Shown piece by piece: positions 1 through 64,000 of a stretch of 64,000 bases of DNA. The position numbers and the translations under genes were made by a program. The notes under the pieces are model-generated. The model made no database searches and was not told the origin of the DNA. It worked only from the letters and a program-made list of their open reading frames with translations. The stretch's first letter is position 1. Every line of letters starts with the position of its first letter. The stretch comes from Novakomyces olei (Eukaryota; Ascomycota; Novakomycetes; Novakomycetales; Novakomycetaceae), in assembly GCA_016906335.1 (NCBI GenBank), contig JADEYG010000009.1, forward strand, positions 1,589,259 through 1,653,258. Reading direction: 5' to 3'.

Positions 1-678
1 TAAGTTATATAGAGTCAACAGAGTACATAAAGTACAAGTATATAAAGTACCAAGTATATAATGTAGAAAGGACCAAAAGTGAGAAAGACCAATAATAAGA
101 AAGACCAAAAGTAAGAAAGACCGGATCACACGAAATCAAACGGTCTCATTACTCGCGAAAGTTAAGCAATATTGCGAGCAATTCCGATTCGCACAAACCA
201 ATCTAACACGAGAATTAATTAGTTACTACGGAAAACCCTTTGTGAAGGGATAAGTAACGCGTATTTACGCGTTACGCGTTGTATTTTACGACGCGTTACC
301 GCATTTGGGAGATGCGCAGAGGAGACCGGCGACAAGAATTGGGCACGTTTTATTTTGCATCCAAACCAACACGCAAAAGAGCATTCGCTCAAAAGTCTCT
401 TGGCAGGACGGAAGAGCATATATTGTTCACGTTCGGCACAAGACATTCTCTTTTTCTCTGTTCAAAAAGGCCGTTGTCTCTACGGCAGAAGCCCGATTCC
501 CTGGCTGTCTCGGTTTTTTTAACCTTTTTCATCGAGCTTGAAAATTCGGCCACACTGGACCTTTGAGTCAGTGCGGGACAGTTCGCCTTCAGCGCTACAA
601 CGTCAGACTCGCTCTGCGTGAACCGTCTTTGGCTTTATCCTTTCTTATTTGAGTGGAGCGTTGGCGCTTACTTTCAAT
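1..678. other. Gene-free left edge
   Basis: No coding region is recognised here. The first 130 bases carry short degenerate repeats around AGAAAGACCAA. From about 250 to 600 the sequence is more balanced in base composition and opens in several frames, but none gives a recognisable protein. It is probably the promoter and 5' leader of the RhoGEF-like gene that follows, or the end of a gene outside the window. Confidence 0.5.
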
Positions 679-3600
679 ATGACGGCATCGCCGCGGATTC
701 CTTCTACTGTATGTGTAAGCTGCCGATTTTTTGTTTAGCCCTTCAACTCGACCTGAAAGTTGCACACTGGTTTTATTCTACTCGTTTCTATATTTCTTCA
801 CTTGTTTAATTATTCTATTTAATTCCTTTTATTTGATTTGATTGATTTGATTTGATTGATTTGATTGATTTGATTGATTTGATTGATTTGATTGATTTGA
901 TTGATTTGATTGATTTGATTGATTTGATTGATTTGATTGATTTGATTGATTTGATTGATTTGATTGATTTGATTGATTTGATTGATTTGATTGATTTGAT
1001 TGATTTGATTGATTTGATTGATTTGATTGATTTGATTGATTTGATTGATTTGATTGATTTGATTGATTTGATTGATTTGATTGATTTGATTTGATTTGAT
1101 TTGATTGATTTGATTGATTTGATTGATTTGATTGATTTGATTGATTTGATTGATTTGATTGATTTGATTGATTTGATTGATTTGATTTGATTTGATTTGA
1201 TTTGATTGATTGATTTGATTTGATTATTTGAGTTATTTGAGTTATTTGATTTGATTTGATTTATTTGATTTGATTTGATCTGGTTGATTTGATTTGGTTG
1301 ATTTGATTTGGTTTATTTGATTTATTTGATTTAATTTATTTGACTTATTGATTTGATTTAATTACATTAATTTCATTAAATTATATTTAATTTCCATTGG
1401 AGCTGACAGGCAGGGCCCCACACGGCCGCTATTTTCCCGTGCCCGGCCCGTGAGGCTGGCGGAAGAGACTCCCGACACCCCCGACAGCGGCAGCGGCAGC
1501 GGAGACGATCCCGCTGGCCGACCAGAAGGAGCAGTCGGGGCGGCAGCGCCGTATACAAACTGGTCGTACCCTTACCAGAAAACCCCTGTCCCCCGTCGGC
1601 CGAAGCCGGCAGCGGCAGCGGGACTTTTACTGCCAATTGCCGCTCAGAATGCGCCACCGCCGACAGTTTTGCCCGATCTTTTGGCCGACGTGGAAACGGA
1701 CGAAGGCAATTCGTCGTCGTCCAGTTCAATAATGCACAAGGCAAGTTTGTCTGTCGCATCGAGCAGTACAAATTCGTATAAAAATACGAATACAAACACA
1801 AATTCGTATAAAAATACCAGTACAAATAGCGGAGCAGACGGCAGCGGTCCGCCGCCTGATTTTGCGCCTCCGCCACCGCCATTGCCGATGAGCGGCAATC
1901 GCCCTTCTTTCCTTGTGAGTCCGTCAGAGCTGAGGTCAGTTTACGCAGACTCTGAGGCGCCAATGAGCCCCTTTGGCCCAATTTCGCCACTCGCACGAGG
2001 CGATATTGCCTACTCGCTGGAGCAGATAAGCGACGAGTACATTGCCGGCGAGTCTGTATACTGTGCGTACCTGCAAACAGCCATTTCTGCAGTGGCCGAG
2101 TGTCCTGTTCCTCTTCTCGCAGAGGGAACAATGCACTGCCTTTTGCGAATGCACCGAATCTCAGAGACGATGCTTAAAGCCGTCACTGCCGATACCAATC
2201 ATTTGAACCTTCTCGCGTCTTTTATCGTGTTTCCTGAGCTCGCACGGTCACTGTACGTGGAGTACGTGACAATGTTTCGACTCGGGTGGGACGTTTATCC
2301 CTACGAGAAAGAAATGGGAAAAAATTGGGAAGAAAAGGGAAGAAATGGGGAAGAAATGGGAAGAAATGGGGAAGAAATGGACCAAAATGGGGAAGAAATG
2401 GACAAAAATGGAGAAAAAAAGGACAAAAATCAGGAAAAAAATGACAAAAATCAGGACAAAAAAGAGACAAACGAGACAACCAGCAACGAGGCAGGAGCAG
2501 TAGCGCATATTAGAGCAGTGCTTTCTACACTGCCGCCAGTCGAGCAGTCGCTCGATTGGCTGCTTAAACGGCCGCTCGCCCGGCTTCGTTCGTACACGTG
2601 TATATACAAAAAACTGCTTCAGCTCGGACTGCAGAACGACACAGCCTACCGCGCCGAGGCAGAGCGGCTGCAAGTGGCACACGATAAAGTGTACAGCCTT
2701 TTGAGGCTCGCAAGAGCCAAATTTAGTGAGGAGAGGAGGCGATTGAGTGGCTCAAGGCGGAGCGGCCTCTGTATCCGCTCCGGACTGTGGTCTGAGCAGA
2801 TGCGTTTGGCCGCGAGAGCTCTGCCCTCAGAGCTGGACGCGTCACGTACACGTGACGCGTTGTCTTTAGAACCTGTAGAAAATTACGCGTTGGATAATAT
2901 TTACGCGTCAGAAAATTACGCGTCAGAGAGGCAGATTGTAGCGCGACGCGTTTTTGCCTTTAGTATGATGCACACTGCCTCGGCGACTCTGACGCAGTGC
3001 GCACGCGTCGAGTGCATTGTCCTCACTGACGCGCTCGTCGTGGCCGCGCGCCCACGCGTCGGAAAGCTGAGGCTCATGTTCCCACCTATCCCACACTCGG
3101 CGTGGGCTGTCAGTAAAGAGGACAAGAGTGGCGTCGAGATTGCCGTTTATGGCCAAGAGCGGATGCAGTTTGCGGAAGAGCAAAAGAGCAGTGGAAATGA
3201 CGAGGCGATTAGGAGCGAATCGCTGCCAATTCTCGATCTACGCGAGTTTGTAGACGTTTTGCACGGAGTACACGTGCAAACTGCCAAAGGCAGTGCCAAA
3301 GGCACTGCCGAAGGCAGTTTTTTAGGCAATTTTGGAGGCAATTTTGGAGGCAGTTTTGTACACAATTCTACTTCCAATTCTACAGCCAATTCTATACACA
3401 ATTCTGGTGCCGGCGGAATTGCCGGCGGAATTGCCGGTCTGTCGCTGAGCCAAAGCCAGGCGAGTCTGGCTACAGACTCGCTGCATTCAGTGCGCAGTTC
3501 AGCAATAAGCGGCAGCGGCAATTTGTACCTTTATCAGACCAGCGGCAGCTCTAACGGCAGCTCTGGCCGGCGGACCAGTAGAGCAGCAGCAGTCCCGAGT

Positions 3601-4872
3601 CCTATTGTGGAAGAGTTTGGAGGAGAGGAGCAGTCAGAGAGAGAGAGGGCAGAGAGAAATACGGCAGAAAGAGAGAAATCAGAAAGGTTGGACATAGCAA
3701 AAACCGGCAAAGGCAGTGAGCCTGTGCCTCTTGACGAAGCGTCGCCAAGTGCGAGCGAAAAGTCGTGGAAACCGCTGCGCCTGTCCCTTTCGTCCCGCAG
3801 CGGTTTTACCAGCTCGTCAGGGTTTTCCAGCAGCCGAACGATTGACAGGATCGAGGAAGAGGAGGAGGAGGAGAATGAGAAGGGAGAGAGGACAAAAGAG
3901 AGGACAATAGAGAGAGAAGAAAGAGGAGAAAGAGAAGAGAGTCAAAGAGAAAGAGGAGAAAGACAAGCGACTCTGGAAAAGACAGCCGGTGGCAGAACGG
4001 GGACAGTACGGCCGGCAGAGTTAAAGGAAAATGCCTCCAAAGTAAACGAGCTGAGCGAGACGGGAGACGGGCAGGAAAACAGAGGTCTAAAGGCAAAAGG
4101 CCAAGAGAGAGAGGCAGAAACCAGTGGTAAAAAAGCCAGTACTCGCCCGCCCGAGCCTGGCGAATCGCAAGGTCCCTCCCTTAGCCCTGAGCCGTGTGGG
4201 TTCGAGTGCGGTCTGCCTGGGATAAACTCTTCGCCGCTGGTAGCCTCACCGAGAAAATGGGCTCGAGCCTCGATCCTGCTGGGCGGTAAACCCGGCCAGG
4301 AGAACCAGGGTCTCTTGTTTGCAAGCAGACGGCTTTCTTATGGCAAAAGAAAGGGGCCAATGACAAAAGGCAGTAGTGACTGGGCCGAGTCTTGCAGCAA
4401 CAGTATTTCTGCCATTGAGTGCTCTCCGAAACGCGACCATTCACAGATGAGTGCCTCTTCAGCTTCTGCTGCTTTTGCTTCTGCTATTGACGCTTCTCCC
4501 TCTAAAAAACCGGCAATGCTGAGCCGAAACTGTGGTGAAAGGCACCTCGACAGGTTCCCGCGGCCGCCAATGTCTATTTTACAGGATTTTACAGTGGGAG
4601 AAAAGGCCTCTACAGTGGCAGAGCAGGCAGAAATGCCTGCAGTATATGGACCTGTGCCGTGGAGGCCAAACGGGTCTGGCGCCAGCAGCGAGAGCCGTTG
4701 GCCTGGTGCAGCAGATACTGCGGCTTCGAATCCCCGTGGCCACGGCCCTCAAATACGGAGGTCGGGGTCTGTACGTAAAGCTAATTATACAGCTACGGGG
4801 GCACCAGCGCGGAGGACGCGGATGTTTTCACGGTTTATTGGTGGCTTTTCACGCCGGAAGAATCGCGATTGA
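679..4872 (+). CDS. RhoGEF-like protein with DH and probable PH domain
   Basis: Proposed join(679..708,1414..4872), 1163 aa. The main frame is open from before position 1450 without a good ATG. A ten-codon exon ATG..ACT at 679-708 ends in GTATGT, and CTGACAGGCAG at 1403-1413 restores the frame, giving MTASPRIPST followed by GPTRPLFSRA. Residues ~211-450 look like a Dbl-homology domain: an opening helix with ISDEYIAGESVY and the signature LLKRPLARLRSYTCIYKKLL. Residues ~520-560 resemble PH strands. Dbl proteins load GTP on Rho/Cdc42 GTPases at the cortex during polarised growth. A highly charged repeat (NGEEM, KNQDK) of ~55 residues interrupts the DH domain. The long C-terminal half is disordered, Ser-, Glu- and Arg-rich. 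I cannot assign it to Bud3, Fus2 or another named GEF. Exon 1 is the least certain part. Confidence 0.6.
836..1366 (+). repeat. 9-bp tandem repeat filling an intron
   Basis: Unit TTTGATTGA, about 30 near-perfect copies to ~1085, then degenerating variants (TTTGA, GGTTGATT). It lies wholly within the proposed 705-nt first intron of the RhoGEF-like gene. The (Ile-Asp-Leu)n frame through it is a by-product of the 9-base period, not a gene. Confidence 0.95.
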
Positions 4873-5569
4873 AGCGGCAGTTATGATTTTGTTTTCATCT
4901 AGTTGATTTTGTTTGTTTAATTGCTGTTGTTTAATTGCTGTTGTTTAATTGCTGTTGTTTAATTGCTGTTTGTCTGTTTGTTATTTGTCTAATTGCTGTT
5001 TGTCTATTTGTAGTTTGTCTTATTTTATTATTTATTTATTAATCAATTTTGGCTAAACAGAATGGTTCTTTAAAGGACACATGATTCTTTTCTTTTAATC
5101 AGTTTTTGGCTCATTTTTCTGTTGATTGGTGCTTGTAACCTTTTGACATGCGGCTTTGGGGTTGTTTGTTGTAGTGCACGGCTGTTGTTTATAGAGCTCG
5201 TCGATAGCCGGGATACATTCGTATAGTATAATTCACTATTGGCTTTAAATGACCGCCGTTTGTCAGGCATTGTAATGAAACTAGCGGCGTTTGCTTTGTG
5301 ATACTGCTAATAAACCCATAAACCCATAAACGCATAAACCCTAACCCTACAAAACCTACAAACTTTGGTCTTCCTTTAGTCACAGGAACAGGCTGATTAG
5401 TCATACTGATTAGTCACAACGACTTGCTATATAAGTAGAGTAGTAATAATGTACGCTAATATATTCATAAACGGGACTAATAAAGTCGCGTGGCCATCAA
5501 CACGGCCATCACCGCGGCCATCCGACTCGGCAATAAACAGACTAACCAGAAAACCCTTTACAACGAGCA
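4873..5569. other. Intergenic with short tandem repeats
   Basis: 4913-5010 holds about five copies of a 14-bp unit around TTGCTGTTGTTTAA. 5306-5350 holds ACCCATAAA repeats running into AACCCTAACCCT, a short telomere-like string. 5490-5530 has three CGGCCATC repeats just before the next gene. No gene is recognised. Confidence 0.6.
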
Positions 5570-6772
5570 ATGGCGGACAGGGCGCCGCTTATCGATCTAA
5601 TGCGGGGCACTTGTGTCTTTGCTATGATTATGGCGAATTCGAGCGGCAAAGATGACGCCAGTTTCTCCCAATTGCAGCACCATAAAGGCCTCGTTACGGA
5701 CCGCATAACGTTTGCCGACACGATTTCCCCGCATTTCTTATTCCTCTCGGGAATGTCGATCGGTGCACGTGACTTGGGTCACGTGCACAGACGCGTCGGC
5801 TATACGCGAGCTGCGGTGCAGCGCTGTGCAAAGCTGTTTGCCATTGGCGTCGCGTTTAACGCGTGCACAAACGCGTTAAAGGGCGAAAAGTTACGCGTAC
5901 GCGTTCCCGGCGTTCTACAGAGGAGTGCGTTAGCTGGCGCGGCAGTTTTGCTGCTGCCAAGCTCTGGTCCGGCTCAGTACGCGACGCCAGTCTTGCTTGG
6001 AACTGCCTGGTTTTCCGCTAATTATCTGCTCGTGGAGGCGGCCAAGGCTCGAGGCAGCGAGACAGGAGAGGAGAGAGAAGGAAGGGAGAGAGAAGAAGAG
6101 AGAGAAAAAGAGAAAGAAAAAGAAGAAAAAGAAGGAGGCAGATTCAATGCGCAGGCAGTCATCGACAAGAGACTACTGCCAAAATCTTGTCTTTACAGTC
6201 CACAGGGAGACGATCCCGAAGGCCTTTTAGGCTCAGTGACCACTGCTGTCGTTAATGTATGGGCCGGCCGCTTAGTAGCCCATTTTATTGCTCGCGGACA
6301 CCTTTTTGGCTACAATTTAACTGCTAATTCTGTGGCTGTTGCTCTTGCCTCGTGCGGCTGTTTTCTAGCTCTACCGGCAACTGCCGTTTTGAAACGATCT
6401 GCTCCCCTAAGCAAACCGCTTTTTACGCCTACTTTTTCCGCTCATACAGTCGGTATAAGCTGCGTTTATACGGCGGCCAGTATTTTGCTCTTGCAGTGTC
6501 TCCCGACTCGCTACTGCGAGGGCCTTTTATGCCTCGGAGCTGAATCTCTTCCTGTTTTTTTGGCCTCTGATCTCTTGCGCGCTTTGCTCAGGAGACCTTT
6601 GAGCAGCGGCTCCAGCTTATGGGACCAGGCTGTGAAATTTGTAAGCAAATTCGTGCCCAATCGGCGGTGGAGGGACGCAATTGCTGGGTTTGCTGTTTCC
6701 TTGCTCTGGGCCATTATGTGGAAGGATGTGGCAAAGTGTTTGGTGCGGAACGGCATTAAACTGCGCCTGTGA
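5570..6772 (+). CDS. HGSNAT-like multispanning acetyltransferase
   Basis: Uninterrupted, 400 aa, starting at the first in-frame ATG. The N-terminus (LIDLMRGTCVFAMIMANS, then TFADTISPHFLFLSGMSIG) and VPGVLQRSALAG near residue 120 follow the pattern of the heparan-alpha-glucosaminide N-acetyltransferase family (DUF5009/DUF1624-like), whose lysosomal member moves an acetyl group from cytosolic acetyl-CoA across the membrane to a luminal sugar amine. Several hydrophobic segments follow, up to the C-terminal RRWRDAIAGFAVSLLWAIMW. The substrate of fungal homologues is unknown to me. A pure Glu/Lys/Arg run at residues ~164-187 interrupts a loop. The coding sequence contains two perfect hairpins (5763-5788, 5855-5880). 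Confidence 0.7.
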   Translation: MADRAPLIDLMRGTCVFAMIMANSSGKDDASFSQLQHHKGLVTDRITFADTISPHFLFLSGMSIGARDLGHVHRRVGYTRAAVQRCAKLFAIGVAFNACTNALKGEKLRVRVPGVLQRSALAGAAVLLLPSSGPAQYATPVLLGTAWFSANYLLVEAAKARGSETGEEREGREREEEREKEKEKEEKEGGRFNAQAVIDKRLLPKSCLYSPQGDDPEGLLGSVTTAVVNVWAGRLVAHFIARGHLFGYNLTANSVAVALASCGCFLALPATAVLKRSAPLSKPLFTPTFSAHTVGISCVYTAASILLLQCLPTRYCEGLLCLGAESLPVFLASDLLRALLRRPLSSGSSLWDQAVKFVSKFVPNRRWRDAIAGFAVSLLWAIMWKDVAKCLVRNGIKLRL

Positions 6773-7354
6773 TTGGCTCTTGTACGAATATTTAACGTGG
6801 ATGACTGAAATGTTTAGTGTGAATAAAAGGTCAATGATACCGTGGACCGAGAATCGAGAAGACTACAAATCCAGGGAATAGAGAATTATACGCCTAGTGC
6901 AATAAGTGCATTCGTATTTGTGCTCAAAAGTGTTGCAAGTTGCTTCGGCAGTACAAGACTCGCAGGATAAATAGACTCTAAACGTTTATATTGCAAGGCC
7001 GTTTGTGTGTAATTATGAGTATTATCAGAGACAACAAAATATATCAGCAGTATTTTATACAGTATAAAGCAGTGAGCGTGGTATACGGTTAACACATAAC
7101 GGTAAACAAATATGACCGACCATACACGAATCTGGACGTACTCGAACAAAACTTTGGATTGCATTGAGCCTGGAATGCTTTATATATTCAATATATGTTC
7201 ACGTATAACCTTGTGTTTAATATCCGACATGGAATCGATTCGTAGACTGGTCCCTGCTGGAATAATTAGAAATCATCATACACTTTGTAATGCAAAACAG
7301 TAGCGAGTGCCGCACTTGAGCACGTTAAACGACAGTTGGGCGAAGCATTATGGC
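6773..7354. other. Intergenic, nothing recognised
   Basis: AT-rich spacer between the convergent HGSNAT-like and PIN-like genes. Only short open frames without recognisable content were seen. It probably holds the 3' UTRs of both genes. Confidence 0.6.
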
Positions 7355-7680
7355 CTACAACAGACTGTGAATCCGTGATAACGCATCAACGATAGCAGAG
7401 GGCTCATCACGGGCAAACTCGACAGTTTCCAGTCCCAAAATGACCAGCAAGATGGTCGAGGGAGTAGCGAAAATGAGCTAAACTGTTAGTAATGGTAAAT
7501 AGATAAATAAATAAATAGATAAATAGATAAATAGATAAATAGATAAATAGATAAATAGATAAATAGATAAATAGATAAATAGATAAATAAATAAATAGAT
7601 AAATAGATAAATAGATAAATAGATAAATAGATAAATAAATAAATAAACAAATAAACAAATAAATTAAATAAACAAATAAA

Positions 7681-7752
<72 letters not shown>

Positions 7753-9628
7753 ATTAAATAAATTAAATAAATAAACGAAAAAATTATTTGGTACATACAT
7801 AATCCCACCAGAGAACCATTGCGCATTCGCGCTCAAATACACGGTTCAATTGGCAAATCTGTGTCAGCTGGATGGCAGTGGGAGATCCCACCAAGAGAAA
7901 CATGACGATGACGAAAATAGGATCGTCAATAGCTCCAACATCACAAAACTTTGCCAGCAAAACGAAAAGCGGAAGCAGTATTGCCGGCACCAAAACCATT
8001 CGCCCCACAATACAGGCATAAACGACTCGTTTTGATTGCTGACGGACATCCGCAGACTGTTCCTCGCCCATATCTGTACAAAAACTGCCGCCTAAAACGA
8101 GTAAAATCATGGGAATAGCCACATTTGCCAATGCCTCAATAGCTCTGATCAAACTTCCGTTCAAAAAAGTGCCCTCTCTGAACAAGTAATCTTGCAAAGG
8201 ACCAATCAGGGCGACGATAATGCCCGCCAGCATTGCCCACAGTGGGAAATTCATCTGTTCCCACACGCGTAAGCCAAAGTTTTGTAGCCGCGTCCGCCAC
8301 CAGGGCCATTCGCGAGGCGAAGAGCCTCCGTCCTGTTCCGACCCGGAATCAGCCGGCTCAACAGTGGGAAAAGACGTTATCCTCGCTTGATTTAATGGGC
8401 TTATTCTGGGCTCTGCGAGCCTTGTCTCTGAAGCACTCGGCCTGACTAATGAATCGTGCTCTCTTGCCTCCTCGTCCAAGTTTTGCTCAAGCTGGGAATC
8501 GTCCTCTTCTTCAAGGCCAGCTCCGTCCGGAGAGTGCCTGCTCTTGTTGCTATTGGCGGATGGAATTTCACGGTCAGTACTGCTGTTTGAACCCTCGCTT
8601 GCTATGAGCAGCTCCTGTTCTGTATACGGAGCCAGCAGGGAAGAATAGCCCCAAGACCAGCGGAGCATCTGGCCGAGCTGAGCAAATATCATCAGATATA
8701 AAATGCCCCGTGAAGCGATACCCGACTTTGTATCGTTCGGCTCCCTGTCCCACTGCAGGCCGTCGAGGGAGTAAGCCAGGGTGGTTACGAGTGCAACGGG
8801 GAGAGAATTGGCATTTTGAAATATTACACAAGCGCTCACAAAGTTTTGCTGCCGACGGTTGAATCGGAGCAGACGGCTAATCGTGACGGAGACGGTCCAG
8901 GAAACGAGGGTCAAAATGACAAAGATCACGGGGAGCAGCCAAATATCGCCAAAGCCTTCCGGGTCAAGTGATTTTGCTACTTTGGAAAAGACTAGAGCCG
9001 GCGTGAATAGGTACATATTGAGGTGGGCCAGCGCCTGTTGTGCTGATTAGTATACATCCAGCTTGACGGAGCCCATGGCAATGAAAAAGGCCGGTACGGA
9101 ATAGGGAGATAGTGGAGATGAAACGGTAATGAAAATGGCAATAAAATGGCAATAAAATGGCAATAAAATGGCAATAAAATGGCAATAAAATGGCAATAAA
9201 ATGGCAATAAAATGGCAATAAAATGGCAATATAATGGCAATAAAATGGCAATAAAATGGCAATAGAATGGCAATAAAATGGCAATAAAATGGCAATAAAA
9301 TGGCAATACAATAGTAATTAAAATAGAAATTAAAATGAAATGGCAATGACGATGATGACAATAAAGAAAACAACGATAACCAGGATTAAACGATGGCGGA
9401 TCGCTGCTGAAAATTAAACAATAAAAACCAAAAGTAATGCGAATTAGCCCGATCATATTTGCCAGAGTAAATACTGCAGTAATTCAGTCCAAGAGAACTT
9501 ACCTTTTGTGTCTGCTTTGTAAGAAAGCCATTTCTAGCGAGTAAAAAGCCGCCCGTTGCAATAACAAAAACTTCCAAGACTGCTTTTAGAGTTTGTGTGA
9601 ATAGCGACAGCAATGGAGCATGCGCCAT
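7355..9628 (-). CDS. PIN-like auxin-efflux-carrier-family membrane transporter
   Basis: Proposed complement(join(7355..7477,7799..9034,9503..9628)), 494 aa. Exon 1 ends at GTAAGT after LTKQTQK and joins ALAHLNMYLFTPALVFSK. Exon 2 ends at GTATGT after WWDY. The third exon, after TACTAACAGTTTAG, supplies the last hydrophobic helix LIFATPSTILLVILGL, expected in the family and absent from the unspliced frame. All phases match. The family (PF03547) comprises ten-helix carriers such as plant PIN/PILS and yeast Ecm3. The two five-helix halves (residues ~7-160 and ~285-475) are separated by an acidic, Ser-rich cytoplasmic loop. The sequence FLLVGSPTAIQLTQIC is typical of the second half. Fungal members usually sit in the ER or other endomembranes and their cargo is unsettled. 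Both introns are packed with tandem repeats. Confidence 0.82.
7495..7786. repeat. 8-bp and 4-bp tandem repeats in intron 2 of the PIN-like gene
   Basis: Unit AAATAGAT (about 18 copies, 7497-7635), then AAAT/AAAC tetramers to ~7785. All lie inside the 321-nt second intron of the carrier gene (7478-7798). Confidence 0.95.
9128..9312. repeat. 12-bp tandem repeat in intron 1 of the PIN-like gene
   Basis: About 15 copies of AAAATGGCAATA, nearly perfect, inside the proposed 468-nt intron 9035-9502. Degenerate copies continue to ~9370. Confidence 0.95.
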
Positions 9629-10562
9629 ACGTAATTCAGCAAACGTATATGAGAAACAGTGAGGGTTTGAGGTTGTAAATTACGATCGCCGCTAACGAGG
9701 AGACGCGATACAGAGTCGACCAGTTCACTTGTGCCTCCAGAAAAAAAGAAGAAAAAATGCTTGTCAGATTGGCAGCAGCAGCTGCTGTTCAAGGTATAAT
9801 CGTGGCCTTAAAACGCCGCGTTCTAATGCTCTTGTCGGCCTGTTTCGACGTCGACGCTGCTGTCCAATGACGTGTGATTGACAGCTTCAGAACACCCTAA
9901 GAAAAACGAGACTATTGAAAGGATTTGTTGTGTATTATCCAAGTAATATAGTGACTCGTGGAAAATGGAAAAATATTGGATTGTTCATATATTGTCAATT
10001 TATTATTAATTTATTGTTAATTTATTGTTAAAGCTTACAAAAATAGCCATCTATTGAGTGTCTAGAGTCTATTAATCTATTAATCTAATTGATCTATTGA
10101 TCTATTGATCTATTGATCTATTGATCTATTGATCTATTGATCTATTGATCTATTGATCTATTAATCTATAGAGTCCATTGACTGGTAAGTTGACGTCTGA
10201 CGCAGTCGGCAGATTATTGTATGCTATAGTGGTATAATAGTCGGCTCAGCCTGAATGACTAATCAATAGTCCAGCGAGCGCATGTAGCATTACATAGCAC
10301 GCAGCCAAGATTATCTTGCCGCCCGCCGTACGCCTTCTACTCCAAGATGGAAGAAAACCCTGACCAGAACACGTACATTACACGAACACTGTATGCACAC
10401 TATTGTGGGAGAAGATTAATAGGCCCACTTGAAAAAAATAATATAGCGTAAATAAGGGTGAGAAGCGACCAAACTTGCCGTCACGCTACAGCGAACAGCG
10501 TGTTGCAGACAGTCTAAAGGGGACGAGTCCGATCAGTAAAAGTCCTTAAAAAATAGCCAAAA
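9629..10562. other. Intergenic between divergent carrier and LSC1 genes, with an 8-bp repeat
   Basis: This is the shared upstream region of the PIN-like gene (minus) and succinyl-CoA ligase alpha (plus). 10079-10165 holds ten copies of TCTATTGA. Nothing else is recognised. Confidence 0.6.
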
Positions 10563-12078
10563 ATGCGTTCATCCGCAGCAATGGCGACACGATCTCTGCG
10601 CTTGGCGGTACGGTCGTTTTCTGCTTCCGCACGTAAGCACAACAGCGGCGATGATCTGTACGCTCAGACGCTAAAGAACCTTAAAATCAACGACAAGACA
10701 AAAGTCTTGTACCAGGTATGGCTTTGCGAAGCAAATATGGCTGAGCTGACGCTTTGATATAGGGCTTTACCGGCAGACAGGGCACTTTTCACGCACAGCA
10801 AGGTATGTATTGGGCAACACGTCTTTTTTCTATTTTATAGAGATTTTTGGTCGAACGTGATTCGGTTATGGCAATTTTATACAGAAGGCAATTTGTATAG
10901 AAAGCAATCTGTACAGAAGGCAATTTGTACAGAAAACAATTTATACAGAAGGCAATTTGTACAGAAACATGTTTAAGCAGAAAGCAATTTGTACAGAAAA
11001 CAATTTTATGCAGAAAACAATAACAATTTTGTACAGAAAACAAAAACAATTTTGTATAGAAAACAATTTTAAACAAAAACAATTTGTACAGAAAACAATT
11101 TTAAACGAAAACAATTTGTACAGAAAACAAGAGCTGCAGTTTTCTAGACTACACTTTGCCAAAGCATTGCTACTTTATTGCCATTCGTGTCTATGCAAAG
11201 AATTTTCTTTCTATTTATCACAACTTTCCCCTATTGAACAGCCCTTTTAACTATCAGCATTGGAATATAACACGAAAATCGTTGGAGGCACAAACCCCAA
11301 AAAAGCGGGCGAGCTGCATTTAGGTCTCCCCGTGTTTGGGACAATTGCGGACGCGATGAAGGAAACAAAAGCCGACGCGTCTGCAGTATTCGTACCCCCG
11401 CCGCTTGCTGCGGGAGCCATAATGGAGGCAATTGAAGCTCAAGTTCCTCTTGTTGTCGCAATCACAGAAGGAATTCCTCAGCACGATATGCTGCGAGTGA
11501 CATCGGCCTTGCGAACTCAAAACAAGACGCGTCTCGTGGGCCCAAACTGCCCTGGTGTGATTGCACCAGAGCAGTGTAAGATTGGCATTATGCCCTCGCA
11601 TATTCACAAACGTGGCAAAGTGGGCATTGTCTCCCGCAGCGGGACGCTTACTTATGAGGCAGTTAATCAGACTACGCAGGTTGGATTAGGGCAGTCGCTG
11701 GTTATCGGGATGGGCGGTGATCCCTTCCCAGGGACAATGTTTCTCGATGCGCTGAGAATATTCTTGGACGATCCAGAGACGGAGGGTATTATACTGATTG
11801 GAGAAATTGGTGGGACTGCAGAGGAAGACGCTGCAGAGTTCTTGCGCCAGGAGAACTTGAAACTAGACTCGCCCAAGCCAGTTGTCGCTTTTATTGCTGG
11901 CGTGACTGCTCCACCGGGCCGCCGTATGGGCCATGCTGGTGCTATCGTGTCGGGTGGTAAGGGCACAGCTGCGTCCAAGCAGCAGGCGCTTTCTGCCGCT
12001 GGAGTAGTGGTGGAAAGAAGCCCGGCTCGACTTGGTGCAGCACTGTATAATGAGTTTGTCAAGCGCGATCTTTTGTAG
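10563..12078 (+). CDS. LSC1: Succinyl-CoA ligase alpha subunit, mitochondrial
   Basis: Proposed join(10563..10715,10763..10802,11258..12078), 337 aa. The enzyme converts succinyl-CoA, NDP and phosphate to succinate, CoA and NTP in the TCA cycle, together with a beta subunit not in this window. The N-terminus ([20 protein letters not shown]) is a mitochondrial presequence. [17 protein letters not shown], rebuilt over the second junction, is the CoA-binding loop. [12 protein letters not shown] and the phosphohistidine segment [14 protein letters not shown] follow. Intron 1 is 47 nt with branch point GCTGAC. Intron 2 is 455 nt, repeat-rich, and ends TTTTAACTATCAG. Length matches the yeast enzyme. 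The enolase-phosphatase gene converges on it. Confidence 0.95.
10875..11135. repeat. Degenerate repeat in intron 2 of LSC1
   Basis: Irregular tandem copies of a 14-18 bp unit around GTACAGAAAACAATTT, spread over about 260 bases. It accounts for most of the length of this intron. Confidence 0.85.
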
Positions 12079-12165
12079 GCAGGGGGTCGAGTATGTCGGC
12101 AGCATTGCTTTTGTTTTGATAATATAAAAGGAATATAGATGATTAGAGTTTGTTTGAGTGTAGAT

Positions 12166-12247
12166 TGAGCGTAGATTGAGTGTGTTTGAGTGTAGTTTGA
12201 GCGCATTTTGTAGTTTGAGTGTAGTTTGAGTGTAGTTTGAGTGTAGA
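12166..12247. repeat. Short tandem repeat downstream of LSC1
   Basis: About eight copies of a 9-10 bp unit (TGAGTGTAGT and variants), 90 bases past the LSC1 stop codon. Confidence 0.8.
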
Positions 12248-12284
12248 ATTGTGAGTGTATATACTGTGGAATGCCAAGGACAGG

Positions 12285-12555
12285 CGTGTACGCTGTGCAA
12301 CACCGTACGCTTTACAACAACACCGTTCGGTACAGTGTACGCTGTACAACACCGTACGCACCGTACGCTGTACAACACTGTACGGTACGCTGTACAACAC
12401 CGTACGCACCGTACGCTGTACAACAACACTGTACGATACGCTGTACAACAACGCCGTTCGGTAAAGTGTACGCTGTACAACGCCGTAAGGCACGGTACGC
12501 TGTACAACAACACCGTTCGGTACGGTGTACAACAACACCGTCCGGTCGGTGTACG
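12285..12555. repeat. Palindrome-rich repeat between convergent genes
   Basis: An array of irregularly spaced copies of TACGCTGTACAACACCGTAC and shorter derivatives. The core words GTAC, TGTACA and GTACGGTAC are self-complementary, so either strand can fold repeatedly. It fills the space between the convergent LSC1 and enolase-phosphatase genes and ends a few bases from the latter's stop codon, so it must lie in that transcript's 3' UTR or terminator region. Confidence 0.85.
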
Positions 12556-12559
12556 GTAA

Positions 12560-13311
12560 CTAATCCCTTACAGTATCAAACACTCCCTCAAACGAAGACC
12601 GCCAAGGGTCTTTAACCGTGCCCGGCTGCCGCAAAGCCAGATTGTCCTCGCGGACAATCTGGCAGGCGTGCATGCCTGCGGCACGTGCCGCCTCTACTTC
12701 AGCCAGAACGTCTGATAAAAACAGCCATTCATCAGCGCCCGCTGCTTGCGCCGAGTCTACAATAGCGCTGTAGCTTGATTTTTCCTGCTTTGTGCCCACG
12801 CGCGTATCAAAGTAACCGGCGAAAAAAGGCCGTAGATCGCCCTGATCAGTGTGCGCAAACAGCAATTGCTGTGCGGGAACCGAACCCGAACTGTACACCC
12901 AAACGCGCTGGTTCGGTGTGTTCGTAAACGACGAGAGCGTGGGGACAACGTCCGCGTATATTGGCGCCTTGACGCGTCCAGACGCGTACGCGTCTCTCCA
13001 TATTAACCCCTGTAGAGCCTTGAAAGGGCCGTACTTTGCATTCTGCGAGTGCAGCTCTTCTACTCGCGCGATCAGTGCGTTCGCTGACGCGCGAGTACGC
13101 TCGTCAGCGAACGCAGAGACCACGTTCTCCTGAAACTCAGAGTCGGACCAGTGCTCTGTGATGTAGTGCCGATACTCGCGCGCAGCGTACGGGAACAGTA
13201 CGTCTGTGACAAAGGACACGGGCGTTACCGTACCCTCTTTGCCTGTGTCAGCCTTGACTTGAATTTGAGCTTACCAATGTCGAGCAGCAGGTGCTTTATA
13301 CGGGACGCCAT
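12560..13311 (-). CDS. UTR4: Enolase-phosphatase E1 (methionine salvage)
   Basis: Proposed complement(join(12560..13236,13275..13311)), 237 aa. This HAD-family enzyme enolises and dephosphorylates 2,3-diketo-5-methylthiopentyl-1-phosphate in the methionine salvage pathway. The 38-nt intron (GTAAGC..GCTGAC..AAAG) joins exon 1 MASRIKHLLLDI to recreate HAD motif I, DIEGTVTPVSFVTDV. Motif II is VYSSGSVPAQQLLF, motif III lies in GTKQEKSSYSAI, and motif IV is LFLSDVLAEV. Length is close to yeast Utr4. A 3' site six bases upstream would give DIGKEGT, which fits the family less well. The exon carries several unusually perfect hairpins (12637-12690 and 13076-13115). Confidence 0.92.
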
Positions 13312-14588
13312 TGCCGTACAATGGCACTGACAGAGCGGGCGAACGTTGTGCCGTTTACTATAGCGAATTCGCGCTGACAGTGTGCTGTTTGCTGTGCTGT
13401 CGCTCTATGGGAGCATTTAAGTATAGCCAAATGTTTACAGTGCTCATATAAATTTTTATTACATCCTCCTGTTTGCAGTAGCGTACAGTTAATTATAGCG
13501 AATTGTCACTTGTTCGTACACATCTAATACGCTCCTGTTTGCAGTAAAACAGGTTCGCAGTAGCGTATAATTAATTATAACGAAATGCCACATTGTACGT
13601 ATACATTTGCAGTACATTTGCAGCAACAACTCGTGTAATTGTATCATACTTGTATGTAATTTTATCTAAAATTACATACTCGTGCTGGGTTCGATTCGTG
13701 TGCGATCTTTGTCGTATAACAAACACATTACGTGTGCGATACACCGTACGCTCGTTTTTGCGATCGATGATTATATACGTATTTTATATTAATACGTGCA
13801 AAACAAGACGAACAGTACAACGGGCCGTGGTCGCCTTTTATTGCTTTTGAGATCTGACGAGGGCAATATAGGCGGGCGACAAAGTGTTACGGGTTCCGTG
13901 CCGCTCATCCATTGACGCGCTGCCTCTTTACTGAGCTTCGGGGGTTTGGTTGGGGTTTGAAAGCCTTTTATACTGCTCTTCCAGCCGCGCTCGCCTTTGA
14001 GGGATTCTGTCAAAGGGGAGGTAAGCAGGCGTGGCAGACCCGACTCGAGGATCCGTGGTTCGTTCTATATAAATATAAAGGGGTTCTCTTGCAATTGCCT
14101 CCGTTTGAGTACGGATCCGCGTGAGTACGGCCGTATTATTCGCTGGGATTAACGTGCCTGGACAAGTATCAGGCACTGGCTGAGCAAAGCGCTGCCTCTC
14201 TTGCGGTTTTGAGCGGCCATTGTACCTATCGTCATATCGTTAAAGGCGGTGCTGATATTCCAGCTGTACATTTATTTGTCCTTTACTGCTCTAATTGATA
14301 TTTGTTAATTAATTAATTAATTAATAATTTATTTATTAATTTATTAATTTATTAATTTATTATTTATTATTTATTTATTAATTTATTATTTATTTATTAA
14401 TTTATTTATTTATTAATTTATTATTAATTTATTTATTCATTCATTCTCTTTCTGTTTTGCCTCGTCAAAAAGACAGAGTCTCTGCTTTCTTTCCACTTTG
14501 TCTAGTGCGATTTATTGCCTTGTACTCTACAGGCTCACTGCCTCGTTATCAATTCGTGGCAACTTTTTGTGTTTAATCACGCTTCAAT
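13312..14588. other. Intergenic with a possible small gene and an AT repeat
   Basis: 13312-13800 is AT-rich without a recognisable gene. A frame on the minus strand from ~14209 down to 13928 is open for ~94 codons, in sequence richer in GC than its surroundings. It begins after TTTAACGATATGACGATAG, which could be a 3' splice site, and encodes segments such as DTCPGTLIPANNTAVL and FDRIPQRRARLEEQYKRL. This could be the last exon of a small protein whose first exon I could not place. 14293-14445 is an AATTTATT-type repeat. The rest would be the MAPKK promoter. Confidence 0.35.
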
Positions 14589-16520
14589 ATGGCAGACGAG
14601 CTGAACGGCCCATCGGCAGTCCGAGCACCGTCTCCGCCTGCAGCGGCGTCTCAAGAAAAACCGGAGACGCTCAGATCCGTGTCCCAGCCAACACTCTCGG
14701 ACCAGTTACAAAGGGTAGAAATATCGACAGAAACAGAAGCTGGAGACACGAAACCAGTGTCGCCTGACCCCCGGACTTGCTCGACTTTTGCCTACAATCG
14801 AAGCAAAGACCTTGCTTTAAGCAATGTAAATGCTGCTCGAAGGCCGCCTAATGCCCCTCTTTTCCCAGCCGGATCCGAGGATCGCCGGACGCCGTCTCCG
14901 GCCTCGAGCTTCTCCACAACTGGACCAAACAAGACAAGGCCTTCACCGGGAATAAGCGGGCTCCATACGAGCGCACAGGAACGGTTCCGGGCCTTTCAGC
15001 AGCAGCGAATGCGATCAAAGTCCGATGCGAGTATTGCAAACAGCAACAGCAATAATAATATTACCAACAAACCTAATGACAGCAACAATGCAAACAATAA
15101 TGTAAACAATAATAATGAGAGCAGCAGCCCTTTCAACACCAAACCTGTTGACCAAAGGACGCTAGTTGCCCAGGAAATGGCAGCAGCGAGCCCTGCTCCA
15201 GCAGCCTCTACACAGTCTCCAAAACTGCCTTCGCCAGCAATAGGGATGGGTGGAGGACTGGCAGCGAGGAGAAATGCGCCCGGCAGACTGCCTGGTCCAC
15301 CTGGAGCCAATGCGCCCAAGCCTGCAGTCGGCGGCATGGCAGCCCGTCGAGGCCTTTTGCTCAACGGCAATCCGACACTAAACAGCCGTGGCAGAGCAAA
15401 TCCTGCTTCTTCAGCCGTCTCTGGAAGCCAGTTTGGACAGTTTTCTGATATTGTTGATGCCAGCACGGGGACACTGAATTTTAAAAACAAGGCGGTTGTG
15501 AATGCAGACGGAGTCAATTTCTCTTCAGGCAAAAAGTTCCGTATAAACCTGGGCGAGTTTGAAAAACTGGACGAGCTGGGCAAAGGCAATTATGGTGTAG
15601 TGTACCGCGTTCTGCATAAGCCGAGTGGTGTGCAGATGGCGTTGAAGGAAGTCCGGCTGAGTCTCGACGAAACGACGTTTCGCCAAATAATAATGGAGCT
15701 CGATGTCCTCCACAAGGCAACCAGCCCGAATATTGTCGAGTTTTATGGGGCCTTTTTCGTAGAGGGATGCGTCTTTATCTGCCTCGAGTACATGGACGCT
15801 GGATCCGTGGATAAACTGTACCAGCATGGCGTTGAAGAACCCTATCTCGCTCGGATAACAGAGGCAGTTGTACGAGGCCTGCTGAGTCTCAAACAGGACC
15901 ACAACATTATCCACCGGGATGTTAAGCCCACAAACGTGCTTGTAAATACAAAGGGCCAAATCAAGATTTGCGATTTCGGAGTATCCGGCAATTTAGTGGC
16001 CTCGATTGCCAAAACGAATATTGGCTGCCAGTCTTACTATGCGCCTGAGCGGATTCAGAGCTCCTCGGGCGAGGCGAATACGTATAACGTGCAGGCAGAC
16101 ATTTGGTCTTTGGGCCTGAGCATTGTGGAAATGGCTGTCGGGGGGTACCCTTACCCAGCAGAGACTTATTCCAGTATCTTTGCACAGCTAAATGCAATCT
16201 GCGAGGGAGAACCGCCCGCTCTACCCGCCGAAAGGTACTCCCAAGAAGCCTGTGATTTTGTCAAACAGTGCCTGCAAAAGAACGCTGCTCGACGGCCTGG
16301 GTACCACGAGCTGCTAGAGCATCCCTGGCTCAAGCGGTACCGTGACGACAGCTCTATCGATCTCGCTGCTTGGGTCAAGAACCGATCAGAGACTGCTCAG
16401 GCAGCAAAGAACGCACGACCGGCTCCGGCTCTGCATAAAGTCAATCTGGACGAAGCAGGACAGCATTCGCCTTTACTCCAACAGCAGCCCGCTGCTTCTA
16501 CTGCTCAGCATGAAGGCTGA
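14589..16520 (+). CDS. PBS2: MAP kinase kinase of the Pbs2/Wis1 type
   Basis: Single exon, 643 aa. The long N-terminal region (1-~320) is low-complexity, with an Asn-rich run around residues 155-175 and proline-rich docking-like stretches. The kinase domain spans ~322-582: glycine loop LGKGNYGVVY, ALKEVRL with the ATP lysine, catalytic HRDVKPTN, DFG in ICDFGVSGNLV, and the MAPKK activation loop S-I-A-K-T, whose Ser and Thr are the usual sites phosphorylated by the MAPKKK. YAPERI and the C-terminal HPWLKRY follow. Sequence style (FGVSGNLVASIAKTNIG, GGYPYPAETY) is that of Pbs2 and Wis1, the scaffold-kinase that activates Hog1/Sty1 in osmotic and general stress. The start is the first ATG of the frame. 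Confidence 0.9.
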   Translation: MADELNGPSAVRAPSPPAAASQEKPETLRSVSQPTLSDQLQRVEISTETEAGDTKPVSPDPRTCSTFAYNRSKDLALSNVNAARRPPNAPLFPAGSEDRRTPSPASSFSTTGPNKTRPSPGISGLHTSAQERFRAFQQQRMRSKSDASIANSNSNNNITNKPNDSNNANNNVNNNNESSSPFNTKPVDQRTLVAQEMAAASPAPAASTQSPKLPSPAIGMGGGLAARRNAPGRLPGPPGANAPKPAVGGMAARRGLLLNGNPTLNSRGRANPASSAVSGSQFGQFSDIVDASTGTLNFKNKAVVNADGVNFSSGKKFRINLGEFEKLDELGKGNYGVVYRVLHKPSGVQMALKEVRLSLDETTFRQIIMELDVLHKATSPNIVEFYGAFFVEGCVFICLEYMDAGSVDKLYQHGVEEPYLARITEAVVRGLLSLKQDHNIIHRDVKPTNVLVNTKGQIKICDFGVSGNLVASIAKTNIGCQSYYAPERIQSSSGEANTYNVQADIWSLGLSIVEMAVGGYPYPAETYSSIFAQLNAICEGEPPALPAERYSQEACDFVKQCLQKNAARRPGYHELLEHPWLKRYRDDSSIDLAAWVKNRSETAQAAKNARPAPALHKVNLDEAGQHSPLLQQQPAASTAQHEG

Positions 16521-17212
16521 GCACTGCGTGGCGCTTTTGCCGCTGGCAAACGCTCAGAGTGCTCTATGATATACATATACTATTTGAATTGTGCTTTTTA
16601 TTTTCCCTTTTTCAGGTTGCCACTATTGTCTTTGTTCATATGTCTGGTTTCTGCAAACAGGTTCTTGTTGCCCATTTTCTTTTCCGTTTTCTCCTTTTGT
16701 ATTTCTCTATTGTATCTGCTTCATGACTTTTATTCATTAAGCAGCTTCACATAAATCATGCTACTTTTGGAAAGAATCAATTCTTTTTTTTTTTTTCTTG
16801 GAAAATGTCTCACCTCCTGTCAACACGTTTTGTTACAGCCTTTTATACATCTGATGATTTTTCTTTTCTTTTCTTTTCCTTGATTTCTTTTTTCTTCCTT
16901 TTTTCCCCACTTTTCTTTGTTCAAAGGATTATTCAAAGGATTGTTTTTAATAAAATTTAATTTAATGGCAGGAAACATCAAGTAATTTGGACATAGTAGC
17001 CGGAATAAACGACACTTTTTTGCCAAAGCTGTTTTGTAAAGAATATTATTAATAAAGTTATTTATAGAGAAAATTAACTGATTTCAACAAATCTGAATTG
17101 CGTAGGGTAATTACAAGTTTGATATACATGCCGTGTCGCTAAAACCTAAAAAATCAAGACGCTACAAGAACCAGACTGCCACCAATAATAAAGGGGATCA
17201 ATGAACGTTCCT
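16521..17212. other. Intergenic, pyrimidine-rich
   Basis: T-rich spacer between the convergent MAPKK and sugar-transporter genes, with runs such as T16 near 16783 and TTTTCTTTTC tracts. No gene is seen. Confidence 0.6.
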
Positions 17213-19279
17213 TCAAGCGGCATTTTCAACATGAGAAAAATGGGGAGCGTCCATTTGTTTCTCAAAATTAGTGACCACTCCTTCGTCGATTTCACGGCCA
17301 AAGACGTCGACTTGCGTCTTTGCAAAATTGCGAGCACTCACGCCTTGCTCAAACAGCATATCGAGCTCCGCAAAAGTACGACCAGTCGGTTCAGGCACAC
17401 GGAAATAGGTATAGACTATGCAGCAAAAGCAGATACCAGCCTGAATGTTAAAACATTAAAAAAAAAACAAATTAAATATATATAAATAAATATAAACATA
17501 CCCAGAAAAAGCCAGCAAAATTACGCCAGTTCCAAGCACCCGGGTTGAGCATATAAGGCGTCAGTACACTGCAAACGATTCCCACAACAATACTGTTCGT
17601 TAGCGAATAATGTAGTTATTATAGACTTACTAGGACATGCGGCCAAGCACGACAGTCTTGATTTGCAGCCGTCTCGTAGAAATCTCACTGACTAGCGAGT
17701 AGCACACGGTGCCAACAGTGATCTGATAAGTAAAAGCCCAGCCCAGCATAATACTGCCAGTGGCAATTGACGCCTCGCGGCGATGGGCGTCGGGCACAAG
17801 GCCTAAGAATCCCATTACGAAAAGCATAACAAACAGTCCGCACAGGCCATACAGGTAGAGAGACCGGCGGCCAATACCAAACGTCATAAGAGCCCAGGCG
17901 CCAAAGACACCGACGATATTCATGCTGTACTGACCGAGGGCAAAAGAGTACGAGTCTGAGCTGCTCAGCCCGGCTTGCTCGAGGAAGTAAGTCGAGTAGT
18001 TGGAGAAAGAATTGCCGCTCAGGTTCTGGATTGCCCAGACCATACATACAATTTCTGTGCGGCGCAGATTATGGCCTCTAAAGCAGTCGAGGTACGAGGC
18101 CCCTTTTGTCTCTGACTTTTCCAGTGCAGTCGTATGAGCCATCATGGCAATCGTCTCCTCTGCGTCAAAATCCGTCTCGCGATTTGTGCTCGTCAGACGC
18201 AACAGAGCTTTTTTTGCATCGTCCATTCTACCCTTACGCACGAGCCACCACGGAGACTCCGGAGCTGCCAAAAGAGCAATAATCAGGGGGACTGGCCAAA
18301 TCCATTGTAGAGCGTAGGGGATACGGTAAGCCCATTCGTCAGTACGGCCAATCATGGACTTGATAACGCCGATACCGATTACCTGTCCGATTCCCCAGCA
18401 GCAGTTCACGTACGTTGTAAGGTAACCGCGCATTGCAACGGGGCAGACCTCTGAGGCATACGTGACCGTCAGTGTTTGGAAGACACCCCATGGCTGGGAT
18501 TAGTATTCAGCAGGGCAAGAAAAAGAAGAAAATTAAAAAGAAGTTAAAGAGAGATTAAAAAGAAAAAGCGAATACTATGAAGAATTATACTTTTGGAAAT
18601 AAAAGCAAGAGAGTATCAAGTATTCTAAACTCAAAAATATATAAAATGTAAAAAGAAAAGAGGTAAGAATTGATAAAACAAAGTCACTTTGCTTGCTCTC
18701 GGCAATCTTTACGTACAATTCCACAAAGAATCTCGGCAACAAGGAGCGCGTACACGTGCTGAGCGGTAAAGAAAATCGTAATAAACCCAGTAAGAAGCGT
18801 GAGACAGGCAATAACTGTGTAGCGGTAGCCGAATCGTTCAGAAACCCATCCGTTCAATAAAAGACCGATAAACTCTCCCACATTGGCACCCTGATGGTAA
18901 GTACACGCACAAGTCTTTTTTGTTTCGGATAAAAAAAAACAATTGTTACTGCTAATCAGCTCTCACTTACATTGCTAAGTCCCGACTGCCAGGCGGCAGA
19001 GATCTGATAATCGCCATTCGGCAATCGCGTTCCGTACTTGCGATTGAACGGATCAAAAGCATAAAAGTTGTTGATCAGACAAACATCGTAGCCTTCCATA
19101 ATAATACAGGTAGAAATAATCAAACTCCAGGCGATGGCTTTCGGGTATAGGCGAATGCCCTGCATGAGCGTCATGCTATGCTCCTTTTCCGTAGCATTTT
19201 TGGCCTCGAGAACGATACGGCCGTGTCCATGGTCGTTTTTTTCAGACTCCAAGTGCTCAGTAGCCCCGACTTTCTCCAT
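17213..19279 (-). CDS. MFS sugar transporter, alpha-glucoside (MAL/AGT1) type
   Basis: Proposed complement(join(17213..17440,17502..17592,17631..18493,18717..18890,18971..19279)), 554 aa; all phases agree. Introns start GTAAGT, GTACGT, GTAAGT and GTATGT and end with CTAAC/CTAAT-like branch points near CAG. The protein has the twelve-helix sugar-porter plan. ERFGYRYT is the first cytoplasmic-loop signature, PESPWWLVRKGR closes helix 6, and RVPEPTGRTFAELDMLFEQ follows helix 12. MVWAIQNLSGNSFSNYSTYF is characteristic of the fungal maltose/alpha-glucoside proton symporters. The N-terminal ~35 residues are charged and cytoplasmic. The exact sugar cannot be read from sequence. Confidence 0.9.
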
Positions 19280-21620
19280 CTATTGCCCACGTAATTGATC
19301 GCTTGTGCTTAGTCTCTTTTCCCGTCACCTTTGGGATTAAACGTGTTTGGTTCCTTTGCGTTTACAGCTCTTTACGCGAGCAATTGGACGCGTATATATA
19401 TTAATATCCCGCGCGCTAAACAAAGCGTTCCCGGCAGTCAGCTCCGTACACAATCCAGCCAATAGCCAACGTCGAAATATAAATGATCTAGACCCTTGGT
19501 ACGGCATGCCACCGGCGAGCCTAATTGGGAAGGAGCGTCGAACACTTTACCCCGCAGATAAATATATATGATCGGCACCTTGAACAAAATGCGCACCTCA
19601 ATTTGTGTAATGTTCCTGTCAAACGAGTCCCTGAATGTGATTTTTGTTCAGTGCGTTGGCAAGTCTGCTGGCGGGATGGATGAAATTGCTAGGTTTTCCG
19701 GATTCCACTGTCCCACAATGATCGGGGCAAGACGATGCTTTTCTATAGTATTTCTTTACATACACGGCTAAATTATGGGTTTGCCAGTACATTTTTACAA
19801 GTATTTAGCCATTTACAATTGTGTCTGTTTTGCTAATACACTATTTTTACACCTTTCTTTTCTGCACGGCTCCAACGTCCTATAATAATTAAGAATAAAT
19901 AGAATTATGCCCCCTATATTATTCTATAGCATTCGATAAACCAATAATATTAATTTTCACGCATAGAAAATCGCTGTTGCATATCCACCAGACACGTGGC
20001 TGAATTACAAATATAAATTACTGTTGAGAATGTCGTCAAAAATCTGCAATATGTACTATTGCTGCACATATTGCCGCAAGACTACCCTGATCGAGAGAAG
20101 TTATGATGACATTTTCAATCAATGTCTTGCTGATAAAATGCGCGGGAGGTACCCACCTTTTGGTAAAAGACTTGTTTTATTGAAAAATTTCGTATCTTGT
20201 TTGGGTCCTGCGTGGGACGCGATTTAATTGGGCATGAATTTGGTTGGGATAAACGTATCGAGCCGATGTCGCAGTAAGGAAAGGCCTGAGGTCCAAATTA
20301 GGATGGATTTACATATTGACATAGATTTGATTTATGAAGGATCCTTGCAGCCAGGATTTTAATATTGTATGTGAACCAAATTGCATTTGAAGAATATTTT
20401 AATCTTGGAACCCGTGATGAAGTTCGTAGTCTGCATATCTGGTGGCTCATCCATTCACGTTGGTTTGCCTTCTCATATATAGTGCTCACTTAGAGCCTAG
20501 CCGAGTACATTTTATAATCTTATCAAGGGTTTAGTATATAACGTGGTTTATCATATCGCAAATATAGTTTATCCGAGTTGATCATATCTTGAGTGGGATG
20601 TTCAGAGAATTGTGCGTTGTGCCTCAATTCCTGTGATTGCGGGGTGAATTTCGGATAACGCGGGTCTCGGAGGTGTTCGGGTATCAATTGAAATCAAACA
20701 TTTTTATCTTTTTCAACACAGAACGGCCATTCATACAGAATGATCGTTTACAATTTCAGCGGACTCTGAAGTGAGTTGTCTGGACAACCTGCTGAGGCCT
20801 GCAGACAAATCGTATTGGCTGTGCTAGCTTTTAGAATGGTTCTATAAAAGAAAACCTATTTGCAAAATGACCGCATTTAAAAGAACTGTTGACTTGCAAG
20901 ATGCTGATAGCTATATACTTTAATGCACACTAATTTGTTTTGTTGGATTTATTTGTTCTGGTCTGCTGCTTATACGAATACTATAACTGACCATGAGAAG
21001 AATGTTTTATCAGCTATTTTCAATATCTATAATCATTGCTTAATTCAATTTTTCTCACAAAAAAAAGGCTTCTTTTTTTTTTGTCTGACAAGCAAATTGA
21101 AATAGCTGCAAATGAACCTTTTTTTCAAATACTAATACTTACTTCGGATCTGGCCGGAAAGTGGAAGAAGAATCAGTCGTACAAACAAAAATATCCATTA
21201 TAGATACGCTCTAATCAAAAACTTTAAAGGCGATAATTTTTATTACTGTCTAAAAGAATCGAACAAATGTTTTAAAAATAGTACCAATAAAGAGATCATT
21301 TATGCTTTTGAGTCATTAAAACCTGGTGTGTCGAATATGATGCTTGAATTGCCGTTAGAGGAAACATAAACTTCTTATGAACCGCATAATAAATTAAAGT
21401 TGAAGAATAGAAAAATGAAATGGTTGTTTAATCGAAACCACCTGGGATTAAACATTAAAAAAGATAAGGATACAGGAAAACAGGAAACTGAAAAGCGGAT
21501 CTAAAAGAAAGAAAAAACAGGACGATAGATTTGTGAAGGACAACCAAATGGCTAGAATAGGACAACTGTAAAGAACCAATGATATAAGATGAAATCAGAC
21601 CATTATGTATATATATTTAA
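19280..21620. other. Gene-free AT-rich stretch
   Basis: 2.3 kb without a recognisable gene. Short frames occur, for example at 20024-20227 (plus) and 20298-20489 (minus), but neither resembles a known family, and the surrounding sequence has stops in all frames. It could hold a decayed gene or element around 20.0-20.7 kb. It includes the promoter of the sugar transporter at its left end. Confidence 0.5.
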
Positions 21621-24504
21621 TCATTCTGTGCTGTGTTTGCTTTCCATGACTAGCTCCCCGTTATACTTTAAAGGCCGACCGCGGCCACGCTTGTCCGAAG
21701 CAGCAATTTCATCAGGCTGCTTTGCTTTTGGAGTTGCATTATTATACGAAAATGTTGTCTGTAGCGGCAGAGCACTGTCAAACCTAGCTGGAATATCATT
21801 GCCATCAGAATTTTTGCTATAGGAAGAAGAACCTTCCGTTCGATTTGCTAGACCCGGCTTTGAATCACCGCCCTTTGTCTGCCTTGAAATACTGTAACAA
21901 GTCGGATCAACCTTGTTCTGCTGAAATGGGCCTTTTGGTTTAAAGTATCGGAAAGTAAAAGCTTTTTGATCGGTTTTATTAGCTGATGAAGCCGAAAATG
22001 CAATTGACCGATTCTTCACGTTCTTTTTATTAGCAACTGACTGATTAGACGGAAGCATATTAGCATGATCCAGTGACAAGTCACTGCTGCTTAAATGCTC
22101 ATTGGAGCCGTTTAACGGATTAGAATAATTAAGCGACGGTAATTGACCTGGACTAGTCTTAGTTAATTCTCGGCCTAAATCATCGCTAAAATTATTGTTC
22201 ACATCGGCCTTGCTCAAAGCAAAGGTAGAATGTTCAAGTTCTTTAGAGCGGCTTTCATTACTGAATTCAGTTCTCGATAAACTTTGTCTTTTATTAGACA
22301 TAGAGCGTTTCGCCATTACGCCTTTAGTGCCCGGATCCTTTCGGTTTATATGTGGATCCAGATTCAATCCTGATAATTCATCAGCAGAGTTTGCAATACT
22401 CCGAGCCTGCAAATTGTAATCGAGTACATTTTGACGTGAACCCGTTGGCGAATGCTTTGAGTTTGATCGTCGTTTTGCGACTCGACCGGTTTTAGGTTGC
22501 GAGGCAAAATTGGATGATTTCTCTGCTCTTGCAGATATAGAAGAAGAAGAAGAAGAAGAACCAAGCTTTCGATCTTTTGATAGGTTAAGGGAGGACCGGT
22601 TCAAATGCTGCTTTTTCTTTTGCTTTGCTTTAGGTTTTTGGGAAACAGACTTGTCCTTAATACTTGATTTATTAGCACTTGCTTTTCCAGCAGACGATGC
22701 AGCGGAAGCAATGTCCGCTGCATCATCGTAATCTTGCGCAAAATTGTCTGGCCTCTCGTGCTTCACATTAACGTCATTCGAGGAACCAATCCGATTGCAA
22801 TCAGTGAAGTGTGAAAGGTTTATATCAAATAGCCTTTGCCCGCTGAAAGCTAAAGCAGCCAGTTCATTTGAGTTTAAATTAGAAGCATGAATGTCGTTCG
22901 CCAATCTCATATTGAAAAGACTGGCTAGAGCTCGATTTTCTAGTTCGGCCATCGATTTATCATTCTTCGAGTTGGTATTTGCTCCCAAAGACGATGCAAC
23001 GGCATTCCGTGCAATCTGATCGTTTCCATGATCCAGAATCGAACCTGCTACTTCGAGCAAGCCGGGATCAATCGCACTATGGCTAGGCCAAACAGCTTTT
23101 GAGTCTTGCTTTGTTTCCATATTGTTGGCCCGAGCAAAGGAGTTGTAATTGGTGTCGGGCAGCGCCACCCGTCCCTGTTCAGCCACAGTTTGGCGAATCA
23201 AGCCTAAATCTTGGTCTATTTCCCAATTGCTCAAGTGGAAAATGTTGAGCGGCACGCAATATTTAGGGAATGGTGATTTCTCAGACAATTTTGGGTATAT
23301 TTCACGTAATTTGACGTTACGGTATCTTTCAACAATTGCATAACGTTTACGAGAATTGTCTCTCAAAAGCTTTCCAAAAAGTTGCTGCTTTTGCCACTAG
23401 AGATACTGATTAGCGACGCAATCCAATATAAAGTGGCATTAAAAGACAAGATCGATCTCGAGATACAAAACAAATAGCACGAGTCAACAGAGATATAAAA
23501 AAAAGAAATTCAAATAAAGAAAATTAACATTAAAGTACCAAATATGTCTGTAGGCATTGCTGTGTCATTGAACGCTGAACTCTTCTCGACATTTTTTTCT
23601 TCATCGCCATTTCCGAATGCGCCCTTTGAATACGTCGGTCACGAGCAGCCGCCAGCTGCTGGATATCATCTGCAAACATTGAGCTCTTTCCTAGTCGTAC
23701 ATTTGTCTCCTCCGCCCGCAAAGATGCTTCTTTAAGATTGCACAACGTAGTAGCTATGGCCCTGTAAAAGTTTGCGAGTATATTTTGTAAGGAATCCTCA
23801 TCGCGACTTTGACTATTCTCCGATACTTCTAGCATACTTGCAACTTGAGACTGTTGCTCTTGTTTTAGCGGCACCGAATTGATCTCTGGGTTTGAATAAA
23901 TATTAGGGTTTAATCATAAAATTTATAAATTGAATACCCTTTGAATGATATAGCTTTCGTCTCTTGACAGGCGTAAACGATTCCATCTCTACATTTTCTT
24001 GTGACGGTTGTAAGCTTTCATTTTCCTGAGAAAGTCTGTCCGCCTCTTCATCCGTTTGTGCCATACGATTCTCTCGTTTAATTATTTCCCCGTTTGAAGA
24101 ATGATTGCCATTTCTGAATGATAACGGCGAGGAAGCGTTTTCAGATTGCTTTTCTCTTGCAACAGGCGTCTCTGAGGTATTTCTTGTTGCGCTCGGCTCA
24201 CCGCTTGATGCATCGACTTGCTTTCCTGTATATTCTTTTGCAAATGCAGTTAGTATCCACTCTGTAATGATTGCGTATATCGAAGAATAGACTTTTAAAA
24301 GAGAAACGAGCAACGAGAACCAAGATTCTTTGTATTTAGTATACTTGAAAAGGGCGACCATATAAAGGCCGAAGATTCTTCCGTCGGAGCGGAATTAGAC
24401 CCCGCCGGAATAGTTTCCGGCTGTGGATTTTTCTTGAAAAAGGCGCGCTTTATTGCATTAGATCGATTATTGCCTATCCCCTGGCTAAATAGCCCAAAGG
24501 GCAT
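21621..24504 (-). CDS. Unrecognised protein with C-terminal AT-hook, probably nuclear
   Basis: Proposed complement(join(21621..23396,23539..23885,23938..24225,24345..24504)), 856 aa. I do not recognise the family. The N-terminus MPFGLFSQGIGNNRSNAIKR joins, across an intron whose branch point is TACTAAC, a Ser/Glu-rich disordered segment. An apparent membrane segment in the unspliced frame is intron sequence. The third exon (AATTLCNLKEASLRAEE-like, ADDIQQLAAARDRRIQ) is helical and probably coiled coil. The fourth begins WQKQQLFGKLLRDNSRKRYA, has a conserved-looking block around PKYCVPLNIFHLSNWEID, then ~450 residues of Ser/Asn/Lys-rich disorder, and ends in an AT-hook (KRGRGRPLKY). This composition suggests a chromatin or DNA-associated protein. 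The second intron's 3' site may be nine bases earlier. Confidence 0.6.
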
Positions 24505-25982
24505 TTTTCATCCCCAAACTTAGACGCAGTGCAACGATAAAAATAGGCGAACAAGGCAATCAAACCGAACAAAAAGTATCAACGGGGCTGCTAAACAAAT
24601 CTGCAGCTTTTAGTTTAATCTTGGTCTAAAAAGTGACAAGGCCAAGACACAAAAGTGCGAGATTTAGTGGTGTATAATAATAATGTATGACTACTACATT
24701 GAGTTATAGCAATGTTTCTAATATAATAATTATGTAATTTGCATGCATAAATTACTTGGGCTCTCAATATGAGGATCAAATATTGAGGATCAATAATCCA
24801 GCTCATGGATCCGGCGACGACCAAGACGGAGATTCAGTTTTGAATCTACCCATATTTCTAATTCTGTTAAGAGAAACATTGGGCGACGTCTTTGGAGCCA
24901 TCGGACTTTCTTCACAAATTTCACGTTAATAAAGAAGATGTAAAGACAACTTATTTTGGTCCATTCATATGCCGTAGTGACAGTCAGAGGAGTCCTTCAA
25001 CGATACAAATATCATTCAGAGCGCCGCGAAGGCTAGGCTTAACAGAATTATGGCTTTAAAAGGGCATTGAATAAGCTCCGTAATGAATATAGAGACAGCC
25101 TTTGGCTAATAGTGAAGTATAATACAAATCTGGTAGAAAGGTTAAAAAAATTAATATTACATTCCATGGGTTCATCCGATTTAAAGCAAGCAAAATTGAA
25201 TACCAGCAAACCGCTTCCTGTTTTCTAATTAACAATAAACTATAATCGCACAACTCTACTTCACTCCCATTAGCCTCTGTAGAAACTTTGCCATTTATAC
25301 TACTTCATACAGCACATTGGACTAGTCAGTATCTTGTCTCATATTTAAAACCAGAAATTACTCTAATGGGACAATAATCAAGTAATGCACTCCACGCGCG
25401 ATGCTACTGGTGCGTGAGTATATGTGTTTAGTTTCCTGCCAATTATATTTGCAGATCAAGATAAGCCCAAAAAAGTAATAGTAATCGCTTATCAAACTCG
25501 AACAACAAAATCGCAAAATAGTGTGTCAATCAAAAGTGGCGATTACCGAGATTTTGATAAATGGATACTATAAAATACTCCGAAGATGCTTAAAGAGTTT
25601 TGCAATTTATTCTACGACGCTACAAGAGATTTAATCTCTAAATCCAACCCAGTGCCTAAGCCAAGTCAGGCAAGCATTAAGATTTGTAAGGCAAAAGCCC
25701 GATTTTCAACAGAAACGACTATATTAGGAGCAAAAGGCCACGTGAAACTAGTAGAGACTAATAATTTGATTAAAAAATTTAGACGCTCAGCCTTGTTTGC
25801 GGAATCCTACGTTTATTTTTTTCGCTCACTTTAAAGGCTAAGTTAAGGCCAATTGTGACCCCTCAACTATAGCACAGTATAGTCGTTTTGACACGCAATT
25901 ATATTAACAGTTTTCCAAATTAATTTGTTTATTTCACAATAATTATACTTCAAATTTAATCCCTAAAGTCATACTGACACTA
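24505..25982. other. Gene-poor spacer
   Basis: AT-rich. A plus-strand frame of 82 codons at 25586-25834 begins MLKEFCNLFYDATRDLISK, is basic and unlike anything I recognise; it may be a small gene or chance. A short minus-strand frame begins near 24902 (MAPKTSPNVSLNRIRNMGRF) and ends after ~32 codons; it could be an isolated exon. Neither is called as a gene. Confidence 0.4.
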
Positions 25983-27128
25983 CTACGGCTGCACGCTCAA
26001 TAACAAACTCGCACTGGCCAGTTGTCTTCGTAAATCAGCGTGATTAACATCATGCGTATCCTCAACTTCTCCCCATCTCTCAGCCTGGAACCGTTCTTCC
26101 AGTCCTGCGAGCCGAGCAACATCCTCAATAGACATATAATCAGCGGCCCCATTTCCCGCATCAACAACCATTCTTGTTGCCAGTAAGAAAGACTTTGTGG
26201 CCATAAGAATACGCTCAAATGCGCATAATCGCCAATTGTTGAGGCTTTCTAGCCATTTTAACACTGCCTCGTGACACTCAGCCGATTGTGAGTGAGGTGC
26301 GAATCCTTGATCTCCGTCTTGAGCAGAAATAGCAACGCCAAAGTACTCTTCCGCCCATAAACGTAGTGGATCCCACTCTTGATGCTGAGCATCTAATAAG
26401 CGGCCATCATACTCACTAGACGGAGAATATATCAACGTGGCATCCGTGTCGAGATAACGCAGAAATTTACGTACAGTAACTTTACGTTCTGTACGCCTTG
26501 CCTCCGTATCCGCTGGATTCTCTTTCCAAAAGTCAATAGCCCTTGTACAAAGACTCGTAAGTGGTAGGGAATAGTGCCGGATAGTGGCAGTATGTAGAGA
26601 ATTCCATTCCCCAGCTACCAGCATGGCCAAGCGTCTCTTGGATTTTGGTATAAGTATTATATGGCCATCGGGAGTCTTTAAGGTACGAGAGTCAAGTAGA
26701 ATGGTGTAGCCGTCTGATCCGTTAGTTTATATAGACCAAACCACTGTTAAGAAGGGGTAGAAAGACGTGATCAAATATGACACGAGTGAGGCACCGCACA
26801 GTTTAACGCCAGAAAAGAAAAGCAAAAATATAATAAAGTAAAGCTCAGAACGGAAGCAAAAAGCGATTAATTCTGTTCATAAATGAACTTGCGAAATCAA
26901 CGAAAACGCGCTTGCGGACGTACCAATAGCTTCCCCGATATCTACAACGGAGTAAAAGCGACGAAATTTTTGCTTGTTCAAAGCCGCCTCTATTGCCTGT
27001 GTCTGTGCTTTTGCCGGTTCAGTGGCGTAGCATCGAGATTTTAAAGCAGAGAATGCATGAACGCGACCTGCATTGAACAGCCTCAGCTTTGTAGAAACCG
27101 GTAAACGGATCCGCAAACGAAGCGCCAT
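25983..27128 (-). CDS. ATP12: ATP synthase F1 assembly factor Atp12, mitochondrial
   Basis: Proposed complement(join(25983..26713,26924..27128)), 311 aa. Atp12 is the matrix chaperone that holds the F1 alpha subunit before hexamer assembly. The presequence is MALRLRIRLPVSTKLRLF. RFYSVVDIGEA at the end of exon 1 runs through the junction into IDGYTILLDSRTLKTPDG, the family's N-terminal block (PF07542), then KSKRRLAMLVAGEWNSL. The C-terminal half has WAEEYFGVAI and the helical bundle ending ASASLLLSVQP. The 210-nt intron starts GTACGT and ends CTAACGGATCAG. Length and order of blocks match yeast and human ATPAF2. Confidence 0.9.
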
Positions 27129-28058
27129 CGACGGCGAACGAGATATGAGTATTTTTGCAACAAGACTTCCATATTATATAGTTTTGAATAGAATAATAAA
27201 CTCGTTACATTATTCTTTATGTATATTAGCTATTGCGAAGACTATTATCCAATAAAATATTACATATTAAAATCATAATGCAGCTTTCACTAGGCCGGAC
27301 AAGGGACCAGTCCATTTTTTAGTCCTCTTGTGTAGTCAAGACTTTTATGGTTAGCAATAAAGTTCAACTGTAAAGAGATAGTGTGATTATGCAAAATGAT
27401 AAAGCATACGTCTCAAACCAGGCATAGGCATAATGCATTTGCCACTACTCTGTTATTAATCTCTTGATACTATTCTACACAAGCATCTTTTTGACATGTG
27501 TCTGTCTAACAGTTCATTGTGTGGGTATATTATGCAGTGAATATAGCAGATAGATTATCCTACAGCCACCACATAGCACTGAGTGATGCACAAATAAGCA
27601 AACCAATTAAAATAGCATTAAAATATACATCACATTACGGTGCAGGTCCTATAAAGGGCTTGAAAGAGTCCCTGTCCTATAAAGGACTTGAGAGTCCCTG
27701 AATCTGATCTTATATGATCGACATTGAGCGCAATTCAATTTTTTTGCCATTGAATTTGCCTCTAGCGAGCTTTTACGAACGATAGCACGGACAAAACAGG
27801 CTTTATCTAACAATGAGTCAATGAAGTGGTGACATAAATGTATCCTTACGTGGTATTGTCTCAGAAACACAGCATTCTTATTATTTAGTTTTCTTATTAT
27901 TATTGATCTTTTTAATCTTGTCATTCTTAGTATTGTCATTATCTATGGAAGCCTGTCCGAAAAGGGTGACATTTTTTACGTCCTGAATATATTAAGCCAA
28001 AGATGCCGCTTTGTCCATATTTCAAAAGGCAATCATTTATCATTTTCAAAACGTGGAA
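27129..28058. other. Intergenic, nothing recognised
   Basis: AT-rich spacer between two divergent genes. 27649-27690 contains an imperfect direct repeat (TATAAAGG.CTTGA.AGTCC). No gene is seen. Confidence 0.5.
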
Positions 28059-28718
28059 ATGATGCGTCTCGCAATTTTGGGTGTCAATGGTGGGTGTGCA
28101 AAAGAGGCGTGTCTTGAGGCAATTGCCAAAGGCTATGACGTGACTGTTCTCGTCAGGGACAGGTCCCGTTGTTCTGTCAAAGAACAAGAAAATGTCTCAA
28201 TAGTCGAGGGCGGTGCCCGCGATCCTGTAGCCGTCAAAACCTTGGTCACAAATAGCGACATTGTCTTGTTTGCCGTTGGTGGCAAACCCGGGTTTACGCT
28301 GTTTCATGGCTTTGTCAACGATGATCCGCATATTTGCGGAGAGGCAATGTCAGTTTTGGCTTCCGTAATCAACAAACTCGAAGCGCCACCGCGTCGCGTA
28401 ATAGCGATTTCGACTACAGGTCTAGAACCTGGGGCACAAGACGTTCCGTGGGCGTTTCGCGGCCTTTATCGTTACGCTCTTCATTCGCCACATCTTGATA
28501 AACAGGCTATGGAGTCTGTGCTGAGACAAGATGTTAAAGTGCCGGAATGGATTATCGTCCGAGCGAGTCTGCTGACTGACGGGGATAGCGCATATGATAG
28601 CGTACGCACTCAAGCTGTAGGCTATACTATTTCGCGAGTTGACGTGGGCAAATTTATTGCCCGTGAGTGTTTTGAGACTGACCGGTGGGTCAACCAGATT
28701 GTGACGGTTACGTACTAG
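28059..28718 (+). CDS. NAD(P)-binding Rossmann protein (atypical SDR)
   Basis: 219 aa from the ATG at 28059; the frame is open 16 codons further upstream but without an ATG. The N-terminus RLAILGVNGGCAKEACLEAI carries the GxxGGxxxxA loop of the NAD(P)H-binding atypical SDRs (NmrA/HSCARG and biliverdin-reductase-B-like). Next come VLVRDRSR at the position that reads the 2'-phosphate of NADP and VEGGARDPVAVKTLV, the usual second block. The segment VIAISTTGLEPG replaces the canonical YxxxK, as is common in this subgroup. No membrane segments. The substrate is unknown. It stands alone, ~200 bases from the convergent ACS transporter gene. Confidence 0.7.
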   Translation: MMRLAILGVNGGCAKEACLEAIAKGYDVTVLVRDRSRCSVKEQENVSIVEGGARDPVAVKTLVTNSDIVLFAVGGKPGFTLFHGFVNDDPHICGEAMSVLASVINKLEAPPRRVIAISTTGLEPGAQDVPWAFRGLYRYALHSPHLDKQAMESVLRQDVKVPEWIIVRASLLTDGDSAYDSVRTQAVGYTISRVDVGKFIARECFETDRWVNQIVTVTY

Positions 28719-28910
28719 CTGAAAACAGGAAACTGTTGAAAATCAAGGAGGGGAGAGTGGCCGTTCGTCCATCAGGGTCAGGGCTTGTATAGTTGCGATG
28801 ATAACCATCAATTTTGGCGGGCAACCGTAAACAATTTATTGATTTATGTACTAGTGTTTAATCGAGATTATTCTAAACTAGTCTAATTTTTTAATTGTTT
28901 TACTTTTGCT

Positions 28911-30749
28911 TTACAATGACACAGATCTAATCGAAAGTGTATCATTTTGCTTGATCTCGTCCCGCGAATCGTCGTTCTTTCCATTTCTTCCCACAGTGTT
29001 CACCAATTTTTCTTGCTCGATAGAGCTACTGCTGTTTTTGGTGTTATTACCGAATTTGCGTAGTAGAGCCCACAGGAGAAAGGCAAAGAGAATAGTGGAA
29101 ACGTTTAGAGCAAACGTCATTGGGTATGCCCGTTTATAATGTGGCGCCTCTGACGAAGGAAAAACTGTCGCCAAAAGAATCGCACTAATGGCTTGACCAA
29201 TAGTGTTTGTGATCGTTAGAGCGAGGCCTCTATGAGCATGATTGTGCTTGTAAATGTCGTTCATCCAGCTATAAATGGCTGGGGACATTGCCGTACTGCA
29301 AAACAAGGTGTTCATGGCAAACCATGTTGCATTTTTTGGCACGTCCCAGATAGTCAGGATCAAGTTTCCAATACCGCAAACTCCACATGCTAGAATCGTT
29401 GGGACAAGGTACGAATCCAAGGAGTCCGCCAGGTAAGAGGCCACAACAACCCAAAAAAGTCCAATTGCTGGGGCAGTAATAGAAAGAATATTAAGGTAAC
29501 TTGTAGTGAACTGATCCAGTGATTTCAGCCAAAGCAAGTACGAACCTGCTGAGGAAGCATTTCCTGCGTTCCAAAAGACAATATCAAAGGGAATAAGCAC
29601 CCAAATTTTCCAGTCTTTAATGAAATTGAGAAAGACTCTCCATGTAATTCGAGAATCGTGCACATCACCGCCCACGCTTTCCATTCGAAGTCGTGAAATT
29701 TCGATTTCGCGTTTAGTTAGTAACAAACTGGTGCAGCGCTCTGGAATTCCCGGCCAGATTACATAACCCAGTAGTCCACAAAAGATTGTGACTACCCCGC
29801 AAATGACTGGGAAAGTTAGCTTTGGTAATCGTTGCTACTCAATAAATATTTGTGAAAATAAATAAAAAAGAAACATAAACATATAGACACATACTAAATG
29901 TCCATTGCCAGCCCTCAAGCTCGCCTCGTCCATGCAGATTTCTAATTGCAGCAGACTGAATAAGACCCGAGGTCAGTGTTCCAAGACAAAGACCCAAATA
30001 GAAAATTGACGCGCGCCGTTTCTAAAGCAAATTTGAGTAATTGTCAAATGGTATTGCGCCTTACAATTTCTGTAGGTTTATACCAAGAGCCTAGCAGGTA
30101 ATGGACCGCAACAAAGTAAGGTCCTTCGCAGGCTCCAATGAAAAATCGGAAAGCGGCGAGGTCGTTAAAGCTGCGTGACCGATACTGGACAAGAGTAAAA
30201 ATTCCCCAAACGATGTCGAGAGAAGGAATAAGATACTGGACTGGAACAATAGTAGCGCTATAGGCAAAAGTGAGCTGAAACACACACGTAGCCGCTGTGA
30301 AAATTGCTTGAAGATTGCTAAGATCATTGCCTGCTAAACCTGCACTGCCAAAAATTATGTTAATTAGAAATATTATTTCATTTTTTGCTGTTATGGAACT
30401 TACGATTCTCGAAGACCGCTCACCTGAAAACATTAGTTGGTTAGACTTGCAAAATATGCCGACAAATATTATTCAGGAGTAGCAGTAGCGACAATAAATG
30501 GAAAAAGTGAAAGTGAAATCGAATTAGCAGATGGATATTATTTTGTAAAACTGAAAAGAAAATCATCTAGCTCAAGACGAGAAAACTTACGTATGCATTA
30601 TTCAAACTCGTTTGGTCCAAATATTTAATCCAATAGAGAATAAATCCGTAGACCGGGATCATCAAGTCCAGTTTGGTTAGCAGCTTTCGCTCTTCTGGTG
30701 TATCCTTGGGATCAAACCACCGAAATTTGGATAGAACGGAGACAGCCAT
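28911..30749 (-). CDS. MFS anion:cation symporter (ACS/Dal5 family) transporter
   Basis: Proposed complement(join(28911..29806,29895..30021,30065..30344,30404..30423,30591..30749)), 493 aa. Five exons, one only 20 nt (GTG AGC GGT CTT CGA GAA TC), all phases consistent. The start MAVSVLSKFRWFDP is followed by the family's ERKLLTKLDLMIPVYG and the helix-1 signature YWIKYLDQTSLNNAYVSGLR. FRFFIGACEGPYF and YLLGSWYKPTEIVKR-type sequence around helix 4 follow. The ACS family imports vitamins and small anions (pantothenate, biotin, nicotinate, allantoate, ureidosuccinate). YLDQTSLNNAYVSG is closest to the vitamin/pantothenate branch, but the substrate is not predictable. The tail after helix 12 is short and charged. 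Confidence 0.85.
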
Positions 30750-31726
30750 TGTTTTTTTTGTGATGATGGAACCAGAGTTTTGAAAAGTGTAAACAAAAGA
30801 GCGTTCAGTCGGCAAACATCCAACCTTTAACAAGTTCAGAGATATCCATTGTCTTTTATAGACATCACCCGTATCAAGCACGTCAGTCCTCATTATTGCG
30901 CTAGTTTCTTATTTCATCGCCGGCATCTTGTGCGGAGAGCACGTAACTTGGTATAATACTACCGTATTGGGCTGCGTGGGATGCCAACATGGGACAAAGG
31001 GCCAATCACAGAGGAGTTTAAATGCGTGAGCAAAATACCATTATTAAGAGTTATTTTGCATGTTGCAATTACAGTATCTTCAGACGATTTGGAAAAGTCA
31101 AAAGGGCCAGGCTTACATACGCTTGCGAGCTATTTTGCTTTTAGGCTTCGAAATGGTGCTGCTAAGCGAGAGATCTAGCATATATTGTCGGCATGATACA
31201 TTATAAGCGGAGACACGCGCGCAAAATACTCAAGTATAGGCTCCACAAATTAGGGCCAGGGTTTACACTCAAAGGCGGGAAGTAATCTTGCCGCCTCCCA
31301 CGTAACGCGTAAACAGAATTGATAAAATTCGCTATTCACTTCCAACTGTTTGCAAATGCTAAACATATCGATGGCAAGAGCTTTCAAAATTTGCTTTTTG
31401 TATCTGTCTATCTTCTATTGTAATCGCACACAGCCAGGCTCATCCATACCGTTTATTACAATGAGGACTATCCTAAGAGTGTTCTCTTGTTATCACACTT
31501 AGAATTATAAAGTTAGTTCCACCGTAAATTATACAAATTTTGCACCTTGATACCACAAGCTCATGTCAGAAAAGCTTGGATTTATATATACAGACGGTGA
31601 ATGATATCGAACAAGTTTATTAAAATAGCTTAGAATTAAAAAGTACTCCGCATTTCTCTGATCATGTGTAAATATTGCTCTACCATCTTACGTGATCATA
31701 CCAATTCGCCAAACCAAATGACTATT
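30750..31726. other. Intergenic, nothing recognised
   Basis: About 1 kb upstream of the ACS transporter and downstream of the SDR gene. AT-rich, stops in all frames apart from short chance openings. Confidence 0.5.
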
Positions 31727-32773
31727 TTATGCAATTGCTTCACGTATGAATATCAAAGTTTCAGCTCGAATCCAACTTTGAAAGTCCTCTAAAGAACTCT
31801 CCGTCGGCTCCCATCCAGCATTACGCGCTCTGACTGCTCGGGCTCTGCTGTTACTGCCGATCAGATAACTCGGCTCAATAGGCAGTGAAACACCTTTAAA
31901 AAAAGCATCGATTTCGGGCTGAGTAGTATTAACGACCTTTGAACCCGGCTTACTCAAACCCGCATCGATGAATGATTGGTTCACAGCGTGAGAAACGAAT
32001 CTCCACTCAAACTCGCCATTCTCAGCAAAGTAAAATCCGCTATATTTTTCTTCGTCCTCCAATAGCTTGCTAAATAGCAGGGAATAAGCTCGAGCGAGAT
32101 CAGTTACATTTATCTGTGTCCAAACCGCCAATCCTTTGCCGATATGAAAAGCCTGTCGGTTTTGTATTCCGATTTTGATGTTAAGCGGTACTTGAAACGA
32201 GTGCACAGTCAGTCCAGTCCCATGTCCCCAAATAAGTGGAGGCGCTATTATTGCAGTTGCAACACGGTTCTGCCTGGTGACATGCTGAATTAATAGATCA
32301 ACGTTCCTATGTGGAGCATTATCAGGAATAGAAGCGAGTTCATGCTCATTGTCGTCATGATAAACTTTGCCGCCTTTGAATTGACCCTTTGCGTCGTCCT
32401 GTAGCAAACTCGTACCGCTCGTATGCAAATAAATCGGATTAGCTCCCGACTTTTTAGCAGAAACAAGTCCTTTTAATATTGCGTCGGCCGCATCATAGTC
32501 ATCGGCATTTGCAGTATGTACAGTTGCATCAGCCGCAGCAGTCTCTTTTTCTAGTAAGCTTAAATCTTGCAAACTGCCTTGAATGATTTCAATATACTGC
32601 GCCCAACCTCTGAGCTCGGCCCAGCGCTCTAATTGCCGCTGTTTTTCTGGTGTGCGCACTAATACACGCACGCGTATATTCTTGATGTTTTGTAGTTGAT
32701 CCGCCAAAATTCGGGTCAAAACGGTTCCCCCAATGTAGCCTGTTGCGCCTGTAAAGAATATCGTAAACGCCAT
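31727..32773 (-). CDS. Extended SDR / NAD-dependent epimerase-like protein
   Basis: Single exon, 348 aa, from an ATG just downstream of a TATA-like stretch. The N-terminal TIFFTGATGYIGGTVLTRIL is the GxxGxxG dinucleotide loop of extended SDRs. RVRVLVRTPEKQRQL suggests NADP preference. HTANADDYDAADAILKGL and YLHTSGTSLL form the next strands. The normal Tyr-x3-Lys is not obvious; NAPHRNVDLLIQHV lies there instead. This architecture is common in fungal NAD(P)-binding proteins annotated as NmrA-like or nucleoside-diphosphate-sugar epimerases. It lies 0.8 kb from the Zn2Cys6 gene on the same strand. Membership of the neighbouring cluster is possible, but its promoter lacks the CGG-N8-CCG motif. 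Confidence 0.75.
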   Translation of the reverse strand: MAFTIFFTGATGYIGGTVLTRILADQLQNIKNIRVRVLVRTPEKQRQLERWAELRGWAQYIEIIQGSLQDLSLLEKETAAADATVHTANADDYDAADAILKGLVSAKKSGANPIYLHTSGTSLLQDDAKGQFKGGKVYHDDNEHELASIPDNAPHRNVDLLIQHVTRQNRVATAIIAPPLIWGHGTGLTVHSFQVPLNIKIGIQNRQAFHIGKGLAVWTQINVTDLARAYSLLFSKLLEDEEKYSGFYFAENGEFEWRFVSHAVNQSFIDAGLSKPGSKVVNTTQPEIDAFFKGVSLPIEPSYLIGSNSRARAVRARNAGWEPTESSLEDFQSWIRAETLIFIREAIA

Positions 32774-33546
32774 CTTGTCTCTGTTCCACTACTTGCAACT
32801 TTTCACGGCTCATCCACGAGCCGAAGTCTGTATATATATATTTTGGCCATTGGCAATTTGACGTAATACAAGTAGTCGATTATGTAATCACAATTAGCAC
32901 ATATTGTATCAGTAAAATGGATCTCGATACTTTTTTACGGTTTTTACTACTTTCTGTTGAATCATGCATAATTTCTATTGCCTTGTACATCGACTCGTCC
33001 ACAAAGATACGAACCAATTCAGCTGATGGAACAGCTATAAAACGCCTGCAATTATTATACGGTTTTTTGCGTATTAACTGTAACTTATTACAATATTAGA
33101 ATAAAAGATTCAAACTTTGTACTATATGACGTAATAATTATGACACTTCTATGTTCTATCACCAAATTTACGAGTAAAATATGATATAAATGTATAAGAC
33201 CTTAATTAATTCGCATCCCCATTATATGTTCAGCTGCATTCTGATCACCGAACTGTAATTTATTTGTTTAGGCGCTATCAACAAGAGCTAAATTACAAAA
33301 CATATATAATTTGAACAGCTTCTACAGACTTGTTTGCTTGTTCTATCTTTATGCTCGCAGGCGCCGGTAAAAGCACGGATTTCCATATAGTACAAAAATC
33401 ATCAACACATCAATAAAATGTACACCAGTTTTATAGTATCTCATCATCCCACTGAATGAAATCCTCACCTTTAAAATCCCAGTTTCTCGCAAAATACTTA
33501 GTATCAAACAGTTTGCCTTGACCCGTGTTTCAAATCCATTCTTGTA
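32774..33546. other. Intergenic, nothing recognised
   Basis: AT-rich spacer between the SDR gene's 5' end and the regulator's 3' end. No CGG-N8-CCG site was found by eye. Confidence 0.5.
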
Positions 33547-36340
33547 TTACCATATATTATGCTCCAGCATTGTATTAAATACCCAGTCTGTATCGCTGCT
33601 TTGGATCGAATTTGCTAATGCCATTAATTGGGTTGCTGTTGACCCATCAACAAGGACGAGATCATCACTTATTATCGAATTAGCAGTCGGCCAAGCTTCC
33701 TCTGGAGTAATTTGATCAACCGCGTGTGCTAATTCCGGAGGCACTAGAGCACTGGATGAAGGTAAATTCACGTTTGATGCTTGGGGATTTATTGGATGCC
33801 CATTGTCGTTTGATGTACTAGACTCGCGTTCGAAAGAGCGCATTGAATCTTCCCGTGTTATGTAGTAAATATTAGAACTCAGCTGCTGAAGCTCTGAGCG
33901 ACGATATTTCGCAATAAGATTGCCGCTTAAAACCATTTCTTTAAAGACTACATCCGCTTTTTTCAACCAGATTTCCCTGTCTTTTAAAAGATCTTGATTA
34001 ATGGCAGAGCACGTTAAGAGAATGACGGTAGAAACGGATATATTCTCAAGATCATGCGCCAAAAATGTTTCTTTTACACCGTTAGCCGCTAGTATTCAAG
34101 CAAGCAAAATATATTAATTCGCAAACATTAATTCAACCACGAAAATTAAAATTTATATATAAATACCGAAACTCAAGATCAAAAGCAAACAAAAACTTTA
34201 TCAAGAAATGAAACATTGAAGCTTAAAAAAGAAGACAACGAACTAAATTGAAATTCATTATTTTACCTAGTAGACCTTGTGATTGAAGTCTATTAAGAAT
34301 ATTAGTTATTTGCTGTGATGATTCGACACATGTACGCATAAGACTGCTGACGCTATGCGAAGAATATAGAAGGTCTAAAAGTGATTTCGAAGCTTTTAAT
34401 CGGATTTTCAATAGGCAGAAAGCCAGTGGACGAATTGCAAAAACGATACACTTGTCTTTTAGTAAAAGCTGGCATCAAAGAATCCAGAAAATAGGCTAAG
34501 GCATCTTTATACTCTTACCTGGTGATACAAAAGATGAAGATGCGCTGACGTCCTGGAAACTCCACTTGTTTCCTTGTCAGATTGTAAAGGAAAAGTACTG
34601 CGAAGTTCATCGTTTAATTCTGCCAAATTCGATAATGCCGCCTTTGTGCTAAGTAAAAATGTTCGGTTTAGTCTTCCTTGAAGAGCATACACAGCTATTT
34701 TGTTAATTGTACGTATAAGATCATAGCAGCTATAGTTGCACTTACTGTTGTTAATTTTCGCAATAACTCTGGAGAGCTTTAAATGCATTTGAAGCGAAGT
34801 CGTCATTTCTGCCAATCCGGGAGAGCTTATAGGCATTATATTTGTGGCATCGTTGCTTAGGTATTGAGGTAGACCCATCAAAGAAGTCATCTCAAGATCT
34901 AAAACGTATATAGTCCACCATATTTTAGTGCATCTTGCGACTGTCTTTTCTCCTAGAGACTCTTTGGACATGGCAGTGTGCATGCCTTGCGCCATAGCCA
35001 TTCTAACAGCTTGGCCAATCTATTTTATAGTTAGACAAAGATCAAACACTAAAGGCAAAAGGAAAATTATCGAGCAAAGACCAAACATGGAAGATTTAAA
35101 ACATCAATATTCAGATATCGAAATATTTGTTAATGATATAAACACCAGAACCCCGAATTAATAGAAAAGACCTGATATCAGCTTACATAATTGTGAGCTG
35201 AGGCTCTATAATCAATTGCTTGGTAATAGAGCGCGATACAAGTCAAGATTTCTATAGATTGCACGTAATCGCGATACAATGCAGAAGGGTCCGGTAAGAG
35301 TTGCAGAGCCTTTACAAAAAAGACGGCTCCCGGCGGTCTATTATTGCTAAGACCCTTTTGCTGCGCGAAGCCTTTACCGAGCGCTAAAATAAGCAGGAAG
35401 TGAATGTACCACAAGCTGTTTTTAGACAGTGCGGAACAATCGTCCGAATAAAATTCTTGTAAATTCTGCATAAAGACATCCTCGTCGTATAAATGATATA
35501 ATTGCCCACAATGAAACTTGACGGTATTGATAAGGTAAAGGGTATAATCTAACGTAGGGATCGGAAGAGAACATTCGTCACTAACATTAAACCGCAGCCC
35601 ATCCCAGCCCGTATCATACGTCGACTCATCAAATATTAAAGCGTCCGTTGGCAAAGGTCTTTCGTACAAGTGCAGATAGGTCATGCTCAGAATTCTGAGT
35701 ATAAACGACCAATTTGACGATGTTCCCATATAGACTAAGAGTCAGCATTTTGAAATATGCAGGAAAGAGAGTAGAAAAGTTAAAAATAAAATGAATAACT
35801 GTTTGTCGTGTCGAAAAAACATTGATAAATCAAAAGTGCTATTAGAGGCAATAAAACTGAACGTACAAGTTCTCCCGCGCGATGTTGACATGTATGCAGG
35901 CGGCCCTGAAGAAAGCGGGTTTGGTAGACTCGCTGCTAATTCTTCAGTTTGCCCTTGCTCATCGATCCCTTGATTAACAGAGCTGCTGTAGGCCTTATTG
36001 GGCTCTTGATGAGATATATCTTTATCAGTTTGTATATGCCCAGAGCCTTATAACCCATACCGAAATTTTGGGAGTGATCTAAAGACTGATCTTGTTCCAT
36101 CTTGCTCTGTTCCATGGCAGCTATTTTCTGCTGCAGTCGCAAAACGTATCTGAGATTAGTATATCTCTTCATTGCCCCTAAATATTAGCCTTTAAATAAT
36201 TACCCTTTAGTCACGAGAATCCGCTGCTCATGGCCATCAAAAACACACGCGAGGTTGCGTTTGCCGCATACATCGCACGGTTGAGTACCAGAACACTTGA
36301 TTTTGAGCCTTCGACATCGCGAGCATCTAATACGGTACAT
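33547..36340 (-). CDS. Zn2Cys6 fungal-specific transcription factor, probable cluster regulator
   Basis: Proposed complement(join(33547..34070,34267..34450,34519..35019,35187..35734,35867..36019,36061..36149,36204..36340)), 711 aa, seven exons, every phase consistent. The zinc cluster is almost N-terminal: MYRIRCSRCRRLKIKC then SGTQPCDVCGKRNLAC (C-x2-C-x6-C-x5-C-x2-C-x6-C). HEQRILVTKGYVLRLQQKIA is the linker and dimerisation coiled coil. NPLSSGPPAYMSTSRGRTFY and MGTSSNWSFILRILSMT, rebuilt over introns, open the fungal_trans domain (PF04082). IGQAVRMAMAQGMH and YHQCIVFAIRPLAFC are its later conserved blocks. Such proteins bind CGG half-sites as dimers, as Put3 does for proline genes (CGG-N10-CCG). 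This one starts ~1.26 kb from the divergent FAD oxidase. Whether it is a Put3/PrnA orthologue cannot be decided here. Confidence 0.85.
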
Positions 36341-37326
36341 TTAGCTTACGCATAATATTGTCAAACTTACGCGTTAGGGGCCCTTTTGTTAACCCGGTGA
36401 GCATTGCCCGCCATTGCCGCCCGCCTTTGGGCAGAGTGATGTATGTACCCCGAATAGACGGCGATACTGCACTATTATTTGTATTTTTATCAATTAATAT
36501 AAATAGAGAGTGAGTGGGGAAATGTAGGAGAACGCTTGCCATAGTAAAATAAAAGGCATATGTACGAGGTCAGACAACGACATGATAAGGTCGATATGCG
36601 ATGGGCAAATAGGCTTTGTCGCTATTGAATGTGGGAAAGTAAAATCTGCTTATTATGGGACTAGATACCATCGTTGTGATCATTGCTGAGCTATAGTCAG
36701 GCGAAATTCAAAACGAGGGAGAGTATTTATAAAAGTGGTCTATTAGGAAGCTGTGCCGTGGTGCAACACAAAATGCAGCATACCCAGGAAATTATTCCAC
36801 ATGAACGCTTTCAAGTTTGATTTGTGCTTGCACCTTTTCACTCATGTCATAAACTTTTAACAAAGCAATTTTAACTGAAAAATATAGCCTCCACTTTTTT
36901 TTTTTTTTTTTGCGCAAATGAGAATTTTATTTTATTTTATTTTTTTCTTCAATAAAATTGTATGCGGCAATTGATCACTTTTGCTGAGCAAGACAAATCA
37001 AATTTTCCTTCATATCAGCCGACAGCACTGTCTTCTTACAACTTCCAATCATTTTGAAAGACTTGGATGGCCAATTTTTTTATTTGCAGGGTTTGCGATA
37101 CCAGATTGCCAGATAATATAGTAAACTTTGTTATAATTGATTCAATTGTTGGCAACCGAATGCTGGAATTTTTACAAATTGGGGGCAAGAGAGCCAGAAA
37201 ACAGGTCGCACATAGAATAAGACTTTTAATCCAATCTGAGTGAAGAGAAAACGGCCAGCGCTTCTCGTCCTTTCGGAACGATAATTTGTTATCGCTGCTT
37301 AAGCAAGCGCGTCACATACATCCAAT

Positions 37327-37340
37327 CGGAAACGTTCCCG
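37327..37340. promoter_or_regulatory. CGG-N8-CCG site 1 (FAD oxidase promoter)
   Basis: Sequence CGGAAACGTTCCCG, 260 bases before the oxidase ATG. The inverted CGG triplets are the form bound by dimeric Zn2Cys6 proteins; the 8-base spacing recurs in this cluster. Confidence 0.6.
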
Positions 37341-37431
37341 ATCGCTGAGTGGGTACGATATAGTCAATACTGATAAAGTGAGAAGGAGCTTACCTTTGTG
37401 TTACTTTCTTTATTCTATAAATACCTGTTAT

Positions 37432-37445
37432 CGGAAGCGCTACCG
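37432..37445. promoter_or_regulatory. CGG-N8-CCG site 2 (FAD oxidase promoter)
   Basis: Sequence CGGAAGCGCTACCG, 155 bases before the oxidase ATG and 92 bases after site 1. Confidence 0.6.
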
Positions 37446-37599
37446 CGAGATACGTGGGCGCAATGTAACCTGCCTTTCGGAGAGCGATCTGGTCTTACAT
37501 CAGATACTCCATCTTTATGGACTTAATAAAGACTGAGTAACTACTTGAACTTAATTAGCAATTACAGTTCTGCTGCTTTGATATTTGAAGACGCGCAAT

Positions 37600-39025
37600 A
37601 TGAAAATTCAAAAGTCAGACCCAATAATCATAGTTGGTGGGGGCGCTTATGGTCTTTCGACTGCACTCCATTTGTTGCAAGATGGTTTCACCAACCTATC
37701 CGTCTTTGAAAAGAGCGAGACAATTCCTCCTTTACAGTCGGCTGCGAATGATCTCAACAAAATTGTGCGAGCGGAATACGAGGAGCCATTCTATTCGGAT
37801 TTGACCTTGGTAGGCAGTATACTTTTTTTCAATAAACATATTTTTGTTCAATTTTGATCCGGTTTAGACATCGGCATAAAATGTTTTGTGCTATCATCTT
37901 TGGCTATTTACAGTTTTATTAATTTATCAGAAAGCAATTGAAGCTTGGAAAACTCCTCTTTTTGCGCCACATTTCCACCAAGTTGGTTTCGTCCACTGTG
38001 TGTCTGGAGCTGCTCCACAGGAAGCACAAAACACTCTAAACAGGTTCCAGAAGGCGGCGGAAAATAATCCGGTTCTAAAGCCTCATGTGAAACCAATTAA
38101 CGGGCCCGTCGACGTGCATGAAACTTGCTGGCAATTCAATCAGGGCCAAACGCCAGGCTGGAAAGGCTACGTCAACTACTATGACGGTTACGCACACTCA
38201 GGAAATGCTCTTGTTTCTGTCTTTCGAGCCACAATTTCATCTGGCGTAAAGTACTTCTTGGGGCCTCAATACGAAGTCAAGAAAGTGATTTACGGTAAGC
38301 CTGTGTCTCAGAATTTTGCCGGTGTTCAAACAAAAGACGGTAAGATTTATAAGGCCGCGCTCGTTATTGTAGCGGCTGGAGCGGCAGTTGGACGCTTGAT
38401 TCCAGAACTTGGAAGGCAAGTCGTTGCTAAGTCTTGGTCTGTAGCCCATGTCCATTTGACGGACGAAGAAACGTCGGCTTTACGTGGAATCCCTGTCACT
38501 TATGCCCGTGATTTAGGCTTCTTTTTCGAGCCTGATCCAAAGACAAATTTGTTGAAACTGTGTCCCATGGGTGGTGGCTATATCAATACTGACCCAATGA
38601 ATGGAGTATCTTATGCTCCGGAGTCTTATGGAGATAGTGCGTTTATGCCAGAGGAGGACGAAAAGAAAGTACGGCTTTTACTAAAGCAAACCCTACCTTA
38701 TTTGGCCGATCGCCCTCTGGTGCAAAAGACACTTTGCTGGTTTGCCGATACAAAGGACACAGATTTTATTTTCGATTATGCCCCAAATTCTAATTCTACA
38801 GTACTTGTAATGTCTGGTGACTCTGGCCATGCTTTCAAGATGTTTCCAATAATTGGTTCATGGATCGTCGATCTTTTGAAGGCTCCCAATGGCCAACAGA
38901 ATACAAAGCGCTGGCGCTGGAAGGAAGCTAACGACAAAAAAGAGAAATGGGCCGGAGAAGTCAGCTGGCGGCTTGGCGCAAGCACAGAGTTTGCGGATAT
39001 CAAGCAGCCAAGGTCCAAACTATAG
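37600..39025 (+). CDS. FAD-dependent amine/amino-acid oxidase (MSOX/pipecolate/FAOX family)
   Basis: Proposed join(37600..37809,37931..39025), 434 aa. The start is the first ATG. IIIVGGGAYGLSTALHLL is the dinucleotide-binding loop. Splicing at GTAGGC..TTTATCAG restores YSDLTLKAIEAWKTPLF. The C-terminal LCWFADTKDTDFIFDYAP contains the conserved Cys that in this family carries covalent FAD, and MSGDSGHAFKMFPIIG is the final FAD-binding block. Relatives oxidise secondary amines: sarcosine, L-pipecolate, saccharopine and fructosyl amino acids; some accept L-proline weakly. It shares a divergent promoter with the Zn2Cys6 gene and carries two copies of the cluster motif, so it likely acts on a cyclic or N-substituted amino acid feeding the pathway, for example an N-methylated or N-blocked (hydroxy)proline. 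The substrate is inferred, not shown. Confidence 0.82.
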
Positions 39026-39532
39026 ATCTTGGCAACAGAATTGGGATTATTATTATTAGAATTATTTTTAGGTAAATAGTAAAAACATTTTCTTTTGAAT
39101 TGGGAATCATGCTGAGCTTGAACAAATTAGATATAATAAAAATCAATTGAAATCGGGGAAAAATTACAGTGAAATGCAAAGGTGTAGTGTGAAGAAGAAT
39201 GGGCAGCAATGTGAATTTACTAATGATAAGATTTGTCTTTTGTCCTTCGACAGAGGCAGCTGCACTAAATTAATAAGATCAGATATTTACAAAAATACAG
39301 TGCATTCTGACCTATAAAATTGCTCCTCGAGTTATAAGACAGACATAATGCGGGTAAGTGCTTTAGAACCTTTTTGCAATATGTAAAAAAAGGCTTTTTA
39401 ACCTAAGAGACAACTGTAATTTAGATTGTATTAGCCAAATTGTTGAAATGAAACTTTTTATCATATCCGTCTATATATTTATAGTGACTCGAGACCTGAT
39501 CAGCTAAAACTGGAGATGCTGTCGCGAACAAC
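39026..39532. other. Spacer between convergent genes
   Basis: AT-rich 3' flank shared by the FAD oxidase and P5C dehydrogenase genes. Nothing else is seen. Confidence 0.6.
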
Positions 39533-41516
39533 TTACTCGTTGCTTGGATATAAGAAACCGACCTGGGGAAAAAATTCTTCCTTGATCAAACGAGGATTAC
39601 AGAATTTGCGTAATACGTCTGAGCTGCCCGCCTTATCGTTCGTACCGCTAGCTCGAGCGCCGCCGAAAGATTGCTGACCAATTAGAGCAGCAGTAGTTTT
39701 GCAGTCTGTGAAGAGTTAGAATTATTACAAAATAATAAATAAAACAGCTAAAATAAATGAACGTACTGATATAAAAGTTTCCGGCAGAATAGCGGAGCTC
39801 ATTTTCAGCCTCTCGGATGATTTTCCGGTCCTGAGCGAAAATAGCACCTGTAAGGGCCAACCCGCCACCGGCCTGGTCAACAGTCTTAAGCATCTTTGAG
39901 AAATCGGCATCAGGGTAAACGTAAACAGTAAGAACAGGCCCAAAGATTTCCTCATTGAAAAGCCTATGCTCCGAACTCTTTGCAACGTAGACAGTAGGCT
40001 TGACATAATATCCCACAGAATCATCATAACTACCACCAGCAATGCACTCCAAGCTGGAATCGCTATTGCTCTCATCGATAATCTTCTTGATCTTATCGAA
40101 AGAGCGTCGGTGAATGACGGGGCCCATATAAGCTTCCATATCCTTGTCCGGGTTGCCGATAGTAATCTTGCTGATACCATCTTTCAACAGAGAGAGAAAC
40201 TCTTGTGCTCGCGATTCCGGAAGGTACAAACGCGAAGTTGCTGAGCACTTTTGGCCCTGGTACTCAAATGATCCACGGATAGTGTGGTAAACAGCACTTG
40301 GAATATCAGCGGTAGAGTGAACAAGATGGAAGTTCTTCCCACTTGTCTCAGCTACAACACGAGGAAACTCGCGATAAGATTTGCTGGCAATTCCTTGACC
40401 AATACGGCCATAAAGAGATCGAAAAACATCAGAAGACCCAATAAAATTAAGACCAGCGAAGTCACGGTGTTTAAAGACCGCGTCGTTGATGATCTCAGGA
40501 TCACCAGTGACGAATTGAATTACATTCTTTGGCAGACCTGCTTCCAAGAGGATTTTGTATACCAGATAACTGGCATAGACGCTAGAGGGAGAAGGCTTCC
40601 AGAGAACCACGTTGCCCATAAGAGCGGGAGCAGAGACCAAATTACCTCCTAGAGCGGTAAAGTTGAAGGGAGAGATGGAATAGACGAAACCCTCCAGAGG
40701 CCGATAGTCGAGTCGGCTATATTCAGGTTAGAATTGTGAACAAGGTATAAAACTGCAATACGCTAGTAAGATTGAGTATTATATATTTGAACATTAACCG
40801 AGCAGACACAAAAGTAAGCCAGGGAATCATACCTCCACATTCCATCACTGCCCCGGTCAGGCTGTCTAGCAAAAATTTCTGCGGCATAATTACAGTTCAA
40901 TCGAAAGAAATCGGCCAATTCGGCGGCAGCATCAATTTCAGCTTGCCAGATGTTCTTTCCTTGGCCTAACATAGTGGCTGCAATAATCTCATATCTGTAC
41001 TTTCCAGTCACCAATTCAGCTGCCTTTAAAAAGATGGCTGCACGATCGACGAATGGTGTGTTCTCCCACTCCTTCTTAGCACTTAGGGCTGCTTCAATGG
41101 CCTCAGAGACTTGCTCCTTTGTCGCAAGAGGGTAATTAGTGAATTTAATTGCGTGCTCTGCTGGTAAAGGCTGATCCCATGATTTTTCGCTACTGTGCGA
41201 TTTGCCATCGAATACAATTTCGCTTTGCAAAGGCAATTGAGATCGGAGTCTCTTTAGAACAACTTCCAACTTTTCACGTTCCTCTGAACCCTTTTTATAG
41301 TGTAACTAGAACAAATTTAGCAAACAGTTTGGTTAATTGATAGCAAAATAAAGAATTTTTTGAACGGATTGGAGGAAAGTTTTTGCATTGGCGTACGTTA
41401 GACTCGTTTCTGGGATCAGGTAAGCGAAATGGCATGGTGGTGCTTGTTCGAAGTTGAACAAACCGACCCGCCTGGCGCATTGATCGCGCATTAGAGATTA
41501 ATGATAATCTAGCCAT
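39533..41516 (-). CDS. PUT2: Delta-1-pyrroline-5-carboxylate dehydrogenase (ALDH4 family), mitochondrial
   Basis: Proposed complement(join(39533..39705,39767..40716,40833..41305,41397..41516)), 571 aa. It oxidises P5C (as glutamate semialdehyde) to glutamate with NAD; mammalian ALDH4A1 also takes the 3-hydroxy analogue to 4-hydroxyglutamate. The N-terminus MARLSLISNARSMRQAGRFV looks like a presequence. SRLDYRPLEGFVYSISPFNF, the base ETSGKNFHLVH, the nucleophile in EYQGQKCSATSR, and the end YINCKTTAALIGQQSFGGAR with ASGTNDKAGS are family hallmarks. The last is recovered only after splicing, which confirms the final exon. A CGG-N8-CCG site lies 154 bases upstream. Neighbours are P5C reductase and the proline-dehydrogenase-family gene on the same strand. 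A second, housekeeping copy may exist elsewhere. Confidence 0.93.
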
Positions 41517-41669
41517 ATTACGATGTGCTGACGCCTTGCTTTTGTATAAAATGCTGTTACACCGGAAGTCTGAAAGCACAAGAACTGGCTTGTCAAAGAG
41601 CAGGCTGTCCCCTTTATACATCTGTTATCGGATAATAATTATTATAATTCAGCTACAATAAATGTACGT

Positions 41670-41683
41670 CGGATGCTTTCCCG
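41670..41683. promoter_or_regulatory. CGG-N8-CCG site 3 (P5C dehydrogenase promoter)
   Basis: Sequence CGGATGCTTTCCCG, 154 bases upstream of the P5CDH start codon, in the ~700-base spacer before the P5C reductase 3' end. The rest of this spacer (41517-42221) shows no gene. Confidence 0.6.
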
Positions 41684-42221
41684 ATGGTTATTTTTTCCTT
41701 ATCTTGTTTCCATATCGGACGGAACACTCCAAATTTGGAGTGGCGGTAAAGTGCGAATATATCCCTAGACACAAATCGCATTTGAATGGAATATGGAGAG
41801 CGAAGCAGACCATGTATTTGTAAGAAATTCTGTATTTTGATGTTTTCAAACTAAAATGACCCCAGCTGTCAAATGTTTGCGTGTTGTTTTGGGACTATTT
41901 TGTATCATGTTGATGAACCATGTGATGTGTTCAGTACTAGCAAGTGATGGTTAAATGTATATGTATTTTTTTCTAATAAACAATTACCTAAAACTACTGA
42001 ACTTGTCGTTATAATTAACAGTGCTTGTAGAGCTATGGGAAAAGACATGCTGACCTAAGAAAATTCTGCAAAACATGTAGTCAGAAATAATTACCAATAA
42101 AATGTGCCGTCCTACTTAAAAGCCAGATAAACTTTGGACGTGAATTGAATCTCTTTAGCCAACTGAAGAATCTCATATTTTAATGAAGCAGATCAATACT
42201 GTAAAATCTATTTAAAACATT

Positions 42222-43195
42222 TTAGTGCCTTGTATCGTTAATGTGGGGTACACTTCCCATAAGGCGGGCTACGGTAACTGCTTCACGCACAGCTCGTCCC
42301 AAATGACCTCGAACCCCTGCTTCTTCCATGACCATCACTCCAGCGATTGTACAGCCTCCAGGTGAAGTGCCCTGATCCCTCAATTCCGCTGGAGATACCC
42401 CACTTTGAAGAATACCCGCTGTACCGCGCATAGACTGAAATATCATTTTACGGGCAAGACTGCGGGGCACGCCAACAGCGACAGAAGCATCAATCATAGC
42501 ATCACAAACAATTGAGAAAAATGCGGGCGTAGAGCCAGCCACAGCAGTAGCTGCATCCATCAATTTTGGTTCAATTTGGACTGTTTCGCCAATTTGTTCG
42601 AAAATGAAATTTGTCAAGTAAAAAAGGTCCTCTGGAGGTTTTGGATCTGATACTTCAATAGCAGTCAGAGACTGTGCAACCTGGGAGGCAACATTGGGCA
42701 AGGTACGAACAACCCAAGCCCGATCTTTTGTATGGTTCTCAGCCGTAGTTTTAGATCCGTAAAGTGCTTCTTCCAATTCTGGTCTTGTCCAGCCAGCAGC
42801 TACACTTATCAAAAGTTTGCCCTTCAATACCTGACGAAGAGCGTCATTGTTCAGTACCTCTGCAATCTCGCTAGGTTCAACGCCTAAGATTATAGTATCT
42901 GCCTCCTCGACCGCTTTGACGTTCTGGCTTCGATAAACTGAAAGCTTGTCCGAGTATTTGGAAAAACGAGCCTCAAGTCTTGAGCCCGACGCTTCGCTGC
43001 GTACGCATGCAATGAACCGTGAAAAGGGGAAATGTTTCGCGTCTTTTTCAACAGCGGCAAGTAGACCGCCTAAAATGGCAACGCCCATGTTTCCTGCCGA
43101 CAGAGCGAAAATTCAGGTCAGAGAAATACTTCAAAGGTGTGCTAGGCTAACGTACCACATCCTAGTATACACAGAGTCAAGTTACTAGGAGCCAT
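42222..43195 (-). CDS. PRO3: Pyrroline-5-carboxylate reductase
   Basis: Proposed complement(join(42222..43093,43156..43195)), 303 aa. The enzyme reduces P5C to proline with NAD(P)H. Splicing MAPSNLTLCILGCG to NMGVAILGGLLAAV rebuilds the Rossmann loop GCGNMGVAILGG. VEEADTIILGVEPSEIAEVL, LISVAAGWTRPELEEAL and VRTLPNVASQVAQ follow. The C-terminal dimerisation domain contains AVAGSTPAFFSIVCDAMIDA, and SPAELRDQGTSPGGCTIAGV is the family's signature segment. Placing a biosynthetic reductase beside the two oxidases is unusual; it could recycle P5C or its hydroxy form, or balance redox. Its promoter lacks an exact CGG-N8-CCG, but a CGG-N9-CCG lies at 43380-43394. Confidence 0.93.
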
Positions 43196-43646
43196 TATAT
43201 ACAATAGAGTCTGCAATGGAGTTAAAGCAAAGCCTAAGCGCGTCCGGTTTTGTCTGGTCTACTGCTGATATTAATTTATTATATACGCTTGAAAAACAGA
43301 GAGTATAGTGCAAATCTTTCGATGCGTTATCTTCCAAATCTTCGGTATACGTGTGATAAAGCATTTAAATGGGTTCTATCGGGATTCGGATCCGATGATA
43401 TCTTGTGCGGGATATATAAAACGGTGTGTGTGGGCGTAATATTAAATATAGTCTGAAATGGATAAGTCCGATAAGAAACTAATGAAATAATCTGCAAACT
43501 TTTTGGCGCTATTATTACTAAAATTTTCATAACTGGATCTACATAATCGATAACGGAAGGGTTTTACTCATACCTCGTAATCATCATTTATCTAAATTTC
43601 TTTTCATCGCTTAAATGTTCTGTGTTCAATTTGAAAATCAGGACTT

Positions 43647-45174
43647 CTATGTAGAGACAGCTGGTAAAAATCGAGAAAAACATCTCCGGGCCAGCTCCTT
43701 CTTTAAAGCTTTGTGTTCATCACCAGTGCGTGCTACAGCGTCTCTATTTTCAACAGCTCTGCGAAGAAGGTACGCCAGACATTCAGTCATCGTTCCCCAT
43801 TGCGAGCACTTGTAAACCTCTGGAGTGCCGCTGTTGTCCTTCATTTGTAGTAGAGAGAAACTGACTTCGTCGGACATTCCATGAAGCTGTCCAAATCGAA
43901 CTGGTACCGTTGGTAAATTGTGCTCGATTCGATGCTTGTGAAGATCGTGAGCTTCAATTACACTTTTCTTGTTGTGGCTTGCCAAGAAAAGGTTAACCAA
44001 TGGGAATGGCTTATCAATACCAAATTGTTCAAACTGTTGTTTAAGTACAGACTGAGAGATGTAGTTGTAAGCATCGTCAGTATTCTCTTTTGTATCGTGG
44101 ATCAGACACCTCTCGTCGGTATTCATATAGGCGCCTCTGACTAACTTCAGACCGAGTGTAAATCCTTCTTTTTCAGCCTCATCCATATGCTTGAGGATTG
44201 TCGACGGAGTACTTTTCAAGTAAGCCTGATATGTATTATAGATAATCGCATAGCCGTCCCTGTTATATTTGCGCATGAGAACCATGCCGGCTTTGAATAT
44301 TCCCCATTGGAAACGCTGAGATTCAGCATCAATGAGGATGCGAATACCGCGAGATTTGCATTTTGTAGCAATTTCATCCATAGCATCAACTGCTTGTTGT
44401 GACGGAAGTTCGTTCCGTGCTAAAGCCGCCGCAACATTAGGCCCGGCTCCAGTCATTCTAAAAATTAGTTTAAAAGAATTTTCTAAAAAAGTCTTGAACC
44501 TGTTTCGGTTTCAAGGCTTTAGCGCCTTCTTTCACTTACTTTAGAGCCAGATAGTCCCCTTCTTCCAGAAACTCCACAGTCAATAAAGTTCCGACCCGCC
44601 AGGATTCTATGTTTGCACACTTAGCAAGAGCTGGGTCTACAGACAGTCCCTTTTCTTTTTTTTCCAACACCGCCATTCCTAAGCCTTGCTCTGTTCTTGT
44701 TTTATGATCGAAAGTTATCTCCTTCGCATAAGTCATAATCATGCCACGAAACCCCATATTTTTTATTTGCCGAACGGTAGATTTGACTTGATCAGCATTT
44801 TCTCCAGAACAAAACTGATTGTAAAACGTTTTCTTCAGAAGATTTTTTAACAAAGGGTTGCGATCGACATTATAAATAACTGATTCTCCTGGGCTTGAGA
44901 TTTTTGTTAAGGCAGCAAGCGCTGGAGTAAGAAGATATGGTTTTGATGAGACTGTTGAAACGAGCAGTGACCTTAAAAGGATAGGAGTCGGTATCGCAGA
45001 CAGAGGTGGTAACGCAGATGTCTCAGCAGGCTTATCGAGCTGCTCAGCCCGTACCCCGGCACTTGAAGAGGAGGACTGGATTCCCCTGACAAAAGATCGA
45101 TCAAGTAATTTTGAAGAATTTGCAACCGACTTTAAAAGATCTAGTCTAGAATTTGACACAGCAATACTTGCCAT
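43647..45174 (-). CDS. Proline dehydrogenase family enzyme, candidate hydroxyproline dehydrogenase
   Basis: Proposed complement(join(43647..44457,44540..45174)), 481 aa. FAD-linked (beta-alpha)8-barrel enzyme that would pass electrons from (hydroxy)proline to the respiratory chain. The N-terminal ~60 residues are basic and Ser-rich, compatible with mitochondrial import. Splicing gives YLALKMTGAGPNVAAAL. Next come RILIDAESQRFQWGIFKAGM, KLVRGAYMNTDERCLIHDT and FLASHNKKSVIEAHDL. RFGQLHGMSDEVSFSLL leads to the substrate helix LAYLLRRAVENRD, with both carboxylate-binding arginines. Twelve residues before the Tyr of AYLLRR, where proline dehydrogenases have the Tyr that packs against C4 of proline (KY.PWG), this protein reads VYKCSQWG: Cys. 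Mammalian hydroxyproline dehydrogenase has Ser there. Two CGG-N8-CCG sites lie upstream. Confidence 0.9.
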
Positions 45175-45511
45175 TTCGATCTTACTTCTGTCAAGTTTAG
45201 TTTTTCGAATCTAGTATTTGGAGGTTCAAGGAGATGGAGCTTTGATTTAAAGGTGGTAGACTCCATCTCTTATCAGCATATCGAATCATGCCTATTAGAT
45301 TCTTTATTCATTCTCGGGTTTAGTTTCCGTGTCAGGCACGACAGCGGTAAATACAGATTATTTTTGCTTTACAAATTGTCATTACTTGATTGTTCGCCAT
45401 GCCCACAATTGCCGCCTGGAACTCCTGTCATCGGCCAATCAAAGACCACTATCTTATCAAGGGTGGAAAAAATAAAAAAATACACTAACCCTCTCCTTTC
45501 GGACATGACAG

Positions 45512-45525
45512 CGGGAGCTCTTCCG
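45512..45525. promoter_or_regulatory. CGG-N8-CCG site 4 (dehydrogenase promoter)
   Basis: Sequence CGGGAGCTCTTCCG, 338 bases upstream of the proline-dehydrogenase-family ATG. Confidence 0.6.
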
Positions 45526-45574
45526 TCCGCCATATTGTGGAGACAGGGCAGTTTTACCGACGATGCTGCCGACA

Positions 45575-45588
45575 CGGCAAAGCTCCCG
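45575..45588. promoter_or_regulatory. CGG-N8-CCG site 5 (dehydrogenase promoter)
   Basis: Sequence CGGCAAAGCTCCCG, 401 bases upstream of the same start codon and 63 bases from site 4. The spacer 45175-46019 holds no gene; its far end is the 3' flank of the aminotransferase gene. Confidence 0.6.
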
Positions 45589-46019
45589 ATTACTTTCGTA
45601 TGAAGTTGTTAAACAGGCACAGTAATCCCAGTCCGCTAGCAGCATTTATAAGCAAAGTTATTACAGTATTTTACTAATTTTATTGCGGCCTAGAACGAGA
45701 ATCAATTGGTCTTCAGATGAAAGGGAAACCGATTTCTTGCCAAACTCCATTTCTCTAAAAGACGAGGAAAAACTGCTAGTTTTTGTCATTATATACTTCT
45801 AGACTCTTATTTCTAGTATTGCTCTAGCCGCCATCAAATCCATATTAACGTTCGTTTTCATCGGCTTCGAACTTCTATTCAAGGATTAATATAATAAATA
45901 AATAATGCCCAAAATATTTGCCCGACGAGTTTTACCATTGCTCAATTAATGATACAATATTTATGCAAGTTCTTACATCTAAGCTTTGACATTTATATGA
46001 TTAAAATTGGCTATGGCAA

Positions 46020-47531
46020 TTATCCTTTTAGCGCGTTGGCTATAGATTTCGCCACGTACTCAACATTTCCTGGATTAAGACCAGCAATGGAAATACGAGA
46101 ATTTTCCGCCATATATATATGGTATTCCTCTTCATTTGTTAGAACAATCGATTATTGGATATAAGATGATAACAAACCTTTAAGTTTCCGAACAATCTCC
46201 GGAGACAATCCAAGAAAGCCGAACATGCCAGTCTGCTTGATTAAATGGTCCCAAGTCCCAGGGGCACCTTCGATATTAGTCAACAGTTCTAGTCGATATG
46301 ATTTAAATGAAATGCTGAAGGAGATACCTAATGAAAGCAGATTCTCATATAATCTTTCCCTCATCAACCGAATCCTTGAGCTCATAGTAATCAAATCTCG
46401 GAACCATTCTTGCCGAAGATCATCATTGGTTAGAATATTTGTAGCGATTTTAGCCCCGTAAGCCGGAGGATTGGAGATTTCAGATCGCTGCAGCATTTCA
46501 AGCATAGATTGACTATTAATAGCTGACGTTGTGCTGTTCGTCTTGAGAACAAAGCATCCAACTCGTTCTCCTAGAAAGTAAAAACAGTCAAATAACTTTC
46601 AGAATAGAAATGCAACACCCAAATTTCTAATTAACATTAAAAAATTCATCTTTGTCAAGCTTCTTACCATAAAGACCCATATTTTTAGCAAACGATACAC
46701 AAACTCCAGCTTCCATATGTAATTCGCCGATGATGTAGTGAATAGCAAACGCGTCGTTATCAATATTTCCAGAGTTAAATCCCAGATACGCGGCATCAAG
46801 CAGAGGGAACATTTCTTTAATTTTCAACAATTTGCACAATTTTACCCACTGATCTCGGCTTGGATCACAGCCAGTTGGATTATGAGCACAACAATGCAAA
46901 ATGACAACTGACTTATCATCTGCCGCTTCCAAATGAGAATAATACGTATCAAAGTCCAAATCTTTAAATTCTTCATTATAATATTGCAATTTTTCACACT
47001 TGAAGCCTAGCGAAGAGAAAACTTGGAAATGATTCGACCAGGTTGGCACAGGAATATAAATTTTTGGTAGAGTTTTTGGATGACATGCCCTTAGAAGCGC
47101 TCCTGCCACATGCAAAGAGCCAGTGCCCGATAAGGTCTGACATGTTGCAATCTGAGATTAGCCCTTGACCAATTAATCTCATTTATAACATTTTAGACAC
47201 ATTCGAAAATGAATAGATGTTATACCTTGTCTTGAGACTTTGCATAAATCTCTGAGCCCAGAACCAGCTCGGCAACAGACTGCCTAAATCTAGGCAGTCC
47301 TAGAATTGGAAGGTATTCATGATTCAGACCCTCATATGCTAAGCTTTCGCGGCTTTTCCTGACAGATGGCAGGATCCATGGTTGTCCATTTTCATCACGA
47401 TATGTCCCTTGTCCCAGATTGACTTTTCGTGTATCAGTGTCTTTCTGAAACTGTGCAGTCAGTGCAAAAATAGCATCAGGAGGAACGTATATGGCGCACG
47501 CCAGAAAAGACGGCGTCTCGTCTTTTGTCAT
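46020..47531 (-). CDS. Aspartate aminotransferase
   Basis: Proposed complement(join(46020..46129,46178..46570,46668..47151,47226..47531)), 430 aa from the first ATG (MTKDETPSFLACAIYVPPDA). PLP enzyme exchanging amino groups between dicarboxylic amino and keto acids; the mammalian enzyme also converts 4-hydroxyglutamate to 4-hydroxy-2-oxoglutarate. VNLGQGTYRDENGQPW, CQTLSGTGSLHVAGALL, HCCAHNPTGCDPS, LLDAAYLGFNSG, the PLP lysine in CVSFAKNMGLYGERVG, and ENSRISIAGLNP with the alpha-carboxylate arginine are all present. Intron 3 starts with GTTTGT; the join KLKEEYHIYMAENSR supports it. No clear presequence, and the C-terminus ALKG is not a peroxisomal signal, so it looks cytosolic. It is divergent from the aldolase, and one CGG-N8-CCG site sits between them. 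Confidence 0.92.
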
Positions 47532-47788
47532 TTTTGCCGATCCTGCTATTGAGCCCAAAATAATGGGTTCTTTTGAGAGGCACAAGGCACGTAGTCCTAT
47601 ATTATATGTACATATATATATTTGCCGGACCTCATCGAGTGTTCTGCGCTTTCGCCTTTATACATAGCTCCAATTCTCCAGAGATTACAATAGTGCTATA
47701 AGTGAATTGAGGTCAATTTTCACGTTATTGGAAGTATCTTGAGTTGTTCTCATTAACCCTGCGATACTTTTGCGAAGTTTCTTGGACA

Positions 47789-47802
47789 CGGAAGCGATCC
47801 CG
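47789..47802. promoter_or_regulatory. CGG-N8-CCG site 6 (aminotransferase/aldolase divergent promoter)
   Basis: Sequence CGGAAGCGATCCCG, 258 bases upstream of the aminotransferase ATG and 138 bases upstream of the aldolase ATG. One site could serve both genes. Confidence 0.6.
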
Positions 47803-47939
47803 TTCATATCAAAGGCGCCCACTTAAGATTGATTAAATAAATGTTCAAGTTATTGAGAGTATAATTTAGCGCGCTTGGAACGACTTAGCAAAATCCCGTC
47901 TAGCAGCCAAACCTACGAGTGCTCTGCCGCAAGATAACA

Positions 47940-48899
47940 ATGACAAACCATCCTAAGTTGCACGTTCCATCATCAGGCGTTTGGTGCCCGGCCATAACCT
48001 TCTTCAATCATGATACGGACTCATTGGATTTAGACTCACAATCGCAATATTTTTCGTACCTGGCGAGATCAGGGCTCACTGGACTCGTTATACTTGGCAC
48101 CAACGCGGAGGCTTTTCTGCTGACCCGTGAAGAGCGCAAGCAGCTTATTGCAACAGCCCGCGAATCAATTGGACCCGAATTTCCGATCATGGCCGGTGTC
48201 GGAGCCCACTCTACAAAACAGACGTTAGAACTTGCTCAGGATGCTTATGAAGCGGGGGCTGACTACTTACTGGTTTTGCCTCCCGCTTACTTTGGCAAAG
48301 CCACCACCATAAGCGTGATAAAGAATTTTTTCGTTACTGTGGCAGCCAAAGCCCCGCTTCCAGTCGTCCTGTACAACTTTCCCGGTGTTTGCAATGGCGT
48401 CGATTTGGATTCAGATACAATTACGGCGATTACACGCGAAGCGCCTAATCATAATGTTGTGGGAGTTAAACTGACTTGCGGATCTGTCGGTAAGATCACC
48501 CGTTTGGCAGCAACATTTTCGCCTGAAGAGTTTGCCGTGTTTGGTGGTCAGTCTGATTTCCTTATTGGCGGTTTAGCGTCCGGCAGCGCAGGATGCATTG
48601 CCGCGTTTGCAAACGTTTTCCCAAAAACTATCTCTTGCATCTATAGGCTGTACAGTGAGGGCAAATATGAGGAAGCTTTGAAATTGCATCAAAAGGCAGC
48701 CCTGGCTGAGAGTGCTATCAAGGGAGGAATTGCTGCTACAAAATATGCTGTAGCCTACCATCTGGAATCTGCTGGAGTATTCAAGAGCATTACTTCAAAA
48801 TTGGAGCCAAGGCAGCCATACGAGGCTCCTAGCGAGCCAGCTAAGCAAACTATCAGGGAAAAACTAGCTGAAGTTGCCAAGATTGAATCAAATCTGTAG
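47940..48899 (+). CDS. DHDPS-family aldolase, candidate 4-hydroxy-2-oxoglutarate aldolase
   Basis: Single exon, 319 aa from the ATG at 47940. Class I (Schiff-base) aldolase of the dihydrodipicolinate synthase/N-acetylneuraminate lyase superfamily. GVWCPAITFFNHDTDSLDLD opens the barrel. LVILGTNAEAFLLTREER holds the place of the GTTGE loop. Tyr145 in VVLYNFPGVCNGVD and Lys177 in VVGVKLTCGSVGKITRL are the catalytic pair. AVFGGQSDFLIGGLASGSAG is the active-site entrance. Relatives include human HOGA1, which splits 4-hydroxy-2-oxoglutarate into pyruvate and glyoxylate, and fungal deoxy-sugar-acid aldolases of galacturonate and rhamnose catabolism, as well as bacterial hydroxyproline-pathway deaminases. 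Its company (P5CDH, aminotransferase, PRODH family) points to the HOGA role; sequence alone does not settle it. Confidence 0.88.
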   Translation: MTNHPKLHVPSSGVWCPAITFFNHDTDSLDLDSQSQYFSYLARSGLTGLVILGTNAEAFLLTREERKQLIATARESIGPEFPIMAGVGAHSTKQTLELAQDAYEAGADYLLVLPPAYFGKATTISVIKNFFVTVAAKAPLPVVLYNFPGVCNGVDLDSDTITAITREAPNHNVVGVKLTCGSVGKITRLAATFSPEEFAVFGGQSDFLIGGLASGSAGCIAAFANVFPKTISCIYRLYSEGKYEEALKLHQKAALAESAIKGGIAATKYAVAYHLESAGVFKSITSKLEPRQPYEAPSEPAKQTIREKLAEVAKIESNL

Positions 48900-49875
48900 A
48901 CAAAGGTTTAAAGAGACGCCAGGTATATAAAGAAAAATTGTTAATTAGCACTGTATTTAAAATTTGGTCTGTGTTCCCGCTGATATTGAAAACTTTTTGG
49001 TGTAAATTGTTGTAAATTTGTTATGACCTTATTGGAGACCTATCGTAACTTGACAATCTGAAGGGATATCTGCCAGGTCCACTATACTAGATGCTCGACA
49101 CAACAGTTTTGAGAAGGTTGGATTTCAGCTGGTCGAATAAATTGGATTAACCGAGCAACACTTTGTATAATTAGGATGAAACAAATAATTATACTTAGGG
49201 GAACTGTCTTCTACCGCCTTTTTTACAGGAGCAAGAGGAAATCAAAATTGTAAGTAGAAAAAAGCACATCCTACCTTTTGTTGATTATTGCCGAAAAACA
49301 TTAATTATCATTCGAGTTCATGCGTTCAAAGTGGATTCGCCCGCATCAGGTTTGACTTTTTCTTCATTACAAGAGTCGTTCTTAAAAAAATCTAAAAACC
49401 TGAAGGTACGATTTGAGGTACGAGAGCTGTAGTTTGATCTTGATTGAGAGCACGCCAGAGTTCACCGAGTACTTCGTCTAAGTTTCGGACGATGAGTATA
49501 GTATGTGCAGTCAGCACTCAATCCGGCAAAATTAAGCGCTCGGAGAAACTCCATTTTTTCAAGCCAATCAAAGATTAAATCAATTATCAGATTAATTATC
49601 AGATTAACTATCAGATCAATCAGATTAATTATCAGATTGCGACATCGGCAATATGGTCTGGTTTAGTCAGCGAAGTTATTATTTTTTTCCTGTGTTTATC
49701 TCATACCCACTCTGCTGTTGTAAGCACATTGTTCTGCGCACATTCAAATGCCGATGGCCGCTTTGTGGACTGATGCAGTTCGCATGTCGAATATCCACCA
49801 CGTTTCGCAGAAGGCATAAAAGCAAAAAGATACAGACACACAAGGCATTTGGTCTTTAAATTCTAATCCGACGCA
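48900..49875. other. Promoter region of the OPT transporter
   Basis: AT-rich, no gene. 49568-49640 holds several copies of ATCAGATTAATT. A one-sided relative of the cluster motif, CGG-N8-CAT, occurs at 49541; no exact CGG-N8-CCG was found. Confidence 0.5.
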
Positions 49876-52457
49876 ATGCTGACAGGATCTGACGTAGAAA
49901 AAAGTCAGAATACTCGACCTTTAGACGACGAAATGGCAACGGCGGTGCTCAAGGATGGAGAATTGGCTTCAGAGCATGAAGTTAGAGATGACAGGTCCAG
50001 CGCAGACTCTTCCTCTTTTATTTCCAGCAATGATCTGGACAAAATTACGCAAATAGACGGTTCCAATGTGCTCTGTGCCAGTAAGTGCTTAATAAAATGT
50101 TCCTCGTGTCTAAGCATGTAGCCCTGCGGATGTGGGTAATTGCTATATTCCTGGTGACTATCGGTGTTGCTGTCAATTCCATATTTATGTTTCGTTTCCC
50201 TTCCGTAACAATTTCGGCCATTGTTTTGCAGATCGCCGCTTTCCCGCTCGGACGGCTTTGGGAGATTATTATGCCAAACAACTCTATATCTTTGTATAGA
50301 TGGAGTATACCAATAAACCCCGGGCCATTTCACGTGAATGAACATTGCTGCATTTTTATTATGGGCAATTTAGCCTTACCGTAAGCACGAAATTGCTCAA
50401 AAAGAAAAAGACGAAAAAAGAGAATCTTTTTAGGATCAGAGATGCAAGAAACTGTTAATGGAAACGAGAACAATCTCGAGGCAAACCCTTGATCCCCAAT
50501 CAAAAGCAGCTTTCAAAGAGACTTACAATTCTAGCATTCGCCTGAGTTCAGAAATTTTGTTAGAAATAAAACACTATTGGAAGCAAGATTTCAATGGGGG
50601 TTTCCAATATCTTTTTACAATCTCTGTTATGCTATTTGGACTGGGTATGGCCGGGATGTCAAGGTCCATTCTTGTAGACAACCCGGACATGCTTTGGCCT
50701 TCTAATCTCGGCAACATTGCTTTGCAAAACGTATTGCATGGCCGCAATTCTCAATCAAAAGAACTTACAGGCTGGAGAATTTCCGTTTACTCCTTTTTTA
50801 TCTGTGTTCTTTCCGGCGCTTTTGTTTGGCATTGGTTTCCGGACTTTATTTTCCCGGCTTTAAGCACTTTGGGTGCCTTTATCAGCTGGTGCAAGCCGTC
50901 TTCAGCTACTCTTGCCCAAGTATTCGGAATGAGCACAGGCATGGGATTGTTTCCACTAACTTTAGATTGGAGCCAGATCGCCAACTTGGGCTCACCTCTC
51001 ACCACACCGTGGTGGGTGATTACAAATATGGCTTCGTCAATTGTGTTTTGGCTGTTTATTGTTACCCCGGCACTGTACTATTCTAATGTTTGGGATTCTG
51101 CTTATTTTCCTCTGCTGAGCAACAAACGTGAGTTTGTCTCCAACCCCTTTGCATTTAACAACAGATTTTAAGCCTTGCCTACCGCCGTTTACGTATTTAT
51201 TATTTGACTTTAAATTTTTATTTTTGCTTAGTCTTTGCCGTTACTAATAGGCCAGTTTATGACAAGAACGGTAAAAGCTACAAGACCGACAGAATACTAA
51301 GCGGCATCACTTTCAATGAAGAAGGGTACAGCAGCTATTCCAGTATCTATCTGCCTATTACATACGCTCTTTCTTTTGGATTGGAGTTTGCCACGATTAG
51401 CAGCACTATAGTAGACGTCGGTCTAAACGAGTTGCCTAAATTCTTTAAACCTCACCGTGATAAAAGCGCAACAGAAAATGTGTACAATCAAATACAAGTA
51501 AAACACAATCCGACACCCTACTGGTGGCACGGATCTATCCTTATAATTGGCTTTGCTCTTATGATGGCAGCATCTCAAGGCTGGGGTACACAAACGCCTT
51601 GGTACGCTGTGATCGTAAGCTGTCTTATTGCTCTCGTTACATTTGTTCCTTTTGGCGTGTTGCGAGCTAAAACAAATCAAAAGGTTTCAATTATGGTCCT
51701 GATGCAAATTATTGCGGGTTACTGGTTTCATGGAAGACCACTATCTGTAATTTTTATGATGGCTTTTGGGTTTTTGTCGGCTGATAAAGGTCTGGCATTT
51801 GCACAAGACATGAAGTTTGGGTATTACCTGGGAATCCCACCGAGAACTGTTTTCTTTGTACAGCTTGTTGGAATACTTTGGTCAGGTCTAGTGGAAGTTG
51901 GCGTCGTAAATTGGACGCTGGCAAATGTGGCGCACGTTTGCACTAAAGACGCTTATAATAACTTCAATTGCCGGTTTGCCCAATCACATTACAATACGAA
52001 TATAATCTGGGGCGTTATTGGACCTCAGAGAGTTTTCGGCGAGACTCATTATGGCAAACTATATTGGTTCTTTCTCATTGGTGCAATATTGCCAGTCATC
52101 AGGTTCGTTATACTGCGCTTTAGGCCTAAATCTTTCGTGCGGCTTGTCAGTATTCCTTTGTTCTTTAGTGGCGCCAGCAATATTCCAACCATAACTGGTG
52201 TTAATATTACGTCTTGGGCAATCGTTGGTTTTGTTTTCAACTACGTCATCCGCAAAATAAACAGAGCCTGGTGGTTGATCTACAATTTTCCCTTGAGCGC
52301 TGCGCTGGATGCTGGTACCAGCATTGCAACGATCTTAATATTTCTTGTCATTAATTTGACTGGGGCGAGTAGTAGTTTTTCCTGGTGGGGGACAACTGTC
52401 GCAGGGAAAGGCTGCGACGCGGAGGGCTGCCCCCATTTAAATATTGCCAACAGCTAG
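49876..52457 (+). CDS. Oligopeptide transporter (OPT family)
   Basis: Proposed join(49876..50080,50122..50380,50469..51127,51232..52457), 782 aa. Proton-coupled plasma-membrane importer of tetra- to hexapeptides or related compounds. The ~65-residue N-terminus is acidic and cytoplasmic. TLRMWVIAIFLVTIGVAVNS starts helix 1. NPGPFHVNEHCC is the OPT NPGPF/KEH motif. DFNGGFQYLFTISVMLFGLG, LFAVTNRPVYDKNGKSYK (rebuilt over intron 3) and ADKGLAFAQDMKFGYYLGIP are further family blocks. The C-terminus is VVAGKGCDAEGCPHLNIANS-like, where OPTs usually have Cys-rich tails. The start of exon 3 is uncertain (50442 is an alternative in the same phase). As the last gene of the cluster it may bring in Pro/Hyp-rich peptides. 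Confidence 0.85.
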
Positions 52458-52592
52458 CTGTAGACTGAATCCAGTCAACAAACTTCGTATGAATGAATAG
52501 ATTAGAATTGAAACTAATTAAAAGGAAAACGGAAAACAGTAGCAGATAGCCAATGGAAAATTGAGTAAAGAAGGTAACAATAATCTAGAACT

Positions 52593-52808
52593 TTATCCCC
52601 ATCGTCCATGTAGAACACTTTTATCTACAGTCACCTTTGAGGCTATAAGCTTGGCTTGTCCTCGCTTCAGGGTGTTGACCTCAGCAGTAAGATCTTCCCG
52701 CCTCTCCCTAATACTTCGCACCACAGTGTCCATTGGCAAGTCGCTTCCCGTAGACGATGCGTCCTCTTCAGACCCTTCCTCTACTTCAAACCCACGGGCC
52801 TTACACCA
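52593..52808 (-). pseudogene. Orphan coding fragment, coiled coil
   Basis: A 71-codon open stretch with no ATG at its head, bounded by stops, richer in GC than its flanks. It encodes an acidic Ser-rich segment (EEGSEEDASSTGSDLP) followed by a heptad-like stretch (RERREDLTAEVNTLKRGQ). I do not recognise a family. It looks like the remnant of a gene or mobile element at the border between the cluster and the subtelomere. Confidence 0.35.
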
Positions 52809-53238
52809 TCAAACACTACGCATAATGCCAGCGCAGCAATTTAGGGTGAGGTAACTACTAACAATAATCTGAGTTGTATTTCTAATATAAAAAGTATCAT
52901 TGGGCCCCTACAACAAGGAAGTCTACAATCGCCATGAAAAATACATTTAACATTTATTAAAGAATGCCAATTTGAAATTTTCAAGTAAAACAGATATTCG
53001 AAACCAAAATTTCCCTTTGAACTAATGCGCTAAATTAAATCAAGCAACGCTTATAGTAAAACGAAGTAATGTCCATGGCAGATATGCGGAATGCCTCTAA
53101 GTCCTACTTATCCGAGCCGACGAGGCAGTCATTATATATACTACCGATCAACTACTTACTAAACTAAGTCAGTGTACAACCTAAACTTCGTTAGTTTAAT
53201 TCTTCAAAAGTGACTATTCAATTACTTAAATAAATCTA

Positions 53239-53269
53239 TTAGGGTTATATATGGTTAGGGTTAGTTAGG
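53239..53269 (+). repeat. Interstitial telomeric tract
   Basis: TTAGGGTTATAT then GGTTAGGGTTAGTTAGG, matching the terminal repeat in the same orientation. It marks the inner edge of the subtelomeric domain. The flanks 52809-53985 contain TAGTTTAGTTTA repeats (53390-53440) and a 16-bp palindrome AGTGCTATATAGCACT (53868-53883), but no gene. Confidence 0.8.
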
Positions 53270-53985
53270 TACCCGTATTACTTCTTAATTCTATTTTCAG
53301 ACGCTGTTCAGCTCCGCCTTTCGTTTATCTTTGTCACGGGTTGCTTAAAAAGTGGCTGGGAGCACTTAAGTAAGCAACTTCGTAGTTTAGTTTAGTTAAT
53401 TTAGTTTAGTTAGTTTAATTTAATTAGTTTAGTTAAGTTGTATTGGAGGAAGGTGCTTAGAGTAGCGCTCGGAGCTCGGACTCAAGCACTTCTGCAATAA
53501 GTTAATAACTTTAGTAGTTTCGTAGAGTGGGGTGGGATCTTTGGCTAGTAACGAGCCGAGCCCAAGTATAAGAAGAAGTATTCTTCTACTGGATTCGGGG
53601 CGTTACAAAAACCAAGGTTCCGCCTAATATAAGTGTCTTGAGATTAGTTCTAAAGATTGGGTCTCCCCAAAGTTCGATTACACGTAGCGAGAAAAGTAGA
53701 AGCAGGACCTCTATTTATATCCTCGCTATTTCGATAGGGGTTTCAGTGGGCAGAGATTACGGGAACTGCAGCTGAAAGCTAAGCCCGATATTGCGTAGTG
53801 TCAAAAGTCAGGGTTAAAGCCTTTTATACACTAAAGCTCCTATGGAAACTAAGTAATAGCACAAGATAGTGCTATATAGCACTACCTAGTACTATTGCTA
53901 TAAACTACTATATAAAACCATATAGTCCTTATCCTTGAGTAATCCAGCTTTCGCTTTTTTAACATAGGGCCATGTCACACCTAAA

Positions 53986-54912
53986 TTATGACCCCCCTCC
54001 CAGGGTAGGCTCTATTTCTTTCAGGCCTTCTCTACTAATTTCACCTAATCTATCTGCCCCTTTAATTCTGGCTCTTCTCCATTCCTGAGCCCCAATCGTG
54101 TGCTCCTCGTAGACATTTGCCAATGCCACGGAGTTGTCCGAATCCGCCGACAGTGTCTCCAATTCCCACCTCACTAGGCGTTCCACAGTGTTTTCCTGCC
54201 CAACTGGTATCACGCTGTAACCAGTGAGCGCACTGTTTTCCAAGGAGATCACTGCATGGAGCCAACCGGGTCCCATGTAGCAGGCGAATCCCTTCTTCAG
54301 GTCACAAACATGTAGCCCCTGAAGCTCATGAATGCCCTGGTACAAAAACATATCCCCCACCTTGTGGTGGTACTGCGCGAAGTAGTCAAGGTTCGCAGCC
54401 GACGGTGGCCAGGCGAATACCAATTTCCTTCCCAGCACGCAAACCAGCACGTGACCCAAGAACACGTTGTCCACGTGTATGTCCGTGATCGTCCCAGCCG
54501 GAGAGACCACCGTGCTCCAGTCCGTTTTGAGGCGGTTTTTGTATCTATTTGTAGCGGGTAAGGCCCTCGGGCTCAAGGTTAGTAAGCCCTGCGTCGAGGG
54601 CGGCACATTGTAAGCCGCGTACCACTCGATTTTTTCCGCGCCGTAAACGAAACCTGCCACAAACCGAGCCACCGAAATGTCCGTAGATTTTGCTCGGTCA
54701 CGAACGTTAAAAAGTTGAAGGTCGTGCTGCAGAACGTCCTCCATAACGGCCGGCCACGTTGGCTCCCGCTCAAAACAGTCTTTCCGGGATTCCGTAACGG
54801 TATGAAGCCATTTGTGCTTCGTAGCCGCCGCTGCCCAAAGTATATTCCTACCCGTCCGGTGCGTCGGCATTTTTGACGTTCGAAGATCCCATTCCGACAC
54901 CAGTTCTGTCAT
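53986..54912 (-). CDS. JmjC/cupin-like protein
   Basis: 308 aa from the ATG at 54912; the frame continues 94 codons further upstream through a hairpin array that I consider non-coding. The core resembles a JmjC jelly-roll: TDIHVDNVFLGHVLVCVLG with an H-x-D iron pair, GRKLVFAWPP, VGDMFLYQGIHELQ, and GPGWLHAVISLENSAL with the distal His. The 2-oxoglutarate-binding residues cannot be assigned with confidence. Such domains are Fe(II)/2-oxoglutarate dioxygenases acting on histones or other proteins, and related stand-alone copies are often multiplied in fungal genomes. Base composition is GC-rich compared with the subtelomere around it, suggesting a mobile or imported unit. The gene ends in a G-rich run (coding GGGS). 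Confidence 0.6.
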   Translation of the reverse strand: MTELVSEWDLRTSKMPTHRTGRNILWAAAATKHKWLHTVTESRKDCFEREPTWPAVMEDVLQHDLQLFNVRDRAKSTDISVARFVAGFVYGAEKIEWYAAYNVPPSTQGLLTLSPRALPATNRYKNRLKTDWSTVVSPAGTITDIHVDNVFLGHVLVCVLGRKLVFAWPPSAANLDYFAQYHHKVGDMFLYQGIHELQGLHVCDLKKGFACYMGPGWLHAVISLENSALTGYSVIPVGQENTVERLVRWELETLSADSDNSVALANVYEEHTIGAQEWRRARIKGADRLGEISREGLKEIEPTLGGGS

Positions 54913-54916
54913 GATC

Positions 54917-55383
54917 CTCGCCTTGGCGAGTTCCTGACAACCGCGTTGGGAAGCGAGGGGCGACGCCTGTAGTCGGACTTGGGATGTCCGCGCGTCGCAA
55001 GCTTCGCCAACGCGGCCCAAGACCAGTCGGCGCGTAACGCGATGGTCTTGGGACGTAGAAGTTGTCTTAGTGCGCATGTAGGTACGCGCACTAAGCCAGC
55101 TTGGCCCACGGGAGCGAGGGGCTCCATGCACAATGTGCACGGACCTCGCTTCCCGTTCACATTCTCGCACGCTAGCGAGTGCGACCCTTCGCACTCTGCT
55201 AGCGCGAGAACATTCATAGTTATTTCCATAGACTAGTTTAGGCTGAGAGCTTCCCTCTCTAACTTGTGCGACCTTCGCATAAGTTAGCTTGGGAAGAGTA
55301 GTTTAGAATGCGAAGGAGCATCCGCTCCTCCGCAACTTAGTTTAGTTTATAGTTGCCCGTGAAGGCCTCTCGCCCTTCACGGG
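54917..55383. repeat. Array of nine consecutive hairpins
   Basis: Back-to-back inverted repeats: 54917-54930 (CTCGCC/GGCGAG), 54941-55015 (long, nested: CCGCGTTGG/CCAACGCGG, GAAGC/GCTTC, GCGACGC/GCGTCGC, CGGAC/GTCCG), 55016-55052 (CCCAAGACC/GGTCTTGGG with inner CGCGT/ACGCG), 55066-55095 (CTTAGTGCGC/GCGCACTAAG), 55108-55156, 55162-55210, 55250-55296, 55309-55334 and 55356-55383 (CCCGTGAAGG/CCTTCACGGG). Together they cover nearly the whole segment immediately upstream of the JmjC-like ATG. Confidence 0.9.
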
Positions 55384-55589
55384 TTGATTATCTCAAAGTG
55401 GGAGTAATATATTATATTACTCCTGGTAAGCTTTACAGTAATCGCTAGATATATTCAAGACGGAATTATGGCGAAATTCCATTTTTATGTAATGTGATTC
55501 TTATTATGTATAATTCTAGTCAGGGTTTTCGCTTTTCCTTTACGCCATAATTCCATTTCGAAAAATAATTAATGTATGAGGGGGGGGTC

Positions 55590-55743
55590 ATGCCAATTTC
55601 CTTAGCATTCCCGCGAATTATGGCGTAATTCTAATAAGAATGGTAGGAGAAACGTGGAGGCAGGGTTTTTTAGGGAGAATTTTCCGACTAAATTCCAAAT
55701 TATAATATGGGAAATTGCGCGGGAATGCTAAGGAAATTGGCAT
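55590..55743. mobile_element. 154-bp element with perfect 26-bp inverted repeats
   Basis: Arms at 55590-55615 (begins ATGCCAATTTCC, ends CCCGCG) and 55718-55743 are exact reverse complements. The interior is AT-rich, non-coding, and contains GAATTATGGCGTAATTC, itself a hairpin. Size and structure fit a MITE-like element or one long foldback. No target-site duplication is evident. Confidence 0.65.
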
Positions 55744-55814
55744 AAACGGGGGTAAGAACGACGTAAGAGCAAAAATAGTTTCCGCCTTAATTCTAATACA
55801 TTGGCAAACCATAT

Positions 55815-57290
55815 TGCGGCGAGGGTAGGGTTGCTGAATTTATAAAATATAATTATTATACAAGATGGTCTACACATATTATAGCTATCTGATAATATAA
55901 TAAAATATTATAGAGAGAGCCCCATAGTAATAAAGTATAATAAGAAAAACGTCAGAAAAATAAGAAAAATTAAGAGTGTGTAGTCCATGTGTAGAGGTGA
56001 CAAAACGTCGAATGAACAAGTGTTTTTACAAAAAGTGTATGGTTGGATAGAGGGGTGCAGTAGGAGTGTAAATATATACTTGTTTACAAGATTGGATTAG
56101 TAATTATGGAGATATATGGGTTTAAAGATTTATAAAAAGCTCATGACGGCGCAGGATGCATTTTATGTGGCATTATAATAATGTATAGTAGAATAATTTA
56201 TTGTAAAGCAATGTATGTATAATAATGTATAGTATAATAATGTATGGTAATTTAATGTATAGGAATAATGTATGTATAATAATGTATGGTATAATAATGT
56301 ATGGTATAATAATATATGGTAGAATAATGTATTGTAAAGTTATTGTAAAGTAATGTATGTATAATAATGTATGGTAGAATAATGTATTGTAAAGTTATTG
56401 TAAAGTAATGTATGTATAATAATGTATGGAGGAATAATGTATGGAGGAATAATGTATGTATAATAATGTGTGGTATAATAATATATGGTAAAATAATGTA
56501 TTGTAAAGTGAATAATGTATGTATAATAATGTATGGTATAATAATGTATTGTAAAGTAAAGTATGTATAATAATGTATGGTAAATAATATATGGTAGAAT
56601 AATGTATTGTAAAGTTATTGTAAAGTAATGTATGTATAATAATATATGGTAGAATCATATGGTATAATAATATATGGCATTATAATGTATGGTATAATAA
56701 TATATGGTGGAATAATGTATGGAGGAATAATGTATGTATAATAATGTATGGTATAATAATATATGGGGGATTAATGTATGGGAATAATGTATGGGGAATT
56801 AATGTATGGGGGATTAATGTATGGAGAATAATGTGTATGGGGAATAATGTATGGGGGAATAATGTACGGTGATATTTATTTAGGGTTAGGGTTATTTATG
56901 ATCGAATGGAGTAGAGAATTATATTGAGATTGTTGGATATGAAAGGGAGGGAGAGAGTTGGAGTTGAGATAGGAAGTAAAGGGAAATAGAAAATGGGAAT
57001 AGAGTAATGTAGAAGTTGCCAAAAAAATGTTTGATAAAGGACAGTTATTGAAAGGAAGATTGTTTTAATATTATTTAGTATTTTATAATATTTGGTTAAA
57101 GTTTAGAAAGGATCAAATAAAAATGATGATGTAAAAGTTTTAAAAGGGCGGAAAATGTGAATAATAATAGATTGAAGGGGTGTGAGGGGATGTGGAAAAG
57201 TGATGGGAGATGAAGAAAGAAAGATTTTGGAAGAGTTGAGGGAAGCAGATGGAAGTTGATGGAGTTAGGAGGTAGGGCTATGGTTAAAGT
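55815..57290. repeat. Subtelomeric block, copy A
   Basis: Begins near GGCGAGGGTAGGGTT and contains: a unique-looking leader (55830-56160, with GTGTGTAGTCCATGTGTAGA), an array of TGTATAATAATGTATGG-like words (56165-56875), a TTAGGGTTAGGG scar, then purine-rich sequence (GAGAGAGTTGGAGTTGAGAT). The same order recurs at 62.18-63.90 kb. No gene. 57291-57661 continues with scattered TTAGGG words and, near 57550-57600, a copy of the sequence at 55445-55495, which lies just upstream of the helicase start. Confidence 0.85.
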
Positions 57291-57661
57291 GAGAAGAATT
57301 AGGGTTATTTAGTTCTAAGTGTATGAATGTTAGGGTTAGTAATTTATTATAAGAGAATGATAGCATGTTGGGGGAAGAAGTTTATAAAATAGAGAATGGT
57401 AATGGGGGTTAGGGTTATGGAGGAATAATGTTTGGTAAAATGATGTATGGGGATTAATGTATGGGGGAATAATGTATGTAGGAATATATATGGTATAAAT
57501 ATAAGTATTTATTAAGCATGGAGACTAATATAAATATATTCAAAAAATATATATTCAAGACGAAGCTATTGCGAAATTTCATTTATGTGTAATGTAATTC
57601 TTAGTCTTTAGCTTATTAATTATGTATCTTAGCGGTAGTAAATTCACTTTGCCAAACAGTC

Positions 57662-60600
57662 ATGGAGTATGTCAAGATTGAGCAATTTGGGGGCTTGCAT
57701 CTGGTGGTGTGTAGAATTTGTTGTGTCTGCCTCAAAGCCGGCATTGGAAATAATGCGGTAGAAAGGCATTACAGACATACACATAGACTCAGGTCTGGGT
57801 CCCTTAAGCTTGTTGTTTCTTATGTTACTGCTAATTCACAGGTGGTTTCCCCAGTGACAACGATTTTAAAGCACACTCCGAGTCTGAGCGAAGTGTGTGA
57901 AAGAATTCCTTTTTTGAAAGTTCAAGAGGGTTACTATTGCAAAATATGTCTTAAAGTTGCTTCAACATCTCGAAAATGTCTACAGCAGCACGTCTCTGCT
58001 TGCCATCGCGATGGACTGGGTAAGCACGAAATACAAAGTGCCTTACTTCAGTCGTTTTTCTCTGAAAAACAGTTTATTCGTTATTTTCGCGTATATAAAC
58101 CACAAGCGGAAATCCCCACTGCTGCTGCTCTAGATTTCATTTTGAAAACTCAGTCAACTCTACCAGCAAATTTGATGAATTACAATTCAGATGACAGAGA
58201 TACACCCCCGTGGGTGCTAAAATTTGGTTTTCATAAAGTGCACATAAAAACTACAGGCGGGAATATCTTGAACAGTTGGGACGAATCGTATAATGTACTT
58301 ATACGTCAAGAAGTTGGTTTTATGTACGAAGAGATTTTTGCGATGTGCGACGAGTCAGGAGGGAAAATGACCTCGGCTATGGCAACCAAACTGAGCAGTT
58401 TTGTGCCAGATCAGTCAGGCCGAGTTCATTATTTTCGGCGAACAATTCAAAGTTCTACCCGGCAACGCTATTTTTCGTATTGGGCCGGTGCAGTTGAGTA
58501 TTACTTTAAGTATTGTTCTCACGAATTAAGTGAATGCAGAAACCTAAATGTGAATGGATGCATACTTGCTTTGAAGCCGGAATATTGAGTCTTGCTCGGT
58601 CCTTTATATTCAATATTAGCTTGAGTCTCATTCAGCAACCAATTCACGAAAACGATTTTGATTCGCCCATTCTAAGATTCTGTGCGTCACGGGCATGCTT
58701 GGATGAAGGCGACCCATCTAAAGGATGGAAGAAACCGACCAGTTTCAATACAATACTATCTGGGTTGATTTATTGTGCGCAACTAGCTCTTTTCAAAGAA
58801 GCGCATCGTTTACCAGGAGATACGAGTTCAGGCTTAAATACTCTGGTGGAGCAATTTTTAAATCCGGGGAAGAGTACGTCAATCGGTATACTGTTGAATT
58901 GGAGAGTTTATCTTTTTCAATTCTCAAAATATTATATGAATACTGACCAATGTATATGGAACACAAACAAAGATCAAGTGTCATACCATAAAACCTCTAT
59001 TTTTATGTATGAAGTTACCCGGCTATACGTTTCATCTGTGAAGCAAGCTTTCAAAGTTTTGAGAACTGCTCTTATGTTTGACACCGAATTCAAATTTTTA
59101 TGCACTAGACATTTATACGATTTTATTTACAATACAGAGTTTGGATGGTGGTTTGGTGTCGCACCCGAAAACCAGCGGTATTTACATCAGACGGAAAAAT
59201 ATTTGTATAAGCTTTTGACAGCGAATACGATTGTAACGGCTTTTTTTCATGACAGAATGGGAGATTGGGATCGATCAAAAGTACAAAGTTACTTGTATTC
59301 CGCAGATATGTTCCTTCGGTATGCATATACGTTGTTATCGATTTCAGCCCCGCCACTGCGAGGGACAGAAACAACTACAATCTGGTACAAGAACGGTTCA
59401 CGGAAACGCAATATTTTTATCAAGGATGGCAAAATGGTCATTGGGACGACGTATACTAAAACTCAAAATCTGACTGGAAGACCGCGAGCTATAAGCCGAT
59501 TTTTGCCTGAAGATGTTGGTGATCTGCTGTTGAATTATATTGTGTATGTACAACCATTTTTATTCTACCTTGAAGGAATTGTAGGGTTGAGAAGAGACCA
59601 ACCATCTTTATTCATGTCTAATGGTACTTTATGGGATGCCAGAAACTTATCAAGATATCTTGCACAATGTTGTTCACACGCTTGTGTGCCAAGTCTTTCA
59701 GTGTCTTCATGGCGACAAATATCGGCTTCAATCATTAATGTTAAATTTGCAAACCAAAACTTTGAGAAAGCACTGGGAGATATGGATGACAGCAGCGACG
59801 AAGACGATCTGGCTCATAGCGGTATTGCGGGAAACCTTATTCAGCTGTCGAATCACGCGACTTCTACGCACGATTCAGTTTACGGTAACAGTACGGGATT
59901 TGCAAATATACCAGATCTTGTATTGAATAACAGCCAAAAAGCATGCGAAGCATGGATTACATTTTTTAAAATGGATAAGCGATATCTCAGTCAAAAAATT
60001 GATACTAACGCGCCAGCCGCACTTCTTGACAAGGTAGGCTTACCAGGTCAACACAAATTCACAATGGAGGATGCTTTGAGAACAGCTAGGCGATTATTTG
60101 GAAATCATTACCAATTTCGCTCCAACATTCAAGGCGAAGCTATTATGGGCCTTGTTAAGAAAATCCCAGAAGTAGTACTTGTTTTTCCAACCGGATATGG
60201 AAAGACTAGTGTTATACAAGTGGCCGCTAGCACGCATGGTGCAGTGTGTACCGTGGTTATCGTTCCTTTTGTTGCTTTGATGCTTGATATGGAACGTCAT
60301 TGCAAATCCATTGGCATAAACACAGGGGTTTGGACTGCACAGGACAATCTTGACAAGTACTACAGCATTACACTTATGTCTATTGAGATCGCAATTTCAG
60401 GCTCTGGGCAACAATACCTAACAAATTTATATCAACGCGGTATTATTGACCGGCTCGTTTTTGATGAATGTCATTTAAGTCTAACGGCGTCATACAGAGC
60501 CACATTAAAAAAGCTCCCTGATTTGAGAATGAATAACGTACCTATTGTATTAATGTCTGCAACTTTGCCGCCATCTATACGAGCAAGGTTTGCTGAGCAT

Positions 60601-61725
60601 TTTTTGCTAGAGGACGCAACTTATTACACCGTGCCAAGCCGGCGAGAGAATATAAGTTACAGCGTTAAAAGATGCAAAAACATTATTTTGGCCGCCTCTA
60701 GCACACTCAAGAACGCTACATTAAATGAAAGAAACCGTGCAATGTGTATTACACGAAGCCGAAAAGATGCGGAGGCTATTTCTGAGCGCTGCGGCGCACA
60801 CTGTTTAACAGCACGATTGAGTAAGGATACTAAAGAACAGACGCTAATGAACTGGGTTAATGGGGAACAAAGCAAAATTTTAGTAGGAACAACAGCAATT
60901 GGGACCGGAATAAATATGGAGCACGTCCGCTTGGTTATCCATGCGGGGGTACCCTACGGCTTGATAGATTTCAGTCAGGAATCTGGGCGTGCAGGCAGAG
61001 ATGGTGAACAGTCTGTGAGTATAATATTAGACGACAGAACAGAAGCCCAAGCGATCGAAAAACCATTGCTCACATATCTCGAGACAACAATTTGTCGACG
61101 GAAGACTCTTGATAATTTCTTTGACGGCATTGAAAACCCCCCAGCGTGTGCCCCTGATGAGTCACTTTGCGACATATGTCAAAATTCGCAAGAAATGTCA
61201 GATACAGTGGGCAGGGAGACTGCGAGAGAACGCGTATTGAAACGAAAGCGGTCGGATATTTTAATTACAGAAAACATAGAAGAATTGATGATAAAATTAA
61301 CCGGAAAATGTGTGCTTTGTTTACTCGCAGGACATCAAGAAATAGAACATACGTTTTATCAGTGCAAAAATCAGCTTAAGTTTAAGTATATGGACGAGAA
61401 AAAAAAGGCGTTGAATCGAAGTCAGCGAGGATGGATCAAGTCTAGTAGCGTGTGTTACCGCTGCTGCTTACCACAAAATATATGCCAGGCAGCACTTAGT
61501 GCGGGCACGAAACCGTGTAAGTATACTGACAGAATCATGCCTGCATTGTTTGCTATTTTTGAATTGAAGTATGATAAGCTTACGTACGAAAACTGGATGG
61601 AAGAAGAGCTTCCTGCACGAGGGTCAGACTGTTTTATCTGGGGCGGAAAGGAGACGTCTGGTGCGGCAAGAATTCGAGCCGTCAGACTTGTTTATGATTA
61701 TTTTAATGGCACTGAGAAAATATAA
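57662..61725 (+). CDS. Telomere-linked RecQ-type helicase with zinc fingers, frame-shifted between two parts
   Basis: Two overlapping frames, 57662-58588 and ~58534-61725, form one protein of ~1340 aa. The shift at ~58.51-58.64 kb is either a small intron (for example 58550-58635, or 58510-58589, both restoring frame) or a lesion. N-terminus: CRICCVCLKAGIGNNAVERH with a His pair, then YYCKICLKVASTSRKC with a His pair, the paired zinc fingers of fungal telomere-linked helicases. Middle: a large all-helical domain with PPLRGTETT. Helicase: Walker A FPTGYGKTSV, DECHLS, LMSATLPP, GTTAIGTGINMEHVRLVIHA and RecQ motif VI QESGRAGRDGEQ. C-terminus: CDICQNSQ, CVLCLLAGHQE and CYRCCLPQNIC zinc knuckles. 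Such genes sit next to telomeres in many fungi and are thought to act in telomere recombination or to be selfish. Confidence 0.85.
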
Positions 61726-62179
61726 GCCAAATTAAACAGGCCATAGCTGTTACAGGTGTTATAGATCTATATTTAATTCTAAATCTCCAGTTCTTTTGCA
61801 AAGCAAAGACGTGTACTGTACTCCGAACGTTTGCAGAATCGAAGAAAGAAACTAAATGTACACACATGTATATGAACTAGACGATCAAATCAGCAAAGAA
61901 CTAGATTTCAAACAAATTATTTTAAGGATTGGTGAGTCCGTGCATTACGCTAACCTGTTGTATAAGAACGCTAGCTGCTATTACTATAGTTATTCCACCT
62001 TGCATTTCACGTCTTTTACAAAAATCCTCCCATTTCATTCGCTGAGCGCCCTTACATTTTAGGAAAGTCCTGTCCATGTTACGTGAATTACACGTACGCA
62101 ACTTGCATTTCACGTAACCTGTAAATCTTATTGGACCGTGCCATTTACTATTACTTGCTGCCGCTAAACTTACAAATAC
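61726..62179. other. 3' flank of the helicase gene
   Basis: No gene is recognised. 62075-62120 has a repeated AATTACACGTACGCAACTTGC-like word pair (TTACGTGAAT, TTTCACGTAAC), forming a weak inverted repeat. Confidence 0.5.
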
Positions 62180-63904
62180 TGTCGGCGAGGGTAGGGTTAT
62201 TGAATTTATAAATATAATTATTATACAAGATGGGCTGCACATATTATAGTTATCTGATAATATAATATAAATATTATAGAGAGGGCAACATAGTAATAGA
62301 AGTATAATAAGAAATACGTCAGAAAAATAAGAAAAATTAAGAGTGTGTAGTCCATGTGTAGAGGTGACAAAACGTCGAAAGAACAAGTGTTTTTACAAAA
62401 AGTGTATGGTTGGATAGAGGGGAGCAGTAGGAGTGGAAATATATATTTGTTTACAAGATTGGAATGGTAGTTATGGAGATATAAGGGTTTAAAGATTTAT
62501 AAAAAGCTCATGACGGCGCAGGATGCATTTTATGTGGCATTATAGTAATGTATAGTAGAATAATTTATTGCAAAGTAATGTATGTATAATAATGTATGTA
62601 TAATAATGTATAGTATAATAATGTATAGTATAATAATGTATGGTATTATAATGTATTGTAAAGTAATGTATGTATAATAATATATGGAGGAATAATGTAT
62701 AGAGGAATAATGTATGTATAATAGTATGGTATAATAATGTATGGTATAATAATATATGGTAGAATAATGTATTGTAAAGTTATTGTAAAGTAATGTATGT
62801 ATAATAATGTATGGAGGAATAATGTATGGAGGAATAATGTATGTATAATAATGTGTGGTATAATAATATATGGTAAAATAATGTATTGTAAAGTGAATAA
62901 TGTATGTATAATAATGTATGGTATAATAATGTATTGTAAAGTAATGTATGTATAATAATGTATGGAGGAATAATGTATGGAGGAATAATGTATGTATAAT
63001 AATGTGTGGTATAATAATATATAGTAAAATAATGTATTGTAAAGTAATGTATGTATAATAATATATGGTAGAATAATGTATGGAGGAATAATGTATGGTA
63101 AAGTAATGTATGTATAATAATGTATGGTAGAATAATATATGGCATTATAATGTATGGTATAATATATGGCATTATAATGTATGGTATTATAATATATGGT
63201 AGAATAATGTATGGTAGAATAATGTATGGAGGAATAATGTATGGAGGAATAATGTATGGATGAATAATGTATGGATGAATAATGTATAGAGGAATAATGT
63301 ATGGTAAATTAATGTATGGGCATTAATGTATGGAGGAATAATGTATGGATGAATAATGTATGGATGAATAATGTATAGAGGAATAATGTATGGTAAATTA
63401 ATGTATGGGCATTAATGTATGGGGGCATAATGTATGAGATTTGTTCAGTTAGGGTTAGGGGTAATTATTGGGATAATGTATGTGGTATTATAATGTATGA
63501 GGAAGTTGTTTTATTAGGGTTAGGGTTGTTTATCAGGGAGTGGAGTAGAGAAATTTGTTGAGATTGTTGGATAAAGAAAAGGATGGAGAGAGTTGGAGTT
63601 GAGATGGGAAATAGAAGTAGAAAATGGGAATAGATTTATGTAGATTTTGGCAAAAAAAGGTTGAAAAAGGAGAGTAATTGAAAGAAAGATTGTGATAATA
63701 TTGTATAGTATGATATAGAGTTGTATGTTAGATTATAAAGGGATCAAGCAGGGTTAAGGATATAAAAGATAAAAAAAGGCAGAGAATGAGAATAATAATT
63801 GATTGAAGTGGTGTGGGGGGATGGTGAAAAGAGATGGGAGATGAAGAAGAAAGAATTTGGAAGAGTTGAGGGAAGGAAATGGAAGTAGTTGGAGAAAGGA
63901 GGCA
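62180..63904. repeat. Subtelomeric block, copy B
   Basis: A direct repeat of copy A at 55.8-57.3 kb: same leader with only scattered differences, a longer TATGTATAATAATG array (62530-63435), TTAGGGTTAGGG scars at ~63450 and ~63515, and the same purine-rich tail ending GGAAGAGTTGAGGGAAGG. It runs directly into the telomere. Copy A's tail ends at the equivalent point in degenerate telomere-like words. Confidence 0.88.
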
Positions 63905-64000
63905 GGGTTAGGGTTAGTTAGGGTTAGTTAGGGTTAGTTAGGGTTAGTTAGGGGTTAGTTAGGGTTAGTTAGGGTTAGTTAGGGTTAGTTAGGGTTAGTC
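63905..64000 (+). repeat. Telomere, unit GGGTTAGTTA
   Basis: About nine tandem 10-base units GGGTTAGTTA (TTAGGG alternating with TTAG), with one unit carrying an extra G at ~63951 and the final unit reading GGGTTAGTC. The G-rich strand points to the right end, as expected for a right chromosome end. Confidence 0.93.

Follow-up and report, generated by a model that had tools for sequence, protein, structure and literature searches.

We describe an apparently subtelomeric, compact and co-regulated gene set in Novakomyces olei that probably breaks down trans-4-hydroxyproline (Hyp), and probably proline as well, from collagen- or extensin-type peptides. Collagen and the walls of plant cells are rich in Hyp, and the mammalian pathway from 4-hydroxyproline to glyoxylate consists of PRODH2, ALDH4A1, aspartate aminotransferase and HOGA1. 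The original prediction for positions 33547..52457 of the window (the whole 64,000-nucleotide stretch analysed) was a self-contained, mammalian-type hydroxyproline-to-glyoxylate cluster. Its enzyme families, a PRODH-family enzyme without the proline-enforcing tyrosine, an aldolase without the DHDPS arginine and a motif shared by most promoters support a hydroxyproline-to-glyoxylate cluster, whereas the aldolase lies on another contig in nearly all the relatives compared. The terms "self-contained" and "mammalian-type" are not supported as worded, because a peroxisomal-type oxidase and a P5C reductase, both conserved beside PRODH, are left unexplained by them.

Gene content and genomic setting

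All eight genes named in the prediction were confirmed in the region, each by a Pfam match over cut-off (bit scores for Aminotran_1_2, DHDPS and OPT are those of the best exon of each). Seven of the genes could be modelled with an uninterrupted reading frame between start and stop codon, six of them with GT-AG introns and the aldolase without; model starts and introns are our choice, made from the sequence alone. The Zn2Cys6 transcription factor (33547..36340, minus strand) is a partial model of several exons, with the zinc cluster at 36203-36340 (PF00172, 36.2 bits) and a Fungal_trans domain at 34507-35019 (PF04082, 26.3 bits). It is followed by an FAD amine oxidase (FAO; 37600..39025, plus strand, two exons, 434 aa; DAO PF01266, 55.1 bits), Delta1-pyrroline-5-carboxylate dehydrogenase (P5CDH; 39536..41516, minus strand, four exons, 571 aa; Aldedh, 232.3 bits), P5C reductase (P5CR; 42222..43195, minus strand, two exons, 303 aa; P5CR_dimer, 115.2 bits) and the PRODH-family enzyme (43647..45174, minus strand, two exons, 481 aa; Pro_dh PF01619, 166.2 bits). 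Beyond these lie an aspartate/aromatic-type aminotransferase (46020..47531, minus strand, four exons, 430 aa; Aminotran_1_2 PF00155, 102.4 bits), a DHDPS-family aldolase that is a candidate 4-hydroxy-2-oxoglutarate aldolase (47940..48899, plus strand, one exon, 319 aa; PF00701, 148.3 bits) and an OPT-family oligopeptide transporter (49876..52457, plus strand, four exons, 760 aa; PF03169, 245.9 bits, with matches in both large exons).

As predicted, Pfam and NCBIfam profile matches place the four enzyme families of the mammalian route together, packed into 9.4 kb (39536-48899). The fungal genes share these families with the mammalian pathway and differ from it in forming a cluster, together with a regulator and a transporter, and in the addition of the oxidase and P5CR. 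The OPT gene, which had been placed at the front, lies at the far end of the cluster, about 11.5 kb from a contig end bearing TTAGGG-type repeats. Further PRODH, P5CDH, P5CR and aminotransferase genes occur elsewhere in the same genome, as does a malate synthase gene.

Both P5CDH (TIGR01236, 703.7 vs 613.6 bits) and P5CR (TIGR00112, 220.6 vs 196.75 bits) exceed their NCBIfam equivalog cut-offs, and the aminotransferase scores 379.7 bits (cut-off 377) against the subfamily PRK09257, named aromatic amino acid transaminase. Different from the mammalian pathway, neither the N-terminus of the aminotransferase nor the aldolase has an obvious mitochondrial presequence. The best PDB relative of FAO is the fructosyl amine oxidase 3DJD (213 bits); the predicted family of this enzyme stands and, judged by its best relatives, is refined to the amadoriase/saccharopine-oxidase type, which it resembles in sequence family and in a PTS1-like end. 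This C-terminal SKL, a peroxisomal type of signal, is also found in 50 of 120 homologues among the matches listed.

Contig C10, 27,026 bases long, matches the window collinearly between position 36194 and the telomere, with approximately 95% identity. Its copies of P5CDH, the aminotransferase and the aldolase contain many stops, and that of FAO does not. The first 18 kb carry 446 single-base losses (272 in same-base runs), 84 single-base gains and 162 mismatches, and the differences are uneven, with seven at 36-39 kb of the window vs 103 at 39-40 kb. We rejected a second cluster decaying under RIP, since the changes are mostly single-base losses and just 48 of the 162 mismatches are transitions. 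This spectrum and unevenness fit a duplicate contig left unpolished better than RIP, and C10 is less probably a real second chromosome end.

Active-site residues and promoter motif

Tyr540 of PutA is described as favouring proline over hydroxyproline (PMC3718742). The cluster PRODH has Cys429 at the aligned position, and the copy on contig C3, to which it is 29.4% identical, has Tyr there; this column is tied to PutA through the C3 copy, whose PDB alignment is weak; for the cluster PRODH itself, a search of the PDB returned no matches. Among the matches listed, aligned homologues have Cys in 118 of 120 cases and Ser in two. Absence of the proline-enforcing tyrosine is a criterion of the mammalian-type Hyp pathway, and the cluster enzyme lacks this residue; its Cys differs from the gatekeeper of human PRODH2, which we take to be Ser.

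The aldolase is 70% identical to the solved structure 3QFE (469.8 bits) and only 28.9% identical to human HOGA (107.6 bits). Following the residue roles given for HOG aldolase, including Asn78, Ser198, Lys196 and Tyr168, and for Arg138 of DHDPS (PMC3188589), it retains equivalents of the Schiff-base Lys196, Tyr168 and Asn78, all three also kept in 120 of 120 homologues among the matches listed, and lacks that of Arg138. Its paralogues have Thr (C3) and Ala (C7) at the Asn78 position. Thr occupies the positions of both Ser77 and Ser198 of HOGA, and the S77T change is described as lowering activity of the human enzyme (PMC3188589).

Six CGG-N8-CCG sites with similar cores were identified in the cluster promoters: two between the transcription factor and FAO (37327..37340 and 37432..37445, both plus strand), one in the P5CDH promoter (41670..41683, plus), two in the PRODH promoter (45512..45525, minus; 45575..45588, plus) and one in the promoter common to the aminotransferase and the aldolase (47789..47802, plus). 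The P5CR and OPT promoters contain none. Six sites in 4640 promoter bases, compared with 3044 in 14.34 Mb, give a Poisson probability of 5.5e-4, with 39 patterns tried, and the likeness of the six cores was matched by one of 5000 draws of background sites. The whole window is rich in this motif (20 vs 5.5 expected from shuffles), and 14 of the 20 sites lie outside the cluster promoters. Genome-wide, neither the motif (3044 vs 3941) nor, when one mismatch is allowed, its consensus (105 vs 128) exceeds the reversed control. There are 14 exact consensus sites in the genome, nine of them outside the cluster and the C10 copy, and none of the longest reading frames near these nine points to the pathway. 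The Put3-type spacing CGG-N10-CCG occurs once in the cluster promoters.

Linkage in other fungi and alternative readings

Co-conservation, as judged from same-contig counts that rest on best-hit lists, is divided. In 29 of the 38 species compared, FAO and PRODH lie on a single contig, which sets the putative FAO apart from the amadoriase/saccharopine oxidase family at large. For the aldolase, a common contig with FAO occurs in one species of 10 and a common contig with PRODH in none of 17, close to one of the outcomes that the prediction had named as evidence against itself, although linkage is not required for enzymes to cooperate. Among 360 proteins, merged forms join PRODH with P5CR (four), the aminotransferase with PRODH (one) and FAO with the aminotransferase (one), and in them the gene order aminotransferase-PRODH-P5CR recurs. 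Against the Hyp reading, FAO and P5CR, the genes found conserved beside PRODH, appear to be no steps of the mammalian route.

This pattern bears on two other readings. The aldolase might be a chance neighbour acting on a sugar acid (a 2-keto-3-deoxy acid), a proposal that overlaps with the others and that we consider rather unlikely. In its favour, the gene lies on another contig in all compared relatives but one, and four homologues among the matches listed are annotated 2-keto-3-deoxy-L-rhamnonate aldolase, but others bear the annotation 4-hydroxy-2-oxoglutarate aldolase. Against it, Asn78 is kept, the promoter and its single CGG-N8-CCG site are common to this gene and the aminotransferase, and in Neofusicoccum ribis aldolase and FAO likewise lie near each other, two locus tags apart. 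Somewhat less probable still is a prn-like cluster for proline or cyclic imino acids in general, with the aminotransferase and the aldolase lying alongside but serving other functions. The linked set in other fungi (FAO, PRODH, P5CR and aminotransferase, with the aldolase mostly elsewhere) agrees with it, and fungi are known to have proline clusters under a Zn2Cys6 regulator, such as the prn cluster of Aspergillus nidulans (prnA, prnX, prnD, prnB and prnC), which likewise combines this regulator with PRODH and P5CDH (PMC5983819). However, the genome already has other PRODH, P5CDH and P5CR genes, and the cluster PRODH lacks the tyrosine (in a comparison with PutA, the C3 copy and the listed homologues). 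As described, prn has a proline permease and CCGG-N-CCGG sites for PrnA (PMC5983819), whereas the transporter here is of the OPT family, no permease of that kind is among the cluster genes scanned, CGG-N8-CCG is the common motif and CCGG-N-CCGG is absent from the 64-kb window. The cluster also adds P5CR, aminotransferase, FAO and aldolase to the prn set.

A lysine-pipecolate cluster would instead make FAO a saccharopine or pipecolate oxidase, let P5CR convert P6C to pipecolate and have P5CDH and the aminotransferase act on aminoadipate compounds. Several FAO relatives are named L-saccharopine oxidase, and others sarcosine oxidase or fructosyl amino acid oxidase; the fungal saccharopine oxidase is described as a 45-kDa peroxisomal flavoenzyme, consistent with the SKL end, and P5CR as able to make pipecolate (PMC9854754). 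We regard this as unlikely, as it leaves no role for PRODH and the aldolase and the dehydrogenase passes the P5CDH equivalog cut-off. Bacterial lhp clusters act on hydroxyproline, the likely substrate here too, and use enzymes of the DAO, DHDPS and ALDH superfamilies, all present here; FAO would then be a D-Hyp oxidase acting after an epimerase, the DHDPS-family protein a deaminase and the dehydrogenase one for ketoglutarate semialdehyde. Such a route is highly improbable: proline racemase/Hyp epimerase (PF05544) had no matches in an intron-blind six-frame search of the genome, the dehydrogenase is a P5CDH, and PRODH and the aminotransferase would stand idle.

Proposed route and its implications

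For the favoured hydroxyproline reading, we infer from sequence what each protein acts on, where in the cell it works, how the regulator is linked to the sites, and what P5CR and the oxidase do. The OPT protein would take up peptides, from which cellular peptidases would free Hyp. With its small gatekeeper residue, the cluster PRODH could oxidize Hyp to 3-hydroxy-P5C in mitochondria, P5CDH would produce 4-hydroxyglutamate and the aminotransferase 4-hydroxy-2-oxoglutarate, which the aldolase would split into pyruvate and glyoxylate, the latter being taken up by malate synthase. P5CR might convert surplus hydroxy-P5C back into Hyp. Another imino acid, cyclic or N-substituted, may be the substrate of the peroxisomal-type oxidase. 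Via the CGG-N8-CCG sites, the Zn2Cys6 protein would activate the cluster genes.

Aspergillus fumigatus is described as growing, slowly, on 4-hydroxyproline as a nitrogen source (PMC2526178). Among the openly licensed papers listed in our searches, none presented fungal genes for degrading 4-hydroxyproline, and none contradicted the claim that no fungal cluster of such makeup has been described. We tentatively propose, with more doubt than confidence, that filamentous ascomycetes share an undescribed Hyp cluster. In it, PRODH may have independently become a hydroxyproline dehydrogenase by replacing the gatekeeper tyrosine that is also replaced in vertebrate PRODH2 (Cys taking its place, or Ser in a few species). 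The enzyme would be coupled to an imino-acid oxidase of peroxisomes without animal counterpart, and the HOG aldolase may have joined in some lineages only. If the hydroxyproline reading is right, it would name genes for fungal 4-hydroxyproline breakdown, allow hydroxyproline dehydrogenases of fungi to be predicted from one residue and reveal the organisation, in fungi, of a pathway known from primary hyperoxaluria.

Subtelomeric position and gene order of the cluster

The genome spans 14.34 Mb in 15 contigs. One of them, JADEYG010000009.1 (C9), terminates together with the window, at window base 64000 within TTAGGG-type repeats. Because the terminus consists of telomere-like TTAGGGTTAG repeats (63907–64000), the eight-gene cluster (33547–52457) lies about 11.5 kb from a chromosome end. 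Toward the telomere, the gene models follow the order Zn2Cys6 factor (a partial model), FAD amine oxidase (FAO), pyrroline-5-carboxylate dehydrogenase (P5CDH) and reductase (P5CR), proline dehydrogenase-family enzyme (PRODH), aspartate-type aminotransferase (AAT), aldolase, and oligopeptide (OPT) transporter. The gene list and coordinates of the original prediction are correct, except that the OPT transporter, placed there at the front, is the last gene. AAT, PRODH, P5CR, and P5CDH form a minus-strand tandem, and a divergent 408-base promoter is common to AAT and the aldolase.

A region at 57620–61725, in which an OrsD-like domain (25.3 bits, under the Pfam cut-off of 26.6) precedes a DEAD/Helicase_C frame, resembles fungal telomere-linked helicases. 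Two related subtelomeric blocks (55845–57300 and 62210–63916, approximately 6.4–6.6 kb apart) lie on either side of it, and both carry AT-rich tandem arrays of 15/44 bases. On its inward side the cluster is directly followed by two genes for NAD(P)-binding proteins of the NmrA/epimerase type and by a weak MFS fragment that scores 28.6 bits against a cut-off of 33.4 (27996–28718, 30044–30472, and 31727–32788); a CGG-N8-CCG match at 32435 falls inside a coding frame. A 27-kb contig of this genome (C10) duplicates the C9 end with mostly single-base losses; it is probably an unpolished duplicate, which would create false pseudogenes.

Promoter sites and predicted co-regulation

Six CGG-N8-CCG sites were identified within the 4640 bases of cluster promoters, as delimited by hand, where about one is expected from the 3044 sites genome-wide (Poisson P = 5.5e-4 before correction for the 39 patterns tried). 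They are present in the promoters of the Zn2Cys6 factor/FAO, P5CDH, PRODH, and AAT/aldolase, and absent from those of P5CR and OPT. The six sites have inner octamers that coincide at 37 of 48 positions, a likeness matched by 1 of 5000 random six-site draws from 98 background sites and by none of 5000 composition-based sets. The whole window holds 20 sites versus 5.5 in shuffles, 14 of them outside the cluster promoters (including four within cluster gene bodies), and genome-wide neither the motif (3044 versus 3941) nor the derived consensus (105 versus 128) is commoner than its reversed control, so the case for co-regulation rests on the local gathering of sites and the likeness of their cores. 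The cluster is probably co-regulated, and we infer that its own Zn2Cys6 regulator may bind these predicted sites.

Active-site residues of PRODH and the aldolase

The Tyr of "KYMPYG" in a second PRODH, on contig C3, aligns with the Tyr of "EYAPVG" in PutA proteins (PDB alignment, weak, best E 0.003), which we take to be Tyr540; the cluster PRODH has Cys429 in this column. Tyr540 of PutA favors proline over hydroxyproline (PMC3718742, citing Ostrander et al., 2009). Among the best 120 of 945 homologue matches, the column holds Cys in 118 and Ser in two, a conservation within this enzyme type and not of all fungal PRODHs. The two Ser-bearing proteins (P0128 and P0138) are from Penicillium odoratum and P. 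lividum, and Ser is presumably the residue of human PRODH2.

The aldolase is 72–73% identical to its closest relatives among the matches listed. Over the stretches compared, its identity is 69.7% with 3QFE (a structure named "putative") and 28.9% with human 4-hydroxy-2-oxoglutarate (HOG) aldolase, HOGA. In human HOGA, Lys196, Tyr168, and Ser77 are catalytic and HOG is bound by Asn78 and Ser198, with Thr45, Ala163, and Arg138 found instead in DHDPS (PMC3188589). At the five HOGA positions, the alignment places Lys, Tyr, Thr, Asn, and Thr in the cluster aldolase, with Cys replacing the DHDPS Arg; Lys, Tyr, Asn, and the Thr at 198 are identical in all 120 homologues among the matches listed. DHDPS-family paralogues on C3 and C7 carry Thr and Ala, respectively, at the Asn78 position. 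These residues are compatible with HOG cleavage but fall short of proof, because in the human enzyme S198T raises KM 7-fold while retaining kcat, and S77T lowers kcat (PMC3188589).

Linkage in other fungi and the probable substrate

Linkage was compared for FAO, PRODH, and the aldolase, with contigs recognized as the same by their lengths in the listed-homologue tables. Of the 38 species present in both lists, 29 have FAO and cluster-type PRODH on one contig (nine do not), in what we take to be Eurotio-, Sordario-, and Dothideomycetes. Locus tags are close in five of the 29, as in Penicillium alfredii (NUU61_007448/007449) and P. paradoxum (N7457_009153/009157). Six of 360 listed homologues (P0157, P0176, P0184, P0209, P0233, and P0310) carry two cluster domains, as PRODH-P5CR (four), AAT-PRODH (one), or FAO-AAT (one). 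The first two orders agree with the window, in which FAO and AAT are non-adjacent; these proteins are probably merged gene models or annotation errors that still point to a shared neighborhood. For the aldolase, a contig in common with FAO was seen in one of 10 species (Neofusicoccum ribis, SLS56_008256 and SLS56_008258), and one in common with PRODH in none of 17 among the listed homologues, the main result against the mammalian-type four-step route to glyoxylate originally predicted.

Additional copies of PRODH (C3), P5CR (C9), and P5CDH (C7, 51% identical to that of the cluster) and three further aspartate-type aminotransferases (41–44% identical in main stretches) occur elsewhere in the genome, so the cluster is more than a housekeeping route for proline; a fungal proline cluster, prn, is known (PMC5983819). 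A hydroxyproline route accounts for PRODH, P5CDH, AAT, and the aldolase, and a pipecolate pathway would explain FAO and P5CR. The bacterial hydroxyproline route lacks its epimerase here, with no PF05544 match in an intron-blind six-frame search of the genome. E. coli ProC oxidizes the 4-hydroxyproline isomers with an efficiency 150- to 300-fold below that for proline (PMC12899673), making it chemically plausible that P5CR would return hydroxy-P5C to hydroxyproline. No fungal 4-hydroxyproline catabolic cluster was found in the literature surveyed, mostly openly accessible papers. Aspergillus fumigatus grows slowly on hydroxyproline (PMC2526178), and a bacterial cis-3-hydroxyproline dehydratase has fungal homologues, one near a putative trans-3-hydroxyproline dehydratase gene; for the homologue tested, the main substrate is perhaps another (PMC5144071).

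FAO ends in SKL, and of its 120 listed homologues 50 end in SKL too, a further 38 in TKL, and nine in AKL, so FAO is probably peroxisomal. N-termini are basic in P5CDH and PRODH and not in AAT and the aldolase, which suggests mitochondrial first steps and cytosolic later ones. This would differ from mammals, in which all four enzymes of the route are generally placed in mitochondria. Malate synthase is present in the genome and could use the glyoxylate product. We regard this as a real, partly conserved imino-acid cluster, for which hydroxyproline is, on balance, the most likely substrate.
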